A stretch of 64,000 nt of DNA from Rhodovastum atsumiense. Lineage in GTDB: Bacteria > Pseudomonadota > Alphaproteobacteria > Acetobacterales > Acetobacteraceae. A program made the translations under genes and the position numbers. Positions 1 to 64,000 of the stretch are shown here, piece after piece. Location of the stretch: NCBI RefSeq assembly GCF_937425535.1, contig NZ_OW485601.1, forward strand, positions 4,633,501 to 4,697,500. Direction: 5' to 3'. How positions within the stretch are numbered: position 1 is the first letter of the stretch; each line of letters opens with the position of its first letter. Under the pieces are notes generated by a model. It saw nothing but the letters and a program-made list of their open reading frames with translations. It did no database searches and was not told the DNA's origin.

Positions 1-264
1 AGGATCTGGTCGGGCGACATGAGCCAGGGCCAGTCCATCCGGCTGGATTACCTGGATGCGATCCCGTTCGGGCAGGGCGGCGCGGCCACGCTCAGCCTCT
101 ACGAGGATGATGGCGACCACTGGTACGATCGCAACGACTATATCGGTTCCACCCGGCTCAGCGGCGCCCAGGAGCCCGGTGGCGCCTTCTCTCGCGACTT
201 CACCGGCGGCGATGCGCATTACCGCGTCTACATGGACGTGCAGCGGGCGAGCACGCCCGTCTGA
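1..264 (+). CDS. C-terminal fragment of an unrecognised protein (5' end outside window)
   Basis: The frame is open from the first base, so the gene starts upstream of the window; an internal ATG at 19 gives 81 residues. The visible part is acidic and aromatic, with a YEDDGDHWYDRNDYIG stretch that looks like one edge of a beta-sandwich with possible metal-binding Asp residues. I do not recognise the family. A long imperfect hairpin follows the stop. Confidence 0.5.
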   Translation, partial: RIWSGDMSQGQSIRLDYLDAIPFGQGGAATLSLYEDDGDHWYDRNDYIGSTRLSGAQEPGGAFSRDFTGGDAHYRVYMDVQRASTPV

Positions 265-279
265 GATGAGGTAAGCGGC

Positions 280-339
280 CCCTGGCCGTGGCATTCCCCC
301 GTGCCCGCATGGCATGGCCGGGGGATGTCGCGGCCAGGG
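280..339 (+). terminator. Imperfect long hairpin after the partial gene
   Basis: CCCTGGCCG...CATTCCCCC (about 280-300) pairs with GGGGGATG...CGGCCAGGG (320-339) with few mismatches. It has no T-tract, so it could be a factor-dependent terminator or an RNA-stabilising structure. Confidence 0.35.
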
Positions 340-366
340 TTCCTTGCCGGGGCGGCGACAAAGGGA

Positions 367-394
367 TTGTCAGGGCAATCGATCGCAATATACA
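367..394 (+). promoter_or_regulatory. Candidate sigma70-type promoter for the nitroreductase-phnCDE operon
   Basis: TTGTCA (367-372) and TATACA (389-394) are separated by 16 bp. They lie about 90 nt before the nitroreductase ATG at 482 and downstream of the hairpin that closes the previous gene. Confidence 0.4.
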
Positions 395-481
395 CTTGGA
401 CATAACGCTTCTGCCACAGCCTTGGGCCAACGCATCGCCGTCTCTGCCCGCGGCGGGGAGGGTGCATGCAAGGATCCCGAC

Positions 482-1060
482 ATGACCGAAGCTGTTGCCG
501 AGTCCATCCCCGATCGCCTGCGCTTCCTGCTGGAGCGCCAGTCCTGCGCCGCGCTGGTGGCGCCCGCACCGGATGCGGCGGCGCTGCGCCTGATGCTGCA
601 GGCGGCGGTGCGCGTGCCCGATCACAAGCGCTTGCGGCCCTATCGCTTCGTCATCGCCGAGGGTGAGGGACTGCAACGGCTTGGCGCGATCATGGAACGC
701 GCCGCCGTGGCCGCGGGCAAGCCGGAGGAGGTGGTGCGCCGCGCGCCGCGCATGCCGCTGCGCGCGCCGATGGTGATCACCGTGGTGGCGTCGCCGCGTC
801 CCGATCCCGATGTCCCGGCCTATGACCAGGAACTCACCGCGGGCTGCGCGGTGATGGCGCTGCAGATGGCGGCGCAGGCGCTCGGCTACGGCGCGATCTG
901 GCGGTCCGGCTGGTTCATGTACGACACGCTGCTGCAGCGCGAACTCGGGCTTTCGCAGACAGAGCGGATCGTCGGATTCCTCTATGTGGGCACGCCGGGC
1001 CGTGTCCTGCCGCCGCCGCCCGCGGCCGGAGATGTCGATGCCCTCGTCAGCCGGCTCTGA
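482..1060 (+). CDS. Nitroreductase family protein (YdjA-like)
   Basis: A 192-residue FMN-dependent nitroreductase-fold protein. The N-terminal half carries the family pattern in which a hydrophobic helix precedes VPDHKRLRPYRF, the FMN-contacting loop. The C-terminal half has the GCAVMALQMAAQALGYGAIWRSG helix and strand, near the length of short YdjA-type enzymes. I chose ATG 482 over the upstream in-frame ATG at 314 because AAGGA lies 8 nt before it and homology begins there. The 3' end overlaps phnC. The substrate is unknown; members reduce nitro compounds or quinones with NAD(P)H. Co-transcription with a phosphonate-type importer is by position only. Confidence 0.85.
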   Translation: MTEAVAESIPDRLRFLLERQSCAALVAPAPDAAALRLMLQAAVRVPDHKRLRPYRFVIAEGEGLQRLGAIMERAAVAAGKPEEVVRRAPRMPLRAPMVITVVASPRPDPDVPAYDQELTAGCAVMALQMAAQALGYGAIWRSGWFMYDTLLQRELGLSQTERIVGFLYVGTPGRVLPPPPAAGDVDALVSRL

Positions 1061-1847
1061 GCCGGCTTCCGGCGTCCCTGCATCGACAGGCACGATCGGG
1101 CCGGCGGTGTGGCTGGACCGGGTGGCGGTGGCGCTGGGCGGCCACACCGTGCTGCAGGACATCACCTTGCGCGTGCCCGCGGGCGCGATCACCGCGGTGG
1201 TCGGGCGGTCCGGCGCCGGCAAGACCACGCTGCTGCGCACGCTGAACGGGCTGGTGCCGCCGGCGGAAGGCGAGATCGGCGCCGCCGGCATCGGTCCGCT
1301 GGGCGATGCGGAAAGCTGGCGCCGGCACCGCCGCCGCATCGCCACGGTGTTCCAGAACCACGCGCTGATCGACCGGCTGTCCGCGCTCGACAACGTGCTG
1401 CTCGGCGTGGCTGACCAGCGCCATCCGCTGTCCCTGCTGCCCTGGCCCCGCGACCTGCGCCGGCGCGCCGCCGAGGCGCTGGACGCGGTCGGCATGCTGG
1501 GGCTCGCGAACCGTCCCGTCTCGCGGCTGTCCGGCGGCGAACGGCAGCGCGTCGGGCTGGCGCGGGCACTGGTGCGCGAGCCGGACCTGCTGCTGGCCGA
1601 CGAGCCCTTCGCCTCGGTCGATCCCACATTGATCGCGCAGTTGACACGGGATTTCCGCGAGGCCGTGCACCGGCGCCGGCTGACCGTGGTGATCGTGCTG
1701 CACCAGATCGAAACCGCCCGCGCGCTGGCCGACCGCATCGTCGGTCTTGCCGAGGGGCGCGTGGTCTTCGAAGGCACCCCTGCCGCCTTCGACCAGGACG
1801 GGCGCGGACGCATCTTCCATGCCGTGCGGCCCGCGCGCGCCGATTGA
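1032..1847 (+). CDS. phnC: Phosphonate-type ABC transporter ATP-binding protein
   Basis: A 271-residue cytoplasmic ATPase that would power a PhnCDE importer. Visible motifs are Walker A GRSGAGKTT, a Q-loop in VFQNHALIDRLS, the signature LSGGERQR, Walker B LLLADEPFASVD and a switch His in VLHQ. The start at 1032 (alternative 1038) lies inside the end of the nitroreductase gene, implying translational coupling. phnD follows after 16 nt. No C-P lyase genes are present, so the ligand could be a phosphonate, phosphite or a related oxyanion. Confidence 0.88.
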   Translation: MSMPSSAGSEPASGVPASTGTIGPAVWLDRVAVALGGHTVLQDITLRVPAGAITAVVGRSGAGKTTLLRTLNGLVPPAEGEIGAAGIGPLGDAESWRRHRRRIATVFQNHALIDRLSALDNVLLGVADQRHPLSLLPWPRDLRRRAAEALDAVGMLGLANRPVSRLSGGERQRVGLARALVREPDLLLADEPFASVDPTLIAQLTRDFREAVHRRRLTVVIVLHQIETARALADRIVGLAEGRVVFEGTPAAFDQDGRGRIFHAVRPARAD

Positions 1848-1863
1848 ACCGAAAGGAGCCTGC

Positions 1864-2751
1864 ATGCCCGTTCTCTCCCGTCGTGCTGCCCTCGCCGGGG
1901 TCTTCGCCGGTGCCGTGACGCTTGCCACCGGCACCGCCGGCGCCGCCGACCGCCCCCGGAAACTGACCATCGGCCTGTTGCCGACCGAATCGGCACCGAC
2001 GGTGATGCGGCTGAACGAGCCGCTGCGGCTTTACCTGGAGAAGCGGCTGGAACTGCCGGTCGAACTGGTGGTCGGCGCCAACTACGCCGCCACCAGCGAG
2101 GCCTTGCGTTTCGGCCGGCTCGACATCGCCTATCTGGGGCCGGTGACCTACATCCTGCAAAGTCGGCGCGCGAAGCTGATCCCTTTCGCACGGCCCTCGC
2201 ATGCCTTGGTCGGCCCGACCTTCCAGGCGGTGATCATCGTGCCGGCGGGCAGCAGCACGCGCACGCTCGGCGATCTGCGCGGCAAGGAAGTGGCCTTCGG
2301 CGACCCGGCCTCCACCTCCGGCACCTGGGTGCCGCGCTACCAACTGGTCGAGGCCGGGCTGGTGGCCGGGCGCGACTACACGCTGCGCGTGCTCGGCGCG
2401 CATGACGCGGTGGCGCTGGCGGTGGCCAATGGCCGCGCCGATGCCGGTGGGCTGTCGCTGCCGATCTACAACCGGCTGATCCGCGAGGGACGACTGGATG
2501 CGGGCAAGGTCCGCGTGCTGGCCGAATCGGCGCCGATCCCGGAATACATGTGGACCTTCCGCGAAGGGTTGGACCCGAAGCTGCGCGAGGAGGTGCGTCG
2601 GGCCTTCATCGGCGTGACCGATCCGGCGGCGCTGCAGGTGTTCAACGCCGAAGCCTTCATCCCCGCCGTCGATTCCGACGTGGATCGCGTGCGCATCTGG
2701 ATCGAGGCAATCCGCAAGGACAGCCCCGACGCGGTCCCCGCCCCGCAATGA
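1864..2751 (+). CDS. phnD: Phosphonate-type ABC transporter substrate-binding protein
   Basis: A 295-residue periplasmic binding protein. The N-terminus has a twin-arginine-like leader (SRRAALAG, then a hydrophobic stretch ending in AGAA). The body shows PhnD hallmarks: IGLLPTESAPTVM, a YLGPVTY loop and FGDPASTSG, which lines the oxyanion pocket. ATG 1864 is preceded by AAAGGAG; the frame opens upstream but the extension overlaps phnC and has no leader. It overlaps phnE by an ATGA junction. Ligand specificity cannot be read from sequence. Confidence 0.88.
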   Translation: MPVLSRRAALAGVFAGAVTLATGTAGAADRPRKLTIGLLPTESAPTVMRLNEPLRLYLEKRLELPVELVVGANYAATSEALRFGRLDIAYLGPVTYILQSRRAKLIPFARPSHALVGPTFQAVIIVPAGSSTRTLGDLRGKEVAFGDPASTSGTWVPRYQLVEAGLVAGRDYTLRVLGAHDAVALAVANGRADAGGLSLPIYNRLIREGRLDAGKVRVLAESAPIPEYMWTFREGLDPKLREEVRRAFIGVTDPAALQVFNAEAFIPAVDSDVDRVRIWIEAIRKDSPDAVPAPQ

Positions 2752-3578
2752 GCGGGGCGCGCCAGCCGGCCGACGCCTCCGGGCTGATGGAGGCGGTGCT
2801 TGCCGAAGGAGGGCGGCGGGCGCTGCGGGGCTATGGCGGCGCGCTGCTGGGCGGGGCGGTGATCGTCGCGGCGTTCTTCTATGCCGATGCCCTGAATTTC
2901 GCCCGCTACCGCGACGCCTTGCCGACGCTGTGGGCACTGCTTGCGGATTCGCTGCCGCCGGATTTCTCGCGCTGGCGGTCCTGGGGCCGGCCGCTGGCCG
3001 AGACCCTGGCGATGAGTATCTGCGGCACGGTGATCGCCACCGTCGCCGCTGCCCCGCTCGGCGCCATCGCCGCGCGGGGCAGCGGCCACAGGATCGCCGG
3101 CGCGGCGGTGCGGCTGATGCTGAACACCATCCGCTCGATCCCCGGCGTGGTGTGGGGCGTGCTGTTCGTCGCCGCCGTGGGCTTCGGGCCGTTGCCCGGA
3201 TTGCTGGCGCTGGCCTGCCATTCCACCGGCATGCTGGGCAAGTTCTACGCCGAGATCATCGAGCATGTGGACCCGATGCCGGGCGACGCACTGCGCAGCC
3301 ATGGCGGATCGCGCCTCGCGGTGCTGCGCTTCACCGTGCTGCCGCAGATCCTGCCGCGCATCGCCGACGTGACGCTGTATCGCTGGGAGCACAATGTCCG
3401 CGCCGCCACGGTGCTGGGCGTGGTGGGGGCGGGCGGCATCGGCCTGGAGCTGGTGACCGCCTTCCACCTGTTCGAATACCGCGAGGCCATGGCCCTGATC
3501 CTGGTGATCCTGGGGGTGGTGAGCCTGATCAACCTGATCGGCGCCTGGCTGCGTGGCCGCTTCCTCGCCAGTGCCTGA
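2748..3578 (+). CDS. phnE: Phosphonate-type ABC transporter permease
   Basis: A 276-residue inner-membrane permease with about six hydrophobic segments. It has the BPD inner-membrane motif around LRSHGGSRLAVLRFTVLPQILP, the EAA loop that docks on PhnC. The start ATG overlaps the phnD stop as ATGA, and an upstream extension of the frame would lie inside phnD. A single permease implies a homodimer with PhnC and PhnD. It is the last gene of the operon. Confidence 0.87.
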   Translation: MSGARQPADASGLMEAVLAEGGRRALRGYGGALLGGAVIVAAFFYADALNFARYRDALPTLWALLADSLPPDFSRWRSWGRPLAETLAMSICGTVIATVAAAPLGAIAARGSGHRIAGAAVRLMLNTIRSIPGVVWGVLFVAAVGFGPLPGLLALACHSTGMLGKFYAEIIEHVDPMPGDALRSHGGSRLAVLRFTVLPQILPRIADVTLYRWEHNVRAATVLGVVGAGGIGLELVTAFHLFEYREAMALILVILGVVSLINLIGAWLRGRFLASA

Positions 3579-3710
3579 GGCGGCGCGCGGGTTATTTGCG
3601 AGGGAGTATTGATTTCACCGGACCGCCGGGGTCTTGCGTATTCCCGTCGCCGCCAGGTCGTCGACAAAGTGCGACCGGAGTCTCGGCGGGAGGTTGTATT
3701 GCGGTATTCG

Positions 3711-4070
3711 ATGCGTCTTGCAGCGGTCATGGCGCTGCTCGTGCTTCCGGCGCTGGCATGGGCCAAGGGCGCCGGCACATACAGCGTGCACGGCACCAAC
3801 AGCCACGACCAGTCGTCCTATGACGGGACGGTCACGGTCACACAGGCCGGGGACGGCACATGGCGCGTGCGGCAGAAGATCGCCGGCGAGTCCTTCGATG
3901 GCTATGCCATCGGCGACGGCAACATCCTGGCCGTCACCTACAGCGCCAGCGGGTCGACCTATATCGCGGTCTATGTTGCCCGCGATGACGGCGGGTACGA
4001 CGGATTCTGGGCGGAGAAGGGCGACAAGAAGGTCAGTACCGAGACCTGGGCGCCTGGCAAGGGCCAATAA
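3711..4070 (+). CDS. Small secreted protein, function unknown
   Basis: 119 residues. A Sec signal peptide is clear (MRLAAVMALLVLPALAWA), followed by about 100 residues of alternating polar and hydrophobic strands rich in Gly, Tyr and Asp (GTNSHDQSSYDGTVTVTQ). This suggests a small all-beta periplasmic domain. The frame opens at 3609, but ATG 3711 puts the signal peptide at the terminus. It converges with the flavodoxin pair, 10 bp away. I do not recognise the family. Confidence 0.65.
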   Translation: MRLAAVMALLVLPALAWAKGAGTYSVHGTNSHDQSSYDGTVTVTQAGDGTWRVRQKIAGESFDGYAIGDGNILAVTYSASGSTYIAVYVARDDGGYDGFWAEKGDKKVSTETWAPGKGQ

Positions 4071-4080
4071 CGCGGCGCCA

Positions 4081-4485
4081 TCAGGCGGCGGGCCGGAGCG
4101 TGTCCGCTTCGGGCACAACCCAGGGCTGGGCGGCATCCGCCTTGGTCCGCGCCAGGTAGCGCAGGCATTGCTGTTCGCAGTCATAGCCAAGCAGGATGCC
4201 GAGCATGAAATCATGCTCGGCGGAGAGGTTGCACAACTGGGTGGTGAGGAAGCGCCGCGCCGCCAGCACCGCCGCCGGGCGCCCGAACAGCACGTTGACC
4301 TTGGACGGGCAGGCCTCGTGCACGTGATGCGGTGTGGCGGTGGCAACGAGGCGGGCGACGATGGGCGCCGCTTCCTCCGGGGTCAGCGTCATCAGGATCA
4401 GCGGGCGCAACCCCTTCGACAGTTCGTAGAGGTGATGGGCAAAGATGCCCATCGTTGCGGTGTTCAGCCCAGGCTCTCGATCCAT
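4081..4485 (-). CDS. DUF2023-like small protein paired with flavodoxin
   Basis: A 134-residue soluble protein. The segment GIFAHHLYELSKGLRPLIL and the Cys-containing C-terminus resemble the DUF2023 family as I remember it. ATG 4485 is preferred over ATG 4452 because AAAGAGGA lies just upstream of it. It then overlaps the flavodoxin stop by 22 nt, so the two are probably co-translated. No catalytic motif is apparent; a partner role for the flavodoxin is inferred from the overlap only. Confidence 0.6.
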   Translation of the reverse strand: MDREPGLNTATMGIFAHHLYELSKGLRPLILMTLTPEEAAPIVARLVATATPHHVHEACPSKVNVLFGRPAAVLAARRFLTTQLCNLSAEHDFMLGILLGYDCEQQCLRYLARTKADAAQPWVVPEADTLRPAA

Positions 4486-4946
4486 GCGCTGATCCTCTTT
4501 TCGGAGCGGGAGGCCTGGCTGTCCTGGTCGAGGGCGAGGCCGACGAAGCGACCGTCACGCTCGGCGAGCGAGGCAGTGTAGTCGTAGCCCTTGGTTTCGG
4601 TGAAGCCCACCACCGTGGCACCACGGTTGACCACGTGGTCGTACAGGATGCCCATGGCATCGACGAAGCTGTCCGGATAGGTCACCTGGTCGCCCGTGCC
4701 GAACAGCGCCACGCGCCGTCCGACGAGATTGGCGCCGGTCAGCTTGTCGAGATGGGCTTCCCAGTCGGATTGCAGGTCGCCGTTGCCATAGGTCGGGGAC
4801 CCGAGAACCAGCAGGCTGCAATTCTCGAAATCGTCCGGCGTCGCCGCCTTGATGTCGATGGCCCGGCCCTGGAGGCGCCTGGCAATGCGGGAGGCGACCG
4901 CCTCGGTGGCACCACCGTCGGAACCGAAGATCACGTTCACGCTCAT
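4464..4946 (-). CDS. Flavodoxin
   Basis: A 160-residue FMN electron carrier. The N-terminus MSVNVIFGSDGGATE is the phosphate-binding loop. The 50s loop has LVLGSPTYGNGDLQSDW and the 90s loop VALFGTGDQVTYPDSF, with the flavin-stacking Trp and Tyr in place. The length and the GYDYTAS insertion fit a long-chain flavodoxin. The frame continues to 5024, but homology starts at 4946. A Fur-like site lies 60 nt upstream, so induction under iron limitation as a ferredoxin substitute is likely (inference). Confidence 0.9.
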   Translation of the reverse strand: MSVNVIFGSDGGATEAVASRIARRLQGRAIDIKAATPDDFENCSLLVLGSPTYGNGDLQSDWEAHLDKLTGANLVGRRVALFGTGDQVTYPDSFVDAMGILYDHVVNRGATVVGFTETKGYDYTASLAERDGRFVGLALDQDSQASRSEKRISAWIESLG

Positions 4947-5008
4947 GGTCTGGTTGCTTCGCTGCGATCCATCTGGAGGGAAGGGGATGGTGGATCGTCT
5001 AGCGCAAA

Positions 5009-5023
5009 TGAGAATTAATCGCA
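5009..5023 (-). promoter_or_regulatory. Candidate Fur box upstream of flavodoxin
   Basis: The 15-mer TGAGAATTAATCGCA matches 10 of 14 specified positions of the 7-1-7 Fur consensus TGATAATnATTATCA. It sits in an AT-rich island in otherwise GC-rich DNA, about 63 nt before the flavodoxin ATG. Confidence 0.45.
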
Positions 5024-5102
5024 ATTACAAAATCAAGGGTGACGGCGGAGCGTTGCGATGGCGGATGGCGGCGCGCTGACCCGCCCCACGGTTGCGACAG
5101 TT

Positions 5103-5175
5103 GCTTTGCCGCGCAGCGCTTTTGGTGTGCAGGGGCCTTGTGGCCCCTGCCGGGTCCAGGGCAGCACCCTGGCCT
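5103..5175 (+). repeat. Intergenic hairpin repeat, family A (copy 1)
   Basis: It begins with CCGCGCAGCG. Hairpin 1 is GCAGGGGCC-TTGT-GGCCCCTGC (5129-5150) and hairpin 2 is CCAGGG-CAGCA-CCCTGG (5156-5172), followed by CCTTTCTTTTT. The T-tract makes it terminator-like on the + strand, although both flanking genes are on the - strand. Other copies lie near 17262, 27250 and 48268. Confidence 0.7.
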
Positions 5176-5189
5176 TTCTTTTTGACCCT

Positions 5190-7172
5190 TCAGGCCGCCA
5201 GGCGGGTGGTGCCGAGGGCTGCGATGGCACGGTCGAGCCGGGCCAGGTTCTCGGCGTCCTGACGGAACACCAGTCCCAGCACGCCGGAGTCCGAGCGCAC
5301 GGCCCGTCCCGCGATCGCCCCGCCCGCGCCGGGCAGATCGAGTCCGACCTCGGTGCCGGGGTGCGGCACCCAGGCGCTCAGCACGGCCGCGCCGGCGCGC
5401 GAGATGTCGCGGAGTTCCACCTGGATCGGCGCGCGGCCGGCGGTGGAAAGCGTCACCCTGGCGCCGCTGCCGGCGACGCGTTCGTCGCCACGGCGTTCGC
5501 CGTCCTCGTCGCGCACCGTGGCGAGGAAGTGGTCGACCTCGATGCGCAGCTTGTCGGCTTCCTCGCCGATGCCGTTGGCGGCATCGAGCACCTGGCGGCT
5601 GACGGTGCCGGCCTCGTCGGACATGCCGACCACCTGCCGCATCGCGCCCGTCGTGTGGGTGCTGGCGAGGGTGACGGTGTGCAGGTCGGCGGCGATCTGC
5701 CGCGTCGCCGCGCTCTGTTCCTCCACCGCGGCGGCGATCACCGCGGTCACCTGATCGAGCCGGCCGATGATGGCGGCGACATCGGCCATGGCGGCGATCG
5801 AGCCACCGGTGGCGGTGCGCACCGCCTCGATCTGGCTGCCGATTTCATGCGTGGCAGTCGCGGTCTGCCGCGCCAGGGCCTTCACCTCGCCGGCAACAAC
5901 GGCAAAGCCGCGCCCGGCCTCGCCGGCCCGTGCCGCCTCGATGGTGGCGTTCAGGGCCAGCAGGTTGGTCTGGCCGGCGATGCCGCTGATCAGGCTGACC
6001 ACTTCGCCGATGCGCGCGGTCGCCTCGGCCAGTCCCTTCATGGTTTCCTGGCTGGCATCGGCGCGGCCGACCGCGTCACGCGCCACCTGGGCCGCGGTCG
6101 TGACCTGGCGGGAGATCTCGTCGACGCTGGCGGTCATCTGCTCGATGGCGGCGGCGACCGCGGTCAGTTGCCCGGAGGAGGTCTCGGCTTCCCGCGCGGT
6201 GCCGCTGGCATGTTCGCGCACGCCGGCGGCCGCCTCGGCCATGGAGGCCGCCGCCTTGCGCATGTCCTCGGCCGCACCGGAGAGGCCGGCCATCACGCCG
6301 GAGACGGCGGTGCCGAAATCATGCGTGTGGCGGTCCATCGCGGCCTGGCGGCGTTCGCGGGCGCTGCGTTCCGCCTCGCGCTGGGCGGCGTTGCGTTCGG
6401 CCGCCTGCAGGTCCTGGCGGAACTGCTCCAGCGCCTGCGCCATGGCGCCGATCTCGTCGCGGCGGGTGCAGCCGACCACGGTGATGTCCAGTTCGCGCGC
6501 GGCGACCTGGCGCATCTGCCGGGCGAGCGCAAGCACCGGGCGGCAGATGCTGGCAATGGAGAGAATGCCGCCACCGGCGCAGATCGCCGCGCAGGCCAGC
6601 ATGGCCCCGAGCATCAGCCACAGCCCGAGTTGATAAGTGCTGCGGGTGGTGCCGACACCGGTCCAGGCTTCCAGCACGATCATCTGGCGCATGGTGTTCA
6701 CGCTGTCGAGGAACTTCTGGTAGGCGGCGTTGGTGCTTCCCTGCAGGGCGGCATCGGCGTCGCTCCGGCGGCCGGTGCGGGAGGAGTCCAGCACCGCCGG
6801 GATGGAGTCGCGGTACTGCCCCCAGGCAAGGCGCGCGATGTCCAGCAACCGGCGCTGCTGCTCGGCGGTGAAGGTGGCGGAAGCGCCGGCGAAGAAATTG
6901 TCGATCAGCCCGACCTCGTCGGCGAGCTGCGGCTCGAGCGCCGCCTTGGCCTGGGCATCGTCGGTGATGACGTGGCGCAGCAGCAGGCGGTTGTGTTCGT
7001 TCAGCTCGGCGCGCAGGTCGGCGAGCACGCTGACATGCGGCAGCAGCCCGGCGCCGAAGCGCGCGGCCACGTCGTTGAGCCGGTGTGTCTGGTAGAGCGA
7101 GACAAGACCGAGGCCAAGGCAGGCGAGGAACGCCGTGCCGAAGCCGATCAGAATCCGTGTGCGGAGTGTCAT
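5190..7172 (-). CDS. Methyl-accepting chemotaxis protein with C-terminal PilZ domain
   Basis: A 660-residue inner-membrane chemoreceptor. TM1 spans about 7-28, a helical periplasmic sensor about 30-185, TM2 about 185-207, then HAMP and the long cytoplasmic coiled coil with the conserved tip [18 protein letters not shown]. The last 100 residues form a PilZ domain with RGDER (RxxxR) and DISRAG (DxSxxG), the c-di-GMP-binding pair. ATG 7172 is chosen because TM1 begins at once; the frame extends to 7550 but that part is intergenic in character. It probably couples c-di-GMP level to CheA signalling (inference). Confidence 0.9.
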
Positions 7173-7503
7173 TGTGCCTGTTCCAGGCTTGGTGTTCAGG
7201 AGGAATAAGTAACTGAACCAAATTATTATTTTATTATAGATCCGGATTGGATCGGGAGCGATGGTGTTTTTCGGTTGTTCATCAATTTTGCCGCGGAGAG
7301 GGATCGGCGCCTGACGCCCCCGGCAGGGGGGTGGGGGAAGTGCTGTCCTGCTGGCGTGCAATACTGCGCATGCAAATTGTACTGGATATATGCATTGGTC
7401 ATTTGCCAGTAATTTGCATTGACCGCATGAGTATGATTTCAATTTATTTATAATCGAATGATGTCGCCGGTGCCGGATGCCGGCGTGTGCGGAGGAGCGT
7501 GCC
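7173..7503. other. AT-rich divergent intergenic region
   Basis: 331 bp between the divergent chemoreceptor and glycine-zipper genes. Two AT-rich blocks (about 7205-7245 and 7360-7455), one with TATAAT at 7449-7454, probably hold both promoters. I found no consensus -35 at proper spacing and no gene. Confidence 0.4.
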
Positions 7504-7908
7504 ATGCCGCGGCTGACGCCGATTGCCCTGATCCTGCTGGTTGCCTCCACGGCCGGCGCGGCGGCACAGGCCCCGGTGTTCTATCCCGCCAGCGGGCAAT
7601 CGCCGGAGCGGATCAGCCAGGACCAGGCGGCCTGCCGGAACTGGGCCTCGCAGCAGAGCGGCGGGGGGCCGGGGGCGCAGCCGGCGCCGCCGGTGGGCGG
7701 GCGGGCGCGTGGGGCGGCGGCGGGGGCGACCGCCGCGGCGATCACCGGCAACGATGCCGGCAAGGGCGCCGCCGCCGGGGCGGTCGGCGGGGCCGCGGCC
7801 CAGCGCGGCGCAAGGCGGCAGGCGGCCGCCCAGCAGCAGCAGGCCGGCACCGCCTTCAACCGGGCAATGGCCGCCTGCATGCAGGGACGCGGCTACACCG
7901 TGCAGTAG
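7504..7908 (+). CDS. Glycine-zipper secreted protein
   Basis: 134 residues with a Sec signal peptide ([19 protein letters not shown]). A central Ala/Gly-rich block ([15 protein letters not shown]...[14 protein letters not shown]) has the GxxxGxxxG spacing of a glycine zipper, as in YMGG/SlyB-like envelope proteins. A Gln-rich linker and a short Cys-containing tail ([12 protein letters not shown]) follow; a second Cys sits near residue 40, so a disulfide is possible. ATG 7504 is preceded by GGAGGA. The likely location is periplasm or outer membrane; the role is unknown. Confidence 0.75.
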
Positions 7909-7927
7909 CCGGCGCGGGGCCGCCTGC

Positions 7928-8007
7928 GAGCCGCCGGATGTGCTCCGGCGGCTCCTGGGCGATGGTCCTGTCCAGTGGGCGGTTTCCTGGACGGCCCGGA
8001 CCATCGC
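7928..8007. terminator. Two strong hairpins between convergent genes
   Basis: GAGCCGCCGGA-TGTGC-TCCGGCGGCTC (7928-7954) is a perfect 11-bp stem. A second nested hairpin pairs GCGATGGTCC (7959-7968) with GGACCATCGC (7998-8007) and GTCCAG (7970-7975) with CTGGAC (7987-7992). The position between convergent ends fits a bidirectional terminator, but there is no T-tract. Confidence 0.55.
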
Positions 8008-8052
8008 AGCAGCCGGGCGATGACGCTGTGACCTGGAGCACAGGCGGGGCGA

Positions 8053-8079
8053 TGGCGGATTGCGCTCCGCTTATCCGTT
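8053..8079. repeat. Intergenic palindromic repeat, family C (copy 1)
   Basis: GCGGAT-TGCGCTCCGCTT-ATCCG has the shape of the short intergenic palindrome GGCGGAT...ATCCGCC that I recall as common in proteobacteria. A better-preserved copy is at 16314. Confidence 0.55.
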
Positions 8080-8113
8080 GAGGGGGATGGCCCCCGCCCT
8101 GCCATATCCTTCC

Positions 8114-10423
8114 TCAGGCCACGCGGCGTGGGACCAGCCCGACGATCAGCCGCTCCAGCTTCGCCGTGGCGGTGGCGTCCGGGCGGAGCGAGACGCCGAG
8201 CTCGTCCTTGCCGACATCGACCACCACGAAGGGCAGGGACAGGCCGAGGGCATCGAGGAACAGGCTGCCCTGCGTGCCCGGCGGCAGTGCTGGCCCGTCG
8301 GCGATGCGCGCCCCTTGCGGCGAGATGTCGATCAGGCGCGCGGCCTGCCGGGTCTGGCCGGGGGCGTCAACGCGGCATGGCAGGTCCACCGGCAGCCGTG
8401 ACGTGAGCCGGCGGTCGATCTCGGCGGTGGAGGTTCGCACAGCCCGAACCACCGCACGCTGCAGGTCGCCCACCGCTTCGGTGAGGGCGGCGCTGTCGGC
8501 GCGCACGGCGGCGGAGCGGCGATCGGTGCCCTCGGCTTCGGAGGACACCGCGCCGATGCGTCCGGCCACTTCCTGCGCCGCGGCGGCGGTCTGCGTCACG
8601 TTGCGGGCGATCTCGGCAGTGGCCGCGCCCTGTTGCTCAACCGCGGCGGCGATCGAGCCGGCGATGCCGCTGACCTCAGCGATGGTGCGCTCGATCCGGC
8701 CGACTGCGGCGATGGAGGCGTCGGTGGCGGCGCGCACCTCGGCGAGGCGGTGGGTGATCTCCTCGGTGGCGCGGGCGGTCTGGGCGGCGAGCTGCTTGAC
8801 CTCGTTCGCCACCACGGCGAAGCCACGCCCGGCGGTGCCGGCGCGGGCGGCCTCGATGCTGGCATTGAGGGCAAGCAGGTTGGTGCGCGTGGCGATCTCC
8901 GTGATCAGCCCGGCCACCGTGCCGATGCGCGCTACCTGCTCGTCGAGCGTGCCGATGGTGGCGCGGGTCTCGCCGCTTGCCGCCACGGCGCGGCCGACCA
9001 CGGCGCTCGACTGGCCCACCTGGGTGCCGATCTCGCGGATCGAGGCGGAGAGCTGCTCGGCGGCGCTGGCCACCATCTGCACGTTCGCCAGCGCCTGGGT
9101 GGCCGCCGCGGCGGCATCCTGGGCGAAGCCACCGGTGCGGGCGGCGCTGGCGTGCAGCTCGTCGGCGATCCGCGCCATGTCGTCGCTGCGCCGCGTCACC
9201 AGGGCGAGCGCCGTGCCGGCCTCGGCCTCGATCGTGTCGGCCATGCGCGCCAGGGCCGCCTGCTTCTCGGCCGACGCGTGGGCGCGCGCCTGGTCCTGCG
9301 CGGCGCCGAGGCGGGCGGCCTCCTGCATGTGGTCGCGGAAGACCAGCAGGGCGCGCGCCATCTCACCGATCTCGTCGCGGCGGCCGAGGCCGGGAATGGC
9401 GGCCTGCAGCCGGCCGTCGCTGAGCTCCACCATGGCCCGGGTCATACCCGCGACCGGGCGCGAGACCATGCGCAGGATCAGCAGGCCGAGCCCGGCCAGG
9501 ACTACCGCCGCCGTTGCCACCACGGCGGCCACCAACACGAGGGCGAGCCGGCGCAGCGGGGCGAAGACCTGGTCCGCCGGCAGCGACACCCCGACGTACC
9601 AGCGCGCCGAGGAAAGCCCGTCGACCGGGTAGTACCGGGTAATGGTGGCGCCGGTCTCCTGCCTGATATCGGTTTCAGCGCGGGCGGTGGGCACCGCGTC
9701 GCCGGGCTTGAGGATCTTCGCGGCGTCGGGATGGACCAGCACGGTGCCGTCGGCATCGACCAGCGAGACGAACCCCTTGCCGCCGAGGGTCAGGGAACGA
9801 AGGAAATCCTGCAGCCCGTCGAGGAAAAGATCGGCGCCGACCACGCCGGCGAGGCCCCGGGCCGTCGTGACCGGCCGGGCCAGGGTCACCACCAGCTTGC
9901 CGGTGGTCGCGTCGACATAGGGGCGGGTGAGGGTCAGTCCCCCTGTCTTGAGGGCGGCGTCGTACCAGGGGCGCTTGCGGGGATCGTAGCCGGCGGGGCG
10001 GGGGCGGGTGTTGGAGGTGATGAAAGCACCACTGGCCTGGTCGCCGAAATAGGCCGAGGAGAAGCTCTCGGTCAGCACACCGCGGGTGACCAGGCGGTGA
10101 ATCGTCTCCGGCGCATCGGCGGCCGTGGTGACGTCATCGGCGAGGCTGCGGACCAGCAGGAAACGGCCCTCGAACCATTTGCGGACGCCATCGGCGGTGG
10201 CGGCGCCGGTCGATGCGATCTCGGCGTCGATCTCCGAGAGCAGGGCCTCGCTGGTGAGGGTGTAGGTCCACAGGCCGAGCCCGCCGAAGGAAACGGCGAT
10301 CACCACCGCGGCGGCGGCCAGGATCCGGGTGACGAAACGCTGCCGGCGACCGGCGATGGCCCGGGGCGCCGGCACAAGCGAAGGCCGGCGGAGCGCCGGT
10401 TGGTCAATCGTGGGATGTGACAT
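8114..10423 (-). CDS. Methyl-accepting chemotaxis protein (dCache sensor) with C-terminal PilZ domain
   Basis: A 769-residue chemoreceptor. A basic N-terminus leads to TM1 (about 32-54). A dCache-type periplasmic domain (about 60-300) has the FGDQASGAF and YDPRKRPWY ligand-loop motifs. TM2 (about 305-327), HAMP and a signalling domain with tip [17 protein letters not shown] follow. The C-terminal PilZ domain has RLTSR (RxxxR) and DISPQG (DxSxxG). YDPRKRPWY is typical of amino-acid/amine-sensing Cache domains. No clear ribosome site precedes ATG 10423, but no closer start keeps the N-terminus. Confidence 0.9.
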
Positions 10424-11038
10424 GATTTCGATATTGCATGCGATCGGTATGTCATTAATTGCACATCATGATTTAAATAATCAAGTTGCTGCTTTTTTAT
10501 TTTCGATATTGCACTTGTCACTGTGCGGCGTCGTTCCTGCCGATCGACAGGAACGACGCAAGGCCGCGCCGTTCAGCGTCCGATGTGCAGGTCGTCGAGC
10601 GTTCCCTTCGCCCGCACCTGCCCGGTGACCGGGACGGCATCCGGTTGACCACGGCACGCGGCAGGCCGACGTCGGTTGCCGTTAAATAACTAAAAATTAT
10701 AGTTAAATATAATACGACGAAAGTGCATTACGTGAATCATTAAATGACACACGAAAATATAAGGTGAATTGTGCAGCGAAGTTCCCTTCGTGTCATCCCT
10801 GCGGAAATCCAGCGATGCGGTGAGGAGAAAAAATGTCCGAGGCAGAGCGTTCCTGACGAAATTAACATTCGACGATAGTTAAATTTACGGCACGCGCACA
10901 ATTGCAACTCCAATAGGGATTGACATACGGAAATGTTCCGTGATTTATGCCTTGCGGTGGTTGTCACGATCATCGTGATCGCGGCCACGCCGTGTCGCTG
11001 GCTTCGGCCGGGCGCCGGCCGGAGAAAGAGGAAATCCG
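10424..11038. other. 615-bp divergent intergenic region
   Basis: There is a GC-normal stretch (10525-10675) without a convincing gene, then an AT-rich stretch (10676-10960) with several A/T runs and one TATAAT (10708-10713). The right end holds the candidate promoter/operator at 10920-10949. I see no coding region with a ribosome site or homology. Confidence 0.5.
10920..10949 (+). promoter_or_regulatory. Candidate promoter with operator for the peroxidase-racemase-ABC operon
   Basis: A perfect TTGACA (10920-10925) is followed after 18 bp by TTTATG (10944-10949). The spacer contains the perfect inverted repeat ACGGAA-ATG-TTCCGT (10927-10941). A palindrome between -35 and -10 fits repressor binding. 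It is 90 nt before the first gene of the operon. Confidence 0.45.
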
Positions 11039-11626
11039 ATGTCCCGTGACCTTGCCCCACCCGCCACGCCGGTGTCGTGGCTCGATCTGCCCGTGACGGT
11101 GGATCACCCGACCGTACGGGAGGTCTTCGCCGCGACTTCGGCCAAGATCGGATATGTCCGTCACCAGCAGCACGTGCTGTCGGCGAAGCCCACGGTGCTG
11201 GCGGCGCTGACGGCGCTCGGCGATGCGGTGGTCCGCGACCCCGACGGCGTGCTCTCGCCGCGTGAGCGCGAGGTGATCGCCCTGGTGGTCAGCGCCGAGA
11301 ACCGTTGCGACGCCTGCGTCTTTGCCCATGCGGCGGCGCTGCGCGGGCAAGGGGCCGCGGCCGAATGGGTCGACACCGTCGCGGTGAACTACCGCCGCGC
11401 CAGCCTGACCACGCGGGAACGGGCGCTGGCGGACTACGCGGTGAAGATCACCCGCGCCGCGGCGGAGATCGTGCCGGCGGACCTGGACGCGCTGCGCCAG
11501 GCCGGGGTGCCGGAGGCCGGCATCCTGGAGGCGGCAACCGTCACCGCCTATTTCAACCTGACCAACCGGCTCAACAGCGGGCTTGGCATCCGTGCCAACA
11601 GCGAGGCCCACGCCTCGCATCGCTGA
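11039..11626 (+). CDS. AhpD-like alkylhydroperoxidase (carboxymuconolactone decarboxylase family)
   Basis: A 195-residue all-helical protein. The motif ENRCDACVFAH supplies the AhpD-type ExxCxxCxxxH set: E87, C90, C93, H97. The length and the C-terminal NLTNRLNSGL match the peroxidase-related subgroup. The redox Cys pair would reduce organic peroxides through a thiol relay. ATG 11039 starts the only full-length frame. It heads an apparent operon with a racemase and a polyamine-type importer, separated from the next gene by a strong hairpin. Its link to the transported substrate is unknown. Confidence 0.88.
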   Translation: MSRDLAPPATPVSWLDLPVTVDHPTVREVFAATSAKIGYVRHQQHVLSAKPTVLAALTALGDAVVRDPDGVLSPREREVIALVVSAENRCDACVFAHAAALRGQGAAAEWVDTVAVNYRRASLTTRERALADYAVKITRAAAEIVPADLDALRQAGVPEAGILEAATVTAYFNLTNRLNSGLGIRANSEAHASHR

Positions 11627-11632
11627 TACCCC

Positions 11633-11658
11633 GCCCGGCCGGCAGAGACCGGCCGGGC
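11633..11658 (+). promoter_or_regulatory. Perfect intergenic hairpin within the operon
   Basis: GCCCGGCCGG-CAGAGA-CCGGCCGGGC is a perfect 10-bp stem with a 6-nt loop between the peroxidase stop and the racemase. It ends 3 nt before the first possible ATG (11662), which favours ATG 11683 for the racemase. It may tune mRNA stability or act as a weak attenuator. Confidence 0.5.
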
Positions 11659-11682
11659 CGCATGCAACACACGGGCCCTGAC

Positions 11683-12432
11683 ATGACGACATCCCCCGGA
11701 CTTCCCGCGCAGGGCGGGGGGCGTCGGCGTCGCACCTATTACGGCGTGACGATCGGCATATTGATGGTCGAGACCTATTTCCGCCGTTTCGTCGGCGATA
11801 TCGGTAATGCCGAGACCTGGCCCTTCCCGGTGCAGTACCGCATCGTCCGCGGCGCCCTGCCCAGGGACATGACGCAACTGCAGGATTTCCGCCTGCTCGA
11901 CGCCTTCAAACAGGGCATGCAGGAGCTGATCGAGGCCGGCGTCGACGGCATCACCACCACTTGCGGCTTCCTGGCGCTGTACCAGCGCGAACTCGCCGCC
12001 TGCAGCAGCGTGCCGGTCGCCACCAGCGCCCTGCTGCAGGTGCCGGTGGTCGGGCGCACCCTGCCCGGCGGAAAGCGCGTCGGCGTGCTGACCTATGCCG
12101 CCGAGGCGCTGTCGGCGGCGCATCTGGAGGCGGTCGGCGCCGATCCGGCCACCCCAATCGGCGGGCTGCCGCCGGGATCGGAGTTCCGCCGGGCGATCGC
12201 CGCCGGCGACGATTCGGTGCCGTACGAGACATGGCGCGAGGAAGTGCTGCAGGCCGCCGGGGAACTGCTCGCCGCCGATCCCTCGATCGGCGCCATCGTC
12301 AGCGAATGCACCAACCTCACGCCGTTCTCGGCCGCCATCACCGAGCGCTTCGGCATCCCCGTCTTCGATGCCGTCAGCCTGGTGCACTGGTTCCATGCCG
12401 GGCTGCGGCCCTTTGCCTTTCCCCCGCGCTGA
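11683..12432 (+). CDS. Aspartate/glutamate racemase superfamily protein
   Basis: 249 residues. The two catalytic cysteines expected for cofactor-independent two-base racemases are present: C94 in TTTCGF and C209 in SECTN. The family includes aspartate, hydantoin and arylmalonate enzymes; this one lacks the CNT/CTHYPL signatures of MurI. ATG 11683 is chosen over 11662 because of the hairpin. It lies 18 nt before an importer binding protein, so it may act on the imported amino compound (inference). Confidence 0.8.
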   Translation: MTTSPGLPAQGGGRRRRTYYGVTIGILMVETYFRRFVGDIGNAETWPFPVQYRIVRGALPRDMTQLQDFRLLDAFKQGMQELIEAGVDGITTTCGFLALYQRELAACSSVPVATSALLQVPVVGRTLPGGKRVGVLTYAAEALSAAHLEAVGADPATPIGGLPPGSEFRRAIAAGDDSVPYETWREEVLQAAGELLAADPSIGAIVSECTNLTPFSAAITERFGIPVFDAVSLVHWFHAGLRPFAFPPR

Positions 12433-12450
12433 AGCTCAAGGATCGAGACC

Positions 12451-13494
12451 ATGCCCATCCTTTCCCGCCGTGCCGCCCTGGGCGGAGCCGCTGCCGGGGC
12501 GCTCGCCGGCGTTGCCGGGCGGGGCCATGCCGCCGAGACGATCACCGTCGCCGATCCGGGCGGGGTCTACAGCACCGCCTGGGCAGAGGCCTTCTACCGG
12601 CCGTTCGAGCAGGAAAGCGGCATCACCGTCCGCAACATCACCCGCGACGCCGAGCCGACCAGCCAGGTCAAGGCCATCGTCGAGACCCGGTCCTATATCT
12701 GGGACGTGGTCTCGGTCAGCATCCAGTCGGTGAAGCTGCTGGCAGAGCGCAACCTGCTGGAGCCGCTCGACTGGAACAGCCCCGACCTGCAGCAGCTGAT
12801 CCCGCAGGCCCGCCAGCCCTTCTGGGCGGGGACCAATGTCTACGGCACCGTGCTGGCCGCGCGCACTGACCATTTCGGCAAGCGCCTGCCGCGGAGCTGG
12901 GCGGATTTCTACGACGTGAAGGGCTTCCCCGGGCGGCGGGCGCTGCCCAAGCAGCCGATCTTCACGCTGGAGACGGCGCTGCTGGCCGATGGCGTGGCGC
13001 CGGACAAGCTGTATCCGCTCGACGTGGACCGGGCCTTCCGCAAGCTGGACCAGGTGAAGGACCATATCGACGTCTGGTGGGCGAGCTATCCGCAGACCAC
13101 CCAGTTGCTGCAGAGCGGCGAGGTCGACCTGCTGTTCACATCGAATGCGCGCGCGCAGGCGGCGGTGGATACCGGCGCGCCGGTGCAATTGATCTGGCAG
13201 CAAGGCTTCTACGGGTTGGAAGGCTGGGCGATCCCGCGTGGCACTCCGCGCGCCGACGCGGCACGGCGCTTCATCCAGTACTCGGCGCGGGCGAAGCAGC
13301 AGGCGCTGTACACGAAGACGCTGAGCTACGGCCCGACCAATCCCGGCGCCTATGACTTCATCCCGGCGAAGCGGGCCGAGGACCTGCCGACCGCGCCGTC
13401 GCATTTCTCCGGCCTGATCCTGGTCAACGACGACTGGTGGGGCGCCAACAAGGACCGCGTGTTCGACCGCTACACCACCTGGCTGCTGAAATAA
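12451..13494 (+). CDS. ABC transporter substrate-binding protein, spermidine/putrescine (PotD) type
   Basis: 347 residues with a twin-arginine-like leader (SRRAALGGAAAG...GHAAE). The mature part starts with ITVADPGGVYSTAWAEAFYRPFE, then DVVSVSIQ and a NDDWWGANKDRV segment near the end, as in type-2 extracellular binding proteins for polyamines and related cations. ATG 12451 follows an AAGGATCGA ribosome site. It is 18 nt after the racemase and 7 nt before the ATPase. The ligand could be a polyamine or an amino compound. Confidence 0.87.
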   Translation: MPILSRRAALGGAAAGALAGVAGRGHAAETITVADPGGVYSTAWAEAFYRPFEQESGITVRNITRDAEPTSQVKAIVETRSYIWDVVSVSIQSVKLLAERNLLEPLDWNSPDLQQLIPQARQPFWAGTNVYGTVLAARTDHFGKRLPRSWADFYDVKGFPGRRALPKQPIFTLETALLADGVAPDKLYPLDVDRAFRKLDQVKDHIDVWWASYPQTTQLLQSGEVDLLFTSNARAQAAVDTGAPVQLIWQQGFYGLEGWAIPRGTPRADAARRFIQYSARAKQQALYTKTLSYGPTNPGAYDFIPAKRAEDLPTAPSHFSGLILVNDDWWGANKDRVFDRYTTWLLK

Positions 13495-13501
13495 GCCCTG
13501 C

Positions 13502-14581
13502 ATGTCGGAGCGGAAGACCGGCGCCACGCTGCATCTGGCCGGGATCAGCAAGCGCTATGGGCCGCAGGTGGCGCTGCAGCCCACCGACCTGGAAGTGCGG
13601 AGCGGCGAGTTCCTGACGCTGCTGGGGCCGTCGGGATCGGGCAAGACCACGCTGCTGTCGATCGTCGCCGGGCTGGTGGCGCCCAGCGCCGGCGAGATCG
13701 CGATCGACGGGCAGCGCGTCACCACGCTGCCGCCGCACCGGCGCAACATCGGCATGGTGTTCCAGAACTACGCCCTGTTCCCGCATCTGAGCGTGTTCGA
13801 GAACGTCGCCTTCCCGCTGCGCATGCGCCGCTGGCCGCAGCAGGACATCACGCGCGCGGTGCAGGCGGCGCTGGAACTGGTGCAGTTGCCGCAGCTCGCC
13901 GCGCGCCTGCCGGGGCAGTTGTCGGGCGGGCAGCAGCAGCGCATCGCGCTGGCGCGCTGCCTGGTGTACCGCCCGCCGGTGATTCTGATGGACGAGCCGC
14001 TGGGGGCGCTGGACCGGCGGCTGCGCGAATCCATCCAGCAGGAGATCCGGCGGCTGCATGCCGAGTTGGGGCCGACCATCCTGTACGTCACGCATGACCA
14101 GGAAGAGGCGCTGTCGCTGTCGGACCGGATCTGCCTGATGAACCATGCACGCATCGCCCAGCTCGGTACGCCGGCGGAGCTGTACCGGCGGCCGAACTCG
14201 GTGTTTGCCGCGCAGTTCCTGGGGGATTCGAATATCTTCAGCGGCGAGGTGGCGGCGGAGGGGATGGTGCGGCATCCGGTGTTCGGCATGCTGCGCCTGC
14301 CCGAAGCGGCGGAGCCGCCCGGCCGCAAGGTCACCTGGATGCTGCGCCCGGAACGGCTGCGCCTGACCACGCAGGCGCCGCCGGGGACAGCGCACGGCCC
14401 GGCCATGGTGGAGGACATCACCTTCGCCGGTGGGCTGGAGCGCATCCGTCTGCGCCTGCCCGATGCCGGCACGGTACTGCTGACCCGACCGGACGGCGCC
14501 ACGCCGGTGGCGCCGGGCACGGCGGTGACGCTGTGCTGGGACGAGGCCGATGCGGTGGTGCTGGCCGGGGCCGAGGCATGA
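13502..14581 (+). CDS. ABC transporter ATP-binding protein, PotA type
   Basis: A 359-residue ATPase. It has Walker [12 protein letters not shown]-loop FQNYALFPHL, signature LSGGQQQR, Walker B VILMDEPLGALD and switch His in THDQEEAL. A C-terminal TOBE-like beta domain (about 280-359) is typical of PotA/MalK-class ATPases. The stop overlaps the permease start as ATGA. It pairs with a single fused permease rather than two subunits. Confidence 0.92.
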   Translation: MSERKTGATLHLAGISKRYGPQVALQPTDLEVRSGEFLTLLGPSGSGKTTLLSIVAGLVAPSAGEIAIDGQRVTTLPPHRRNIGMVFQNYALFPHLSVFENVAFPLRMRRWPQQDITRAVQAALELVQLPQLAARLPGQLSGGQQQRIALARCLVYRPPVILMDEPLGALDRRLRESIQQEIRRLHAELGPTILYVTHDQEEALSLSDRICLMNHARIAQLGTPAELYRRPNSVFAAQFLGDSNIFSGEVAAEGMVRHPVFGMLRLPEAAEPPGRKVTWMLRPERLRLTTQAPPGTAHGPAMVEDITFAGGLERIRLRLPDAGTVLLTRPDGATPVAPGTAVTLCWDEADAVVLAGAEA

Positions 14582-16275
14582 TCCCCGCGCCGTTGCGCGG
14601 CTGGGGCGCGCTGCTGCCCTGCCTGCTGTTCCTGGCCGTGTGGTTCCTCTATCCGGTCGGCGAGTTGCTGGCACTGGGGCTGCGTACGCCGGATGGCGGC
14701 TGGGGACTGGAGAATTTCCGGCGCATCGCCGATACGCCGGCCTTCCTCGCGGTGCTGGGCGTGACGTTCCGGATCGCGCTGTGGACCACGCTGCTGAGCC
14801 TGCTGGGCGCCTATCCGCTGGCGCATGCCATCGCCGTGGCACCGGCGCGGCCGGGACAGCGTTTGCTGTTCTGCGTGCTGCTGGCATTCTGGACCAGCTT
14901 CCTGGTGCGCAGCCTCGCCTGGGTGATCGTGCTCGGGCGCTACGGGCCGGTGAACCAGGCGCTGCTGGCCGCCGGCATCACCGAGGTGCCGCTGCGGCTG
15001 CTGTACAACCTCGGCGCGGCGCTGGCCGGCATGGTGCAGGTGCAGGTGCCGCTGGCGGTGCTGACCATGCTGCCGGTGATGCGCCGGATCGATCCCGGCC
15101 TGCTGCGCGCCGCCAACGTACTGGGCGCCGGCCCGGCACAGCGCTTCTGGCGCGTGTGGCTGCCGCTGTCGCTGCCCGGCGTCGCCGCGGCGGCGCTGCT
15201 GGTGTTCGTCTCCTCGCTCGGGTTCTTCATCATGACCGCGCTGCTCGGCGGCGCGCGCGAGACCATGGTCAGCCAGGTGATCATCACCCAGTTGCAGGAA
15301 TTGCTGAACTGGCCGTTCGCCGCGGCGCTGTCGGTGGTGCTGCTGCTGACCACGCTGGGCGTGGTGGTCGCGTTCAACCGCCTGACCGGCACGGATGCGC
15401 TGAGCGACCAGCCCGGGCGCGGCGGGCGGGCGGGCAGCGGCGTGGTGGCGCGGGCGCTGTGCGGGGGGCTGGGCGATCTGTGCGCGCGGCTGCCGGACTG
15501 GCCGCGGCTGGGGGGCTGGCTGCGGCACGGCGCGGTGCTGGCGCTGCTGGGCTTCCTGCTGCTGCCGATGCTGGCGCTGCTGGCCGCCTCGGTGTCGTCG
15601 GGGCCGGTGCTGCAGGTGCCGCCGCAGGGGTTCTCGCTGCGCTGGTACACCGCTTACCTTGCGTCCCCGGTGTGGCTGACGGCGACACTGAACTCGCTGA
15701 GCCTCGCCACCGTGGCCGCGCTGATCGCCCTGCTGCTCGGCGGGGCCGCGGCGCTGGCGCTGGTGCGTTTCCCGCTGCCCGGCCGCGGCCTGGTGCTGGC
15801 GGTGATCCTCTCGCCGATGATCGTGCCGCGCATCATCATCGCGGTGGCGCTGTTCTACCTGTACGGCCGCATCGGGCTGGTGGGAAGCTGGCTTGGGCTG
15901 GCGCTGGGGCATGTGGTACTGGCATTGCCGTTCGTCGTGGTGACGCTGATGGCGACGCTTGCGGCACATGATGTCCGGCTTGACCAGGCGGCGGCGACGC
16001 TGGGGGCACCGCCCTGGCGGGTGCTGCGCCACGTGACCCTGCCACTGATCCGCGGCGGGGTGGTCTCGGCTTTCCTCTTCGCCTTCATCACCTCCTTCGA
16101 CGACCTGACCATCGCACTGTTCGTCAACGGCGGCGCCCTCACCACGCTGCCGCGGCAGATGTGGAACGACATGCTGATGCAGGCCGGACCGACGCTTGCG
16201 GCGGTGTCCTGTTTGCTGCTCGGCGTGGTCACGCTGGTGCTGCTGGCGGTCGGGGTGAGCCTGCGACGGGGCTGA
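14578..16275 (+). CDS. Fused ABC permease (PotB-PotC modules in one chain)
   Basis: A 565-residue membrane protein with two complete permease modules joined by an Arg/Gly-rich cytoplasmic linker near 280-310. Each module has about six membrane segments and its own EAA loop: LGAGPAQRFWRVWLPLSLPG in the first and LGAPPWRVLRHVTLPLIRGG in the second. PotB and PotC are usually separate; fused forms are known in Fe3+/polyamine-type importers. ATG 14578 overlaps the ATPase stop. No frameshift is needed to read through. The last gene of the operon. Confidence 0.9.
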   Translation: MIPAPLRGWGALLPCLLFLAVWFLYPVGELLALGLRTPDGGWGLENFRRIADTPAFLAVLGVTFRIALWTTLLSLLGAYPLAHAIAVAPARPGQRLLFCVLLAFWTSFLVRSLAWVIVLGRYGPVNQALLAAGITEVPLRLLYNLGAALAGMVQVQVPLAVLTMLPVMRRIDPGLLRAANVLGAGPAQRFWRVWLPLSLPGVAAAALLVFVSSLGFFIMTALLGGARETMVSQVIITQLQELLNWPFAAALSVVLLLTTLGVVVAFNRLTGTDALSDQPGRGGRAGSGVVARALCGGLGDLCARLPDWPRLGGWLRHGAVLALLGFLLLPMLALLAASVSSGPVLQVPPQGFSLRWYTAYLASPVWLTATLNSLSLATVAALIALLLGGAAALALVRFPLPGRGLVLAVILSPMIVPRIIIAVALFYLYGRIGLVGSWLGLALGHVVLALPFVVVTLMATLAAHDVRLDQAAATLGAPPWRVLRHVTLPLIRGGVVSAFLFAFITSFDDLTIALFVNGGALTTLPRQMWNDMLMQAGPTLAAVSCLLLGVVTLVLLAVGVSLRRG

Positions 16276-16599
16276 GGCGCCGAGCGCGACATTATCTTGC
16301 GATACGCTGCGACGGCGGATTGCGCTGCGCTTATCCGCCCTACGGTTGTTGCGGTTGCGGGAGAAGGGCAGGCACGAGGCCCGGCGGTGGCGTCACAATC
16401 GTCGTATTGCCTGGCCATTTGCAACCATGACGAGAAGTGTTTGTTCCTGGGAAATCATAGCATCTGATCCAGATCATTCCGCAATGATCGTGTTCAATGC
16501 GAGCCGTCAACGACCGTGGCGTTCTGCGGACGCAACCAGCTGGTCGTTGCAGGGGCGCAGGGTGCGCCACCCGGCCCGGCTGCGGGGTGGAGGCACGGA
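16276..16599. other. Intergenic region with a family C repeat
   Basis: 324 bp between the fused permease and the GH16-like gene. It contains the palindromic repeat at 16314-16344 and a moderately AT-rich stretch (16430-16500) that may hold a promoter. No gene seen. Confidence 0.45.
16314..16344. repeat. Intergenic palindromic repeat, family C (copy 2)
   Basis: GGCGGAT-TGCGCTGCGCTT-ATCCGCC followed by CTACGG. The arms are perfect 7-mers and the internal GCGCTGCGC is nearly self-complementary. It shares the core TGCGCT(C/G)CGCTTATCCG with copy 1. Confidence 0.6.
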
Positions 16600-17241
16600 A
16601 TGTCCGTTCAATCGAGCCAGGTCGCGATCACGTCAGGGGCAGGGTGGCGCACGGATTTCACCAGGAGCCTGGCTCCGGTCGGGCATAGTTGGGGGCATGT
16701 CTGGGACGACACCGCCCACGGGCAGGTGATCGTTTCCTCCTGGGTTGGGGATGGCTTCCGGCCCAGCGGGATCATGCAGGCCCCGGCCGGCACCGCCAGT
16801 GCCCAAGGCTATGGCTGCTACGAAGTGGAGGTGCAGTTCCATGCCGCCATCCCCGGCGGCTTCGTCTGTCTTTGGCCGGCCAGCAATGCCTGGCCGGGAC
16901 CCGAACTCGATTTCGTGGAAGTGGGAGGGGACGGAACCGCCTACAGCACCGTGCACTGGAAAGGCGTGGATGGCGGCGACCGCACCGCCGTGCACAGGCT
17001 GGGCGGGGTCGATGTGACGCAGCGCCATGTCTACGAGCTGGACTGGCGGCAGGACCTGCTGGTGATGAAGGTGGACGGCCGGGAGATGTGGCGCAGCAGC
17101 GACCACGTGCCGGCCGACGCCGCCCATGGCGGGGAGAACGGCGCGCTCGGGGCGGGGGTGCAGCCGGCGGGATTCAGCTCGCTGCAGCACGGGGACAACT
17201 TCATCACGGTCTCCGGCATGAGGTACCAGCCGTGGGGGTGA
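16600..17241 (+). CDS. Glycoside hydrolase family 16-like protein without signal peptide
   Basis: 213 residues with a predicted beta-jelly-roll. E102-L-D-F-V-E107 matches the GH16 active-site pattern ExDxxE (nucleophile, assisting Asp, acid/base). Aromatic residues WPASNAWPGP just before and STVHW after are as in beta-glucanase-like members. ATG 16600 has GTGGAGG upstream. No Sec, Tat or lipoprotein leader is visible, odd for a polysaccharide hydrolase; a longer frame from 16516 also lacks one. It may be cytosolic, exported by another route, or a lectin-like jelly roll. Confidence 0.65.
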   Translation: MSVQSSQVAITSGAGWRTDFTRSLAPVGHSWGHVWDDTAHGQVIVSSWVGDGFRPSGIMQAPAGTASAQGYGCYEVEVQFHAAIPGGFVCLWPASNAWPGPELDFVEVGGDGTAYSTVHWKGVDGGDRTAVHRLGGVDVTQRHVYELDWRQDLLVMKVDGREMWRSSDHVPADAAHGGENGALGAGVQPAGFSSLQHGDNFITVSGMRYQPWG

Positions 17242-17261
17242 TCGACCCTACGGGCCGACGG

Positions 17262-17337
17262 TTGCTGTGCCGCGCAGCGCATTTGGGGTCAAGGGGCCTT
17301 GTGGCCCCTTGCAGGTCCAGGGCGGAGCCCTGGCCTT
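17262..17337 (+). repeat. Intergenic hairpin repeat, family A (copy 2)
   Basis: CCGCGCAGCG is followed by CAAGGGGCC-TTGT-GGCCCCTTG and CCAGGGC-GGA-GCCCTGG. The first stem differs from copy 1 at both arms in a compensating way, so structure is conserved. It lies between convergent genes. Confidence 0.7.
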
Positions 17338-17338
17338 C

Positions 17339-18223
17339 CTACCTGTGCCGCCGCGTCGGATCCAGCACGGCGCGCAGCGATTCGCCGAGAGCATTGAAGG
17401 CAAGGGCGGTGAACAGGATGGCAAGGCCGGGTGCGTACATCTGCTCCGGAGCAATTTCCATGTAGGTGTAGGAGCGTGCCAGCATCTGTCCCCAGCTCGG
17501 CTGCGGTGGCTGCACGCCGAGGCCAAGGAAGCTCAGGCTGGCCTCGGACAGCAGGGCGGTGGCCAGCATCAGCGTGACCTGAACGATGCAGGGCTGGATG
17601 GCGTTGGGCAACACGTGCCGCAGCACCAGCCGCCAGGGCGCCATGCCGAAGCAGCGGGCGGCGTCCACGTACAGCTCGTCGCGAACGATGATTGTCTGCA
17701 CCCGGATCAGCCGGGCGATGCCGGGCGAGAAGACGATGCCGACCGCGATCATGCTGTTGGTCAGGCCGATCCCCAGCGCGCCGGTGACGGCGATGGCCAG
17801 CACGATGCTGGGGAAGGACAGCAGGGCGTCGATGAAGCGGCTGGTCAGCGCATCGACCCAGCCGCCCAGCCAGCCGGCCAGGATGCCGACCGGCAGGCCG
17901 ATCGCCGCGCCGACGCTGACCGCGAGGAAGCTGGCATAGAGCGTCATCGGCGCGCCGTAGATCAGCCGGCTGAACACGTCGCGGCCGAGATCGTCGGTGC
18001 CCAGCCAATGCGTGGCATCCGGCGGCATCAGCATGTCCAGGCTCTGCACCACCGGCGAATGCGGCGCTACCCAGGGCGCGAGCAGGGACAACGCGACGAG
18101 CAGCGCCAGGTAGAGCAGGGCGATGCTGGCGCGCAGGTCGTCGCGCAGCCAGCGGAGGACGCGGCGCAGCCCGGAGCGCCGGACCGGCGCGCGGGGCGAG
18201 GAAGTGACCATGGCGAGGCTCAT
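17339..18223 (-). CDS. Peptide/opine-type ABC transporter permease (DppC-like)
   Basis: 294 residues. It has the long N-terminal domain and first membrane helix of the DppC group, HWLGTDDLGRDVFSRLIYG, and the EAA loop RCFGMAPWRLVLRHVLPNAIQP. About six membrane segments. The start overlaps the upstream permease stop by 4 nt. It is the last gene of a six-gene minus-strand operon. Confidence 0.9.
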   Translation of the reverse strand: MSLAMVTSSPRAPVRRSGLRRVLRWLRDDLRASIALLYLALLVALSLLAPWVAPHSPVVQSLDMLMPPDATHWLGTDDLGRDVFSRLIYGAPMTLYASFLAVSVGAAIGLPVGILAGWLGGWVDALTSRFIDALLSFPSIVLAIAVTGALGIGLTNSMIAVGIVFSPGIARLIRVQTIIVRDELYVDAARCFGMAPWRLVLRHVLPNAIQPCIVQVTLMLATALLSEASLSFLGLGVQPPQPSWGQMLARSYTYMEIAPEQMYAPGLAILFTALAFNALGESLRAVLDPTRRHR

Positions 18224-19176
18224 CGGCGGTTCACCCGGGGATCGAGCAACGAATAGAGAAGATCGATCATCAGGTTCAGCCCGATGACGATCAGCACCAG
18301 CGCGAAGACGACGCCCTGCACTACCGGGAAGTCCTTGTTGGTGGCGGAGGCGACGACCAGCGAGCCGGTGCCGGGGATGGCGAAGACCGCCTCGATGGCG
18401 ACGGTGGCGCCAAGGGCGCGGTTGAACACCAGCCCGATGACGGTGAGCAGGGTGAGCGAGACGTTCTTCAGCCCGTGCAGCCAGAGAATGCGGCCCCAGG
18501 AAAGGCCCTTGGCATGCAGCGTGCGCACGTATTGCGAGGACAGCACCTCGATCAGCGCGCTACGCAATTGGCGCGTGATCTCGGCGATGCCGCCGGCCGC
18601 CAGCGCCATCGCCGGCAAGGCGGCGTGGGCGAGGGCACGCATCGGATCCTCGGCGAGCGGGGCGGCGCCGGTGGTGGGAAACCAGCCGAAGTGGAGGGCG
18701 AACGTGCCCACCAGGAGCATGGCCAGCCAGAAATTCGGCACGGCGACGCCGAGCGAGGCGAGGCTGGTGACGCAGCGATCGAGCGGCCCATCCACCCGCG
18801 TTGCCGCCAGGATGCCGAGCGGCACCCCGATCAGCACCGCCAGCAGCAGCGCCAGCACGGTGATCAGCAGCGTGTTGGGCAGGCGCCGCAGCACTTCATC
18901 CGCCACAGGCTGGCCGGTGATCAGCGAGGTCGAGAGATCGCCCTGCAATGCATGGGCCAGCCAGACCGCGTATTGCTCCCAGAGCGGCCGGTCGAGGCCG
19001 AGCATGCGGCGGATGCTGTCGATGCGCTCGGCCGTCGCGTTCTCGCCGGCGATGACGGCGGCGGGATCGCCGGGCACCAACTGCAACAGGCCGAAGATGA
19101 CAACGGTGGCGAGGATGATGACCGGCAGCACCTGCAGCAGGCGCGAGCCGATCAGCAGCAGGGATCGCCGGCTCAT
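18220..19176 (-). CDS. Peptide/opine-type ABC transporter permease (DppB-like)
   Basis: 318 residues. Family features are the N-terminal helix, [13 protein letters not shown] in the periplasmic loop, and the EAA loop [20 protein letters not shown]. It ends with LLDPRVNRR, a typical DppB tail. It overlaps both neighbours by 4 nt, so translation is coupled along the operon. It forms the channel heterodimer with the DppC-like subunit. Confidence 0.9.
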
Positions 19177-20177
19177 GCGGGGACCTCCACGGGATGCGGC
19201 CGCGCGCCTTCCGGCAAGGTTCCGGCGAAGTGGCAGGCGGCCCAGTGGCCGGGGCGCACCTCGCGCCAGGCCGGTTCCTCGGCCGTACAGCGCGCGGCGG
19301 CGTAGGCGCAGCGGGTGCGGAAGCGGCAGCCGGAGGGGGGCGAGACCGGGCTCGGCAACTCGCCTTGCAGCACCACGCGGTGTTGCCGGCGCAGATGCGA
19401 GGGCAGGGCGACCGGCTCGGACGAGAGCAGCGCTTCCGTGTAGGGATGCAGCGGGCGGGCCATCAGCGCCTCGGTCTCCGCCTGCTCCACCAGCCGGCCG
19501 AGATACATCACCGCGATGCGGTCGCTGACATGCGCGACCACGCCGAGATTATGCGTGATGAACAGATAGGTCAGGCCGAATTCGCGCTGCAGCCCGGCGA
19601 GCAGGTTCAGGATGTCGGCCTGAATCGAGACGTCGAGCGCCGCTACCGCCTCGTCGCAGACGATGACGGAGGGCTGCAGCGTCAGCGCGCGGGCAATGCA
19701 GACGCGCTGTTTCTGCCCGCCCGACAGCTCGTGCGGGTAGCGGTCGGCGAATTCGCTGCCGAGGCCGACACGCTCCAGCATGGCCAGCGCCCGCCCCTCC
19801 CGCTGCGCGCGTGGCAGTTCCCGCGCGACATCGAGCGGCTCCTGCACCGAGCGCAGGATGCTCATGCGCGGGTCGAGCGCCGCGTTCGGGTCCTGGAAGA
19901 TGACCTGGTAGTCGCGCCGGTGGCGGCGCAGGGCACGCGGCGTCAGGGCAAAGGGATCGACGCCGCCATGCCGCACCCGGCCGGCGGCCGGGCGCTCCAG
20001 GCAGACCAGCGCCCGGCCCAGCGTCGTCTTGCCGGAACCGGATTCGCCGATGACGCCGAAGGTTTCGCCGGCCCGCACCACCAGGCTGACGCCGTCGACG
20101 GCGCGCAGCAGACGGCCACGGCCGAGGCGGAAATGCACGCCGAGATCGACAGCTTCGAGGATGGGGACGGTGCTCAT
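19173..20177 (-). CDS. Peptide-type ABC transporter ATP-binding protein (DppF/OppF-like)
   Basis: 334 residues. Walker [13 protein letters not shown]-loop [15 protein letters not shown], signature ELSGGQKQR, Walker [15 protein letters not shown], and the oligopeptide-family C-terminal Cys cluster ([14 protein letters not shown]). Walker B has Ala where most members have Ser/Thr after DE. ATG 20177 overlaps the preceding ATPase stop; the frame extends upstream only into that gene. Confidence 0.9.
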
Positions 20178-21199
20178 GCGGCATGCTCCGCGGTCAGCAC
20201 GCCAGGCAGGGCCAGTTCCTCGGCCCGGCAGCAGCGCGTCCGGCCGCCGGAGGAACCGGCGTCGCGCAGCGCCTGCGGCGTGAGGCAGGCCGGCCGCGCG
20301 TGCCCGCAGCGCGGGCGGAAACGGCAGCCATCCGGCATCTCCCCCTGCTGCGGCACACGCCCCGGAATGGCCGGCAGCGCCGCCTTGCGCCGGGTCAGCG
20401 CCGGCAGCGAACGGAGCAGGCCGGAGCTGTACGGGTGGCGTGGCCGCACCAGAATGTCGTCGACGCGGCCTTCCTCCACCACCTCCCCGGCATACATGGT
20501 CACCAGCCGCGAGCATGTCTGCGACACCAGGCCGAGGTCATGGGTGATGAACACCAGCGCCATGCCGAGCCGGGCACAGAGTTCGCCCAGCACGTCGACG
20601 ATCTGCGCCTGCACGGTGACGTCGAGCGCGGTGGTCGGCTCGTCGGCAATCAGGATCTGCGGCTCGCAGACCAGGGCGATCGCGATCATGGCACGCTGGC
20701 GCATACCGCCGGAGAGCTGGTGCGGATAGGCGTCATAGCGCAGCGCCGGCTCCGGGATGCCGACGCGCGCCAGCGCCTCGATGGCGCGGTTGCGCGCCTC
20801 GGCCTGGCTGATCGCGTGATGCGAGCGCAGCGTTTCCGTGATCTGCTGGCCGATGGTGAAGACCGGATCGAGCGCGCTCATCGGCTCCTGGAAGATCATG
20901 CTGATGCGCCGGCCACGCAGCCGGCGCATCGCGCGTTCCGGCAGGCTGACCAGATCCTGCCCCTCCAGCAGGATCCGGCCTTCAAGCCGGGTGGAAGCCC
21001 GCGGCAGCAATCCCATGATGGCAAGCCCGGTCACGGTCTTGCCGCAACCGCTCTCGCCGACCAGGCCGACCATCTCGCCACGGCCGACGCTGAAGGAGGT
21101 GCGGTGCGTCACCTGGACGTCGCCGCGACCGGTGCGGAATTGGATGCTGAGGTCGCGCAGCTCCAGCAATGGCGTGTCCGGCATGGGCGGACACCTCAA
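20174..21199 (-). CDS. Peptide-type ABC transporter ATP-binding protein (DppD/OppD-like)
   Basis: 341 residues. Walker [13 protein letters not shown]-loop [12 protein letters not shown], signature QLSGGMRQR, Walker [15 protein letters not shown] and the C-terminal [14 protein letters not shown] cluster. ATG 21199 overlaps the dehydratase stop; ATG 21184 is an alternative that removes five residues. It pairs with the DppF-like subunit. Confidence 0.9.
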
Positions 21200-22374
21200 T
21201 GGCGGGGTGGGCGGCGGCGCACCGCGGTCTCATCGACATCGGTGCCCCAGCCCGGCCGGTCGGGCAGCACGAACGCGCCGTTCTCGATGACCGGAGGATG
21301 GGTGACGAACTCGCTCTTCCAGGGCACGTCGTCGATGTCCATTTCCAGGATGCGCAGGTTGGGCGTGGCGGCGGCGAAATGCGCGCTGATGTGGTCGGCG
21401 AGGTGGCCATAGAAGTTGTGCGGCGCGACGTTCACCTCGTAGGCATCCGCCATCGCCGCGATCTTCATGGATTCGAGGAAGCCGTTCCAGAGAACGTCGA
21501 CGATGGCGACATCCATGGCATAGGCGTCGAGGAAGGGACGGTAGCCGCGGCGGGTGTAGAGGGATTCGCCGCTGGCGATCGGAAAGCCCGCCTCGCGCCG
21601 CAGCAGCGCCAGGGAGTCCGCGTCGTAGATGTCGAGTTCCAGCCAGGCGAGGTTGAAGGGTTCCACCGTGCGCACGAGCTGCAGATAGCCCTCGGTGCGG
21701 AAATGGAAATTGGCGTCGAGCATGATCTCGACATCCGGGCCGGCACCGGCGCGCATTGCCTCGAGCTGCCGCTGCAGCGATCGCATGACCGACGGCTGCG
21801 GGTTCAGCTCCGGGAAGCCGGGCATGGAGCCGAAGCCGGGACGGAAATTGCCGATGCTGCCATCGGGTTCCAGCATCATGATGTTAGTCTTGAGCGCGCG
21901 GAAGCCACGCTGGCGGACTTCCTCGGCGAGGCGTTGCAGCCCGTCATAGTCGCGCACCGGCGTCACGCCGCAGAATTCCGGGAAGCGCACGCGGTAGCTG
22001 CCGCAATGCGACCAGTAGACCGGCAGACGGTCGCGCAGCGCGCCGCCGAACAGCGCATGCACCGGAACCCCCAGGGCCTTGCCCTTGATGTCGAGCAGCG
22101 CGTTGCCGATCGCGGCCATGGCCTGCTGGTTGATGCCCGACCAGGCCGGCACGGCATGGGTGTAGAGCTGCGCCATGATCCATTCCAGCCGCATCGGATT
22201 CTGGCCGGGCAGTTTCTCGGCCATGGCCCGGATGGTCGCGGTCAGGCCGGCATTGCCGACATTCTCGCTGTACTCGGACCAGCCGACGATGCCGTCCGCT
22301 GTGGTGATCTTCAGGAAGGAGGTGGTCCGCCAGCCGGCATCGGCGTGCAGGTCTTCGACTTTGACGATTTTCAT
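21196..22374 (-). CDS. Mandelate racemase/muconate lactonizing (enolase) superfamily enzyme
   Basis: 392 residues. The N-terminal capping domain is followed by a TIM barrel with a Lys in RALKTNIM, metal ligands in MLDANF, WLELD and ASGES, and a His in NVAPHN. These fit an acid-sugar dehydratase or racemase; the second Lys of the KxK motif is replaced by Asn. It sits inside a peptide-type ABC operon (4-nt overlap downstream, 33 nt after the binding protein). A carboxylated sugar or opine-like conjugate is therefore a plausible imported substrate (inference). Confidence 0.85.
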   Translation of the reverse strand: MKIVKVEDLHADAGWRTTSFLKITTADGIVGWSEYSENVGNAGLTATIRAMAEKLPGQNPMRLEWIMAQLYTHAVPAWSGINQQAMAAIGNALLDIKGKALGVPVHALFGGALRDRLPVYWSHCGSYRVRFPEFCGVTPVRDYDGLQRLAEEVRQRGFRALKTNIMMLEPDGSIGNFRPGFGSMPGFPELNPQPSVMRSLQRQLEAMRAGAGPDVEIMLDANFHFRTEGYLQLVRTVEPFNLAWLELDIYDADSLALLRREAGFPIASGESLYTRRGYRPFLDAYAMDVAIVDVLWNGFLESMKIAAMADAYEVNVAPHNFYGHLADHISAHFAAATPNLRILEMDIDDVPWKSEFVTHPPVIENGAFVLPDRPGWGTDVDETAVRRRPPRH

Positions 22375-22407
22375 CTCGGGCTCGATGGTCGTGGAGAGGG
22401 CGGTGGC

Positions 22408-23946
22408 TCAGTCGGCCAGGAAGATCTCGTTGAACTTCGGCTTGCCGAGCAGGTTGGGCGTGTAGTTGCGCACCGATGGCGAGAAGGCTTCGATGCCCGG
22501 CACGAAGGCCAGCTCGCAGGACAGCGCGTGTTCCAGCGCGGCGCGTTCCAGCCGGGCGAAGGCCGCCTTGCGCGCGGCCGGGGCGGCGCTGGACTGCGAG
22601 TCCGCCTGGGCCTGCGCCATCTCCGGCGGCGGCGGCACCTTGCCGGCATTGTTGAAGCCGTCCGCACCATAGACCAGCACGAAAGGCTGGCTCGGATCGG
22701 GCCGGCCGGTCCACAGCGCCAGCAGCATGTCGCCCTCGCCGCGCACCATGAAGCGCTGGTACATGTCTGCCGAGGAGCCGACGGTCATGTGCGCGCGGAT
22801 GCCGGCGCGGCGCAACTGCTCGATGATGATCTCGTGCCGCTGCTGCGAGGCCTGGTCGGAATAGCCGAAGAACTGGATGTCGACGCCGTCGGGATGGCCG
22901 GCTTCGCGCAGCAATGCGCGGGCACGGTCAGGGTCATGAGTGTAGAAATGATCGAACGACGGGTCATGCGCCCAGTAGCCCGGCGGCAGCATGGTCTGCG
23001 CCGGCACGCCGAGGCCGAGCAGCGCCGCCTTGTTGAAGCCGTCGCGGTCGATTGCGTAATTGATCGCCTGGCGCACCCGCCGGTCGTTCAGCGGGGCATG
23101 GCCGTAATTGAACAGCAGGTGATAGTCGGCGATGGTCGGGGTGCTGCTGATCCGCACGCGCTTGCCCATGCGGTCAGCCACCAGCTTCTGCTGCGGGTTC
23201 AGGCGGTAGGCGAAATGGGTCTCGCCGGCGATCACCGACCGCAGCCCGGTGTTGAGGTCGGTGATGATGCGGTAGGTGATGCCGTCGAGATAGGGCAGGC
23301 CCTTGTTCCAGTAATCCTCGTTGCGCACCAGCTCGACGATGTCGTTGTCGTTCCAGCGGACGAAGCGGAACGGGCCGGTGCCGACCGGGGCGCGGTCATA
23401 TTGCCGGCCGCGTTCCTGCATCGCCTTGGGCGAGGACATCATGCCGGCGCGGTCGGCGAGGATCAGCGGCAGGGCGGTGTCGGGGCGGCTGAGCAGCAGG
23501 ACGACGCGGTGCGCGTCCAGCACCTCGATCGCTTGCAGCGAGGCGAGGTCGCCGCGCACGGCGGAGCGGTCGTCACCACGGGCACGGTCGAGATTGACCT
23601 TGACTGCGGCGGCATCGAAGGGGGTGCCGTCATGGAAGCGCACCCCCTGGCGCAGCGTCAGCACCAGCCGGCGCGGATCGAGAAACTCCCAGGCGGTGGC
23701 GAGACCCGGGCGCGCTTCCAGGGTCTCCGGCACGAAATCCACCAGCGTGTCGAAGATCGGGTAGAGCAGCATGTGGTCGGAGCCGGTGCCACCGGTCACC
23801 GGGTCCAGCGTGGACGGGTTGAAGGGGGCGGCTACTTTCAGGATGCCACCGCGCCGCGGCGCGGCTGTCTGCGCCCCTGCCACCGCCGGCAGCAGCGGCA
23901 GGGTCCCGAGGCTGGCCAGAGCTTGCAGCGCCTGGCGTCGTTGCAT
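22408..23946 (-). CDS. Peptide/opine-type ABC transporter substrate-binding protein
   Basis: 512 residues, family 5 extracellular binding protein. The leader is MQRRQALQALASLGTLPLLP..AGA, then GGILKVAAPFNPSTLDPVTGG and VRFHDGTPFDAAAVK, both standard for the family, ending in NLLGKPKFNEIFLAD. ATG 23946 is preceded by AAGGAGGA. It is the first gene of the operon. A decayed paralogue lies immediately upstream. Confidence 0.9.
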   Translation of the reverse strand: MQRRQALQALASLGTLPLLPAVAGAQTAAPRRGGILKVAAPFNPSTLDPVTGGTGSDHMLLYPIFDTLVDFVPETLEARPGLATAWEFLDPRRLVLTLRQGVRFHDGTPFDAAAVKVNLDRARGDDRSAVRGDLASLQAIEVLDAHRVVLLLSRPDTALPLILADRAGMMSSPKAMQERGRQYDRAPVGTGPFRFVRWNDNDIVELVRNEDYWNKGLPYLDGITYRIITDLNTGLRSVIAGETHFAYRLNPQQKLVADRMGKRVRISSTPTIADYHLLFNYGHAPLNDRRVRQAINYAIDRDGFNKAALLGLGVPAQTMLPPGYWAHDPSFDHFYTHDPDRARALLREAGHPDGVDIQFFGYSDQASQQRHEIIIEQLRRAGIRAHMTVGSSADMYQRFMVRGEGDMLLALWTGRPDPSQPFVLVYGADGFNNAGKVPPPPEMAQAQADSQSSAAPAARKAAFARLERAALEHALSCELAFVPGIEAFSPSVRNYTPNLLGKPKFNEIFLAD

Positions 23947-23979
23947 GGGAATCCTCCTTGTTCTTGCGACCCGCCGCGC

Positions 23980-24290
23980 TCAGGCGGCGAGCCAGATGTC
24001 GTTGAACCTGGGCTTGCCGGGCAGGTTGGGCGCGTCGTTGCGCCCTGTCGGCATGGGAGCCGACGGTCATGTGCGCGCGGAGGCCGCGGCAGCGGAGTTG
24101 CTTGATGGCGATCTCGTCGCGTTGCTGCTGCACCGCACTGGGCGAGGACATCATGCGCGACGCGGTGTTTCGGGTCGTGTGGGCGAAGCCGTGGCCAGGG
24201 TCAGCCTGGCGGTTGCCAGAATCAGGCGGCGGTTGATGGCGATGCCGCGGCCAGTCGGCCAGGATTCCAGGTTGCTCGGCACCTGAACGT
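23980..24290 (-). pseudogene. Decayed family 5 substrate-binding protein gene with internal deletions
   Basis: Three islands on the - strand match the intact binding protein in order. A leader-like NRRLILATARLTLATASP ending in ETPRR lies near 24175-24250. A middle fragment (EIAIKQLR..GLRAHMTVGS, about 24055-24135) matches EIIIEQLR..GIRAHMTVGS. The C-terminus NLPGKPRFNDIWLAA ends at the stop at 23980. The islands are in different frames and most of the 1.5-kb gene is missing. It is probably the remnant of a tandem paralogue. Confidence 0.75.
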
Positions 24291-24354
24291 TCCCTGTCTT
24301 GTTGATGGCCGGTCCGTCTTTGCGGGCGGCAGGTCGCCTTTGTGGCGCCTTCAA

Positions 24355-24380
24355 ATTCGATATTATATATGATAGCGAAT
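24355..24380. promoter_or_regulatory. Palindromic operator, candidate GntR binding site
   Basis: A 26-bp AT-rich palindrome with ATTCG and CGAAT ends pairs at 11 of 13 positions. It lies in the divergent region between the regulator and the ABC operon remnant and covers the upstream ATG at 24379, arguing for the later GTG start. Confidence 0.55.
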
Positions 24381-24450
24381 GGCAAGCGACAAAGTTCCGG
24401 GCTATGTCCGGTTTCCGGATATCCGGCGGGTGCGTGCAGGGGAGGGGAAA

Positions 24451-25131
24451 GTGACGGAGTCCACGGCGGCGAACGGGGTGGTGGGCACCATGTCCACACG
24501 GATCGAGCAGGCCATCCGTCGCGATATCCTGAGCGGCGCCATCCGGCCCGGCGAGAGGCTGCGCGTGGCCGAGCTGAGCGCGCGCTACGGCGTCAGCCAC
24601 ATCCCGGTGCGCGACGCGCTGCGCCAGCTCGAGGGCGACCGGCTGGTCATCATCGAATCACACAAGGGCGCCGTGCTGCGCGGCGTCAGCCGCAAATTCG
24701 TCACCGACATGCACGACACCCGCGCCGCCATCGAGACCCTGCTGGTGCGCAACGCCACGCTGAAGGCGACGGAGGCGGAGCTGGACACGCTGGAGCAACT
24801 GGCCCTTGCCTATGAGACCGCGGCCGCGGTGCAGGCGATGGAGCGCATGGTCGAGGCCAATCTGCGTTTCCACCGCTGCATCGCCCGCATCGCCGACAAT
24901 CCGGAAGCGGCGGATATCCTCGACCGCGGCTGGGAGCTGGTGATCGGCATCCGCAACCGCTTCGGCTTCGGAGAGAACCGCGTCGCCGACATCATTCGGC
25001 AGCATCGGGCCATGGTGCAGGCCATCCGTGCCCGCGACCCGGTGCTGGCAGTGCAGATGGCGCAGGAGCACTGCGATTCCGCCAGGGACGACCTGCTCGC
25101 GCGTATGGAGCGCGAGGAGGCGGCCCGCTGA
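24451..25131 (+). CDS. GntR family transcriptional regulator, FCD subgroup
   Basis: 226 residues from GTG 24451, which has GGAGGGG just upstream; an ATG at 24379 is in frame but lies within the palindrome. The N-terminal winged helix contains RIEQAIRRDILSGAIRPGERLR and GVSHIPVRDALRQLE. The C-terminal helical FCD domain has metal-ligand-like residues in the NLRFHRCIAR and QHRAMVQAI helices and a final His in EHCDSA. Divergent placement suggests it controls the peptide-type ABC/dehydratase operon. Acid-sugar effectors are common for the family. Confidence 0.85.
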   Translation: MTESTAANGVVGTMSTRIEQAIRRDILSGAIRPGERLRVAELSARYGVSHIPVRDALRQLEGDRLVIIESHKGAVLRGVSRKFVTDMHDTRAAIETLLVRNATLKATEAELDTLEQLALAYETAAAVQAMERMVEANLRFHRCIARIADNPEAADILDRGWELVIGIRNRFGFGENRVADIIRQHRAMVQAIRARDPVLAVQMAQEHCDSARDDLLARMEREEAAR

Positions 25132-25195
25132 TGGTGCCGTGCCGCTTGTGGCGGATTTGCAACATGTTTGAATTTCTAACAAGGCCTGCTGGACT

Positions 25196-25213
25196 GCCAC
25201 GGAAATCCGTGGC
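25196..25213. promoter_or_regulatory. Perfect inverted repeat upstream of the prophage genes
   Basis: GCCACGGA-AA-TCCGTGGC, an 8-bp perfect inverted repeat 108 nt before the terminase gene. It could be an operator or part of the terminator array that follows. Confidence 0.4.
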
Positions 25214-25239
25214 ATAAAGGGCAAAATCGCAACGTAGCG

Positions 25240-25273
25240 CGCCCGGCAGTCATCACTGGCTGCCGGGCGTTTT
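25240..25273 (+). terminator. Rho-independent terminator
   Basis: CGCCCGGCAG (25240-25249) and CTGCCGGGCG (25260-25269) form a perfect 10-bp stem with a 10-nt loop, followed by TTTT. It ends transcription from the gntR side 47 nt before terS. Confidence 0.75.
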
Positions 25274-25320
25274 CATGTCCGGCCATCTGCCGGACGACCT
25301 GATGCAGCCGGGTCCGAGCC

Positions 25321-25902
25321 ATGACCGAACGACGCCATGCCGCGCAACCCCGGGGCGACGCTTCGCCGCCGGCCGAGGCGGTGCCGGAAACGCCTGCCGG
25401 CTTCGATCCGCTGGACGGGTTCGCCGACGAACTGGCGCGGCTGCGCGCGGGAGAGGGCGCAGCCGCACCCTGGATGGCCTATGACGCGGCCGTGGCCGCG
25501 CTGATCTGCGAGCGGATCGCCGAAGGGGCCAGCCTGCGCCGGATCTGCGCGGTCGCGGGCGCGCCGAGTGCCACCCTGGTGCGGCGGTGGCTGGCCGAGA
25601 CCCCGGAGTTCCGGCGCCGCTATGCCCGCGCCCGCGAGGACCAGGCGGATACGCTGGCCGACGAGATCCTCGACGAGGCGCGCGGCGTCCGTCCCGACAA
25701 CGCCCAGGCCAAGCGGCTGCTGCTGGACGCGCTGAAATGGCGCGCCGGACGGCTCAAGCCGAAGCTGTACGGCGATCGGGTGGACATCGGCTCGGCCGAG
25801 GACATGGACCCGGACAGCCTGACCGATGCACAACTCCTTGCCATCGCCACGGGACGCCGCGGAGACGCTGCTGGCCCGGAGAGAGACACGACGCAGCCTT
25901 GA
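25321..25902 (+). CDS. Phage terminase small subunit-like protein
   Basis: 193 residues. A disordered N-terminus leads to a helix-turn-helix region (AALICERIAEGASLRRICAV, then PSATLVRRWL) and a helical segment ending in KLYGDRVDIGS. This arrangement is typical of small terminase subunits that recognise phage DNA ends. ATG 25321 is 47 nt past a terminator. It overlaps the large subunit by 77 nt. Confidence 0.8.
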   Translation: MTERRHAAQPRGDASPPAEAVPETPAGFDPLDGFADELARLRAGEGAAAPWMAYDAAVAALICERIAEGASLRRICAVAGAPSATLVRRWLAETPEFRRRYARAREDQADTLADEILDEARGVRPDNAQAKRLLLDALKWRAGRLKPKLYGDRVDIGSAEDMDPDSLTDAQLLAIATGRRGDAAGPERDTTQP

Positions 25903-27244
25903 AGCCTGGTGCCGCCATGCGCTTGCCGCCATCGGACACGTTCCGGCCGCGCATCATCTGTTGCTGATCCACGAACTGGAATTGCTGTTCCGCAGCCCTG
26001 GAGGCCGGCTGATGGTGTTCATGCCGCCGGGCTCGGGCAAGAGTTTCTATGCCTCCAGGCTGTTCACGCCGTGGATGTTCGCCCAGGCGGAGCGGCTCGC
26101 CGTCATTGGCGCCTCCAATACCTCGTTGCTGGCCGAGGCGTTCTCGATCGAGGTGCAGGGCTATCTGCGCGCGCATGCGAACTGCCTCGGCGTGGGGGCG
26201 GCGACGCATCCGGCGGCGCGATGGCGGACGACGAATGGCGGGCAGTACCTCGCCGCCGGGGTGGGCAGCGCCATCACCGGCTTTCGCGCCGATGTCATCG
26301 TGATCGACGATCCGGTGACCTCGCGCGAGGAGGCCGACAGTGCGACGCTGCGCGAGAAGGCATGGCAATGGTGGCTGAACGACGTGCGCACGCGGTTGCG
26401 TCCGGGCGGGCGGGTCGCGCTGGTGATGACGCGCTGGCACGAGGACGACCTCGCCGGGCGGCTGCTGCTGCACCAGCCCGATGACTGGCGCGTGGTGCGG
26501 CTGCCGGCGCTGGCCGAGGCCGACGACCCGCTGGGCCGCGTGCCGGGGGCGCCGCTCTGGGGCGATGATGGCTACGGCTATGCCGCTGAACTGAAGCGGG
26601 TACGGGCCGAGTACGAGGCGTCGGGCGACATGCGCGCCTGGTGGGCGCTGTACCAGCAGGAGCCGCGGGCGCCGGAGGGGATGCTGTTCAAGGTCGAGCG
26701 GTTGCAATTGCTGGACATGGTGCCGGAGGGAGCACGGGTCGTGCGTGCCTGGGATCTGGCGGCGACCGCCGAAGGCGCGGGGCGGGATCCCGACTGGACG
26801 GTCGGGGTGAAGCTGGCGCGACTCGGCGATGGCCGCTTTGCGGTGCTGGATGTGGTGCGTGGGCGGGGCGGCCCCGACGCGGTGGAGGCGGCGATCCTCG
26901 GCACGGCCGGGCAGGACGGGCAAGGCGTCACCGTCGGCCTGCCGCAGGACCCAGGGCAGGCCGGCAAGTGGGCGGCGCAATACCTGGTACGCCGGCTGGC
27001 CGGCTTCAGTGTCGCGGTGACGCCGGAGACGGGGGGGAAGGAAACCCGGGCTGGCCCGCTGGCGGCGCAGGTGAACGCCGGTAACGTGGTGCTGCAGCGG
27101 GCGGCGTGGAACCGGCCCTTGATGGAGGAGCTGCGCGACTTTCCCTCCGGCCGCCACGACGATCAGGTGGATGCGTTGTCGCGGGCCTTCGGGATGCTGC
27201 TAACGGCCCCCGCGCCGGCAACGGTGCGGCCGTTTCGGCTATAG
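25826..27244 (+). CDS. terL: Phage terminase large subunit
   Basis: A 472-residue DNA-packaging motor and nuclease. Walker A MPPGSGKS at 66-73, Walker B DVIVIDD at about 156-162 and a coupling-motif-like MTRWHEDD. The C-terminal RNase H-fold nuclease has acidic residues in RAWDLAAT, PDWTVGV and HDDQVDA. All key residues are intact. The start inside terS gives the conserved N-terminus ending in AAHHLLLIHELELL. A family A repeat follows and then a gene on the opposite strand. Confidence 0.92.
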   Translation: MHNSLPSPRDAAETLLARRETRRSLEAWCRHALAAIGHVPAAHHLLLIHELELLFRSPGGRLMVFMPPGSGKSFYASRLFTPWMFAQAERLAVIGASNTSLLAEAFSIEVQGYLRAHANCLGVGAATHPAARWRTTNGGQYLAAGVGSAITGFRADVIVIDDPVTSREEADSATLREKAWQWWLNDVRTRLRPGGRVALVMTRWHEDDLAGRLLLHQPDDWRVVRLPALAEADDPLGRVPGAPLWGDDGYGYAAELKRVRAEYEASGDMRAWWALYQQEPRAPEGMLFKVERLQLLDMVPEGARVVRAWDLAATAEGAGRDPDWTVGVKLARLGDGRFAVLDVVRGRGGPDAVEAAILGTAGQDGQGVTVGLPQDPGQAGKWAAQYLVRRLAGFSVAVTPETGGKETRAGPLAAQVNAGNVVLQRAAWNRPLMEELRDFPSGRHDDQVDALSRAFGMLLTAPAPATVRPFRL

Positions 27245-27248
27245 AAAA

Positions 27249-27317
27249 GCCGCGCAGCGAGAGTGGGGTGCAGGGGCCTTGTGGCCCCTGCCGGGTCCAG
27301 GGCAGAGCCCTGGCCTT
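27249..27317 (+). repeat. Intergenic hairpin repeat, family A (copy 3)
   Basis: CCGCGCAGCG, then GCAGGGGCC-TTGT-GGCCCCTGC and CCAGGGC-AGA-GCCCTGG, filling nearly the whole gap between terL and the convergent propeller gene. It is nearly identical to copies 1 and 4. Confidence 0.7.
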
Positions 27318-27322
27318 GCGCT

Positions 27323-28510
27323 TTACTTGCCGGCGAGGGCCGCCTTCCAGTCGTGAAACACGTCGAGTTCGACGCTGTCCGGGTACCAAAGGTATCCGGG
27401 CGCGTGCCCGCGCTGATCGGTGACGCCGTATTGCCAGATGAATTCCTTGGTCTGGCGGTCGATGACCAGCACGCGCTCGCGGTGGTCGTCGTTGACCAGG
27501 ATATCGCCGGTGGGCAGTTCGACCGCGAGCGAGGGATGGTCGAGCATCTTCTCGCCTTCCTCGGTCACCCGGTATTCCCAGACGATCTTTTTGGTGGCCG
27601 GGTTGAAGATCACGATGCCGCCCGGCTTGACGAAGTCGGCGACGATGATGTTGCCGTCGCTGGCGGCGCGGGCGTCCGAGGGATAGCGCAGATGCGGTCC
27701 GCGGACGCTCCAGACGACATGGCCGTCGGGGGCGAGGCGGGTAATCCAGGCATCGGTGATCTCGGTGACCAGCAGGTCGCCGTTTTCGTAATAATTGATG
27801 TCGTTCGGGTAGACGAAGGTGTTCGGCGGGTCGTGCCGGCAGACGCCGGGCTTGCCCCATTGCGTCAGGGTCTTCGAGGTTTTCGGATCGATGAACAGCA
27901 GGCGGCAGTTGCGGATATCGGCGACGACCATGCGGCCGTCCGGCAGCAGGCGGGCGTCGTCGGGGTAGTTCAGCAGGCCCTCGCCGGTGCCGCGGGTATC
28001 CGGCACGCCGTAGCTCCAGGTCAGGCGGCGGGTTTCGTAGTCGATGAAGTGGATGTCGTAGTTGTCCTCTTCATTGACCACCAGCGTCTTGCCATCCGTG
28101 GAGAAATTCACGTCGTCGTTACCGCGGTAGATCTTCAGCAACGGCGAGGGGAACTCCCAGACAATGCGCTTGTCGGGCGTGACTTCCAGCAGCCGGTTGT
28201 TGCGCCGGTCGGCGATGATGATCGGCCAGGGCAGCGGCTTGCCCCAGGAGGGCACCGGATTCGCGCGCGTGCCGGTCACCGGCGGCGGCGGCGGCAGTTC
28301 CACGCCGCTGGAGACGATGCCGGCGCCGGTCATTTCCTCGGTCACCTGGACCGGGCGCGCCTTCGGCTTCGCCGGCTGGTCGGCGGCGGGCTTGTCGGGC
28401 GCGGCCTTGGGCGGCTCGGCGGCGCTGGCGCCGAGGCTGACCGCGAGGCAGGTGGCGGCCAGCAGGGCCAGGCGCCAGGGCAGGGTGCGAGCAAGGCGGG
28501 ACGACATCAC
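27323..28510 (-). CDS. Exported NHL/PQQ-like beta-propeller protein inserted between terL and portal
   Basis: 395 residues. A signal peptide (LALLAATCLAVSLGASA) and a Pro/Lys-rich linker precede a propeller of about six repeats. Each repeat has an 'NNRLLEVTPD / GGIVIFNPAT / RERVLVIDR' strand followed by a 'W-x-Y/F' strand (IVWEF, LTWSYGV, IVWEYRV, FIWQYGV). Similar folds occur in NHL and arylsulfotransferase-like proteins, but no catalytic site is evident. It is on the strand opposite to the phage genes, with its own upstream gap (28511-28702), so it looks like a separately transcribed cargo gene. Confidence 0.75.
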   Translation of the reverse strand: MMSSRLARTLPWRLALLAATCLAVSLGASAAEPPKAAPDKPAADQPAKPKARPVQVTEEMTGAGIVSSGVELPPPPPVTGTRANPVPSWGKPLPWPIIIADRRNNRLLEVTPDKRIVWEFPSPLLKIYRGNDDVNFSTDGKTLVVNEEDNYDIHFIDYETRRLTWSYGVPDTRGTGEGLLNYPDDARLLPDGRMVVADIRNCRLLFIDPKTSKTLTQWGKPGVCRHDPPNTFVYPNDINYYENGDLLVTEITDAWITRLAPDGHVVWSVRGPHLRYPSDARAASDGNIIVADFVKPGGIVIFNPATKKIVWEYRVTEEGEKMLDHPSLAVELPTGDILVNDDHRERVLVIDRQTKEFIWQYGVTDQRGHAPGYLWYPDSVELDVFHDWKAALAGK

Positions 28511-28702
28511 CGATCTCCTTGACGCCGCGGTCGTACGCGGCTTCGAGCCGTCCCATAACGAGGCGCAGGGGGCGCGTGCAACGCCTTCCGCGCGGGGCCG
28601 CCGCGCGTCCGTTGCAGTTCCATGACAAGACCGCCCGCCCGGGTTGCTTGCGTACTGGCAAGGAAATACCGCGCCGGCGGCGATGATCGCATGTGAGGAC
28701 GC

Positions 28703-30079
28703 ATGAGCTCAGCTCCTGACCCGGGTCCGGCTTCCGATGTCCGCATGCCCTCCGCCCAGGTCGCGGAAATGGCGGCGGACTGGGGGCTGGTCGACACCCT
28801 GCTGGGCGGCACCCGCGCGATGCGGCGGGCCGGACGGCGCTATCTGCCGCAATGGCCGGCCGAGGACGACGCCAGCTACCAGGCGCGGCTGGCCAGCGCG
28901 ACGCTGTTCCCGGCCTATGCCCGCACCGTTTCCGTGCTGGCCGGCAAGCCCTTCGGCAAGCCGCTGACCATCGGCGAGGACGTGCCGCAGCGGCTGCGAC
29001 CCTGGCTGGAGGACGTCGACCTGCAGGGACGCAACCTGCACAGCTTTGCCGCCGAGATCTGCGTCAACGCGCTCTCGCACGGCCTGTGCGGCATCCTGGT
29101 GGATTGCCCGCCGAATCGCGGGGCGCGCAGCGTGGCGGAGGAACGGGCGGCCGGGATCCGGCCCTACATGGTGCATGTCCGCCCTGGCAGCATCCTGGGC
29201 TGGCGCACCCGGGCACATGGCGCGGCGACGCAGCTTGCCCAGTTGCGGCTGCTGGAATGCGTGGAGGAGGAGGATGGGCCGTTCACCGCGCGCGAAGTGG
29301 AGCAGGTGCGGGTGCTGGAGCCCGGGCGCTGGGCGGTGTACCGCCGGCAGGTGGTGGACGGCGCCGAAGCCTGGCGGATCCACGAAGAGGGCACGACCAC
29401 CCTGCCGGTGATCCCCTTCGTGCCGGTCTACGGGCGGCGGCGCGGGTTCATGCTCGGCGCGCCGCCGATGCTGGAACTGGCGCACGCCAATGTCGAGCAC
29501 TGGCAGAACAAGTCCGACCAGCAGACCATCCTGCACGTTGCTCGAGTGCCGCTGTTGTTTGCGCGCGGGTTGGGGGATGCGCAGATCACCGTCGGGGCGA
29601 ATTCACTGATCCAGACCGGGTCGGAAACCGCCGAACTGCGCTATGTCGAGCATTCGGGCGCGGCAATCGAGGCCGGGCGGCGCTCGCTGCTGGATCTCGA
29701 GGACCGGATGCGGCAGACCGGCGCCGAATTGCTGGTGATCAGGCCAGGCAACACCACCGAGGCACAGACCATCGCCGATAACGAGCAGGGCATGTGCGAC
29801 CTGCAGCGCATCATGCAGGCGGTGGAGGACAGCCTCGATACCGCCCTGGCCCTGATGGCGCGGTGGGTGGGCGAGAAAGATGGCGGGCACGTCAGCATCT
29901 ATCGCGACTTCGGCGCGGCGACACTGGCGGAGGCGAGCGCCAGCCTGCTGTTCCAGATGCAGTCCGCCGGCGCGCTGAGCCACCAGACGCTGCTGGGGGA
30001 ACTGAAGCGCCGCGGCATCCTCTCGCCCGATATCGAGGTCGCGACGGAAATCGCACGGGCACAGGCGCAGGCACGATAA
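28703..30079 (+). CDS. Phage portal protein (DUF4055-like)
   Basis: 458 residues. The order terminase-portal-scaffold-coat and the sequence pattern (LASATLFPAYARTVSVLAGKPF near the N-terminus, a helical NVEHWQNKSDQQTILHVA core and a RPGNTTEAQTIADNEQ region) fit portals that form the dodecameric DNA channel. ATG 28703 is preceded by TGAGGA. The family label rests on memory of DUF4055 portals. Confidence 0.8.
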   Translation: MSSAPDPGPASDVRMPSAQVAEMAADWGLVDTLLGGTRAMRRAGRRYLPQWPAEDDASYQARLASATLFPAYARTVSVLAGKPFGKPLTIGEDVPQRLRPWLEDVDLQGRNLHSFAAEICVNALSHGLCGILVDCPPNRGARSVAEERAAGIRPYMVHVRPGSILGWRTRAHGAATQLAQLRLLECVEEEDGPFTAREVEQVRVLEPGRWAVYRRQVVDGAEAWRIHEEGTTTLPVIPFVPVYGRRRGFMLGAPPMLELAHANVEHWQNKSDQQTILHVARVPLLFARGLGDAQITVGANSLIQTGSETAELRYVEHSGAAIEAGRRSLLDLEDRMRQTGAELLVIRPGNTTEAQTIADNEQGMCDLQRIMQAVEDSLDTALALMARWVGEKDGGHVSIYRDFGAATLAEASASLLFQMQSAGALSHQTLLGELKRRGILSPDIEVATEIARAQAQAR

Positions 30080-30106
30080 CCGGCCGCATGGCCGTGAAAG
30101 CAATCC

Positions 30107-30859
30107 ATGAAGCTGAAACTGGACGATGCCGGGCACGTGGTCGTGTCCGACGGCAGGCCGGTCTTCCTGGCCGAGGACGGCAAGGAAGTCGCCTTCGATT
30201 ACGCGGCGACGCTCGCGACCATCTCGCGGCTGAACGGCGAGGCACGCGGGCTGAAGGAACGCGCCGAGGCGGCCGAGACGCGGCTGCGGCACTTCGACGG
30301 CATTGAGGACGCCGACACGGCACGCCGGGCGCTGCAGACGCTGCGCAACCTCGATGCCAAGAAGCTGATCGACGCCGGCGAGGCGGAGCGGGTGCGGGCC
30401 GAGGCGGTCAAGGCCGTCGAAGCCGCCTACCGGCCGGTGGTCGGCGAGCGCGACACGCTGCGCGCGGCGCTGGTGGACGAGAAGATCGGCGGCGCCTTCG
30501 GCCGCTCCCGCTTCATCGCCGAGCGGCTGGCGATCCCGGCCGACCTCGCGCGCGCCGCCTTCGGCACGGCTTTCGCGCTGGAAGAGGGGCGGATCGTCGC
30601 CACCGACCGCAGCGGCAACCGGATCTTCTCGCGCGCCCGGCCGGGCGAGCCGGCGGATTTCGACGAGGCGCTGGAAACGCTGGTGGACGCGTATCCGCAT
30701 CGCGACAGCATCCTCAAGGGAAGCGGCGCGTCCGGGGGAGGGGCCGCCGCCGCCGGTCCTTCCGCGTCCGGACGGCACAGCATGACCCGCGCACAGTTCG
30801 ACGCATTGGCCCCGGCCGCAAAGATCGCGGCGGCACGGGACTGCACGATCGTCGACTGA
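30107..30859 (+). CDS. Putative phage scaffolding protein
   Basis: 250 residues, acidic and mainly helical. A coiled-coil stretch (LNGEARGLKERAEAAETRLRH..) spans about 40-115, followed by a small domain and a Gly/Ala/Ser-rich linker before a short C-terminal helix (MTRAQFDALAPAAKIAAA). Position directly before the coat gene and this composition fit an internal scaffold. No protease motif is seen. A family B repeat separates it from the coat gene. Confidence 0.65.
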   Translation: MKLKLDDAGHVVVSDGRPVFLAEDGKEVAFDYAATLATISRLNGEARGLKERAEAAETRLRHFDGIEDADTARRALQTLRNLDAKKLIDAGEAERVRAEAVKAVEAAYRPVVGERDTLRAALVDEKIGGAFGRSRFIAERLAIPADLARAAFGTAFALEEGRIVATDRSGNRIFSRARPGEPADFDEALETLVDAYPHRDSILKGSGASGGGAAAAGPSASGRHSMTRAQFDALAPAAKIAAARDCTIVD

Positions 30860-30866
30860 TGCCGTT

Positions 30867-30943
30867 GGCGGGGCGTTGCCCCGCGCCCCACCAGGAGGCT
30901 TTGCCTCCTGGACCTCCACCAAGGGCGAAGCCCTTGGAACCCG
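30867..30943 (+). repeat. Intergenic three-hairpin repeat, family B (copy 1)
   Basis: Three consecutive hairpins: GGGGC-GTT-GCCCC, CCAGGAGGC-TTT-GCCTCCTGG and CCAAGGGC-GAA-GCCCTTGG, then AACCC. It fills the gap between the scaffold stop and the ribosome site of the coat gene. A second copy is at 48190. Confidence 0.7.
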
Positions 30944-30971
30944 ATATTTTCCCTGCTGCTTGGAGGCAGAC

Positions 30972-32126
30972 TTGGCCAATACCCTGACCAACCTGATCCC
31001 GACCATCTACGAGGCACTCGACGTCGTCTCGCGCGAAATGGTCGGGTTCATCCCCGCCGTCACCCGCAACGTCTCGGCCGAGCGCGCCGCGCTCAACCAG
31101 TCGATCCTGGTGCCGGTGACGCAGGCGCAGGCAGCGGCGGACAACACGCCGGCGGTGATGCCGCCGAATACCGGCGACCAGACCATCGGATCGGTCGCCA
31201 TGACCATCAGCCGGTCCAAGCACGTGCCGATCCGCTGGAACGGCGAGGAACAACTCGGCCTCGCTTCGAGCGGGATGTTCCGCACGGTGCTCGGGCAACA
31301 GTTCCAGCAGGCGTTCCGCACCCTGGTCAACCTGATCGAGGCCGACCTGTTCACCGCCGCCTACCAGGGCGCCTCGCGTGCCTGGGGCAACGCCGGCACC
31401 GCCCCCTTCGCCACCGCCTCCGATCTTTCCGATCTTGCACAACTGCGCAAGGTCCTCGACGACAACGGTGCGCCGCAGACCGACCTGCAGCTCGTGCTCG
31501 GCTCGGCCGCGGTCGCCAACCTGCGCGGGCGGCAGTCGCTGCTGCTGAAGGTCAGCGAGGCCGGATCCGCCGCGCTGCTGCGCCACGGCGCGATCACCGA
31601 ACTGCCGCTCGAGGGCTTCGAACTGCACAACTCCAACGCCATCCAACTGGTGGCGAAGGGCACCGGCTCGGGCTACGTCACCTCCGGCGCGACCGCCCCG
31701 GGCGTGGGCAGCATCGCGCTGGCCAGTGGCACCGGCACGGTGAATGCCGGCGACATCGTGACCTTCGCCGCCGACACCGTGAACAAATACGTGGTCAATG
31801 CCGGCATCGCCGCCCCCGGCACGATCGGCATCGGCGCCCCGGGCGCGCTGGTCACCATTCCGACCGGCAATGCGGTGACGGTGGGGGCGAACTACACGCC
31901 GAACGTGGCTTTCTCGCGCTCGGCGGTGCAACTGATCACCCGCATGCCGGCGCGGCCGGAAAACGGCGACATGGCCGAGGATGTGATGACAGTGCAGGAC
32001 CCGGTCTCGGGACTTGCCTTCGAGGTCAGCGAATACCGGCAGTTCCGGCAGACCAGCTACCATGTCGCGATCGCCTGGGGGGTGGCGAACCTCAAGCCGA
32101 ACCACACCGCCATCCTGATCGGGTGA
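30972..32126 (+). CDS. Major capsid protein, P22 coat family
   Basis: 384 residues from a TTG start at 30972 with TGGAGG 5 nt upstream. This gives the N-terminus MANTLTNLIPTIYEALDVVS, which matches what I recall of P22-type coat proteins. The only upstream ATG (30876) would translate the repeat. The body contains SRSKHVPIRWNGEEQLGL, then an insertion-like Gly/Ala/Thr-rich domain (GSGYVTSGATAPGVGS, about 240-320), and ends in VANLKPNHTAILIG. It forms the capsid shell. An unusual start codon for a highly expressed protein. Confidence 0.85.
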   Translation: MANTLTNLIPTIYEALDVVSREMVGFIPAVTRNVSAERAALNQSILVPVTQAQAAADNTPAVMPPNTGDQTIGSVAMTISRSKHVPIRWNGEEQLGLASSGMFRTVLGQQFQQAFRTLVNLIEADLFTAAYQGASRAWGNAGTAPFATASDLSDLAQLRKVLDDNGAPQTDLQLVLGSAAVANLRGRQSLLLKVSEAGSAALLRHGAITELPLEGFELHNSNAIQLVAKGTGSGYVTSGATAPGVGSIALASGTGTVNAGDIVTFAADTVNKYVVNAGIAAPGTIGIGAPGALVTIPTGNAVTVGANYTPNVAFSRSAVQLITRMPARPENGDMAEDVMTVQDPVSGLAFEVSEYRQFRQTSYHVAIAWGVANLKPNHTAILIG

Positions 32127-32129
32127 GCC

Positions 32130-32345
32130 ATGGCCGCTTGTGAGGGCGGCAGCAGGCGCGGCAGGCGGAAGGCACCACCGGCGGAGGCGGCTTCGTCCGG
32201 CCTCCGTCCGGAGGAGGCCGGGCCGGAGCGGGCACCCGATCCGCCGACCGGCCTGGTGGAGGTGGCGAAGGCAGGTGGGCGGCTGCTGGTGCATCCGGCG
32301 ACGCTGCACGCCCATCTCGCCGCCGGATGGAGGCAGGTGCGATGA
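32130..32345 (+). CDS. Small phage head-region protein
   Basis: 71 residues. A basic, Pro-rich first half and a conserved-looking second half (GLVEVAKAGGRLLVHPATLHAHLAAGW). It starts 3 nt after the coat stop and overlaps the next gene as ATGA. No known function. Confidence 0.55.
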   Translation: MAACEGGSRRGRRKAPPAEAASSGLRPEEAGPERAPDPPTGLVEVAKAGGRLLVHPATLHAHLAAGWRQVR

Positions 32346-32734
32346 CGCTGACCGCACAACAGCTCGCCGATGTCCGCCACTACATGGGCTATTCGGTGGC
32401 CGGTGACGCGGCCTCGCGGCCGTGGGGGGAGCCGGCTTATTCGGGTGCCTCCGGCATGGGGATGTCGCTTGAATACCGGCTCGCGCACCTTTCCGCCGAG
32501 GAGGAGGCGCGGCTCGCCGGCTTCTTCCTGGCCAGCCTCGCGGCGCGCGAGCGCGACATCCAGGATGCGGCCGCGACACTGGACACCGCGGCGGCGGCGG
32601 CATGGAACCGCAACCCGAACGAGATCGCCGAGCGGCGCGCCCTGTTCACGGCTCTGCGGCTGGATCTGTGCCGGTTCCTCGGCTTTCCGCCCGGATCGGG
32701 TCTGGCGACGGGCAACAGGCTGGTCCGGGGATAG
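32342..32734 (+). CDS. Putative head-tail connector protein
   Basis: 130 residues, mostly helical. It starts MTLTAQQLADVRHYMGYSV, has EYRLAHLSAEEEARLAGFF mid-protein, and ends with LDLCRFLGFPPGSGLATGNRLVRG. Position after the coat gene and the size fit adaptor proteins; this is inference from order. ATG 32342 overlaps the previous stop; ATG 32327 is also in frame. Confidence 0.6.
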   Translation: MTLTAQQLADVRHYMGYSVAGDAASRPWGEPAYSGASGMGMSLEYRLAHLSAEEEARLAGFFLASLAARERDIQDAAATLDTAAAAAWNRNPNEIAERRALFTALRLDLCRFLGFPPGSGLATGNRLVRG

Positions 32735-32772
32735 GCCATGTCCGAATCCACAAACGCGTGAAGGGGCATCGG

Positions 32773-33459
32773 ATGCCGACATTGACGCTGCCGAAGGCAG
32801 GGATCGTGTTGTCCGGGGAGAGGTCGCCGCTGTGCTGGCCGGACAAGGCCCCGGGAACGATCGATGACCACACGCTGGATCTGTCGGCCTGGATCGGGGG
32901 GACAAGTGTCGCCGCGGCGCGGGTCGCGGTGACGGTGAAGCCGACCTCGCTGGCGCTGATGTCGCTGTCCCTGACATCGGATTCGGTGACGCTGCGCCTG
33001 GGCGGCGGCGAGGCCAATTCCGACCAGACGCTGGTGTGGACCATTCTCGCCGGCGACGGGCGGCGGCTTGACGTGGCAACGCCGCTGCACGTGGACGCCA
33101 CCCCCGCGGCGGCGCCCGTCACGGTGCCGTCGCGGCCGGCGGTGACATGCCTGCCGCAATCGCTCGGCTGCGCGCCCCCCGGCGCGCTGTTCGCCAACGG
33201 CACCTACATCGCCGTCGCTCCGACGGCCTCGGGGTCCGTCTACATCGACGGCACCATGATCGCGGTCGCGCTGGGCCTGGCCAGCGGCGACGAACTGCCG
33301 ACCAGCCCCGACGGGCTGGCCCCCGGCGCGTTCTGGCGCAACGGCTCCTACATCAATGTGGTGCCGCAACCTGCCGTGGAGTCCAATCTTCCGACCAGCC
33401 CCGACGGGCTGGCCTCTGGTTCTCTCTGGCTGAATGGGAATCTGATATGCGTCGCCTGA
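32773..33459 (+). CDS. Phage protein with C-terminal 'SPDGL...NG' repeats
   Basis: 228 residues. The first 130 residues look like beta-sandwich (VAVTVKPTSLALMSLSLTS). The C-terminal part repeats a motif three times: APPGALFANGTYIAV, LPTSPDGLAPGAFWRNGSYINVV and LPTSPDGLASGSLWLNGNLICVA. Such repeats suggest a trimeric fibre or decoration element. ATG 32773 is at the end of a non-coding-like upstream stretch. It overlaps the tailspike start by 13 nt. Confidence 0.6.
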   Translation: MPTLTLPKAGIVLSGERSPLCWPDKAPGTIDDHTLDLSAWIGGTSVAAARVAVTVKPTSLALMSLSLTSDSVTLRLGGGEANSDQTLVWTILAGDGRRLDVATPLHVDATPAAAPVTVPSRPAVTCLPQSLGCAPPGALFANGTYIAVAPTASGSVYIDGTMIAVALGLASGDELPTSPDGLAPGAFWRNGSYINVVPQPAVESNLPTSPDGLASGSLWLNGNLICVA

Positions 33460-36080
33460 TCCTGGCCGTTCCTCTCGCCCTGCTGCCGGCCGCCGCCGGC
33501 GCGGGCGAGATCACCACCAGTCTCGACCAGTTGACGATCCACGGTGCCAACAGCACGGGCGAGGTGCCGAACCTCACGGTGGACGGCACCTCGCTGCGCA
33601 CCACGACGGAGCGCGCGGCGACAGCGGCGCCGGCCGCGGCGCTGTCGGCCGAACAGGCGCGGGCACAGGCGGCCGAGGCGGCTGCGGTGCAGCGGGCGGC
33701 GAATCTCGGCGACTTGGCCGATACTGCGGCGGCGCGGGCCAATCTCGGCCTGGGCGGCGCGGCGCGGCTGAACGTCGGCACCAGCGCCGGCACCGTCGCG
33801 GCCGGTGATGATTCCCGCATCACCGGGGCGGCCACGGCCTCGGCCCTCGCCAGCGAAAAGACGCGGGCGCAGGCGGCCGAGACGGCGGCATCCAACGCGG
33901 CGGCGGCGGCGCAGGCGAAGGCGAATGCCGCGCTGCCGGCGACGGGCGGAACGCTCACTGGCACCATCTCGGGCGGGGCGCTGTCGGGGACCGACGCAGG
34001 TGCCGCCGCGGTGACGGCGACCGGCGCGACGGCGGCACGGACAATGGCCGCGCGTGCGGCGGATGTCGTCAACGTCAAGGATTTCGGCGCCAGGTGCGAT
34101 GGAAGCACCGATGACGCAGCGGCGATCCAGTCCGCAATCATGGCACTGCGGGCACGAACCTACAGCAACGCCGGAATCGGCGTTTCCGCCCGGTTGGTCT
34201 TTCCGGGCGGAGCTTGCGTGGTGCGCTCGACGCTCGACCTGACGAACCTGTCGACGTTCGGCACGCTGATCGACGGCGCCGGCACCACGCTGTTCGGCGC
34301 CACTGCCGGGGCGCCCGTGATCAACGCACTCGGCATGCAGAACGTTACCGTCCGTGATCTGTCGGTTTACGGCAGTTCGCTCAGCACGCCGACAATCGGC
34401 ATCCAGATCGGCCTGTCTGGCAACGGGAAGCCCGCCGACAGCAACCGATTCGACAACATCCACGTCACCGGCAGCTTTTCTCTGGCGGCGTTCTATAATT
34501 ATTCATCAGAGGTGACCAGCTTCGCGCATGTATATTTCCACAACACGTATGCTGGGAACAATTGTTACGCATTCATCGAGGATGGCACGAACCACTTCGG
34601 CGTCTCGCCGTCGATGCCGGCCGATGGAGTGAACAGTTTTAACGAAAATCTCGTTGAGAACAGTTGGGTATCAGCGTCGGGCGGGTGCACGCCGCTGTGG
34701 ATTTCCGGGTCGGGACGGCATCGCTGGATCAGCAGCTACATCTCCAACTTCTCGGGCAGTGGGTACGGCGCCGTGCTGTGGACCGGCGGCACCGGCAACA
34801 GACAACTTGACATGGATGTCCATTTCGAAACATCCCCGAGCGACACTTTCCTGATTTCGGGGCCGGATCCGACGCCGACCCTGATCGGGTTCCGTTACCG
34901 CGATCACATCAACCAGGCGACGAACAGCATCTTCAAGCTGGATACCAACATTACTTCGGCATCTCTGGTTGGCGGCTCGCTCGAAATCGGCCAGTTCCTG
35001 AATCCAGGCGTGGTGGTGTTCGCCGATTCTGCGCGGTGGAGCAGCAACCAGGATGTGTATCTGCCCGGCAGCAACTACTGGAACCTGTCGAAGAACTTCA
35101 ACGGCACCCTGCGCATCGGCGGAACGACGTATTTTTCCGGCACGTTGTCGAACGCGTCGCTGCCGTCGCCGCTGGTCGCGAGCCAGATCATATCGACAGG
35201 TTCGGTGACCGGTGTGACGGTGCAGAGCAGCAACAAGGGGGGCTACAAGCTGTCGCCGCCCTCGGTGACCATCGCGCCTCCGCCTGACGGCGGATCCCAG
35301 GCCACAGCCTACGTATCGAAAGTATCGATATATGGAGCCACGCCGACCATCGTGTCCGGCGGTTCCGGCTATACCGGAGCCGACATCACGCTGGCTTCAC
35401 CGAACTGCACGACACAACCTGCATTTCACGTTGTGCAAAGCGGCGGCGTTGTCACCCAGTTGACGGGCTCCGGTACCGGATTATGCAGCCCTGCGGTCAT
35501 GCAGGAAACCGCGACACCCACCACAGGCGGGGGCGGCACGGGATTGGTCGTCAACCTGACATCGGTGTTGTGGGGCGTGAACGGCGTGACGGTGGGAGGC
35601 GCTGGCGGCGGCTATTCTGTTCCCCCGGCCGTCACCTTCTCCGCAGGGGCTCCCACTGCGGTCGGAACGGCGACGCTCGGCGCCAGCTTCACGGCGGCGA
35701 GTTCGGCCGGGCAGGTGCTGTTGAACAGCAACGGAACCGTACTGGGAGTCGCCGGCAGTTCCGGAGCGCCAGTACTTTCGGTCGGTGCCTTGATCGACAA
35801 CAGCGGCGTGCGACAGTCTCTTGGTTCCAGCTACACCGTTCCCGCCAACACGTCGCTGGTCCGCTTCACCCAGAGCAGCACTGTCGCTGCTTCCACTGTG
35901 ACGCTGCCCGCGCCGCTGGCGGATGGTCAGAGCATTCAGTTCGTGAACTACGCCGGAGCGATCACCGCCCTGACCTTCTCACCCGCGGTCAACGGCTGGA
36001 CGAACGGCACCACACTTGCGGCCTATACCGGCCTGCGCATCCGCTGGGATGCGACGGCGGGGAGCTGGTATCGCGAGTAA
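33447..36080 (+). CDS. Putative tailspike/fibre with pectate-lyase-type beta-helix and N-terminal leader
   Basis: 877 residues. The N-terminus MRRLILAVPLALLPAAAGAG looks like a Sec signal peptide, unusual for a virion protein. An Ala-rich, coiled-coil-prone section with two similar repeats (ALSAEQARAQAAEAAAVQ, ALASEKTRAQAAETAASN) follows to about 210. At 210-225 VVNVKDFGARCDGSTDDAAAIQ starts a pectate_lyase_3 type parallel beta-helix. The C-terminal third is Ser/Thr/Gly-rich beta-structure. GC falls around 34.5-35.0 kb. Depolymerase activity is inferred from the fold only. It lies among head/neck genes, not with the other fibre. Confidence 0.7.
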   Translation: MRRLILAVPLALLPAAAGAGEITTSLDQLTIHGANSTGEVPNLTVDGTSLRTTTERAATAAPAAALSAEQARAQAAEAAAVQRAANLGDLADTAAARANLGLGGAARLNVGTSAGTVAAGDDSRITGAATASALASEKTRAQAAETAASNAAAAAQAKANAALPATGGTLTGTISGGALSGTDAGAAAVTATGATAARTMAARAADVVNVKDFGARCDGSTDDAAAIQSAIMALRARTYSNAGIGVSARLVFPGGACVVRSTLDLTNLSTFGTLIDGAGTTLFGATAGAPVINALGMQNVTVRDLSVYGSSLSTPTIGIQIGLSGNGKPADSNRFDNIHVTGSFSLAAFYNYSSEVTSFAHVYFHNTYAGNNCYAFIEDGTNHFGVSPSMPADGVNSFNENLVENSWVSASGGCTPLWISGSGRHRWISSYISNFSGSGYGAVLWTGGTGNRQLDMDVHFETSPSDTFLISGPDPTPTLIGFRYRDHINQATNSIFKLDTNITSASLVGGSLEIGQFLNPGVVVFADSARWSSNQDVYLPGSNYWNLSKNFNGTLRIGGTTYFSGTLSNASLPSPLVASQIISTGSVTGVTVQSSNKGGYKLSPPSVTIAPPPDGGSQATAYVSKVSIYGATPTIVSGGSGYTGADITLASPNCTTQPAFHVVQSGGVVTQLTGSGTGLCSPAVMQETATPTTGGGGTGLVVNLTSVLWGVNGVTVGGAGGGYSVPPAVTFSAGAPTAVGTATLGASFTAASSAGQVLLNSNGTVLGVAGSSGAPVLSVGALIDNSGVRQSLGSSYTVPANTSLVRFTQSSTVAASTVTLPAPLADGQSIQFVNYAGAITALTFSPAVNGWTNGTTLAAYTGLRIRWDATAGSWYRE

Positions 36081-36137
36081 CAGGCCCCCGGCCCGGGCCA
36101 CGTAGCCGCGTCGGGCGCACAACCTGGATATAAGGCG

Positions 36138-36773
36138 ATGGATGGCAACAAGCTGGCGGCGCGGCTGGCGCATGGTGCCGCGCGTGGCGCCGCCGTGATC
36201 GGACGCAACCACGCGCTGTTTCGCCCGGCCGACCCGCTCGACCCGCTGGACGCCCCGATCGGGGTGCTGCCGGCGGCGTTCAGGCCCAAGGGTAGCCGGT
36301 TCGGCACGCCGAACAGCCCGCAGGACCCGTGGTTCGACGGCGTCATGGATCTCGCGCTGGTTCGGCCGGGCGATTACCTGGCTGGCCCGGCCGGGACCTA
36401 CTTCATCTGGCAGATGGTGCCGCTCGGGGGCGCGCTGTGCGTGCGTTGCAACGACGTGCTGAGCCTGAAACGGCCGGCTCAGGTCGCGGCCGCCGGGCCG
36501 GATGCCTATGGCGGCAATACCGCGTCCGGGGAGACGCTGCTGATGGCGGGCTGGCCCGCCGCGATGCTGCGCGGGGCGCGTGGCGGCGGCGGGCGCGTCG
36601 ACCTGCCGGGCAATGACTCGCTCGGGGCCTGGGCGGTGCTGTTGCCACCCTGGCCGGGCGTCACCCTGCGCTCCGCCGATGTGATCCTGCGCGCGGGCGG
36701 GGGGCGCGCGGTGGTGACCTCGGCGGAACGGACCGATGGCTGGCGGCTGCTGGCAACGGAGGCCACGAGCTGA
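36138..36773 (+). CDS. Phage structural protein, probably head-tail completion
   Basis: 211 residues. It starts with a helical segment, then ..PIGVLPAAFRPKGSRFGTPNSPQDPWFDGVMDLALVRPGDYL, which resembles phage neck/stopper-type proteins with a beta-rich middle. ATG 36138 follows a TAAGGCG site. It overlaps the next gene by one base. Function inferred from position before tail completion and sheath genes. Confidence 0.55.
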   Translation: MDGNKLAARLAHGAARGAAVIGRNHALFRPADPLDPLDAPIGVLPAAFRPKGSRFGTPNSPQDPWFDGVMDLALVRPGDYLAGPAGTYFIWQMVPLGGALCVRCNDVLSLKRPAQVAAAGPDAYGGNTASGETLLMAGWPAAMLRGARGGGGRVDLPGNDSLGAWAVLLPPWPGVTLRSADVILRAGGGRAVVTSAERTDGWRLLATEATS

Positions 36774-37660
36774 TGGCGTCATTGATGGAGGTCGAGACCG
36801 CCCTGGCCGGGCTGGTGGCCGCCGCCTGCGCGCTGGCCGCAGACCCGGTGGTGCGGTGCTTCCCGGGCTTTCCCGCGGCGGCCGGGCTGGATGCGGACCT
36901 GCGTGCCGGCATCGTCAATGTCGGCGTCAAGGCCCGCGAGGGCGTCGGCCGCGCCGTGCCGGTGTCGCTGGCCGGGGAGCAGGTGCTGCGCCTTGGCGAG
37001 CCGACGCTGACGGCGGTGGTGGAGGAACGCCGCGTCACCTTCGGCGGCAGTGTCACGCCGGGCTGGCCAGTGCTGCTGATCCTGGACGGCGTGGTCCATG
37101 CGTACGCACCGGTGGCGGCGGATACGCCGGAGTCGGTGGCGGCGGCGCTGGCGCGACTGGTGGCGGAGGTCTGTCCCGGGGTCGCGGCGGCAGGATGCGT
37201 GCTGGACCTGCCCGGCACCGGCGTGCTCGCGGTGCGCTGCGTCGGTGCCGGCACCCTGGCCTTGCCGCTGCTGCGGCAACTGCAGGGCTTCTGCGCCACG
37301 ATCTACGCACCGACGCCGGCACTGCGCGACCGGGTGGGATTGGTGGCGCGGCTGGCGCTGGCCCGCTCGCCGCGCCTGGCACTGCCGGACGGCACCACCG
37401 GCCTGCTGCGGGTGGGCGGCGAGGCGGACACCGACCGGGGCCAGGCGGCGCTCGCCTATGAGCGCCGCCTCCTGGTGCAGGTGGAATACGACAGCGTGGA
37501 GATCCGCCAGGCCTGGCGGATCGGCGCCATCGGCGGCGTGCTCACCGCACCGGGCGGCTCGGTGCGCTGGGGCTGCACCGGCGCCGCCAGCGCGGTGCTG
37601 ACCGATGCGGCCGGCGCGGTGCTGGTGGACGCGGGTGGCGACCTGGTGGGCACGCCATGA
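36773..37660 (+). CDS. Phage tail-completion-like protein
   Basis: 295 residues. A helical start (LMEVETALAGLVAAACALA) leads to alternating strands, including EQVLRLGEPTLTAVVEERRVTFGG and a LLVQVEYDSVEIRQAWRIGA segment near the C-terminus. I do not recognise the family; position two genes before the sheath fits neck or tail-terminator roles. It is joined to both neighbours by overlaps (TGATG and ATGA). Confidence 0.55.
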   Translation: MASLMEVETALAGLVAAACALAADPVVRCFPGFPAAAGLDADLRAGIVNVGVKAREGVGRAVPVSLAGEQVLRLGEPTLTAVVEERRVTFGGSVTPGWPVLLILDGVVHAYAPVAADTPESVAAALARLVAEVCPGVAAAGCVLDLPGTGVLAVRCVGAGTLALPLLRQLQGFCATIYAPTPALRDRVGLVARLALARSPRLALPDGTTGLLRVGGEADTDRGQAALAYERRLLVQVEYDSVEIRQAWRIGAIGGVLTAPGGSVRWGCTGAASAVLTDAAGAVLVDAGGDLVGTP

Positions 37661-38871
37661 GCGATGGGCGGACAGCGGATGGAGGAACCATGAGCGGCGG
37701 CGTCTCAGCCTACACATTGGTGCCGATTGCCGCCTTCGCGGCGCGGGTGGTGGCGGCGATCCGGGCCGCCGGCTTCGCCGGGGTGGATCTGTCGCAGGCC
37801 GTGGTGACGCCGGCGAGTGGCGGGGCGGCGCGAAGTCTCGCGGAGATGGCGGGGCCGCCGGACTGGCTCAGCGGGCAGGCGGCGTACCAGCTCTCCTGGC
37901 CGGTCGGCGGGGCGCAGACCGCCATCCTCTCGCCGAAGGGGCAGATCGCGCTGACCACGGGGTCGCGCGCCTCTGACCTGAGCAACGCCTATGGCTCGCT
38001 GCAGACCACCATCGGCACGGCGAGCTTCGCCATCAACGACGACCTGCCTGACAGCTCGGGACGGCACGTCACGGTCTATGCCGGCTATGACGAAGCGCAG
38101 GCGCAGCCGGGGGCGGGCGGGCTGACCTTCGGCCGCGAGATCGACGCGGTGACACTCGGCGGCGTGGCCGCGCCGGCCGCCTCGCCGGGCCAGCCGCTGT
38201 CCTGGGGCACGGGCGAGGGCCCGGGCAGCACGGCCGGGTTGTGGATCGCCTCTGGCGGCGAGCACGCGGGCGCCGCGGACGCGAGCTTCGCCATCGGCAT
38301 CAAGGACAACGGCGCGCGGTTCCGCGCCGGAATCGTGTTCGGGGCGCAGGCGCTGACCGACCATGGCGGGACCGGCTACGCGGCACGGCTGGCGCGCGGC
38401 CATGTGCTGCAATGGCACGATGCCGACGACGCGGAAGGTCCGCGCATCGGCAGCACCGTCGCCGACGCGGCCAACGCGGTCAGCCTGCGCTTCGAGGATG
38501 CGGGCGTGGTGTTCGCCAATGCCGATGGCGCCGTGCTGGCGACGGTGCGGCAGGTCGCCGGCGCGGTCAACGGCGCGACGCTGACACCCGGGCCGGCCGG
38601 GGCGCCGGTCGGGCTGACGGCGGACGGCGCGGACACGGATATCGACATCCTGCTTGTCCCCAAGGGCGCGGGCGCCGTGCGGGTGCCGGCGCGGCTGGAG
38701 GCGGGCGGCGACGTTTGCCTTGGCGCGGCGGCGCGGAGCCTGGGCTTCTACGGCGCGGCCGGCGGGCGGCGGCCCACGGTCAGCGGCACGCGCGGCGGTA
38801 ACGCGGCGCTGACATCGCTGGTCGCGGCACTGGCCGGGCTCGGCCTGATCACCGACGCCACCACGGCCTGA
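37657..38871 (+). CDS. Phage structural protein of unknown role
   Basis: 404 residues from ATG 37657, which overlaps the preceding stop; a second ATG at 37690 has GGAGGA directly before it and may be the real start. Beta-rich sequence throughout (SLRFEDAGVVFANADGAVLATV). The conserved-looking end GGNAALTSLVAALAGLGLI, preceded by SLGFYGAAGGRRP, resembles the tails of phage fibre or adaptor proteins. Location suggests a neck or fibre-like component. Confidence 0.55.
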   Translation: MSDGRTADGGTMSGGVSAYTLVPIAAFAARVVAAIRAAGFAGVDLSQAVVTPASGGAARSLAEMAGPPDWLSGQAAYQLSWPVGGAQTAILSPKGQIALTTGSRASDLSNAYGSLQTTIGTASFAINDDLPDSSGRHVTVYAGYDEAQAQPGAGGLTFGREIDAVTLGGVAAPAASPGQPLSWGTGEGPGSTAGLWIASGGEHAGAADASFAIGIKDNGARFRAGIVFGAQALTDHGGTGYAARLARGHVLQWHDADDAEGPRIGSTVADAANAVSLRFEDAGVVFANADGAVLATVRQVAGAVNGATLTPGPAGAPVGLTADGADTDIDILLVPKGAGAVRVPARLEAGGDVCLGAAARSLGFYGAAGGRRPTVSGTRGGNAALTSLVAALAGLGLITDATTA

Positions 38872-38890
38872 CCACAACAATCCGGAGCGA

Positions 38891-39061
38891 ATGATGGCCT
38901 ACCACCTGTTCGTGCGCGAGCCGTTCGGCGACTGGAAGAAGGGCGACAAGATCACAGATCCCGCCACGGTGGCGCGGATCCTCGGCGACGAAGACGCGGC
39001 GCATGTGGTGAAGACGGCGGCCCCGGCGGAGACGCCGGCGGTGCCGGTCGCGGAGGGCTGA
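38891..39061 (+). CDS. 56-residue phage protein upstream of the sheath
   Basis: A short frame (MMAYHLFVREPFGDWKKGDK..., ending PAVPVAEG) with ATG 38891 after CCGGAGCGA and a stop 3 nt before the sheath gene; ATG 38894 is an alternative. The compact GDKITDPATVARILGDED segment looks structured. Small genes are common at this position. No function assigned. Confidence 0.6.
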   Translation: MMAYHLFVREPFGDWKKGDKITDPATVARILGDEDAAHVVKTAAPAETPAVPVAEG

Positions 39062-39064
39062 GAC

Positions 39065-40666
39065 ATGATCGTGCAGCAGGGCGCCATCAACCTCGCCGCC
39101 GTGCAGGTCCCGGGCGTCATCGTCCAGATCGTGCCGCCGGCAATCTCGCCGATCCTCGGCGTGCCGTCGAACGGCGTGGCCTTCGTCGGCACCGCGAGCT
39201 GGGGACCGGTCAACAGCCCGGCCATCGTCGGCAGCTATGCCGACTACGCGGCGAAGTTCGGGCCGCTGAAGAACCGCCCCTTCGACATGGGCACGCACGT
39301 GGCCGCGGCCTACCAGCAGGGCGCCAACGATTTCCGCTGCGTGCGCGTCACCGATGGTACCGACACGGTCGCCGTCTGCGTCTTCAACTATGAGGCCGGC
39401 TCGCCATCGACCTCGAGCCTGGCGCTGCCGTCGCTGTACACCGGCAGCTACGGCAACAATACCATCGTCACCCTTTCTCCCGGCACGCGGGCGGGAAGCT
39501 GGAAGCTGACCGTCTCGTTGCCCGGCATGGTCCCCGAGGTGTTCGACAACGTCGCGGCACCCACGCCGGCAGCGTTCTGGAGCAATCTCGCCGACGCGGT
39601 GAACCATGGCCAGGGACCGAACCGCGGGCCGAGCCAGATCGTGTTCGCCCAGGTCGGCAGCCGCACCGCGATCGCGCCCGCCGCCGGCAGCACCGCCAAT
39701 GGCGGCAGCGGCAGCCTGACCGGCATGGTCGGCGGCACCGACGGCGCCGATGGCGTCACCGCCGCGAGTATCGTCGGCAGCGACGGCACCGGCGCGAACC
39801 GCAGCGGCATCTACGCCACGCGCGGCTGCGGTACCGCCCTGCTCGATCCCTGCGACCTGACCGACACCACGCACTGGGCCAACGTCGCCGCCTTCGCGCT
39901 GGCCGAGGGCATGTACGCCGTGCTGGCGCACCCCGCCGGCACGGCGATCGGCACCGCCGTCGCCGCCACCGCCGCGGCCAACGTGGACAGCTACGCGGTG
40001 AAGGTGCTGCACGGCGACTGGTGCTACTGGTCCGATACCGTCAGCGCCGTGACGCGCGCAATCAGCCCGCAGGGCTTCGTGGCCGGGCGACTGGCGAATC
40101 TCTCGCCGCAGCACTCGGGGCTGAACAAGCCGCTCGCCGGTATCGTCGGCACGCAGAAGACGGCAGCCAACCAGGTCTACGCCCAGGCCGACCTGCTGGC
40201 GCTGCGCCAGGCCGGCATCGGCGTGATCGTCACCCCCGGCCCCGGCGGGCAGCGCGCCTACACCCTGGCCTTCGGCTGCAACGCCGGTTCCAACACCGGG
40301 ACCAACGGCGACAACTACAGCCGGCTGACCAATTTCCTCGCCCCCACGCTGAACCAGGCGATGGGCAGCGAGATCGGCCGGCTGCAATCGGGCGAGCAGC
40401 GCCGGGCGGCGCTGGCCAAGCTGGATCAGTTCCTGGCCTCGTTGTGGCAGCAGGGCATCATCGGCAATGCCTCCGGCGATTATCCGAACGGGCCGCAGCC
40501 CTGGTCGCTGACGCTGGATGACAGCAACAACCCGCCCGACCGGGTGGCGCTGGGCTTCGAGCAGATCGACCTGAAGGTGCAGTATCTGAGCGTCATCCTG
40601 AACCTGCTGGTCAATCTGGAAGCCGGCCAGTCGGTGCAGATCACGCGCGCGCCGGTCGCAGCGTAG
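39065..40666 (+). CDS. Phage contractile tail sheath protein
   Basis: 533 residues. Family features are VPGVIVQIVPPAISPILGVPSNGVAFVG at the N-terminus, then a variable Gly/Thr-rich middle domain. The conserved C-terminal sheath domain includes RLTNFLAPTLNQAMGSEIGRLQSG, LDQFLASLWQQGIIG and VALGFEQIDLKVQYLSVI. It is followed by the tube gene, the standard sheath-tube pair. This establishes a contractile (myovirus-type) tail. Confidence 0.92.
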   Translation: MIVQQGAINLAAVQVPGVIVQIVPPAISPILGVPSNGVAFVGTASWGPVNSPAIVGSYADYAAKFGPLKNRPFDMGTHVAAAYQQGANDFRCVRVTDGTDTVAVCVFNYEAGSPSTSSLALPSLYTGSYGNNTIVTLSPGTRAGSWKLTVSLPGMVPEVFDNVAAPTPAAFWSNLADAVNHGQGPNRGPSQIVFAQVGSRTAIAPAAGSTANGGSGSLTGMVGGTDGADGVTAASIVGSDGTGANRSGIYATRGCGTALLDPCDLTDTTHWANVAAFALAEGMYAVLAHPAGTAIGTAVAATAAANVDSYAVKVLHGDWCYWSDTVSAVTRAISPQGFVAGRLANLSPQHSGLNKPLAGIVGTQKTAANQVYAQADLLALRQAGIGVIVTPGPGGQRAYTLAFGCNAGSNTGTNGDNYSRLTNFLAPTLNQAMGSEIGRLQSGEQRRAALAKLDQFLASLWQQGIIGNASGDYPNGPQPWSLTLDDSNNPPDRVALGFEQIDLKVQYLSVILNLLVNLEAGQSVQITRAPVAA

Positions 40667-40679
40667 GGGGAGAAAGCGC

Positions 40680-41117
40680 ATGCCTGTAGCGGGATACAGC
40701 GTCGGCCGCGACATCAAGCTGGTGTTCGTGGACGAGAACAGCGGCTCCGTGGTGACCTGGCCGGTGCTGGCCTCGGCCGATTTCCGACCGGATTTCCGCA
40801 CGCTGAAATGGGTGCAACTGGACGGCACCCACCTGACGGCGGAACTGCCGGCCGGCTGGACCGGCACCTTCACCGTCGAGCGCGGCGGCCCCGACCTGAT
40901 GGACTACGCCGTGCAGGCCGAGAACGATTACTATCTCGGCCGGCCCTCAGCGAGCGTCTACCTGCAGCAGACCGTCACCAATCCCGACGGGTCCGTTTCG
41001 CAGTACCGCTTCACCAAGGGCGCGGTGAAACTGACGGATGCGGGCAAGTGGACCGGCGACGAGAAGGTGACGCAGACCGTCTCTGTGGCGTTCTCGCGTT
41101 GCCTGAAGGTGTCCTGA
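40680..41117 (+). CDS. Phage tail tube protein
   Basis: 145 residues, the size of contractile tail tube subunits. Beta-barrel-like sequence (DIKLVFVDENSGSVVTWPVL) with a long acidic helix region and FTKGAVKLTDAGKWTGDEKVTQTVSVAFSR at the end. It starts 13 nt after the sheath with AGGGGGAGAAA upstream. The inner tube of the contractile tail. Confidence 0.82.
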   Translation: MPVAGYSVGRDIKLVFVDENSGSVVTWPVLASADFRPDFRTLKWVQLDGTHLTAELPAGWTGTFTVERGGPDLMDYAVQAENDYYLGRPSASVYLQQTVTNPDGSVSQYRFTKGAVKLTDAGKWTGDEKVTQTVSVAFSRCLKVS

Positions 41118-41119
41118 GC

Positions 41120-41530
41120 ATGGCGCGGGTGACGATCGAGGACCCGGCCGCGCCCGGCGCCGCGCCGATGGCGGCGGAGGACGCGCCACGAACGCAGGCG
41201 CCGGTGCCGGCGGGATGGGACGAGTACCGCGACGCTGGCGGGCGGATGGTGGTGCACGCCGCCCGCCGCCTGGGCGTGCGCGAGCGGATGCACTTCTATC
41301 GCGGCCTTCCGGCGGAGCGGCAGGCCAACCCGCTATGGATGCAGCTCGCCATGGCGGTGGCCTGCATCCGTCGCGTCAACGGCGAGCCGGTGCCGGTGCC
41401 CGAGGGTGAACGCGAGATCGAGGCGATGATCGGGCGCGTCGGCGACGATATCATCGACCGGATCAACGCCGCCAATCTCGCGCGCATCGAGGCGGAATTC
41501 GCCGAGATCGAGGCCCGGGCAAAAAACTGA
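41120..41530 (+). CDS. Tail assembly chaperone, 0-frame product (G-like)
   Basis: 136 residues. It lies between tube and tape measure, the position of the lambda G/T and P2 E/E' chaperones. It has PVPAGWDEYRDAGGRMVVHAARRLGVRERMHFYRGLP and a helical C-terminus ending AEIEARAKN. The last codons GCA AAA AAC precede TGA and form the slippery heptamer A_AAA_AAC. ATG 41120 starts 2 nt after the tube stop; a much longer frame upstream overlaps the tube gene and is rejected. Confidence 0.8.
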   Translation: MARVTIEDPAAPGAAPMAAEDAPRTQAPVPAGWDEYRDAGGRMVVHAARRLGVRERMHFYRGLPAERQANPLWMQLAMAVACIRRVNGEPVPVPEGEREIEAMIGRVGDDIIDRINAANLARIEAEFAEIEARAKN

Positions 41531-41580
41531 CGCAGGACGCCGAGTTTCGCCAGTGCCTGGCACTGGTGCGACGCGGCGTC
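41521..41580 (+). promoter_or_regulatory. Programmed -1 frameshift signal
   Basis: Slippery heptamer A_AAA_AAC at 41521-41527 in the correct phase. After an 8-nt spacer, GACGCCG (41536-41542) pairs perfectly with CGGCGTC (41574-41580). Inside that loop CCAGTGC (41550-41556) pairs with GCACTGG (41560-41566). Slip site, spacer and stem-loop together are the textbook layout. Confidence 0.85.
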
Positions 41581-41715
41581 CCCTACGATGTGGCCTTCGC
41601 ACTGGAACCTTTCGAACGGATCGCCCATCTGGTGGTGTTCGCCGAACAGGGCGATCCGGGCGGTAAGGGCGGCAGGTGGGATTGGGAAGCGATGCGGCTG
41701 GCCGAGGCCGGCTGA
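41527..41715 (+). CDS. Tail assembly chaperone, -1 frame extension (T-like)
   Basis: Open in the -1 frame from the slip site to TGA at 41713-41715, 62 codons, with no plausible start of its own. It reads LTQDAEFRQCLALVRRGVPYDV..ERIAHLVVFAEQ, ending WDWEAMRLAEAG. Frameshifting would give a 198-residue fusion (136+62). This matches the two-form chaperones that coat the tape measure during assembly. Confidence 0.78.
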   Translation: MTQDAEFRQCLALVRRGVPYDVAFALEPFERIAHLVVFAEQGDPGGKGGRWDWEAMRLAEAG

Positions 41716-41738
41716 CCGCCCCCCTGGTCCCGTCGGCG

Positions 41739-42770
41739 TCAGCCGAAGGTGAGCGGCGGGCGGCTGAGGGCCACGTAGACGCCCGCGTCACCGAAGCCGA
41801 CCAGGTCATCCCGGCCATTGCCGTTCACGTCGCCAACGGCGCGGGGGAAGGTGTTGAAGCTGGTCCAGCCGCCGGCGCCGTGGGCGAAATTCTGCAGCAC
41901 GAGGCGGGGCTGGGCGAAGGTCCCGTTGCGCTGGCCGAGGGCGACATAGGTGCCGGCTTCGCCGAAGCCGACGATGTCGGCGCGGCCGTCGTTGTTCACG
42001 TCGCCGACCGTGCGCGGGAACAGATCCTGGCTGGTCCAGCCGCCGGCGCCATGGGCAAAGTTCTGCAGCACGAGGTTGGGCTGGGCGAGGCTGCCGTCGC
42101 GCTGGCCGAGGGCGACATAGGTGCCGGCCTCGCCGAAGCCGACGACATCGGCACGGCCGTCGCCGTTCACGTCGCCGACCGCGCGGGGGAAGGTGTTGAA
42201 GCTGGTCCAGCCGCCGGCGTTGCGGCCGAAGTTCTGCAGCACAAGGTTGGGCTGGGCGAAGGTCCCGTTACGCTGGCCGAGAGAGACATAGGTGCCGGCG
42301 TCACCGAAGCCGACGATGTCGGCGCGGCCGTCGCCGTTCACGTCGCCAAGCACGCGGGGGAAGGTGTCGAAGCTGGTCCAGCCGCCGGCGTTGTGGCCGA
42401 AATTCTGCAGCACGAGATTAGGCTGGCCGAAGCTGCCGTTGCGCTGGCCGAGGGAGACATAGACGCCGGCGTCACCGAAGCCGACGATGTCGGCGCGGCC
42501 GTCGCCGTTCACGTCGCCGACCGCGCGCGGGAAGGTGTTGAAGCTGGTCCAGCCGCCGGCGCCATGGGCGAAATTCTGCAGCACGAGATTAGGCTGGCCA
42601 TAGGTGCCGTTGCGCTGGCCGAGGGAGACATAGACGCCGGCCTCGCCGAAGCCGACGATGTCGGCGCGACCGTCGCCGTTCACGTCGCCGAGCACGCGCG
42701 GAAACGTATCGAAGCTGGTCCAGCCGCCGGCGTTGCGGCCATAGTTTTGCAGTACCAGATTGACCGGCAT
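41739..42770 (-). CDS. FG-GAP/PVL-like beta-propeller lectin, six near-identical repeats
   Basis: 343 residues of six repeats of about 57 residues. Each has LVLQNF..AGGW, a Ca-binding-type loop DVNGDGRADIVGFG, then AGVYVSLGQRNGTF. From memory the pattern AGGW...ADIVGFGDAGVYVAL closely resembles the fungal Psathyrella velutina lectin and integrin-like FG-GAP propellers. No signal peptide is visible. ATG 42770 has AAGGGGGTGA upstream; ATG 42803 is in frame. It runs against the phage genes and starts 24 nt beyond the chaperone stop. A carbohydrate-binding cargo gene or virion adhesin is likely. Confidence 0.8.
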   Translation of the reverse strand: MPVNLVLQNYGRNAGGWTSFDTFPRVLGDVNGDGRADIVGFGEAGVYVSLGQRNGTYGQPNLVLQNFAHGAGGWTSFNTFPRAVGDVNGDGRADIVGFGDAGVYVSLGQRNGSFGQPNLVLQNFGHNAGGWTSFDTFPRVLGDVNGDGRADIVGFGDAGTYVSLGQRNGTFAQPNLVLQNFGRNAGGWTSFNTFPRAVGDVNGDGRADVVGFGEAGTYVALGQRDGSLAQPNLVLQNFAHGAGGWTSQDLFPRTVGDVNNDGRADIVGFGEAGTYVALGQRNGTFAQPRLVLQNFAHGAGGWTSFNTFPRAVGDVNGNGRDDLVGFGDAGVYVALSRPPLTFG

Positions 42771-42853
42771 GGCTTCACCCCCTTGGGTTTTGTTGGTTCC
42801 CATAACTGGGCAGATGCGACGCTGAGTTCGTGTGTCAGGAAAAAGCCTGGGTC

Positions 42854-42874
42854 GGTATTTGATCGATAAATACC
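42854..42874. promoter_or_regulatory. Inverted repeat upstream of the lectin gene
   Basis: GGTATTT-GATCGAT-AAATACC, perfect 7-bp arms around an ATCGAT core, 84 nt before the lectin ATG. A candidate operator. Confidence 0.4.
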
Positions 42875-42935
42875 AATAAAAGTAGTACTGATATTTTTCT
42901 TTAACCGGATAGATCAGACATAAATACCAAAGCGC

Positions 42936-42957
42936 ATTTGCATCGATTGATGCAAAT
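42936..42957. promoter_or_regulatory. Perfect 9-bp inverted repeat
   Basis: ATTTGCATC-GATT-GATGCAAAT. It lies between the divergent lectin and tail genes; operator or hairpin, direction unknown. Confidence 0.4.
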
Positions 42958-43109
42958 CAAGCTCTTGTGTGATTTTGCAGAAATCAGGGAGTTTCATTGT
43001 TATATATTTCGCATTTACGCCCTCGCGGTGTGCCGATCAAACCGGTGCGGCGGGATTTCGGTGTTGGCCATTAACGATGGCGTGTGGCGCAACCAGGGAT
43101 GACCGGGAC

Positions 43110-43553
43110 ATGTCCGAAGCCACCATTCCCGCCTTCGTGGACAGGCTCCATCACGGTCTGCGGGAGTTGGGGCCCGCCATCGAGACAGTCCTGCGCGAGG
43201 CCGCGCTGACGCTGCGGGAGCGGGCCGGCACGGCGCTCGGTTCCGCCCCGCCCGACCTGGAACCGGGCGGTCCGCCCGAACCGCCCGTCGATCTTGCCGA
43301 GGTCATCCGCATCCGGGTGCAGGGAGGTGCGGCCATTGTCGGTATCCCCGAGAGCGGGGGCCATGACGCGGGCAGGCCGCGACCTGCCCGGGATGCCGCC
43401 GAACTGGCGGTGGCGCGCGAATTCGGTTCCTTCGAAGCGGCCGGTGCCGTCCCGGCACGGCCCTTCCTCGGGCCGGCAGCGGCGGAGATGGCGCCGCGTC
43501 TTGCCGCCGACATCGCCCGACGCCTCGTCGCCGGGCTGCTGCCGCCACGCTGA
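43110..43553 (+). CDS. Phage gp10-like (HK97-type neck/tail completion) protein
   Basis: 147 residues. The N-terminal helix DRLHHGLRELGPAIETVLREAALTLRERAG, a central short strand pair, and the C-terminal pattern AREFGSFEAAGAVPARPFLGPAAAEMAPRLAADIARRL match the layout of HK97 gp10/tail-terminator-type proteins (E-x-G, then P-x-RPFL). ATG 43110 is chosen over an upstream in-frame start in AT-rich DNA. It lies after the lectin insertion and before the tape measure. Confidence 0.65.
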   Translation: MSEATIPAFVDRLHHGLRELGPAIETVLREAALTLRERAGTALGSAPPDLEPGGPPEPPVDLAEVIRIRVQGGAAIVGIPESGGHDAGRPRPARDAAELAVAREFGSFEAAGAVPARPFLGPAAAEMAPRLAADIARRLVAGLLPPR

Positions 43554-43616
43554 CACGACACCGTTGCTGTAATCAAACATTCGGCCGCCATGGCGGCGGC
43601 CTGGCAGGGGGCGCGC

Positions 43617-44954
43617 ATGCTGGAAGCCTTCCGCATCGGCGTGATGCTGAACCTGGAGAGCAACGCGCCGGACGTGTTGAGCGGCATCGGCCGCGACCTG
43701 CTCGGGGTTCAGCAGGGGGCGGGCGCAGCGACGGCGGCCCTGGGCCGGTTCCGCGCGGCCTGGGCCGGGGTGGCCGGGGTGACGCCCGGGCCGGCGGCGC
43801 TGGCGCTGCTGCGCAGCCTGGAGACGCAACGGGAGAGCCTGGCGCGACAGCAGGTGGCGTGGCGCGGCACCGCGGTGGCCGGCGGGGAGGTTCGCGTCGC
43901 GACCGATGCCATCGGCGGCGCGCTGCCGTTCGCGCCGGACCCGCAACGGACGGGTCGGAGCATCGCCGGTGCCGGCAGTGCCGCGCCCGTGGCTGGCGCC
44001 GCGATGCCGGATGCGCCGGCCTTGCTGGCGCGGATGCTGCGGGGGCTGCCCGACCGGGCCGAGCCGCCGCCACGGCCCGGCCTCTTCGATGACATGGGGC
44101 CAATGATGGCGGCGCCTCGCCCGTGGCGTGGCGCCGGCGAGGGAGGGGCGGCGGAGGCGAAGGCGGACAGCCCGGCTGGTGGCGGCATGGGCGACATGAT
44201 CACGGCGTTGCGCGAGGTGGTGCAGGCGACGCGGCTGGCGCAGGGGCGTGGGCAGCCGGAGACGGCGACCCCGGCCGGGAGCCTGGTCGATGGCATCGCC
44301 GGGAGCAGGGGCGACCTTCGTGACGGCGTGCGGCATGAGATGCCGGCATCGTGGCCGTTGCCGCGGCCGCTGCATGTCGGCGAAGAATTTGTCGCGCGGC
44401 GTCCGGAGCGGGGGGGGGCTTTGCCCCGCAGGGGCACCGGCCTGCCGCTGGTGCCGCCGCGACCGGCGATGATCGGGGATGGCCGCGTTTCCGCCGCTGC
44501 CGGAGTGCCGCGACACGAGGCATCGATCGGGACCGCGCTGGCCGGCATGGCATCGGCGCTGACCCGGTTCGGTCTGCGGCCCGGCATTGGGGGAGGGGCG
44601 GACGCAGTGCCGGTCGCCGGCGTCGCCGCAGCAGGGCATCCCGGTGGGATCGACCATCTCCTCCCGGGCGTGGTGGCACCCGCGGGGCTGCCTTTCGCCC
44701 GGCCCGATGCCGAGGCCCTGCGGTGGCGTGGCCTCGCGGAGCCGGATGGCGAGCGGGCACGGCCGCGCGAGGGCGAAGCCGGTGGCCGCGACCAGGCGGC
44801 GTCCGGTGCCGGCTCCGGCCGGGACCTGGTGCTGAACGTGACGCTGGCCGTGGACGGACACGAACTGGCCCGTACCCTGGCACGCCTCGGCGACGGGCCG
44901 CTTTCCGGCACCGGCAGCTTCGACGGACGGCGCAACATGCTGACGGCGGCCTGA
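43617..44954 (+). CDS. Short, atypical tape measure protein
   Basis: 446 residues from ATG 43617 (ATG 43590 possible). The N-terminus IGVMLNLESNAPDVLSGIGRDLLG resembles tape measure starts. The rest is Pro/Arg/Gly/Ala-rich with little coiled coil, and the usual hydrophobic segments are absent. The end (LVLNVTLAVDGHELARTLARL) is ordered again. Position after the frameshifted chaperone supports the role. If about 0.15 nm per residue applies, the tail would be short, near 65-70 nm. It may be a reduced or decaying version. Confidence 0.6.
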   Translation: MLEAFRIGVMLNLESNAPDVLSGIGRDLLGVQQGAGAATAALGRFRAAWAGVAGVTPGPAALALLRSLETQRESLARQQVAWRGTAVAGGEVRVATDAIGGALPFAPDPQRTGRSIAGAGSAAPVAGAAMPDAPALLARMLRGLPDRAEPPPRPGLFDDMGPMMAAPRPWRGAGEGGAAEAKADSPAGGGMGDMITALREVVQATRLAQGRGQPETATPAGSLVDGIAGSRGDLRDGVRHEMPASWPLPRPLHVGEEFVARRPERGGALPRRGTGLPLVPPRPAMIGDGRVSAAAGVPRHEASIGTALAGMASALTRFGLRPGIGGGADAVPVAGVAAAGHPGGIDHLLPGVVAPAGLPFARPDAEALRWRGLAEPDGERARPREGEAGGRDQAASGAGSGRDLVLNVTLAVDGHELARTLARLGDGPLSGTGSFDGRRNMLTAA

Positions 44955-45019
44955 GCGGGGGCGGCCGGTTCCCGCGGCAAGGCGTGGCGGCGCAACAAGG
45001 CGCGGAGGCAGCCGATCCC

Positions 45020-45778
45020 ATGGCGGACACTTATCTGACCCTCGGCGGGATGTCGTTCATCGACGACTTCACCGTGCCGGAGGCGATCAATGGCGGCGGC
45101 ACGCATCACGTCGTGCTGCACCGCTTCATCGGCGGCGCCCGCGTCATCGACGCACTGGGCCCCGATGACGACGCGATCCGCTGGCGAGGCCGCTTCCGCG
45201 GTGCCGATGCCAGTTTCCGCGTGGCCATGCTGGACGTGATGCGCCGGTCCGGCCGGCCGGTGATCCTGTCCTACTGGACCTTCCGCTACCGCGTGGTGGT
45301 GACGCGCTTCGTCTGGCGGTTCGAGCGGTTCTACGAGATCGCCTATGCCATCGAATGCACGGTGGTGCAGGACCTGAAGGCACGCGCCTGGACCGCGGTG
45401 GCGAGCGGGCTGGACAGCCTGTTCGGGGCCGACCTGTCGCTGGCCGAGATGCTCGGGGTCGGTGCCGCCGCGGTGAACGACGCCCTGGCGGCGGTCCTGA
45501 TGGCGCAGGCGGCGGCGGGGAGCCTGGGGACGGCGACCCGCTCCGGGCTTGGCGGCGTGCTGTCAGCCGTCACCATGGCGGTTTCGGTCGCGGCCACCGC
45601 CAGCATGGCGGCGGAGACGATGGCGGGGTCGGTGGGCGGCGTGGAGGCCGGTGGCGATCCGCAGGCGATGGGGGCGGGGCTGGTGGCCAGCGGCAACGCC
45701 TTCCAGGAGGCGGCTGCGGGGGTGCAGGCCGGCGGCGTGTTCAGCCGGATGCGGGCCAATCTGGAGGCGGGCGGATGA
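45020..45778 (+). CDS. Phage tail protein (P2 gpU-like N-terminus)
   Basis: 252 residues. The first 120 residues (DDAIRWRGRFRGADASFRVAMLDVMRRSGRPVILSYWTFRYRVVVTRF) have the order seen in P2 gpU tail-terminator proteins: a grid-like strand, helix, then strands. The C-terminal half is Ala/Gly-rich helix. ATG 45020 follows GGAGGCAGCCGATCCC. A 211-bp AT-rich gap and a chemoreceptor follow, interrupting the tail genes. Confidence 0.6.
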   Translation: MADTYLTLGGMSFIDDFTVPEAINGGGTHHVVLHRFIGGARVIDALGPDDDAIRWRGRFRGADASFRVAMLDVMRRSGRPVILSYWTFRYRVVVTRFVWRFERFYEIAYAIECTVVQDLKARAWTAVASGLDSLFGADLSLAEMLGVGAAAVNDALAAVLMAQAAAGSLGTATRSGLGGVLSAVTMAVSVAATASMAAETMAGSVGGVEAGGDPQAMGAGLVASGNAFQEAAAGVQAGGVFSRMRANLEAGG

Positions 45779-45989
45779 AGCCACGCCGCTCTCCGTCATG
45801 CCAGGGCCTGCTGGAAAATATGAAAACAGAAAATAAAATGGATTATAGATATTTATTTCCTGGCAATCATGTTTGGTAATGTTGGAATGTGGATTTGGTT
45901 TGTATTTGGTCTGCGGATTTAGCTAGGTACATCGCTTGTTGACTTTTGGTTGCAAGTGGCCTGGGACAGAGCGGGCTGGGAATGATGAC
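45779..45989. other. AT-rich gap before the chemoreceptor
   Basis: 211 bp, strikingly AT-rich between 45815 and 45925, between the gpU-like gene and the chemoreceptor. TTGACT at 45939 lacks a convincing -10. It probably came with the inserted gene. No other feature. Confidence 0.4.
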
Positions 45990-48179
45990 ATGCGTCTGAA
46001 CGAACCGGTCACGAATCGGGAAATCGAGGTTCCCGCGGATGCGCCGCTGGTTTCGAGCACGGACACGACGGGCCGCATTACGTTCGTGAACCGTGCCTTC
46101 CAGCAGGTGAGTGGCTTTTCCCGCGACGAACTGATCGGTCAGCCGCACAATCTGGTGCGCCATCCGCACATGCCCAAGGAGGCCTTCGCCAATCTGTGGG
46201 CCACCATCAAGGCCGGCCGTCCGTGGGAAGGGTTGGTCAAGAACCGCACCAAGAGCGGGGATTTCTACTGGGTACGAGCCAACGTCGCGCCGATCATCGA
46301 GGCAGGGCGTGTCGTCGGCTACATTTCGATCCGCAGCCGGCCGGCCCGCGAGGAAATTGCCGGCGCCGAGGCCGCCTATGCCGCCCTGCGCGGTGGCACC
46401 GGCCAGGGGATCGATCTGAACGACGGCCAGATCCTGCGCCGGGGTTTGATGGCGGCGTTGCGTACGGCCTTCTTAAGCCTCAGTGGTCGGATTGGCGGCA
46501 GCTTCGGGTTGCTGACCCTGGCGCTGGTCCTGGTGGGATGGCTCGGGTTGCACGGCATCACGCAGTCCAATCAGGCGTTGTCGGGCGTGTTCCATGAAGA
46601 AGTCGGCGGCATCGTCCAGGTCACCGCGATCGAGAAGAACATCCATGACACCATGCGCAACGCCATGGCGCTGGCCTATGACCGCGAGGGCCATGGCGGC
46701 CGGACGCCCTCGGAACGGATCCGGATTCTTCGCGAGCTGAATGAACGTGGCGAGGCCGCCTGGCGCAGCTTCGCCGCGCATGGCATGCACGCGGAGGAGC
46801 GCCGACTCGCCGATGAATTCGCCACCCGGCGTGAAGCCTTCAACCGCGACGGCGTGGCGCGGGTGATGGCGCTGGGCGAGGTGGGAGATTTCACCGCTGC
46901 CCAGGATCTGGTCGAGCGCCAGTTGCTGCCCCTGTTCCGCTCGACGGCGAAAGCGGCCGAAGCCCTGGAGGCGTTCCAGGTGCGTCAGGTCAAGGACGTG
47001 TACGATACCGCCGAAGCTGCCTTTAACGGCCAGTTCTGGAGCGTGATCGGCATCGTCCTGGCTTGCTGCGCCGCCGCGGTGGCGTTGGGCTGGATGCTGC
47101 TGAGGACGGTCGGGCGGCCGTTGCGCGAGCTCGAGAGCTATTTCACCCACATTGCCCAGGGCGATTTCACCCGGCCGATCACCATGCCGTCGGCGCGTGA
47201 ATTCTGGAGCATCATCCGCCTGCTGCGCACGATGCGCGCGCGCATGGGCTACGATGCTTCCGTCCGGAACGAACTGGAGCAGGAAGCGGTGCTGCAGCGT
47301 CGCGACGCGGTGCGGGAGATGGCACAGACCATCGAGCGCGACGCCAGCGCTGCCATGGAGCGGCTGGGCCAGCAGACCGACGCCATGGCCGGCGAAGCGG
47401 GGGTGATGGCACAGGCAGCCGAGCGCGTCAGCGGCAATGCCGCGCGCGTCGCCGAGGCGGCGCAGCGCGCGGAGAGCAACACCAATCGCGTTGACGCGGC
47501 CAGCCAGCAGCTCAGCGGCTCGGTGCGCGAAATTTCCACCCAGGTGCAACGCGCCTCTCAGCTCGCGCAGGAGGCGGTGCACAGCGCCGGGCAGGCGCAG
47601 GAGCGGATCCATTCGCTTTCAGAGATGGCCGGGCAGATCAGCGCGGTGGTCAACCTGATCGGCGACGTGGCCCGCCAGACCAACCTGCTGGCGCTGAACG
47701 CCACCATCGAGGCGGCGCGCGCTGGCGAGGCGGGGCGCGGCTTCGCGGTGGTGGCGGTCGAAGTGAAGAACCTCGCGGTGCAGACCAGCCGCTCCACCGA
47801 GGAAATCTCGCGACAGGTGACCGATATCCAGGGCGCCACCGGGGCAGCGGTGAGCGCCGTCGCCGAGATCACCAGGGCGATTGACCGCATGGCACAGGTC
47901 TCGGACACCATCGCCGCCGCGGTGGCCGAGCAGGCCACGGCCACGCAGGAAATCGCCCGCAACGTGGCGGAAAGCAGCGCCGCGGTGCTGGCGGTCAGCC
48001 GCAGCATCGCCGAGGTGGCGGAGGATGCCGTGGCGAGCGGCTCGGTGGCCGGGAAGGTCAAGGGCGGCACGACGTCGCTTGCGGGCGGCGTGGGCGAACT
48101 GCGTGGCATCATCCTCGACAGCGTGCGCAACGCCACCGACAACGCCGAACGCCGGGTGCGGGAAGGCCGCAATGGGTAA
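45990..48179 (+). CDS. PAS-domain methyl-accepting chemotaxis protein (Aer-like N-terminus) within the tail operon
   Basis: 729 residues. A cytoplasmic PAS domain (about 15-115: [20 protein letters not shown], then [14 protein letters not shown]) resembles Aer. TM1 follows at about 160-185, a four-helix-type periplasmic domain, TM2 ([20 protein letters not shown]), HAMP, and a signalling domain with tip [19 protein letters not shown]. Unlike the two receptors at 5-10 kb it has no PilZ domain. ATG 45990 is preferred over 45936. It separates gpU-like and LysM-like tail genes and is followed by repeats B and A. Confidence 0.9.
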
Positions 48180-48189
48180 GGCCCGGCAG

Positions 48190-48260
48190 CGGCGGGGCGT
48201 CGCCCCGCGCCCCACCAGGGCTTCGCCCTGGACCGACCAAGGGCTCCGCCCTTGGAACCC
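48190..48260 (+). repeat. Intergenic three-hairpin repeat, family B (copy 2)
   Basis: GGGGC-GTC-GCCCC, CCAGGGC-TTC-GCCCTGG and CCAAGGGC-TCC-GCCCTTGG, then AACCC. The middle stem differs from copy 1 on both arms while remaining paired. It is directly followed by family A copy 4. Confidence 0.7.
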
Positions 48261-48267
48261 ATTTTCT

Positions 48268-48338
48268 GCTGCGCAGCGCGATTGGGGTGCAGAGGCCTGC
48301 TGGCCCCTGCCGGGTCCAGGGCAGAGCCCTGGCCTTCT
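48268..48338 (+). repeat. Intergenic hairpin repeat, family A (copy 4)
   Basis: TGCGCAGCG, GCAGAGGCC-TGCT-GGCCCCTGC (one mismatch), CCAGGGC-AGA-GCCCTGG. It stands 7 bp after a family B copy and ends 12 bp before the LysM-like gene. Confidence 0.7.
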
Positions 48339-48350
48339 CGGAGCAAGCGG

Positions 48351-48551
48351 ATGAGCGCGAAAACGATCACTGTGGCCGGCGGCAACCTGTTCCGGATTGC
48401 CGCCGAGGAACTCGGCGATGCGACGCAATGGGATCGCATCGCCCGGCTGAACGGGCTGTGGGATCCGATGCTGACCGGCGTAGTGACGCTGCGCATCCCC
48501 GCCCCGGCCGGCGAAGGACAGACCACCGATGGCATCCTCGGCCTGCCATGA
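48351..48551 (+). CDS. Phage tail protein X-like (LysM-type)
   Basis: 66 residues: NLFRIAAEELGDATQWDRIARLNGL is the classic LysM-like helix-turn-helix of P2 gpX and related baseplate-linked proteins. ATG 48351 follows the family A repeat with GGAGCAAGCGG upstream. The stop overlaps the gpD-like start (ATGA). It probably acts at the tail/baseplate hub. Confidence 0.78.
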   Translation: MSAKTITVAGGNLFRIAAEELGDATQWDRIARLNGLWDPMLTGVVTLRIPAPAGEGQTTDGILGLP

Positions 48552-49660
48552 GCGGCATCCTGGTGATCCCCGCACCGGATGTGCGGGCGCCGCGCATCGC
48601 CATGCGGGTCAACGGCCAGTTCGTGCCGGGGTTGCTGCGCTTCTCCGTTGCCAGCAACAACTACTGGTCGGCGGATCTGTTCAGCGCTCACCTGGCGAGT
48701 TCGGCGCTGCCGCGCGGCCACGGCCCGGCGTACTGGGCCGATACCGACGCGATCGACCTGGAATTGCTGGCCTGGCTGGAGGGCCGGACGCAGCCGGCGA
48801 CGATCATCCGCGGCCTGGTCGACCAGGTGGCGGTCGGGCTGGAGCAGGGCACCATCGTGCTGCGCGGACGCGACTACGCCAGCCTGCTGATCGACACCCG
48901 CACCAGCGAGAAATTTCCCAACCAGACGCTGTCGCAGATCGCGCACATGCTCGCCGAACGGCGCGGCCTGGAAGCGGACGTGACCGAGACCACCGTCAAG
49001 GCCGGCGACTACTACAAGGGCGAGCACGTGCAGATGAGCGATGCAGTGTCGGAATGGACGCTGCTGACCTGGCTCGTCGAGCGCGAGGGGCTGGATGTGT
49101 GGGTGAGCGACCGCACGCTGCATGTGCGCGAGCCGCCGGCGGTGGAGTTGCCGCCGCTGGGCATCCTGTACAACCCGGCCGATGCGGTCGAGGGCACGAT
49201 GCGCGCGAACGCGCCGGTGATCGCGCTGGAGCGCAACCTGACGCTCGCGCGCGACATCCAGGTCACGGTGCGGTCCTGGAACCACGAGCAGAAGGCGGCG
49301 ATCACGGTGACGCGGCGCGGCACCCGCATCCGCCGGCCGGTGGAGCGCATGCGCTCGCAGAACCTGCCACCGCACAGCTACGTCTTTACCGTGCCAGGAC
49401 TGACGCGCGTGCAGGCCGAGCAGCTTGCCGAGAAGAAGCTCGCGGAGCTGAGCCGGCACGAGCGCACGTTGCTGCTGCAGGGGCTGCCGGCGGTGCCGGG
49501 GCTGACGGTGCGGCGCAGGCTGCGCCTGTCCGGCACCGGCACCGCCTTCGACCAGGATTACTTCATCGTCGAGATGGATCGCGAGTTCAGCTTCGACTGC
49601 GGCTCGCGCATGAGCCTGCGCTGCAAGAACAGCAGCCCGCGCAACCAGGTCACGCTGTAG
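48548..49660 (+). CDS. P2 gpD-like baseplate hub protein
   Basis: 370 residues. The N-terminal barrel (RIAMRVNGQFVPGLLRFSVAS) and GRDYASLLIDTRTSEKFPNQTLSQI, then the C-terminal barrel (RAQAEQLAEKKLAEL-type helix and LRLSGTGTAFDQDYFIVEMD) match the phage late control D/VgrG-gp27 fold. It forms the trimeric hub under the spike. It follows the X-like gene by overlap and precedes the spike gene by 7 nt. Confidence 0.85.
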   Translation: MSGILVIPAPDVRAPRIAMRVNGQFVPGLLRFSVASNNYWSADLFSAHLASSALPRGHGPAYWADTDAIDLELLAWLEGRTQPATIIRGLVDQVAVGLEQGTIVLRGRDYASLLIDTRTSEKFPNQTLSQIAHMLAERRGLEADVTETTVKAGDYYKGEHVQMSDAVSEWTLLTWLVEREGLDVWVSDRTLHVREPPAVELPPLGILYNPADAVEGTMRANAPVIALERNLTLARDIQVTVRSWNHEQKAAITVTRRGTRIRRPVERMRSQNLPPHSYVFTVPGLTRVQAEQLAEKKLAELSRHERTLLLQGLPAVPGLTVRRRLRLSGTGTAFDQDYFIVEMDREFSFDCGSRMSLRCKNSSPRNQVTL

Positions 49661-49667
49661 GGGCACC

Positions 49668-50303
49668 ATGGACGATCTGCTGAACCTGATCCGGCGCGAG
49701 GCGGAGCGGGCGGTGCGCGGGCTGGCGCAGCCGCGCGCCGCCGTGGTCACCAGCTACGACCCCGACCGCCACGCGGTGAAGGTGCTGTTCGGCGAGGACG
49801 GCACCGAAAGCCAGTGGCTGGCGCTGTCGCCGGCCTGGGCCGGCAATGGCTGGGGGCTGTATTGCGGCCCGGTGCCGGGGACGCAGGTGGCGGTGTCCTT
49901 CCTGGGCGGCGCGGTCGGCACCGGCATGGTAACCGGGCATTTGCCGAATTTGCAGGACCGGCCGCCGGCGGTGCCGGCCGGGGAGGCGTGGCTGGTGCAC
50001 CAGTCGGGTGCGCGCATCCGGCTGCTGAACGGCGGCACCGCGGAGATCAACGCGCGGGTGGTGCAGGTGACCGGCGCCGAGGCGGTGCGCGTGGACGGGC
50101 CGGCGGGGGTGACCATCACCGCGCCGACCACGCATGTCATCGGCGACCTGCTGGTTTCCGGCGAGATCGCCGACCATGACGGGGCGCATCACACCTTTGG
50201 CTACCTGCGTGACGCCTACAACGCGCATGGCCATCCGGTGCCCTGGGTGGAGCCCGGCCCCGCCACGGTGACCAGCGACATCACCAACCGCACGGTGCCC
50301 TGA
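49668..50303 (+). CDS. Baseplate spike protein (P2 gpV-like)
   Basis: 211 residues. An N-terminal OB-fold region (AVVTSYDPDRHAVKVLFGEDGTESQWL...GPVPGTQVAVSFLGG) is followed by strands rich in V/T/G (NGGTAEINARVVQVTG, GVTITAPTTHVIGDLLVSG) that form the spike beta-helix. A His-rich tip (HDGAHHTF, NAHGHPVP) suggests the metal-bound apex known for gpV. It overlaps the gpW gene by one base. Confidence 0.87.
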   Translation: MDDLLNLIRREAERAVRGLAQPRAAVVTSYDPDRHAVKVLFGEDGTESQWLALSPAWAGNGWGLYCGPVPGTQVAVSFLGGAVGTGMVTGHLPNLQDRPPAVPAGEAWLVHQSGARIRLLNGGTAEINARVVQVTGAEAVRVDGPAGVTITAPTTHVIGDLLVSGEIADHDGAHHTFGYLRDAYNAHGHPVPWVEPGPATVTSDITNRTVP

Positions 50304-50677
50304 TGGCGGATCTGTCCCATGTCTGGTCCGGCGATTTCGCCATGGCCCCCGGCGGCGACCTGCTGCTGGCGAGCGGGTCGGAAGCGGGGCGGCAACGCGT
50401 GCTGCGCCGCCTGCTGACCACGCCCGGGGAGTATATCTGGCAGCCCGAGTACGGCGCCGGGCTGCCGGGCCAGATCGGCGCGCTGACCGGCGATGCGGCG
50501 CTGCAGGCGATCGTGCTGACGCAGATGCTGCAGGAGGACGCGGTAGCACAGGATCCGCCGCCGGTGGTGACGGTGACGCGGCCGAGCCCGGGCATCGTGG
50601 CGATCGGCATCCAGTACCAGGACGCGCAGACCGGGGAGGCGGTGCTGCTGGGCTTTTCCGTCGCCGCGGAGGCGTAG
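50303..50677 (+). CDS. Baseplate wedge protein (P2 gpW/T4 gp25-like)
   Basis: 124 residues. The motif GSEAGRQRVLRRLLTTPGEYIWQPEYGAGLPGQIG is diagnostic for gpW/gp25: the RRLLT helix and the E-Y-G-x-G loop. The start overlaps the spike stop. In P2-like order gpJ should follow directly, but four minus-strand curli-type genes come first. Confidence 0.9.
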   Translation: MADLSHVWSGDFAMAPGGDLLLASGSEAGRQRVLRRLLTTPGEYIWQPEYGAGLPGQIGALTGDAALQAIVLTQMLQEDAVAQDPPPVVTVTRPSPGIVAIGIQYQDAQTGEAVLLGFSVAAEA

Positions 50678-50710
50678 CCGACGCGCCGGCACGATGCCGG
50701 CGGCCGGGCG

Positions 50711-51181
50711 TTACGGCACGGTGTCGAGCACTTTGCCCTTCACCGTCATCAGTTCCTCCGACGGCGGCAATGCGTCGAGGATCTGGCTGGAGCCGGCATA
50801 GACGAAGCGACGGTTATCGCCGAGCGAGACGGATTTCACCGAGGAATCGCTGGTGATGCGCACCGGGACGCGGATGCATTCATCGAGCGGGGCGATCTCG
50901 GCGTCCAGGATGGTCTCCAGCCGGAGTTGCCATTTGTCGCCGTTGAATTGTGCCAGCGGATCGTCGGCGCGGCCGTCGTCGCGGAACAGCGTGCCAGCCG
51001 GGATCTTCAGCGACGACATCACCGGTGCCGCGAGGTCGAGGGTGCGGCAGGCGAGCAGCGTGGCGGCGTGCGCCGGGGCGACGAGGGCGAGCGCCAGGAG
51101 GGCGCCCGCCAGGATGCCGACCCCACCGGGGCCTGGCCGCGGAGGAACCGCGGCCAGGGTGGTGGAAGGATGAGCGGGCAC
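50711..51181 (-). CDS. Secreted protein at the end of the curli-type operon
   Basis: 156 residues. A signal peptide (GILAGALLALALVAPAHA) precedes a mature part of about 115 residues with two Cys (LLACRTLDL, LDECIRVP) and strand-rich sequence. It does not look like CsgE, CsgC or CsgH. It starts 4 nt after the amyloid-like gene stop, so it is likely co-expressed. An accessory or chaperone role in amyloid export is inference from location. Confidence 0.6.
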   Translation of the reverse strand: MPAHPSTTLAAVPPRPGPGGVGILAGALLALALVAPAHAATLLACRTLDLAAPVMSSLKIPAGTLFRDDGRADDPLAQFNGDKWQLRLETILDAEIAPLDECIRVPVRITSDSSVKSVSLGDNRRFVYAGSSQILDALPPSEELMTVKGKVLDTVP

Positions 51182-51185
51182 CCGG

Positions 51186-52310
51186 TTACTGGGCGATGCT
51201 CACGGTGTAGCCGGCGCCGTTGCCGGTCACGGTGCCGACATAGGTCGCATTCGCGCTTGCCTGCGTCACGACAATGCCGCTGTTGTTGGCGAGGGTGGTG
51301 CCCAGCGTATTGGTGTCGCCGCCGCTGTTGACGGTCAGGTCCAGGTAGGCGCCTGTCGCGCTTTGCGTCACCTGGATCTTGCCCGTGGCGCCGCTGGCGC
51401 CGCGCACATCGTTCAGGGCGACCTTGGCATAGGTGTTGCCGGCGGTCGACGACAGCGAGTAGTCGATCTTGCTGGTGCCGTCGGCGGTCAGGATCGAGGT
51501 CTGGTCGCCGTTCACGGTGGCCCCGGAGGCGCCGAAGTTGTTGGTTACGAAGTTGCCGCTGCTGGCGAGGGTGACGGCCACCTTCTTGTTGCCACCGCTG
51601 CCGTAGACGCTGTTGGTGACGGTGTTGTCGCTGCCGGTCACGTTCAGGCTCAGCACGGTGTCGCCGGAGCTGGCGCCTTCTCCGCTCGACGCATAGGTGT
51701 TGGTAACATTGTTGGTGATGGTGTTGCCGGCGCCGTTGACGGTCAGGCCGTAGGCGAGGCTGCCATTGACCGCGATCGTGTCCTTGATGACGTTCGGCTT
51801 CGCGGCCGCGGTCGCGTCGGTATTGGTGACGTTGACGGCGATGTTGTCGACCGACTGACCGTTGACGACACCGGTGAAGGTCTGGTCGGCGGAAATGTCG
51901 ACGAAGTGCGTATTCTTGGAGGCCTTGGTGCTGTCGGTGCTGGCGGTCGTATAGGTGCCGACGAATTTGCTGCCGGTGCCGTTCTTGACCTTGATCGTGC
52001 CAGCCAAGGTGTTGTTCGCCTTGTTCTGAGTGATGCTGACCTTGTTCCAGTCACCGCGGACGCCGAAGGGCGTGCCGGCGCCGAGGCTCGCCGCGGTGCT
52101 CTCCCCGGTGCCGGTTTTGCCGGCCACGGTGTTGGACGGAGCAGTGCTGTCCTGCTGGATAAACAGCGTGTTCACCGATCCGGCGCTATTGCTGGCGGCG
52201 TCGATGTAGATGCTGTTGGCGTTGCCCTCGGTGGTGTTCTGGGCGAAGGCCGGCACGGCGATCGCCATGGCCGCGGTCGAGGCCGCCAGAGTGAACATGA
52301 ACCTACGCAT
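51186..52310 (-). CDS. Putative curli-like amyloid subunit
   Basis: 374 residues: signal peptide (LAASTAAMAIAVPAFA), then a Asn/Thr/Ser/Gly-rich chain of short strands. Elements such as NSIYIDAASN, NTLFIQQD, NKVSITQN, GKIQVTQSATG and GIVVTQASAN recur, with the I-x-V-x-Q/N spacing of curlin-type stacked strands. The strict curlin repeat is not fully met, so a CsgA-like role rests on these repeats and on the CsgF/CsgG neighbours. AAGGAGA lies just before ATG 52310. The 54-nt gap after csgG may hold an extra stability element. Confidence 0.65.
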   Translation of the reverse strand: MRRFMFTLAASTAAMAIAVPAFAQNTTEGNANSIYIDAASNSAGSVNTLFIQQDSTAPSNTVAGKTGTGESTAASLGAGTPFGVRGDWNKVSITQNKANNTLAGTIKVKNGTGSKFVGTYTTASTDSTKASKNTHFVDISADQTFTGVVNGQSVDNIAVNVTNTDATAAAKPNVIKDTIAVNGSLAYGLTVNGAGNTITNNVTNTYASSGEGASSGDTVLSLNVTGSDNTVTNSVYGSGGNKKVAVTLASSGNFVTNNFGASGATVNGDQTSILTADGTSKIDYSLSSTAGNTYAKVALNDVRGASGATGKIQVTQSATGAYLDLTVNSGGDTNTLGTTLANNSGIVVTQASANATYVGTVTGNGAGYTVSIAQ

Positions 52311-52364
52311 AAGCTGTCTCCTTTCTGGACGACAGCCGGGCCTCCTGCGTGCCCGACCGTCGGG

Positions 52365-53135
52365 TTAGCTCCACCACTTGTCCTGGATGCCGCGGTTGAT
52401 CAGCTGGGCCAGGGCGCCACGCACGGCGACCCGCAGGGCAAGCCCGACCGGCTCGTTGCCGGCGCCGCCGAGTTCCGCTTCCATTACGTTGGTGGTGAAG
52501 ATCTTGGTCAGGTGCCCGCCGACCTTCAGCGAGGTGACCGATTTGGTAACCATGGTCTGGCCGAGCACCTCGCCGGTCTGCACGGCTACGGCACGCAGGC
52601 TGAAGGTGATCAGGTCGGTCACCAGGGTGGTGTTGCCGCCGATGCCGCCCAACGCGCCGCCTGCCGAGACCTGTCGTGTCTCGCGGTCATAGGCGACCAC
52701 CTGGCCGACCAGCAGCATTTCTGCCACGCGCAGCGTGTTCAGCTTGCGCGGGGGAGTGCCATTGGCGGCGTTGTTCAGCGCCAGCGTGGCGATCTGACGC
52801 TCGCGCAGCAATTCGTCCACGTGCTGCCGTTCGACGAGATTCAGGTATCCCCTATCGAGGGAGCGGACCGCTTCGATCAGATACGGCGTGCAGTCCATCG
52901 GCACGGCGGTGCTGAGTTCCTGTGAGGAGCCGGTTGGTCGCCTTTGGCCGGTGGTGTCGATGCAGTTGTAGACGCTGACGGTCAGTGCTCGGTGCGGCGG
53001 CGGCGGCAGTTGGATCTGTTCCGATTCAAGTGTGAACGGCTGTGCCGAGGGCAAGGGATCCTGAACGCAGCCCGCCTGTGCCAGCATCAGCACACAGGCC
53101 GTTGTCGGGCCGACGAGTGAGCGAAGTCGTCGCAT
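52365..53135 (-). CDS. csgG: Curli secretion channel CsgG
   Basis: 256 residues, an outer-membrane lipoprotein. The lipobox LAQAGC is followed by segments matching what I recall of E. coli CsgG: LTVSVYNCIDTTGQRRP, SSQELSTAVP, LNLVERQHVDELLRERQI, FSLRAVAVQTGEVLG and EPVGLALRVAVRGALAQLI. CsgG forms the nonameric pore that exports curli subunits. It starts 8 nt after csgF. Confidence 0.88.
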   Translation of the reverse strand: MRRLRSLVGPTTACVLMLAQAGCVQDPLPSAQPFTLESEQIQLPPPPHRALTVSVYNCIDTTGQRRPTGSSQELSTAVPMDCTPYLIEAVRSLDRGYLNLVERQHVDELLRERQIATLALNNAANGTPPRKLNTLRVAEMLLVGQVVAYDRETRQVSAGGALGGIGGNTTLVTDLITFSLRAVAVQTGEVLGQTMVTKSVTSLKVGGHLTKIFTTNVMEAELGGAGNEPVGLALRVAVRGALAQLINRGIQDKWWS

Positions 53136-53143
53136 GGCGCAGC

Positions 53144-53668
53144 TTATTGCCCGGTCGGTATCGACAGCGTCGTGGTGCCCTCAGCCGTGGTCATGGTGAC
53201 GTTCAACTGACCATCGGCATTGACGTATGTGATGGTGGCGCCGTTGGCGACGACCGTGCCGGCGTCACCATCTTTCGAGCCGGCGATCTTGTCGGCAATG
53301 CTGCGTGCCACCAGGGCGGTGATCTGCGCGGTCACCGTGTTGACGAAGGTCTGGCTCGGGCTGGTGGTGGTCGTTGAGGTGGCGGCCGCGGCAGCCGCCT
53401 TCGCGGCGGCTTCGCGCGCCGCGTCGCGGGACTGGACCAGGCTTTTCTCGAGCTGCGCCCGGGACAGCGCGGTGTCGTTGCTGCCGCCGAAGCTCGGTGA
53501 TTGCAGCACGTAGACCAGATCGGTGGCATGGGCCGGCATCGCCGCGAGACAGGCCAGCGTCACCGCAAGGAGCGGGACGTGCCGATTGCGGGGGCACCCA
53601 CAACCACGCCTGCCGCCACGACTGGTCGCCGGAGTTGGCTTCACATCAGCGGAACTTTGAGGGCTCAT
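53144..53668 (-). CDS. csgF: Curli assembly factor CsgF
   Basis: 174 residues. A basic N-terminal extension precedes the signal peptide (VPLLAVTLACLAAMPAHA). The mature start LVYVLQSPSFGG matches the CsgF signature 'NPNFGG' that plugs CsgG. The end ITYVNADGQLNVTMTTAEG matches the CsgF C-terminal strand pattern. The middle has an Ala/Lys helix and a Thr-rich stretch. First gene of the operon, with a candidate promoter near 54018-54045. Confidence 0.82.
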   Translation of the reverse strand: MSPQSSADVKPTPATSRGGRRGCGCPRNRHVPLLAVTLACLAAMPAHATDLVYVLQSPSFGGSNDTALSRAQLEKSLVQSRDAAREAAAKAAAAAATSTTTTSPSQTFVNTVTAQITALVARSIADKIAGSKDGDAGTVVANGATITYVNADGQLNVTMTTAEGTTTLSIPTGQ

Positions 53669-54017
53669 CCGGAAAACACTCGGCGTCGAAGGGGAAGCTG
53701 TGGGGGGATGCCTGTTCGATGCCGAACCGACATGGCCTGGCTGGGGAAGAACCAGGCGGGTGGCGATTCAGGCGAAGAAGCGAGGATCCGGGGCTCGATG
53801 TGGTCTCGGGGCCATGCGGCAAGTGCGAATGCGTCGTGGGACGGACCGGAGCGCGCGGTGCGAAGGATCTGCCTCGCATGGCGGATCCCCGTTGGCTCCG
53901 TGGACCCGCTGCATCCCTCCGACAATCACGGCGATGGTGCAGGCCCCGCATGTCATGGCTCGCTTTGCTCCTTCTGGACCGGCTCATGCGGATGAGCCCG
54001 CGATTCACGCTAATTTG

Positions 54018-54045
54018 ATAATAGCTTTCTTTTACGCTTCTGCAA
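54018..54045 (-). promoter_or_regulatory. Candidate promoter of the curli-type operon
   Basis: On the - strand TTGCAG (54045-54040) and TATTAT (54023-54018) are separated by 16 bp. It predicts a 5' leader of about 340 nt before the csgF start. Confidence 0.45.
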
Positions 54046-54078
54046 GCGAAGGGCGATTAACGGGGGTGATTAGTACCG

Positions 54079-54115
54079 TTAGGTTGCGAATGGCAACGAA
54101 TGTTATGCAACCTAA
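54079..54115. promoter_or_regulatory. Inverted repeat upstream of the curli promoter
   Basis: TTAGGTTGC (54079-54087) and GCAACCTAA (54107-54115), perfect 9-bp arms 19 bp apart, starting 33 bp upstream of the -35. This is the position for an activator site. Confidence 0.45.
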
Positions 54116-54594
54116 GGTGGAGTATACTTGGTTTCTTGTCGACAATAATGCAGTGTAAGGTGCCAGAGGCTGCAACCTTGATGGAGACATGCACCGATTT
54201 TCGATACTTTCATGCATGTCGTCTCGAATCTTGGAGCTTGCTTACTGAAATTGAGACGCTGCCCATCCCTGGGGTGTTGTCCGCCAGGCCTGGGGGATGT
54301 TCCCCACCGTTGGCGGGGAGCCTCAGTTGCAGCGCCCGGCCGGAATCGGCGGGGGCGAGGCGTGCCCCGTGGTCCGGGCCAGCGGCTGATTCAAATAGAA
54401 TTTGTATCTTTATTGTTTTGATATAGATGCGGTTAATTAATCTGAAATCTGGACCACATATTTGCCAATCACATAAGACGATCACACCAAAACATTACTG
54501 CCCCTCATCATCAGGCAGAGGGAGGGGACGTGGCCGGCACTGCCCGCCATGCCCCAGGGCCGGTGGACGCCGTTCCCGAAACAGCGGAGGGACC

Positions 54595-54648
54595 ATGTCG
54601 AACAGAAGAAAGTCCGCCCCTGGCCGCCGGCCACGGAGGGCGGCATGA
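54595..54648 (+). CDS. 17-codon basic ORF coupled to gpJ
   Basis: MSNRRKSAPGRRPRRAA, with GGAGGGACC directly before its ATG and an ATGA overlap with the gpJ start. It may be a leader ORF that loads ribosomes for gpJ, or a remnant of a longer gene. Confidence 0.3.
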   Translation: MSNRRKSAPGRRPRRAA

Positions 54649-55781
54649 GCGATTCGCTGAACACACGTGGCTTCACCACCCTGGTTGCGGCGCAGGCGGC
54701 GGTGGTGCAGGGCCGGACCGGGCGCGCCAGCCTCGACCTCGCGCCGGGCTCGGCGCTGCGGGCCATCCTGGAAGCCTTCGCCTCCGTGGCGCTGTGGCTG
54801 CAGGGGCTGGTGCTGCAGGTGCTCGCCCGTGCCCGGCTGAGCACGGCGAACGGCGCCGACGTGGACAGCTTCGTTGCCGATTACGGCATGACCCGGCTTC
54901 CCGCCACCGTCGCCTGCGGGCGGGTCAGCTTCGCCCGTTTCTCCCCGGATGCCGCCGCGCTGGTGCCGGTGGGCGCGCGCGTGGCCACCGATGACGGCTC
55001 GCAGGGCTACGAGGTGATCGTCGATGCGGCCAACCCCGCCTATGTCGTGGCGGCCGGGGGCTATCCGGTGGCGGCGGGCGTGGCCGCGGTGACCGCCAGC
55101 GTGCGCGCGCTCGCGGCGGGGGCGGCCGGCAACGCCGCCGCCGGCACCGTCACCGCGCTTGCCACCGGCCTTCCCGGCATCGATTCCTGCAGCAACGGCG
55201 CGGGGTTTTCCGGCGGCGCCGACGCCGAGACGGATGCGGCGCTGCGCGCGCGCTTCGCCGCCTATATCGCCAGCCTCGCCCGCGCCACCCGCACGGCGGT
55301 GGGCTATGCGATCTCCACGGTGCAGCAGGGCGTCACCTGGACCCTGACCGAGGGCGCCAATCCGGACGGTTCGGCCAATCCGGGATTCTTCTTCGTCGTG
55401 GTCGACGATGGCACCGGCACGCCGCCGGCCTCGCTGCTCACCGCGGTGGCCGAGGCGATCGAGGGCTACCGCGCGCTGGGCGTGCGCTGCGCGGTCTACG
55501 CGCCGTCGGTGGTGACGGCCCGGATCACGCTGGTGGTGACGGCAACGGAGGGGTACGACGCAACCGCCGTGCGCGCCGCCGTGCGGGCCGCGATCGTCGC
55601 CATGGTGAACGCCCTGCCGACCGGTGCCGCGCTGCCGTTCTATCGCGTCGCCGCCACCGCCTTCGCCACCGACGGCGTGGCCAATGTCGCCGCGGTGACG
55701 CTGAACGGCGCGACCGCCGACCTGGGCGCCACCCCCTTGCAGGTGATCCGCACCAGCCTCGCCAGTGTCACGGTGTCCTGA
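54645..55781 (+). CDS. Baseplate J-like protein (P2 gpJ)
   Basis: 378 residues. Family landmarks are a helical N-terminus with LAPGSALRAILEAFASVALWLQ, the GMTRLPATVACGRVSFAR strand, SGGADAETDAALRARFAAYIASLARAT and the C-terminal PVVTARITLVV-type region with a final V-rich strand. It is a wedge component linking baseplate to fibres. ATG 54645 is preceded by CACGGAGGG. It is separated from gpW by the curli insertion. Confidence 0.87.
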   Translation: MSDSLNTRGFTTLVAAQAAVVQGRTGRASLDLAPGSALRAILEAFASVALWLQGLVLQVLARARLSTANGADVDSFVADYGMTRLPATVACGRVSFARFSPDAAALVPVGARVATDDGSQGYEVIVDAANPAYVVAAGGYPVAAGVAAVTASVRALAAGAAGNAAAGTVTALATGLPGIDSCSNGAGFSGGADAETDAALRARFAAYIASLARATRTAVGYAISTVQQGVTWTLTEGANPDGSANPGFFFVVVDDGTGTPPASLLTAVAEAIEGYRALGVRCAVYAPSVVTARITLVVTATEGYDATAVRAAVRAAIVAMVNALPTGAALPFYRVAATAFATDGVANVAAVTLNGATADLGATPLQVIRTSLASVTVS

Positions 55782-56347
55782 TGCCGACCGGGGACCTGAA
55801 CGACATGGTCGCGCGCATGGCGGCGGTGCTGCCATCCGCGTGGTTCCCCGCCGGCGCGGCCGTGCTGCGCGACGCGCTGCTGACCGCGGCCGCTTCCTGC
55901 GGCACGCTGGTCCACGACCTGGTGCAGTTCGCCGGCGCGCAGTTGCGCGTCGCCACCGCCTCCGGCGGCTGGCTCGACCTGATCGCCTATGACTTCTTCG
56001 GCCGCGCCTTGCCGCGCCGGGGCCTGGGCGATGACAGCTACCGCCTGGCGATCCGGCGCCGGCTGCTGCGCCAGGGCGGCACGCGCGCCGGGCTCGCGGC
56101 CGAGCTGCTGGTGGCCACCGGCCGGGACCCGGCGATCATCGAGCCGTGGCGGCCGGCGGATTGCGGCGCCTGGGGTGGCGGCGTGATCGCCATCGGCTAT
56201 GGCGCGGCCGGCGCCTGGGGCTCGCTGCTGCCCTGCCAGGCCTTCGTCACCATCCCCCGCGGCGGCGCCGCCGCGGCCGACCTGCTCGCCACGGTCGCCG
56301 ATATGGCACCGGCCGGCGCAGGCGTCTGGACCGTGATCAGGAACTGA
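55781..56347 (+). CDS. Phage tail protein I-like
   Basis: 188 residues, joined to gpJ by TGATG. The pattern LDLIAYDFFGRALPRRGLGDDSYRLAIRRRLLRQGGTRAGLA followed by a Trp/Pro region (IIEPWRPADCGAWGGG) is seen in gpI-like proteins between gpJ and the fibre. Probably connects wedge to fibre. Confidence 0.75.
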   Translation: MPTGDLNDMVARMAAVLPSAWFPAGAAVLRDALLTAAASCGTLVHDLVQFAGAQLRVATASGGWLDLIAYDFFGRALPRRGLGDDSYRLAIRRRLLRQGGTRAGLAAELLVATGRDPAIIEPWRPADCGAWGGGVIAIGYGAAGAWGSLLPCQAFVTIPRGGAAAADLLATVADMAPAGAGVWTVIRN

Positions 56348-56355
56348 GGAAATCC

Positions 56356-57600
56356 ATGGACCGGGCCATCATTTATCCAGGGGCCGTGCCCCTGGAAACC
56401 GACCTGCTGTTCCCCCAGGTGGCGACGCTGCAGGCGCTCGGCGCGCTGATCGGCGCCACCCTCGGCACCACGACCGTGGCGGACGGGCTGTGGGCGACAC
56501 CGACCTCGCCCGCGAGCATGAGCCTCGTCATCGGCCAGGGCTGCCTCACCGCCTTCGGCGTCACCGATGCCGCCGGGTTCTCCAGTCTGGGGACCAATGG
56601 CGACGGCATCGTGCGCATGGGCATCAACGTCGAGCCGGTCACGATCGGTCCCTTCGCGGCCGCTCCTTCACCCGGGCAGGCGTGCAACGTGCTGATCCAG
56701 GGCGCCTTCGCCGAGACCGACGCGAATCCCGCGCTGTTGCCTTACCTGAACGCCGCCAACCCCGCGCTGCCCTTTGGCGGCCCGGGGAACAACGGCGTGG
56801 CGCAGCCGACGCGACGGCTGCAGCGGGTGGCGCTATCGGCGCGGCCGGGTACGCCGGCCACGGCGGGCCTGCAGGGGACGCCGGTCGCTGACAGCGGCTG
56901 CGTGCCGCTCTATGTGGTGACGATCCCGTACGGGACCGCCGCGCTCGGCGCCGGCAACATCGCCATCCATCCGGCCGCGCCGTTCATCCCCTTCAAGCTG
57001 CCGCAGCTCGCGCCGGGCTTCAGCAACATCCGGGCCTTCACCGCTTCGGGAAGCTGGACGGTGCCGAACGGGGTCACCCGCATCCGGGTCACCGTGGTCG
57101 GCGGCGGCGGACAGGGCGGCGGCGGCACCGACGCGCCGATCGCGCTCGGCTCGGGCGGCGGTGCCGGCGGCACCGCGGTCGGGGTCTTCGCCGTGACGCC
57201 GGGCAGCACCTGGCCGGTAACCGTCGGCGCCGGCGGCTACAACCCGACGGCGGGCACCGACGGCAGCAATGGTGGGGCCTCGAGCTTCGGGGCGCTGATC
57301 TCGGCGACCGGGGGCGCGGGCGGCAAATGCGGCACCGCCCCGGTCGGCGGCAATGGCGGGATCTGCGCCGGCGGCAACTACAATTGCATCGGTGGCGACG
57401 GCCTCGACGCCATCGTCATCAACGACGGCAACGGCAATTACGGCGGCACCGGCGGAGGCACGCCGTTCGGCACCTCCAATCGCTCCTCACGGCAGCTGAC
57501 CGGCGGGCAGGCGCCCGGCGTCGGCGGCGCGGGGGCCCCGCAGGGCATCCGTGGCGTCGGGTCGGGCGGCGCCAACGGCCTGGTCATCGTGGAGTGGTGA
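56356..57600 (+). CDS. Tail fibre protein with glycine-rich C-terminal domain
   Basis: 414 residues. An N-terminal adaptor domain (MDRAIIYPGAVPLETDLL) leads to beta-structured shaft sequence. From about 235 FTASGSWTVPNGVTRIRVTVVGGGGQGGGG begins a Gly-rich C-terminal module ending GSGGANGLVIVEW. This module is common on phage tips and resembles a polyglycine-rich adhesin. ATG 56356 has TGAGGA upstream. Receptor binding is inferred. Confidence 0.8.
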   Translation: MDRAIIYPGAVPLETDLLFPQVATLQALGALIGATLGTTTVADGLWATPTSPASMSLVIGQGCLTAFGVTDAAGFSSLGTNGDGIVRMGINVEPVTIGPFAAAPSPGQACNVLIQGAFAETDANPALLPYLNAANPALPFGGPGNNGVAQPTRRLQRVALSARPGTPATAGLQGTPVADSGCVPLYVVTIPYGTAALGAGNIAIHPAAPFIPFKLPQLAPGFSNIRAFTASGSWTVPNGVTRIRVTVVGGGGQGGGGTDAPIALGSGGGAGGTAVGVFAVTPGSTWPVTVGAGGYNPTAGTDGSNGGASSFGALISATGGAGGKCGTAPVGGNGGICAGGNYNCIGGDGLDAIVINDGNGNYGGTGGGTPFGTSNRSSRQLTGGQAPGVGGAGAPQGIRGVGSGGANGLVIVEW

Positions 57601-57602
57601 AC

Positions 57603-57950
57603 ATGTGGGCATGCATCGAGGACGGCATGGTCCGTGAGCTCACGGCCACGGATCCGGCGGGCCGCTTTCATCCGTCGCTGCTCTGGGTTGCCTGCGACGC
57701 GGCGGTGCGCGAGGGGTGGCGGTGGGATGGCACGGGCTTCGCCGCGCCGGCCGCCGCCGGTCCCGACCTTGCCGCGGCGGCGCGGCTGGCGCTGCGCGCC
57801 TCCGATATCGCCGTGCTGCGCTGCGCCGAGCACGGCGTGGCGGTGCCGGCGGTCTGGCTGACCTATCGCGAGGCGTTGCGCGCGATCGCCGCGGGCACCA
57901 CCACGGTCGCGACCCTGCCGGAGCGGCCGGAATACCCGCCCGGGACCTGA
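57603..57950 (+). CDS. Small protein after the fibre, possible fibre assembly factor
   Basis: 115 residues, 2 nt after the fibre stop. MWACIEDGMVRELTATDPAGRFHPSLLWVACD is followed by an Ala-rich helix and a YREALRAIAAGTT..LPERPEYPPG tail, the usual ending of fibre-associated small proteins. Function is inferred from location and the RPEYP-type tail. Confidence 0.6.
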   Translation: MWACIEDGMVRELTATDPAGRFHPSLLWVACDAAVREGWRWDGTGFAAPAAAGPDLAAAARLALRASDIAVLRCAEHGVAVPAVWLTYREALRAIAAGTTTVATLPERPEYPPGT

Positions 57951-58055
57951 CCGGGCCGCCCCCTGCGACGCGCGGATCCGCGGGAGCGGGGGACGCCCCG
58001 GACAGGGAGCGGCATTCCCGGCACGTCGATCCATTCCCCACCGAAGGAGGCCGTC

Positions 58056-58289
58056 ATGGCCGACATCGAATCCACCGCCGGGCTGAGCCCGGCCGAGCTC
58101 GTCCGCCTGCGCCACCTGGCGCAGCTGGAGCCGGAGGTGCTGGAGGCATTGGCCAATCTGGGGGTGGGAATGGTCACGGCCGGGCGCGTGCGGCGCGGCG
58201 TGGTGCTGGCCTTCGCCAGCGTCGGCGCGGTCGCGGCCGCGCTGGTGGCGCTGCAGCAGCTCTGGGTGCAATGGCGGGGCGGGCGCTGA
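58056..58289 (+). CDS. Putative holin-like membrane protein
   Basis: 77 residues with a helical N-terminus and one strong membrane segment (GVVLAFASVGAVAAALVALQQL) before a short basic tail. ATG 58056 is preceded by AAGGAGG. Position before the lysozyme-like gene supports a holin or lysis role. Confidence 0.55.
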   Translation: MADIESTAGLSPAELVRLRHLAQLEPEVLEALANLGVGMVTAGRVRRGVVLAFASVGAVAAALVALQQLWVQWRGGR

Positions 58290-58292
58290 GCG

Positions 58293-58865
58293 ATGGATCT
58301 GTCCTTCGCGGCGTTGCGGCCCGAGTACCTCGCGCGCTGGCAGACGCTGCAGCCGCGCGTGGGCGTGGCGGCGGTGGCGGCGGACCTGGCCACCGGGCTC
58401 GCCGCCGGGCGGGCGCGCTACGACGCCATCGGCGGTGGCGTGCCCTGGTGGTGGATCGCCGCGATCCACCAGATGGAAAGCTCGGCCGATTTCGGCCGGC
58501 ATCTGCATAACGGCGACCCGCTCGGCGCGCGCACGGTGCATGTGCCGTGCGGCCGGCCGCCGGACGGGCAACCGCCCTTCACCTGGGAGAGCTCGGCGCG
58601 CGACGCGTTGGTGCTGGCCGGGGTGTGGGGGCTCGACGACTGGTCGGCGGCGCCGGCGCTGTGGCGGGCCGAACGCTTCAACGGCATGGGCTACCGGCTG
58701 CGCGGCGTGGCCTCGCCCTATCTGTGGGCCGGCTCGACCCACTACTCGGCCGGGCAGTTCATCGCCGACGGACGCTTCAGCGCCGGCGCGGTCTGCCGGC
58801 GGCCGGGCGTGGCCCTGCTGTGGGCGGCAATGGCAGCCGCCGGCCTCGCCGACATCGCCGCGTGA
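58293..58865 (+). CDS. Putative endolysin (lysozyme-like)
   Basis: 190 residues. WWIAAIHQMESSADFGRHLHNGDPLGARTVHVPCGRPP places a catalytic Glu (E62) in a lysozyme-like helix-turn setting. WESSARDAL and ERFNGMGYR..SPYLWAGSTHYSAGQFIADG are typical of this phage peptidoglycan hydrolase family. It has no signal peptide, so export would depend on the neighbouring holin. Confidence 0.72.
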   Translation: MDLSFAALRPEYLARWQTLQPRVGVAAVAADLATGLAAGRARYDAIGGGVPWWWIAAIHQMESSADFGRHLHNGDPLGARTVHVPCGRPPDGQPPFTWESSARDALVLAGVWGLDDWSAAPALWRAERFNGMGYRLRGVASPYLWAGSTHYSAGQFIADGRFSAGAVCRRPGVALLWAAMAAAGLADIAA

Positions 58866-58907
58866 ACGCTCCGCCGCCGGCGAGGCGGCGCTTCCTGGAG
58901 GAGAACC

Positions 58908-59165
58908 ATGGACATCACCACCGTCGTCACGGCGGTGCTCGGCCTCGTGCCGGCCGAGTACGGCGTTCCCATGCTCACGCTCTGCGGGGCCAGCGCCATC
59001 ATCGCCGCGCTGTGGCCGCGCCCGGCCGATGGCTCGCGCTGGCTGCCGCTCTATCAGCTGGTGAACGCGCTCGGTGCCAACATCCTGCACGCCCGCAACG
59101 CCCCGAACACCGCCATGCCCACCACGCCCGCCTCTACGGCGGGCGCGCCGGCGGGCCGGCCGTGA
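58908..59165 (+). CDS. Small membrane protein in the lysis cassette
   Basis: 85 residues. The first 45 are hydrophobic with one or two membrane segments (VVTAVLGLVPAEYGVPMLTLCGASAIIAAL), followed by a polar tail rich in Ala/Thr/Pro. GGAGGAGAACC precedes ATG 58908. A second holin or antiholin is possible. The stop overlaps the next gene's GTG start. Confidence 0.5.
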   Translation: MDITTVVTAVLGLVPAEYGVPMLTLCGASAIIAALWPRPADGSRWLPLYQLVNALGANILHARNAPNTAMPTTPASTAGAPAGRP

Positions 59166-59941
59166 GCGCGGGGGAGGGGGGGCTGCACGGCTCCCCCGGC
59201 CGGCTCGGGCTGGTCCACCGCCCGCATCCGGCGCTGCCGCGCCTGGGGGCGCAGGCCGGGCCGCTGCGGCTGCGTCCGCCGCCCGCCTGCGACTGGCATC
59301 GCGCCATTTCCCTGGATGGCGATGCACTGGGCAATGACCGGCTCGGCAATTGCGTGCCCTGCGCCGCGCTGCGCGCCATCCAGATCCGGCGTGGCGTGGT
59401 GGCGGGGGACCGGCGCCGCCCCACCGAGGCCGCGGCGCTGGCGCTGTACCGGGCCTGGGCCGGTTATGACGGCACCGCCGCGACCGACCTGGGCACCCCC
59501 AGTGACATGGCGGCGGCGCTGTGGGCGCGCGACGGCATTGCCTGGGGCGCGCAGTGGGAGGACGTGCCCGCCATCGCCTGGATCGATCCGGGGCGGCCGG
59601 AGCAACTGCGCGGTGCCGTTGCTTTCCTCGGGCCGGTGCAGCTTGACCTGGCCCTGCCGCGCAGCGCGGCAGGGGCGGCGCTGTGGGAGGTGGGCGAGGG
59701 GCCGGATGGCAGCCCGGGGAGCTGGGGCGCGCACCGCGTCTGCGTCGGACGCTACGACGCCGACCATTGCTGGTGCATCACCTGGGGTCGGGAGCAGCCC
59801 ATGAGCTGGAGCTTCCTTGCCCGCTACGGACTGAACTGCGAGGCGACGGTGTCGCGGTCCTGGCTGGACACGCTGGGGGTCTCGCCGCAGGGGCTCGACC
59901 TCGCGACGCTGGAGCGCGCGTCCAGGGCGCTGGCGGCCTGA
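59162..59941 (+). CDS. Papain-like fold cysteine peptidase candidate (phage-linked)
   Basis: 259 residues from GTG 59162, which overlaps the preceding stop as GTGA; no suitable ATG lies nearby. LGNCVPCAALRAIQ (C64, C67) at the start of a helix, GAHRVCVGRYD (H191) and CWCITWGREQPMSWSFLARY resemble the Cys-His-(N/W) layout of C1-type peptidases. Which Cys is catalytic is unclear. It may modify the host envelope or a phage protein. Confidence 0.55.
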   Translation: MSAGEGGLHGSPGRLGLVHRPHPALPRLGAQAGPLRLRPPPACDWHRAISLDGDALGNDRLGNCVPCAALRAIQIRRGVVAGDRRRPTEAAALALYRAWAGYDGTAATDLGTPSDMAAALWARDGIAWGAQWEDVPAIAWIDPGRPEQLRGAVAFLGPVQLDLALPRSAAGAALWEVGEGPDGSPGSWGAHRVCVGRYDADHCWCITWGREQPMSWSFLARYGLNCEATVSRSWLDTLGVSPQGLDLATLERASRALAA

Positions 59942-59958
59942 TCGGGGAGTGTGACGGC

Positions 59959-60402
59959 ATGGCCCCCCTGCCGATGATGATGACCCTGCTGATGACCGTG
60001 GCGCTGGGTCCGGCCCTGGCGGGCTGCGCGGCGCGGCAGGCGCGCGAGGCGCGGGACTGGGCGGCCGGGCGGTCCCTCGCCGAGCTGGAATCCTGCATGG
60101 GCGTGCCCGACCGGACCGACCGGCAGCCGGACGGGGTGGTGATCGCGCAATGGGATCGCGCCGAGGCGGCGAGTTCCATGACCCTGCCGCTGCTCGACCT
60201 GGCGTTGCTGCCGGTCACGCTGCCGGTCACGCTCGCCGGGGCGGGCTCGGTCTCGGTGGGGGCGGTGGCGTCGTGCCGGGTGATCGCCACGGTGCGGGGG
60301 GGGCGGGTGGACGGGCTGCGCTATGCCGGCGACAGCGATGGCGTCGGCGGCCGCGACGCCGCCTGCGCCCCGCTGGTGCGCGGCTGCGTGCGCGGACCCT
60401 AG
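59959..60402 (+). CDS. Small lipoprotein at the end of the prophage region
   Basis: 147 residues. The leader LLMTVALGPALAGC carries a lipobox. The mature part has LAELESCMGVPDRTDRQPDG, like the BamE/SmpA-type motif, then a hydrophobic stretch (LLDLALLPVTLPVTLAG) and a Gly-rich end. It may be a moron or part of lysis (outer-membrane spanin-like); evidence is limited. It converges with the acyltransferase gene. Confidence 0.6.
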   Translation: MAPLPMMMTLLMTVALGPALAGCAARQAREARDWAAGRSLAELESCMGVPDRTDRQPDGVVIAQWDRAEAASSMTLPLLDLALLPVTLPVTLAGAGSVSVGAVASCRVIATVRGGRVDGLRYAGDSDGVGGRDAACAPLVRGCVRGP

Positions 60403-60423
60403 CCGGCCCGGCCCCTGCCCCGC

Positions 60424-61560
60424 TCAGGAAGCCGGTGCCGGCCGCAGCGCCGGCTTGCGTTCGTTGATGCGCCCGCGCAGGGCCTTCAGCACCCGGAAGA
60501 AGACATAGGGAATCCGGATCAGCCGGCCGCGGGCGGAAGGGAAGACGAACAGCGTCCGGTACTGCTCTTCGTGCGTGGCCCAGCGGGATTTGTAGTGGCC
60601 GAAGGCCGGCCGCATGTCGAGGTCGCGACCATTGGCATGGGCCCAGTGCGCCAGGAATTCCAGCAGCAGGGTGCCCACCGAATAGCGGGCGAAGGCCTCG
60701 TCATAGGTCGTGACGAAGCCTTCGAGGCTGTGGCCCCCGATCAGGTTCAGCGACGCCGCGACCGGCATGCCGTCGACCTTGACGAAGGTGATGAAGGGGG
60801 TCGTGGCCAGGTCGAGCTGGCGCGACAGCGCGATGAAGAAGTCCCTGATCCGGTCGTCGAGCGGATAGCGGGTGTGGATGCCGCGATCCTCGGCCCATTC
60901 GCGCTTGGTGGTGAACAGCCAGGTCAGCATCGCCTCGGCGTCCCCGGGCGTGGTGCACCAGCCGATCTCGACCTGGCCTCTGGCTTCCAGCAGCCGGCGC
61001 CGGCGCCGCAGATTGCCGCGGTCGTTCGACGACAGGCTGGCCAGGAAATCCTCCCAGCGGGGGACGTCGCGCAGGCGGATGACATAGCCGGTGGCGGCGC
61101 CGAGCCCGCGCAGCAGCCACAGCAACAGCCGCGGCTGCGCCGCTTCCAGGCATTGCTGCAGCAGCGTGCCCTGCCGCACCTGGACCTGCAGCACCTCGGC
61201 GGGCAGGTGCGTCACGGCCTCGAGCATCCGCTCGATGACCGGCCGCCCCGCCGCTTCGTGCAGCAGCGGGCCACCGTACTCGTCGCCGGTGCCGCAGGTG
61301 AGCACACGGGCGATCCGCAGTGGACCCTTGCGGTGGATGGCAAGAGGCCAGAGAACCATCAATTGATGATCCTGGTACACCAACAGGACAGCTACGGTTC
61401 CACCGCCGGCGAAGACATGTTCTGCCGCCATCGCACAATATTGATAAGTCTGGGTGAAGGAATAATCCCCGGAATTATTAATGAGTATATCCCAGTCGTG
61501 GCGTATGGATCTGAAGGCGTCCAGGTTGTCCACCGTTCTGACCTGATACCGTAACTCCAC
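60424..61560 (-). CDS. GNAT/FemAB-like acyltransferase (BcsL/CelD-like)
   Basis: 378 residues. The pattern FTQTYQYCAMAAEHVF..., VLLVYQDHQLMVLWPLAIH, LSSNDRGNLRRRRRLLEARG, and GMPVAASLNLIGGHSLEGFVTTYDEAFARYSVGTLLL is typical of double-GNAT proteins in polysaccharide modification (Acetyltransf_6 type). No signal peptide. It transcribes towards the prophage end with a 420-bp upstream gap. Substrate unknown; surface-polysaccharide acylation is plausible. Confidence 0.78.
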   Translation of the reverse strand: MELRYQVRTVDNLDAFRSIRHDWDILINNSGDYSFTQTYQYCAMAAEHVFAGGGTVAVLLVYQDHQLMVLWPLAIHRKGPLRIARVLTCGTGDEYGGPLLHEAAGRPVIERMLEAVTHLPAEVLQVQVRQGTLLQQCLEAAQPRLLLWLLRGLGAATGYVIRLRDVPRWEDFLASLSSNDRGNLRRRRRLLEARGQVEIGWCTTPGDAEAMLTWLFTTKREWAEDRGIHTRYPLDDRIRDFFIALSRQLDLATTPFITFVKVDGMPVAASLNLIGGHSLEGFVTTYDEAFARYSVGTLLLEFLAHWAHANGRDLDMRPAFGHYKSRWATHEEQYRTLFVFPSARGRLIRIPYVFFRVLKALRGRINERKPALRPAPAS

Positions 61561-61981
61561 TGGAACCCTCCGTCACGGAAACGGGCTGGCGCTGCCTGGG
61601 GGCGTGGGCGAAACCGGGGCAGTCGCTTCGTAGTACGATGGAATATTTACGGCGCGTGGTGTTTTCGTAACAAACCCATTGAGGTGATGGCGATCACTTG
61701 TGCTGGTGTTGACGATTCCACTGCACGCTATAATTGAGAAACCGTTGCCAGGAGGCGATTTTCCAGCGCTGATTTGTAACTAAAGATAGATTTTTGTTCG
61801 ATTTGCTTGCGATTCGATGCCGATGTCATCGGGGGATAATCGCCTGTCGCGACAATCTGTGGCGTGGCCTTTTGCCGGCCTCGCGCGACCTTGCCCGCAG
61901 GCTGACCAGCCACGACGCATCATCGCTTCCGCCGCTGTGCCGGGCGTTGCATGAACGCGCCCGGGTTGCGCGGGACAGGCG
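61561..61981. other. Divergent intergenic region between acyltransferase and murI
   Basis: 421 bp with moderate AT content between 61640 and 61810. TATAAT (61729-61734) and TTGACG (61709-61714) occur, but the 14-bp spacer is too short for a standard promoter. No gene identified. Confidence 0.4.
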
Positions 61982-62857
61982 ATGATCGGCGTTTTCGATT
62001 CCGGACATGGCGGGCTGACGGTGCTGCGCGCGCTGGTGCGTGAGCTGCCCGACCGCGCGTTCGTCTATCTTGGCGACCACGCGCATGCGCCTTATGGCGA
62101 TCGGGCGCCCGATGACATCTACCAGCTCACGCTCGCCTCGCTGGAGCGGCTGTTCGCGCAGGGGTGCCGGCTGGTGGTGGTGGCCTGCAACACGGCCGCG
62201 GCCATCGGTTTGCGCCGGTTGCAGCAGACCTGGCTGCCGCGCGCCCATCCGGACCGCCGGGTGATCGGCGTGCTGGTGCCGATGGTCGAGGCCATCACCG
62301 GCATGCCGTGGCAGGCGACGGTGGAAGCCGGGCGGCACCGCGGCGAGCCCCGCACCATCGCCGTGTTCGCGACCCGGCACACGGTCGAGAGCGGTGCCTT
62401 CGTGCACGAGATCGGCAAGCGCGCGCCGGAGATCACGGTGGTGCAGCAGGCCTGTCCGGCGCTGGTGCCGCTGATCGAAGGGGCCGCCCCCGCCGAGGCG
62501 GTCCGCGCCGCGGTGCGCGGCTATGCGGCGGAGCTGATGCAGCGCCTGGGGGGCGTGGTGCCGGATGCCGCCCTGCTCGGCTGCACGCATTACCCGCTGG
62601 CACAGCCCTGTTTCACCGAGGCGCTGCCGGGTGTGGAAATCCTCTCCCAGCCGGACATCACCGCGCGCAGCCTGGCCGCTTATCTGCGGCGCCATCCCGA
62701 TCTTGATGCGATCGGGGCACGGCCGGTGCGCTTCTACACCACCGGTTCGGCCGAGCGGGTTTCGCTGATGGCCAGCCGTTTCTATGGCGAGACAGTGACC
62801 TTCCGCGGCCTGGCGCCGGTGCGCCCGGGGAACGCGCCATACCGGGCTGCTTCGTGA
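61982..62857 (+). CDS. murI: Glutamate racemase
   Basis: 291 residues; converts L- to D-glutamate for peptidoglycan. The N-terminus IGVFDSGHGGLTVLRAL, catalytic VVACNTAA (C69) and LGCTHYPL (C201) are complete. GDHAHAPYG replaces the usual GDTA.. with His at one position, a modest variant. ATG 61982 follows GGGACAGGCG. It stands alone, next to the prophage edge. Confidence 0.9.
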   Translation: MIGVFDSGHGGLTVLRALVRELPDRAFVYLGDHAHAPYGDRAPDDIYQLTLASLERLFAQGCRLVVVACNTAAAIGLRRLQQTWLPRAHPDRRVIGVLVPMVEAITGMPWQATVEAGRHRGEPRTIAVFATRHTVESGAFVHEIGKRAPEITVVQQACPALVPLIEGAAPAEAVRAAVRGYAAELMQRLGGVVPDAALLGCTHYPLAQPCFTEALPGVEILSQPDITARSLAAYLRRHPDLDAIGARPVRFYTTGSAERVSLMASRFYGETVTFRGLAPVRPGNAPYRAAS

Positions 62858-62929
62858 CCTGAGCTTTCCGTCCGATGCTGCCATGTGATTGGTGGGGATC
62901 AGGTGGCATTCGGAGCCGATGCGTCTTCA

Positions 62930-62959
62930 TTGACACTGTGTCTGAAAACACTGCATATT
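62930..62959 (+). promoter_or_regulatory. Candidate promoter for the PilZ membrane protein
   Basis: TTGACA (62930-62935) and CATATT (62954-62959) with an 18-bp spacer, in AT-rich DNA 65 nt before the ATG at 63024. The palindrome at 62980 would lie just downstream of the start site. Confidence 0.5.
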
Positions 62960-62979
62960 TACTACAGGAAAACAAAACA

Positions 62980-63000
62980 CATCAGCAATTATTGCTGATG
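62980..63000. promoter_or_regulatory. Perfect 21-bp palindromic operator
   Basis: CATCAGCAAT-T-ATTGCTGATG. The arms are perfect 10-mers around a single base. Location about 15-40 nt after the predicted transcription start fits repressor binding; as RNA it is a poor terminator (no loop). Confidence 0.55.
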
Positions 63001-63023
63001 CATTAGTTTTGAATTCGCAAATA

Positions 63024-63986
63024 ATGCCGAGCGAACGTCCCATGTTGCGCGTGCGCGGATTTTTCCTGGTGGCCATCGTCATGATGGGGGTTTGGGTACC
63101 CGCAGCGGTTTTTGCTGCCCCTCCGGGATCCCTGGATTATCTTGAATCCCTGGCCACTCGCGTGCGGGCGGCGGCACTGCTGGAAAGCGTCGCCCGCCAG
63201 ACGCTGACGCCCGATCCCGCCCAGGCGTCCGTGGGGGCCCGCGCCAGACTCGCGCAGGCGCGTCGCGACCTGCACGTCGCGGTGGCGGCGCTGACGGCCG
63301 CGATCAAGGCGGACCCGTCGCTGTCCGCGGGCGACATGCGGGGCCGGGATGCTCTGCGCGCCGGCGATGCCATCGCGGCGGCCGCTGGCGGGGAGCATGA
63401 TCCCCACGGGGAGCCGCAAGGCGCGCGGCCGGCGGCGGACTGGGACCAGGCGATCGGGACCCTGCTGGAGGCGACGGAGCAACTCCTCGCCGAGCTCAAG
63501 GCCGGGCGGCGGGTCCACTTCCAGGAGGGGGCAGGCAAGACACAGGCCGATGTGGGAGGCGGGCTGCCACGGTTCGATGTCGGCTTCTATCTGCGGGGTG
63601 GCGCCATCGGCGGGGCGGTCATGCTGGGGCTGGGATGGTTGATATGGCGGACGGCAAAGAGGCAGGAGCGCCCGACCCGCCATGGCAGGCGGTTTCCCTG
63701 CGGCGGGTCCGCCGAGATCCGCGACGAGGCCGGGCTGGTGCGGCACGGGCAGATGGTCAACGTCTCCTGTGGTGGGGCCGCGGTGCGGCTGCAGGCAGGG
63801 GCGGCGGGGGCACTGAGGAAGGACAGCCATGTGACGCTGCGCCTGGAGAACGGCCTGACCTTGCCGGGCCATGTGGTCGCCCATGCCGAGGGCCTGCTCC
63901 GGCTGGGCTTCGACCATATGGACGAAGAGACCCAGAAGTCGTTCTGGGATTTCCATGACCGCCAGCGCCTGGCCGTGGCCGACTGA
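63024..63986 (+). CDS. Membrane-anchored PilZ-domain protein
   Basis: 320 residues from ATG 63024 (TTG 63009 and ATG 63042 are alternatives). A signal peptide (FFLVAIVMMGVWVPAAVFA) leads to a helical periplasmic region of about 150 residues. One membrane segment (GAIGGAVMLGLGWLIW) follows, then a cytoplasmic PilZ domain with RHGRR (RxxxR) and NVSCGG (NxSxxG), both intact for c-di-GMP binding. It could pass c-di-GMP status to the envelope. The gene ends 14 nt before the window edge. Confidence 0.8.
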   Translation: MPSERPMLRVRGFFLVAIVMMGVWVPAAVFAAPPGSLDYLESLATRVRAAALLESVARQTLTPDPAQASVGARARLAQARRDLHVAVAALTAAIKADPSLSAGDMRGRDALRAGDAIAAAAGGEHDPHGEPQGARPAADWDQAIGTLLEATEQLLAELKAGRRVHFQEGAGKTQADVGGGLPRFDVGFYLRGGAIGGAVMLGLGWLIWRTAKRQERPTRHGRRFPCGGSAEIRDEAGLVRHGQMVNVSCGGAAVRLQAGAAGALRKDSHVTLRLENGLTLPGHVVAHAEGLLRLGFDHMDEETQKSFWDFHDRQRLAVAD

Positions 63987-64000
63987 TCACCCCCGTCACC

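Follow-up and report, generated by a model that had tools for sequence, protein, structure and literature searches.

A compact minus-strand operon of curli type lies between two baseplate genes of a prophage in Rhodovastum atsumiense, within the 64,000-nucleotide stretch of DNA that we analyzed (the window). It consists of four genes: a csgF-like gene (53144..53668; 174 aa, PF10614), a csgG-like gene (52365..53135; 256 aa, PF03783), a gene for a Gly/Thr/Asn-rich repeat protein (51186..52310; 374 aa), and a gene that we call p4 (50711..51181; 156 aa). We consider it probable that the late baseplate cluster of a probably cryptic prophage acquired a host-type csg operon in a single piece. The identities of csgF and csgG, the conservation of the four genes, the interruption of gpW-gpJ, the open frames, and the second chromosomal copy are direct observations.

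The operon parts a gpW-like baseplate/sheath initiator gene on its left (50303..50677, plus strand; Pfam and PHROG) from a gpJ-like baseplate gene on its right (54645..55781, plus strand; PF04865, PHROG 6), as the first-pass annotation of this DNA had proposed. The V-W-J-I order of baseplate genes is retained in the window, but its contiguity is not, W and J being split by 3,967 bp. The gpW product is a weak match as a sheath initiator (PF10934, E = 8.9e-5, under the Pfam cut-off) and matches PHROG baseplate families with E values down to 2.8e-6, and gpJ is a Baseplate_J protein (PF04865, E = 1e-31; PHROG 6, E = 3e-48; both matches on a longer open reading frame from 54549). For the synteny survey, gpJ was found in 113 of 299 genomes, and the best 30 places, the window among them, were used as loci; one locus without a gpW match (L047) was excluded before counting. 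Of 52 related loci, no two from the same place in the same record, 51 have gpW and gpJ with a spacing of −12 to +91 bp; the single miss (L080) is a contig that ends early. These 51 are not fully independent, since several pairs of viral loci (L082/L083, L086/L087, and L091/L092, for example) resemble copies of one phage. The two genes are likewise 69 bp apart, without csg between them, in the isolate phiKX1, and the survey found csg at gpW-gpJ in none of the 51 loci nor in phiKX1. The earlier description of gpW and gpJ as adjacent in P2-like phages is thus borne out for adjacency, but P2-likeness is limited to the order of the baseplate genes, the head genes of this prophage being of the P22-coat/DUF4055-portal kind.

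The assignments of csgF and csgG held up when profile models were applied, both matching well over their Pfam cut-offs: PF10614 for CsgF (E = 8.4e-16, 58.8 bits against 25.8) and PF03783 for CsgG (E = 1.7e-32, 112.9 bits against 20.8). A profile of the CsgG family matched the E. coli CsgG structures (E = 8e-33), and the csgG product is presumed from its sequence to be the outer-membrane secretion pore. Structure matches for CsgF (E = 0.003 to 0.29) ranked under those to WD-40 repeat proteins, which sum many weak stretches. The start codon of csgF is uncertain, and gene calling favored a later start, at 53563. No match to CsgE was found among the four open reading frames of the operon by Pfam. 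Third-position GC content is lower in csgF and csgG (0.79–0.81) than in gpW, gpJ, and the sheath gene (0.91–0.93), but it is not low throughout the operon (0.90 in the repeat gene, 0.84 in p4), and the chromosomal murI gene has 0.86. The dN/dS ratio of csgG against three relatives (L025, L015, and L016) is 0.22–0.26, and those of csgF (0.51–0.59) and the repeat gene (0.45–0.63) are both higher; these values cover the whole divergence, not the period since insertion.

The contig carries a second csg copy (L025), with the same four-gene order, 0.29 Mb away. Relatives were found at 10 GTDB loci, which belong to Acetobacteraceae, other Rhodospirillales, and Caulobacteraceae. All 10 contain csgF, csgG, and the repeat gene, and eight contain p4, the contigs of the other two ending before it. 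Because the four open reading frames are kept together elsewhere, a chance operon is excluded. Identity to the homologues is 44%–48% for CsgF and 64%–73% for CsgG (10 each), 35%–43% for the repeat protein (nine, at the same operon position), and 51%–73% for p4 (nine). No neighbor of the 10 GTDB loci matched a phage gene of the window, among the matches listed; the neighbors other than csg that did match were transporter, enolase-type, and chemoreceptor (MCP) genes. L025 is not a recent duplicate, its CsgG being 79% identical to that of an Acetobacteraceae contig (L015) and 72% identical to the window copy. The placement of the window CsgG is unsettled: it groups with L025 and L015 in one tree (81/88) and with the other rows in another (94/92), and its branch length (0.18) is slightly longer than those of L025 (0.16) and L015 (0.14). 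It forms a clade separate from three CsgGs of the family that adjoin genes for Gln-rich curlin-like proteins, to which it is only 25%–32% identical. Judged by its sequences, the csgF-csgG subtype found here is a rare alphaproteobacterial type with a non-curlin repeat protein.

The repeat protein has a signal-like N terminus (by eye) and no convincing Pfam, PHROG, or NCBIfam family. The curlin repeat model PF07012 matched neither this protein nor, at E ≤ 1, any other in the genome; in controls, the genome scan was positive in 3 of 14 genomes, E. coli included, and, the model being short, it passed one of three Gln-rich curlin-like proteins, gave E = 0.34 for another, and missed the third. The spacing Q-x4-N-x5-Q occurs 0 times in 10 sequences of the repeat family, compared with 19 times in the three curlin-like controls, so the reading of the repeat protein as a curlin does not stand. 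The family is nevertheless enriched in a turn motif that is also enriched in these controls: G-x-x-N-x-beta occurs 55 times against 24.5 ± 4.8 expected (maximum 39 in 300 shuffles), and 36 times against 7.0 in the controls. A looser Q-x-G-x(1-3)-N motif occurs 9 times against 3.4 expected, and plain G-x-x-N is unexceptional (63 against 46.6, shuffle maximum 65); the shuffles count related sequences as independent. A profile of the repeat family matched the three curlin-like proteins (probability 60, E = 8.6e-5), with the match confined to the signal peptide and first ~100 residues. An AlphaFold2 model of modest confidence (pLDDT 68, pTM 0.73) contains 24 short strands and has no significant structural match. 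We presume from these sequence features that the protein is a secreted fiber or adhesin subunit without canonical curlin repeats.

In L025 and in each of the eight GTDB loci with p4, this gene directly follows the repeat gene. Its product has a signal-like N terminus (by eye) and two cysteines, C45 and C102, that are invariant in 10 sequences, and it matched no Pfam, PHROG, or NCBIfam family and no PDB sequence. It is modeled as a beta fold (pLDDT 74, pTM 0.64). The top Foldseek rows were phage baseplate proteins, led by that of phi812 (E = 6e-3, probability 1.00, TM 0.39, rmsd 5.3) and followed by those of cyanophage A-1(L) and Mu; many EF-Tu-like barrels came next, and no row reached E = 0.001. 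Identity as a baseplate protein is suggestive given the neighborhood, but we rejected it: because p4 is kept beside csg at loci where no match to a window phage gene was seen, we read these rows as a weak beta-barrel match. The p4 product is presumably a periplasmic helper of the repeat subunit.

The stretch between csgF and gpJ (53669..54644, 976 bp, no called gene) is 58% GC overall and contains two AT-rich blocks (46% and 35% GC). It has no similar DNA among the related loci compared, no sigma-70-like or terminator-like site, and no Rfam match, and it is presumed to be the regulatory region of the csg operon. In the proposed mechanism, a curli-like (type VIII) secretion operon of host type, ordered csgF, csgG, repeat gene, p4, first enters the prophage as one unit; the AT-rich stretch would probably drive it independently of the phage. 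CsgG would form a nonameric outer-membrane pore with CsgF as its cap. The repeat protein would pass the inner membrane via Sec, be kept unfolded by p4 acting as a stand-in for CsgC/CsgH/CsgE, and exit through CsgG to build a non-canonical curlin-like surface fiber or adhesin.

The surrounding late-gene cluster extends from terminase to tail-fiber genes (25321..57950, plus strand), with further small open reading frames to about 59.2 kb that had no PHROG match. Family matches recognized only late genes in the cluster. No PF00589 integrase was found within 400 kb on the same contig, in a search of that family alone. All phage structural open reading frames that we looked at are open, which counts against a long-dead prophage, as such a prophage need not keep them. 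Four further units do not resemble typical late genes. They encode a PQQ/NHL propeller, a pectate-lyase-like protein, an FG-GAP protein, and a PAS-4HB/Tar-MCP chemoreceptor inside the tail cluster (45990..48179, plus strand). For the pectate-lyase-like gene, a normal tail spike at a variable position is a possible identity. None of the other three was present in 88 viral contigs, which is weak evidence as these contigs are mostly centered on the coat gene, with 3 reaching terminase and 13 reaching the gpX gene. In one of the three terminase-reaching contigs, 1,465 bp separate terminase and portal, close to the 1,501 bp of the window. The genome has 68 MCP domain matches, and the window MCP finds its best match elsewhere in the genome (47%) in the MCP that immediately precedes the second csg operon, the two being of the same subfamily. 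This link between MCP and csg is seen within this genome only; as a conserved trait it was rejected, with a match at 1 of 14 other csg loci (L024, weak and near its end), some of which have short flanks and two of which (L023 and L028) are one and the same contig. In a search for an empty site, murI was matched at E ≤ 1e-30 in two of seven genus genomes, including this one, and the 9-kb contig of the other had no further match to a window gene, so that the search yielded no empty site.

Seven phage records contain relatives of CsgG; four are of Melnitz strains, two are of HTVC008M, and one is a Salmonella phage record of 1,499 bp without annotation. Type VIII operons have been described in pelagiphages and in the Methylophilales phage Melnitz, and in the excerpts of these reports that bear on them the phage-linked curli genes all come from marine phages (PMC7029224, PMC9004378, PMC9599517). 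The earlier statement that no standard phage carrying curli genes was known is superseded by these published examples of CsgF and CsgG. The window CsgG is at best 33%–35% identical to the CsgGs of the phage records, and the tree splits 11 rows of the subtype from 8 rows including Melnitz and HTVC008M at 100/100. Descent from the known curli phages, tested with these two, was rejected on this basis.

The first-pass annotation had offered two readings, a chromosomal locus in a dead prophage and cargo from which lysogens would obtain a biofilm matrix. The former fits better because the subtype otherwise occurs in bacterial contigs without matches to the window's phage genes, was not seen in viral_contigs by short peptide-pattern scans or among the phage records above, and has no PF00589 integrase nearby; that other host-like genes also interrupt the phage cluster further favors a settled chromosomal segment over cargo dispersed by phage. 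Lysogenic conversion, with the operon as cargo of an inducible temperate phage and a surface fiber as the gain for its lysogens, as proposed for the marine phages, is in our view unlikely. The open structural genes, the arrangement within a late operon as a cassette on the minus strand preceded by an AT-rich region of its own, and the existence of phage-borne CsgG in the records and reports above are consistent with it, but short peptide-pattern scans found no relative of CsgG or p4 in viral_contigs, and the separate clade of the Melnitz and HTVC008M CsgGs, the 51 loci and phiKX1 without csg at gpW-gpJ, and the lack of a nearby PF00589 integrase all argue against it.

It is more doubtful still that the cluster is a domesticated phage-particle element (tailocin- or gene-transfer-agent-like) kept by the host and gathering surface and sensory genes, with csg in a host-controlled island. 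The recognition of late genes alone, the missing PF00589 integrase, the four additional non-typical units, and the same-subfamily MCPs near both csg copies would suit such an element. The gpJ protein, however, shares just 46%–51% identity with its counterparts in the five other genomes of the genus in which gpJ is present, which is not what vertical maintenance would lead one to expect, and one of the four units may be the tail spike mentioned above. A chimeric assembly, in which a chromosomal csg segment was fused with phage genes, is very improbable. Nothing points to it directly, although no examined relative has csg at gpW-gpJ; the region lies on one 6.48-Mb contig of a nine-contig assembly rated 100% complete, the flanking genes are both whole, and the 72% CsgG identity means that the window operon was not misplaced from the second copy. 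Beyond the favored insertion of a host-type operon, we put forward as a speculative extension, to which we give little credence, a new curli-like subtype whose fiber keeps a strand-GxxN-strand turn without the Gln/Asn ladder and has its own periplasmic helper, and which entered a domesticated cluster of phage late genes along with a related PAS chemoreceptor, giving a phage-derived island with sensory and surface-decorating roles.

These findings bring to light a rare subtype of csgF-csgG, the probable substrate of which cannot be recognized as a curlin. If this substrate forms fibers via CsgG and CsgF, functional amyloid and CsgG export would accept a wider range of sequences than the curlin repeat. 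The Caulobacter holdfast anchor HfaABD includes a CsgG-family pore that serves a surface adhesin. The window CsgG gives only a weak match to the NCBIfam HfaB model (16.8 bits, E = 0.0029; the cut-off is 300 bits), and the operon differs from HfaABD in having csgF.

The absence of CsgE and CsgC from the operon, on which the first-pass annotation had remarked, is no oddity for Alphaproteobacteria, in which the lack of CsgC, CsgD, and CsgE is reported in the excerpted text of Dueholm et al., 2012 (PMC3521004). The curli operons described there resemble that of the window in combining CsgF and CsgG with an adjoining repeat protein, with no csgC, csgD, or csgE recognized; the window operon differs in that it has no curlin repeat, a fourth gene that is not recognizably csgH, and a separate CsgG clade. 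CsgC and CsgH are amyloid-inhibiting chaperones with a pI more than 2 units above that of the subunit, according to excerpts of PMC4838910. Like them, p4 is small, presumably exported, and beta-rich by prediction, with two distant cysteines and a gene adjoining that of the subunit. Its pI is not raised above that of the subunit in the window pair (4.71 versus 5.07); it exceeds the subunit's in 8 of 10 loci, with a difference of no more than 1.7 units, and p4 matched neither CsgC nor CsgH in profile and single-sequence PDB searches of a library not confirmed to hold CsgH (2N59).

The pelagiphage and Melnitz systems share with the window, by their annotations, the order csgF-csgG-subunit within a tailed phage. 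In contrast to the window, the Melnitz subunits match PF07012, Melnitz and HTVC008M have an adenylate/guanylate cyclase gene beside csg (Melnitz also a FecR gene), and the annotation of the 9–10 kb around csg shows no baseplate gene in either phage. The known curli phages are isolated marine phages and the window holds a chromosomal prophage with a CsgG of another clade, which adds a chromosomal prophage to a set of phage-linked curli genes that in the excerpted reports comprises marine phages so far.

The first-pass annotation described a CsgF/CsgG operon between the baseplate genes gpW and gpJ of the prophage, and our analysis confirms this observation. A minus-strand operon is located between the end of gpW (50677) and the start of gpJ (54645). 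Its csgF (53668-53144) and csgG (53135-52365) both match Pfam models well above the cut-offs, and they are followed by genes for a 374-aa repeat protein (52310-51186) and for a 156-aa fourth protein, p4 (51181-50711), neither of which has a convincing match to a described family. Signal peptides in the operon proteins were judged by eye. The CsgG family profile matched the E. coli CsgG structures (E 8e-33). The CsgF profile reached CsgF structures only at E 0.003 to 0.29, and WD-40 repeat proteins outranked them because their score is summed over many weak stretches.

The place of the operon is unusual. The gpJ search had hits in 113 of 299 genomes, and comparison loci were made only from its best 30 places. 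Both genes were found in 51 of 52 related tail clusters (a sample in which some viral contigs look like duplicates of each other; in the remaining cluster, L080, the contig ends ahead of gpW), and their spacing was -12 to +91 bp, with a median of 0. In phiKX1, an isolated Komagataeibacter phage, 69 bp separate the two genes, compared with 3,967 bp in the window. The window's contig accounts for 6.48 Mb of the 7.42 Mb genome (9 contigs), and three more Baseplate_J clusters lie on the small contigs C5, C8, and C6; those on C5 and C8 have an unbroken gpW-gpJ order.

The surrounding cluster encodes terminase, portal, P22-type coat, sheath, baseplate, and fibre proteins, and no PF00589 integrase was found within 400 kb on the same contig. 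Four further units in it do not resemble typical late genes of a phage: a PQQ/NHL-propeller protein (27323-28507, minus strand) that has a signal-like N-terminus and lies between terminase and portal, an 877-aa pectate-lyase-like protein, also with a signal-like N-terminus, between the head and connector genes (33447-36080, plus strand), an FG-GAP repeat protein encoded on the strand opposite to the surrounding tail genes (41739-42803, minus strand), and a PAS-4HB-MCP chemoreceptor flanked by two phage tail genes (45990-48179, plus strand). None of the four was matched among 88 related viral contigs, of which just 3 extend to the terminase and 13 to gpX, and neither the FG-GAP nor the MCP gene was matched in the tail loci of the relatives compared. 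The MCP gene fills a 2.57-kb gap ahead of gpX; in the 19 relatives with both neighbours, this gap does not exceed 154 bp. The pectate-lyase-like protein could simply be a tail spike encoded at a variable slot, because it weakly matches tail-spike PHROGs and because L105, a related locus with an 83% identical coat protein, has a gap of ~3.1 kb in the same slot.

The genome carries a second csgF/csgG copy on the same contig (C1:4398207-4399416), and at this locus (L025) the four-gene set is complete and arranged as in the window. A scan of genome_contigs yielded 10 relatives (CsgG identity 62-71%) from Acetobacteraceae, Telmatospirillum, other Rhodospirillales, Caulobacter, and Phenylobacterium. 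All 10 contain csgF, csgG, and the repeat gene, and 8 contain p4, the other two contigs stopping short of it. Homologues share 64-73% identity with the window's CsgG, 44-48% with its CsgF, 35-43% with its repeat protein, and 51-73% with its p4. Among the blastp matches listed, no window phage gene matched next to csg in the relatives' loci, and a few of the non-csg neighbours there matched the window's transporter, enolase-type, or MCP genes. In L018 (6919-7671) and L019 (12527-13291), an additional gene with a signal-like N-terminus directly follows p4; the L019 product is similar to the repeat protein (36% across 135 aa) and is perhaps a second subunit.

This csgF-csgG subtype is rare. In a family-level search, CsgG was detected at E 1e-5 in 4 of 150 genomes, two of which, including our own, exceeded 70% identity. 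A class-level search of 385 genomes found the subtype in our own genome only and distant CsgGs (32-36% identity) in five others.

Elsewhere in the genome, the window MCP is best matched by an MCP encoded immediately upstream of the other csg operon (47%, E 1e-180; the runner-up has 39%, E 3e-131), which hints that MCP and csg travelled jointly. The partner MCP has a C-terminal PilZ domain that the window MCP lacks, and in the window gpX-gpD-gpV-gpW part the MCP gene from the operon. A contig C2 MCP aligns as two segments (55% across 180 residues and 42% across ~370) with lower scores. The other csg loci have no such MCP, save one weak, distant match in L024. The genome holds 68 MCP domain matches, the window MCP included, many of them at 3.2-5.0 Mb of C1.

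In a CsgG tree, the 11 subtype sequences split from canonical alphaproteobacterial CsgGs and from those of the marine phages Melnitz and HTVC008M (support 100/100). A recent duplication of the second copy was rejected; the L025 CsgG is nearer to that of the relative L015 than to the window CsgG (79% versus 72%). GC3 is 0.79-0.81 in csgF and csgG versus 0.91-0.93 in gpW, gpJ, and the sheath gene; the difference is less clear for the repeat gene (0.90) and p4 (0.84), and chromosomal murI has 0.86. From these results, we read the locus as a host operon type that probably moved into the phage cluster, and not vice versa. The first-pass annotation had suggested either cargo giving lysogens a biofilm matrix or a chromosomal locus that had lodged in a prophage, and the latter fits better. 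CsgG dN/dS is 0.22-0.26 (versus L025, L015, and L016), and against the kin tested it is 0.28-0.42 for p4, 0.51-0.59 for csgF, and 0.45-0.63 for the repeat gene; these ratios cover the entire divergence and are therefore silent on selection after insertion.

Short peptide-pattern scans of viral_contigs, which can miss distant kin, found no relatives of CsgG or p4. In the phages collection, all CsgG matches were distant (33-35% identity) and came from 7 records: Melnitz (four strains), HTVC008M (two records), and one unannotated 1,499-bp Salmonella record. CsgF/CsgG are reported in pelagimyophages (PMC7029224, whose authors knew of no earlier report of phages encoding this secretion system), in Melnitz (PMC9004378), and in podoviral pelagiphages (PMC9599517). 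Among publications judged mostly by titles and abstract openings, which is not proof of absence, we found none placing a csg operon within a prophage tail cluster.

CsgG is conserved in sequence across the family. Q-E-L is invariant in the 11 aligned subtype CsgGs and aligns with the E. coli S-N-F preceding STAVP, a stretch that we take to line the pore constriction. No curlin repeat was found genome-wide (PF07012, E <= 1), and 3 of 14 control genomes, including E. coli, matched this imperfect model, which passed one of three Gln-rich curlin-like controls, scored one at E 0.34, and missed one. The adjacent repeat protein is therefore the likely CsgG substrate. It is high in Gly, Thr, Asn, Ser, and Ala and contains no cysteine. 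The strand-turn motif G-x-x-N-x-beta occurs 55 times in the repeat family versus 24.5 +/- 4.8 in shuffles, and 36 versus 7.0 times in curlin-like controls; plain G-x-x-N is unexceptional in the family (63; shuffle maximum 65), and Q-x4-N-x5-Q occurs 0 times there versus 19 in the controls. The structural model of the repeat protein has 24 short strands in the chain (pLDDT 68, pTM 0.73) and no significant structural match, the weak matches being mostly to beta-helix proteins.

We propose that the repeat protein would be exported via CsgG with p4 as a putative export chaperone. In p4, a beta fold is predicted, and two invariant cysteines are spaced 57 residues from each other. PDB searches found no sequence similarity between p4 and CsgH. 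As CsgH is described in PMC4838910, p4 lacks its pI, raised by >2 units, but resembles it in gene place and cysteine pattern.
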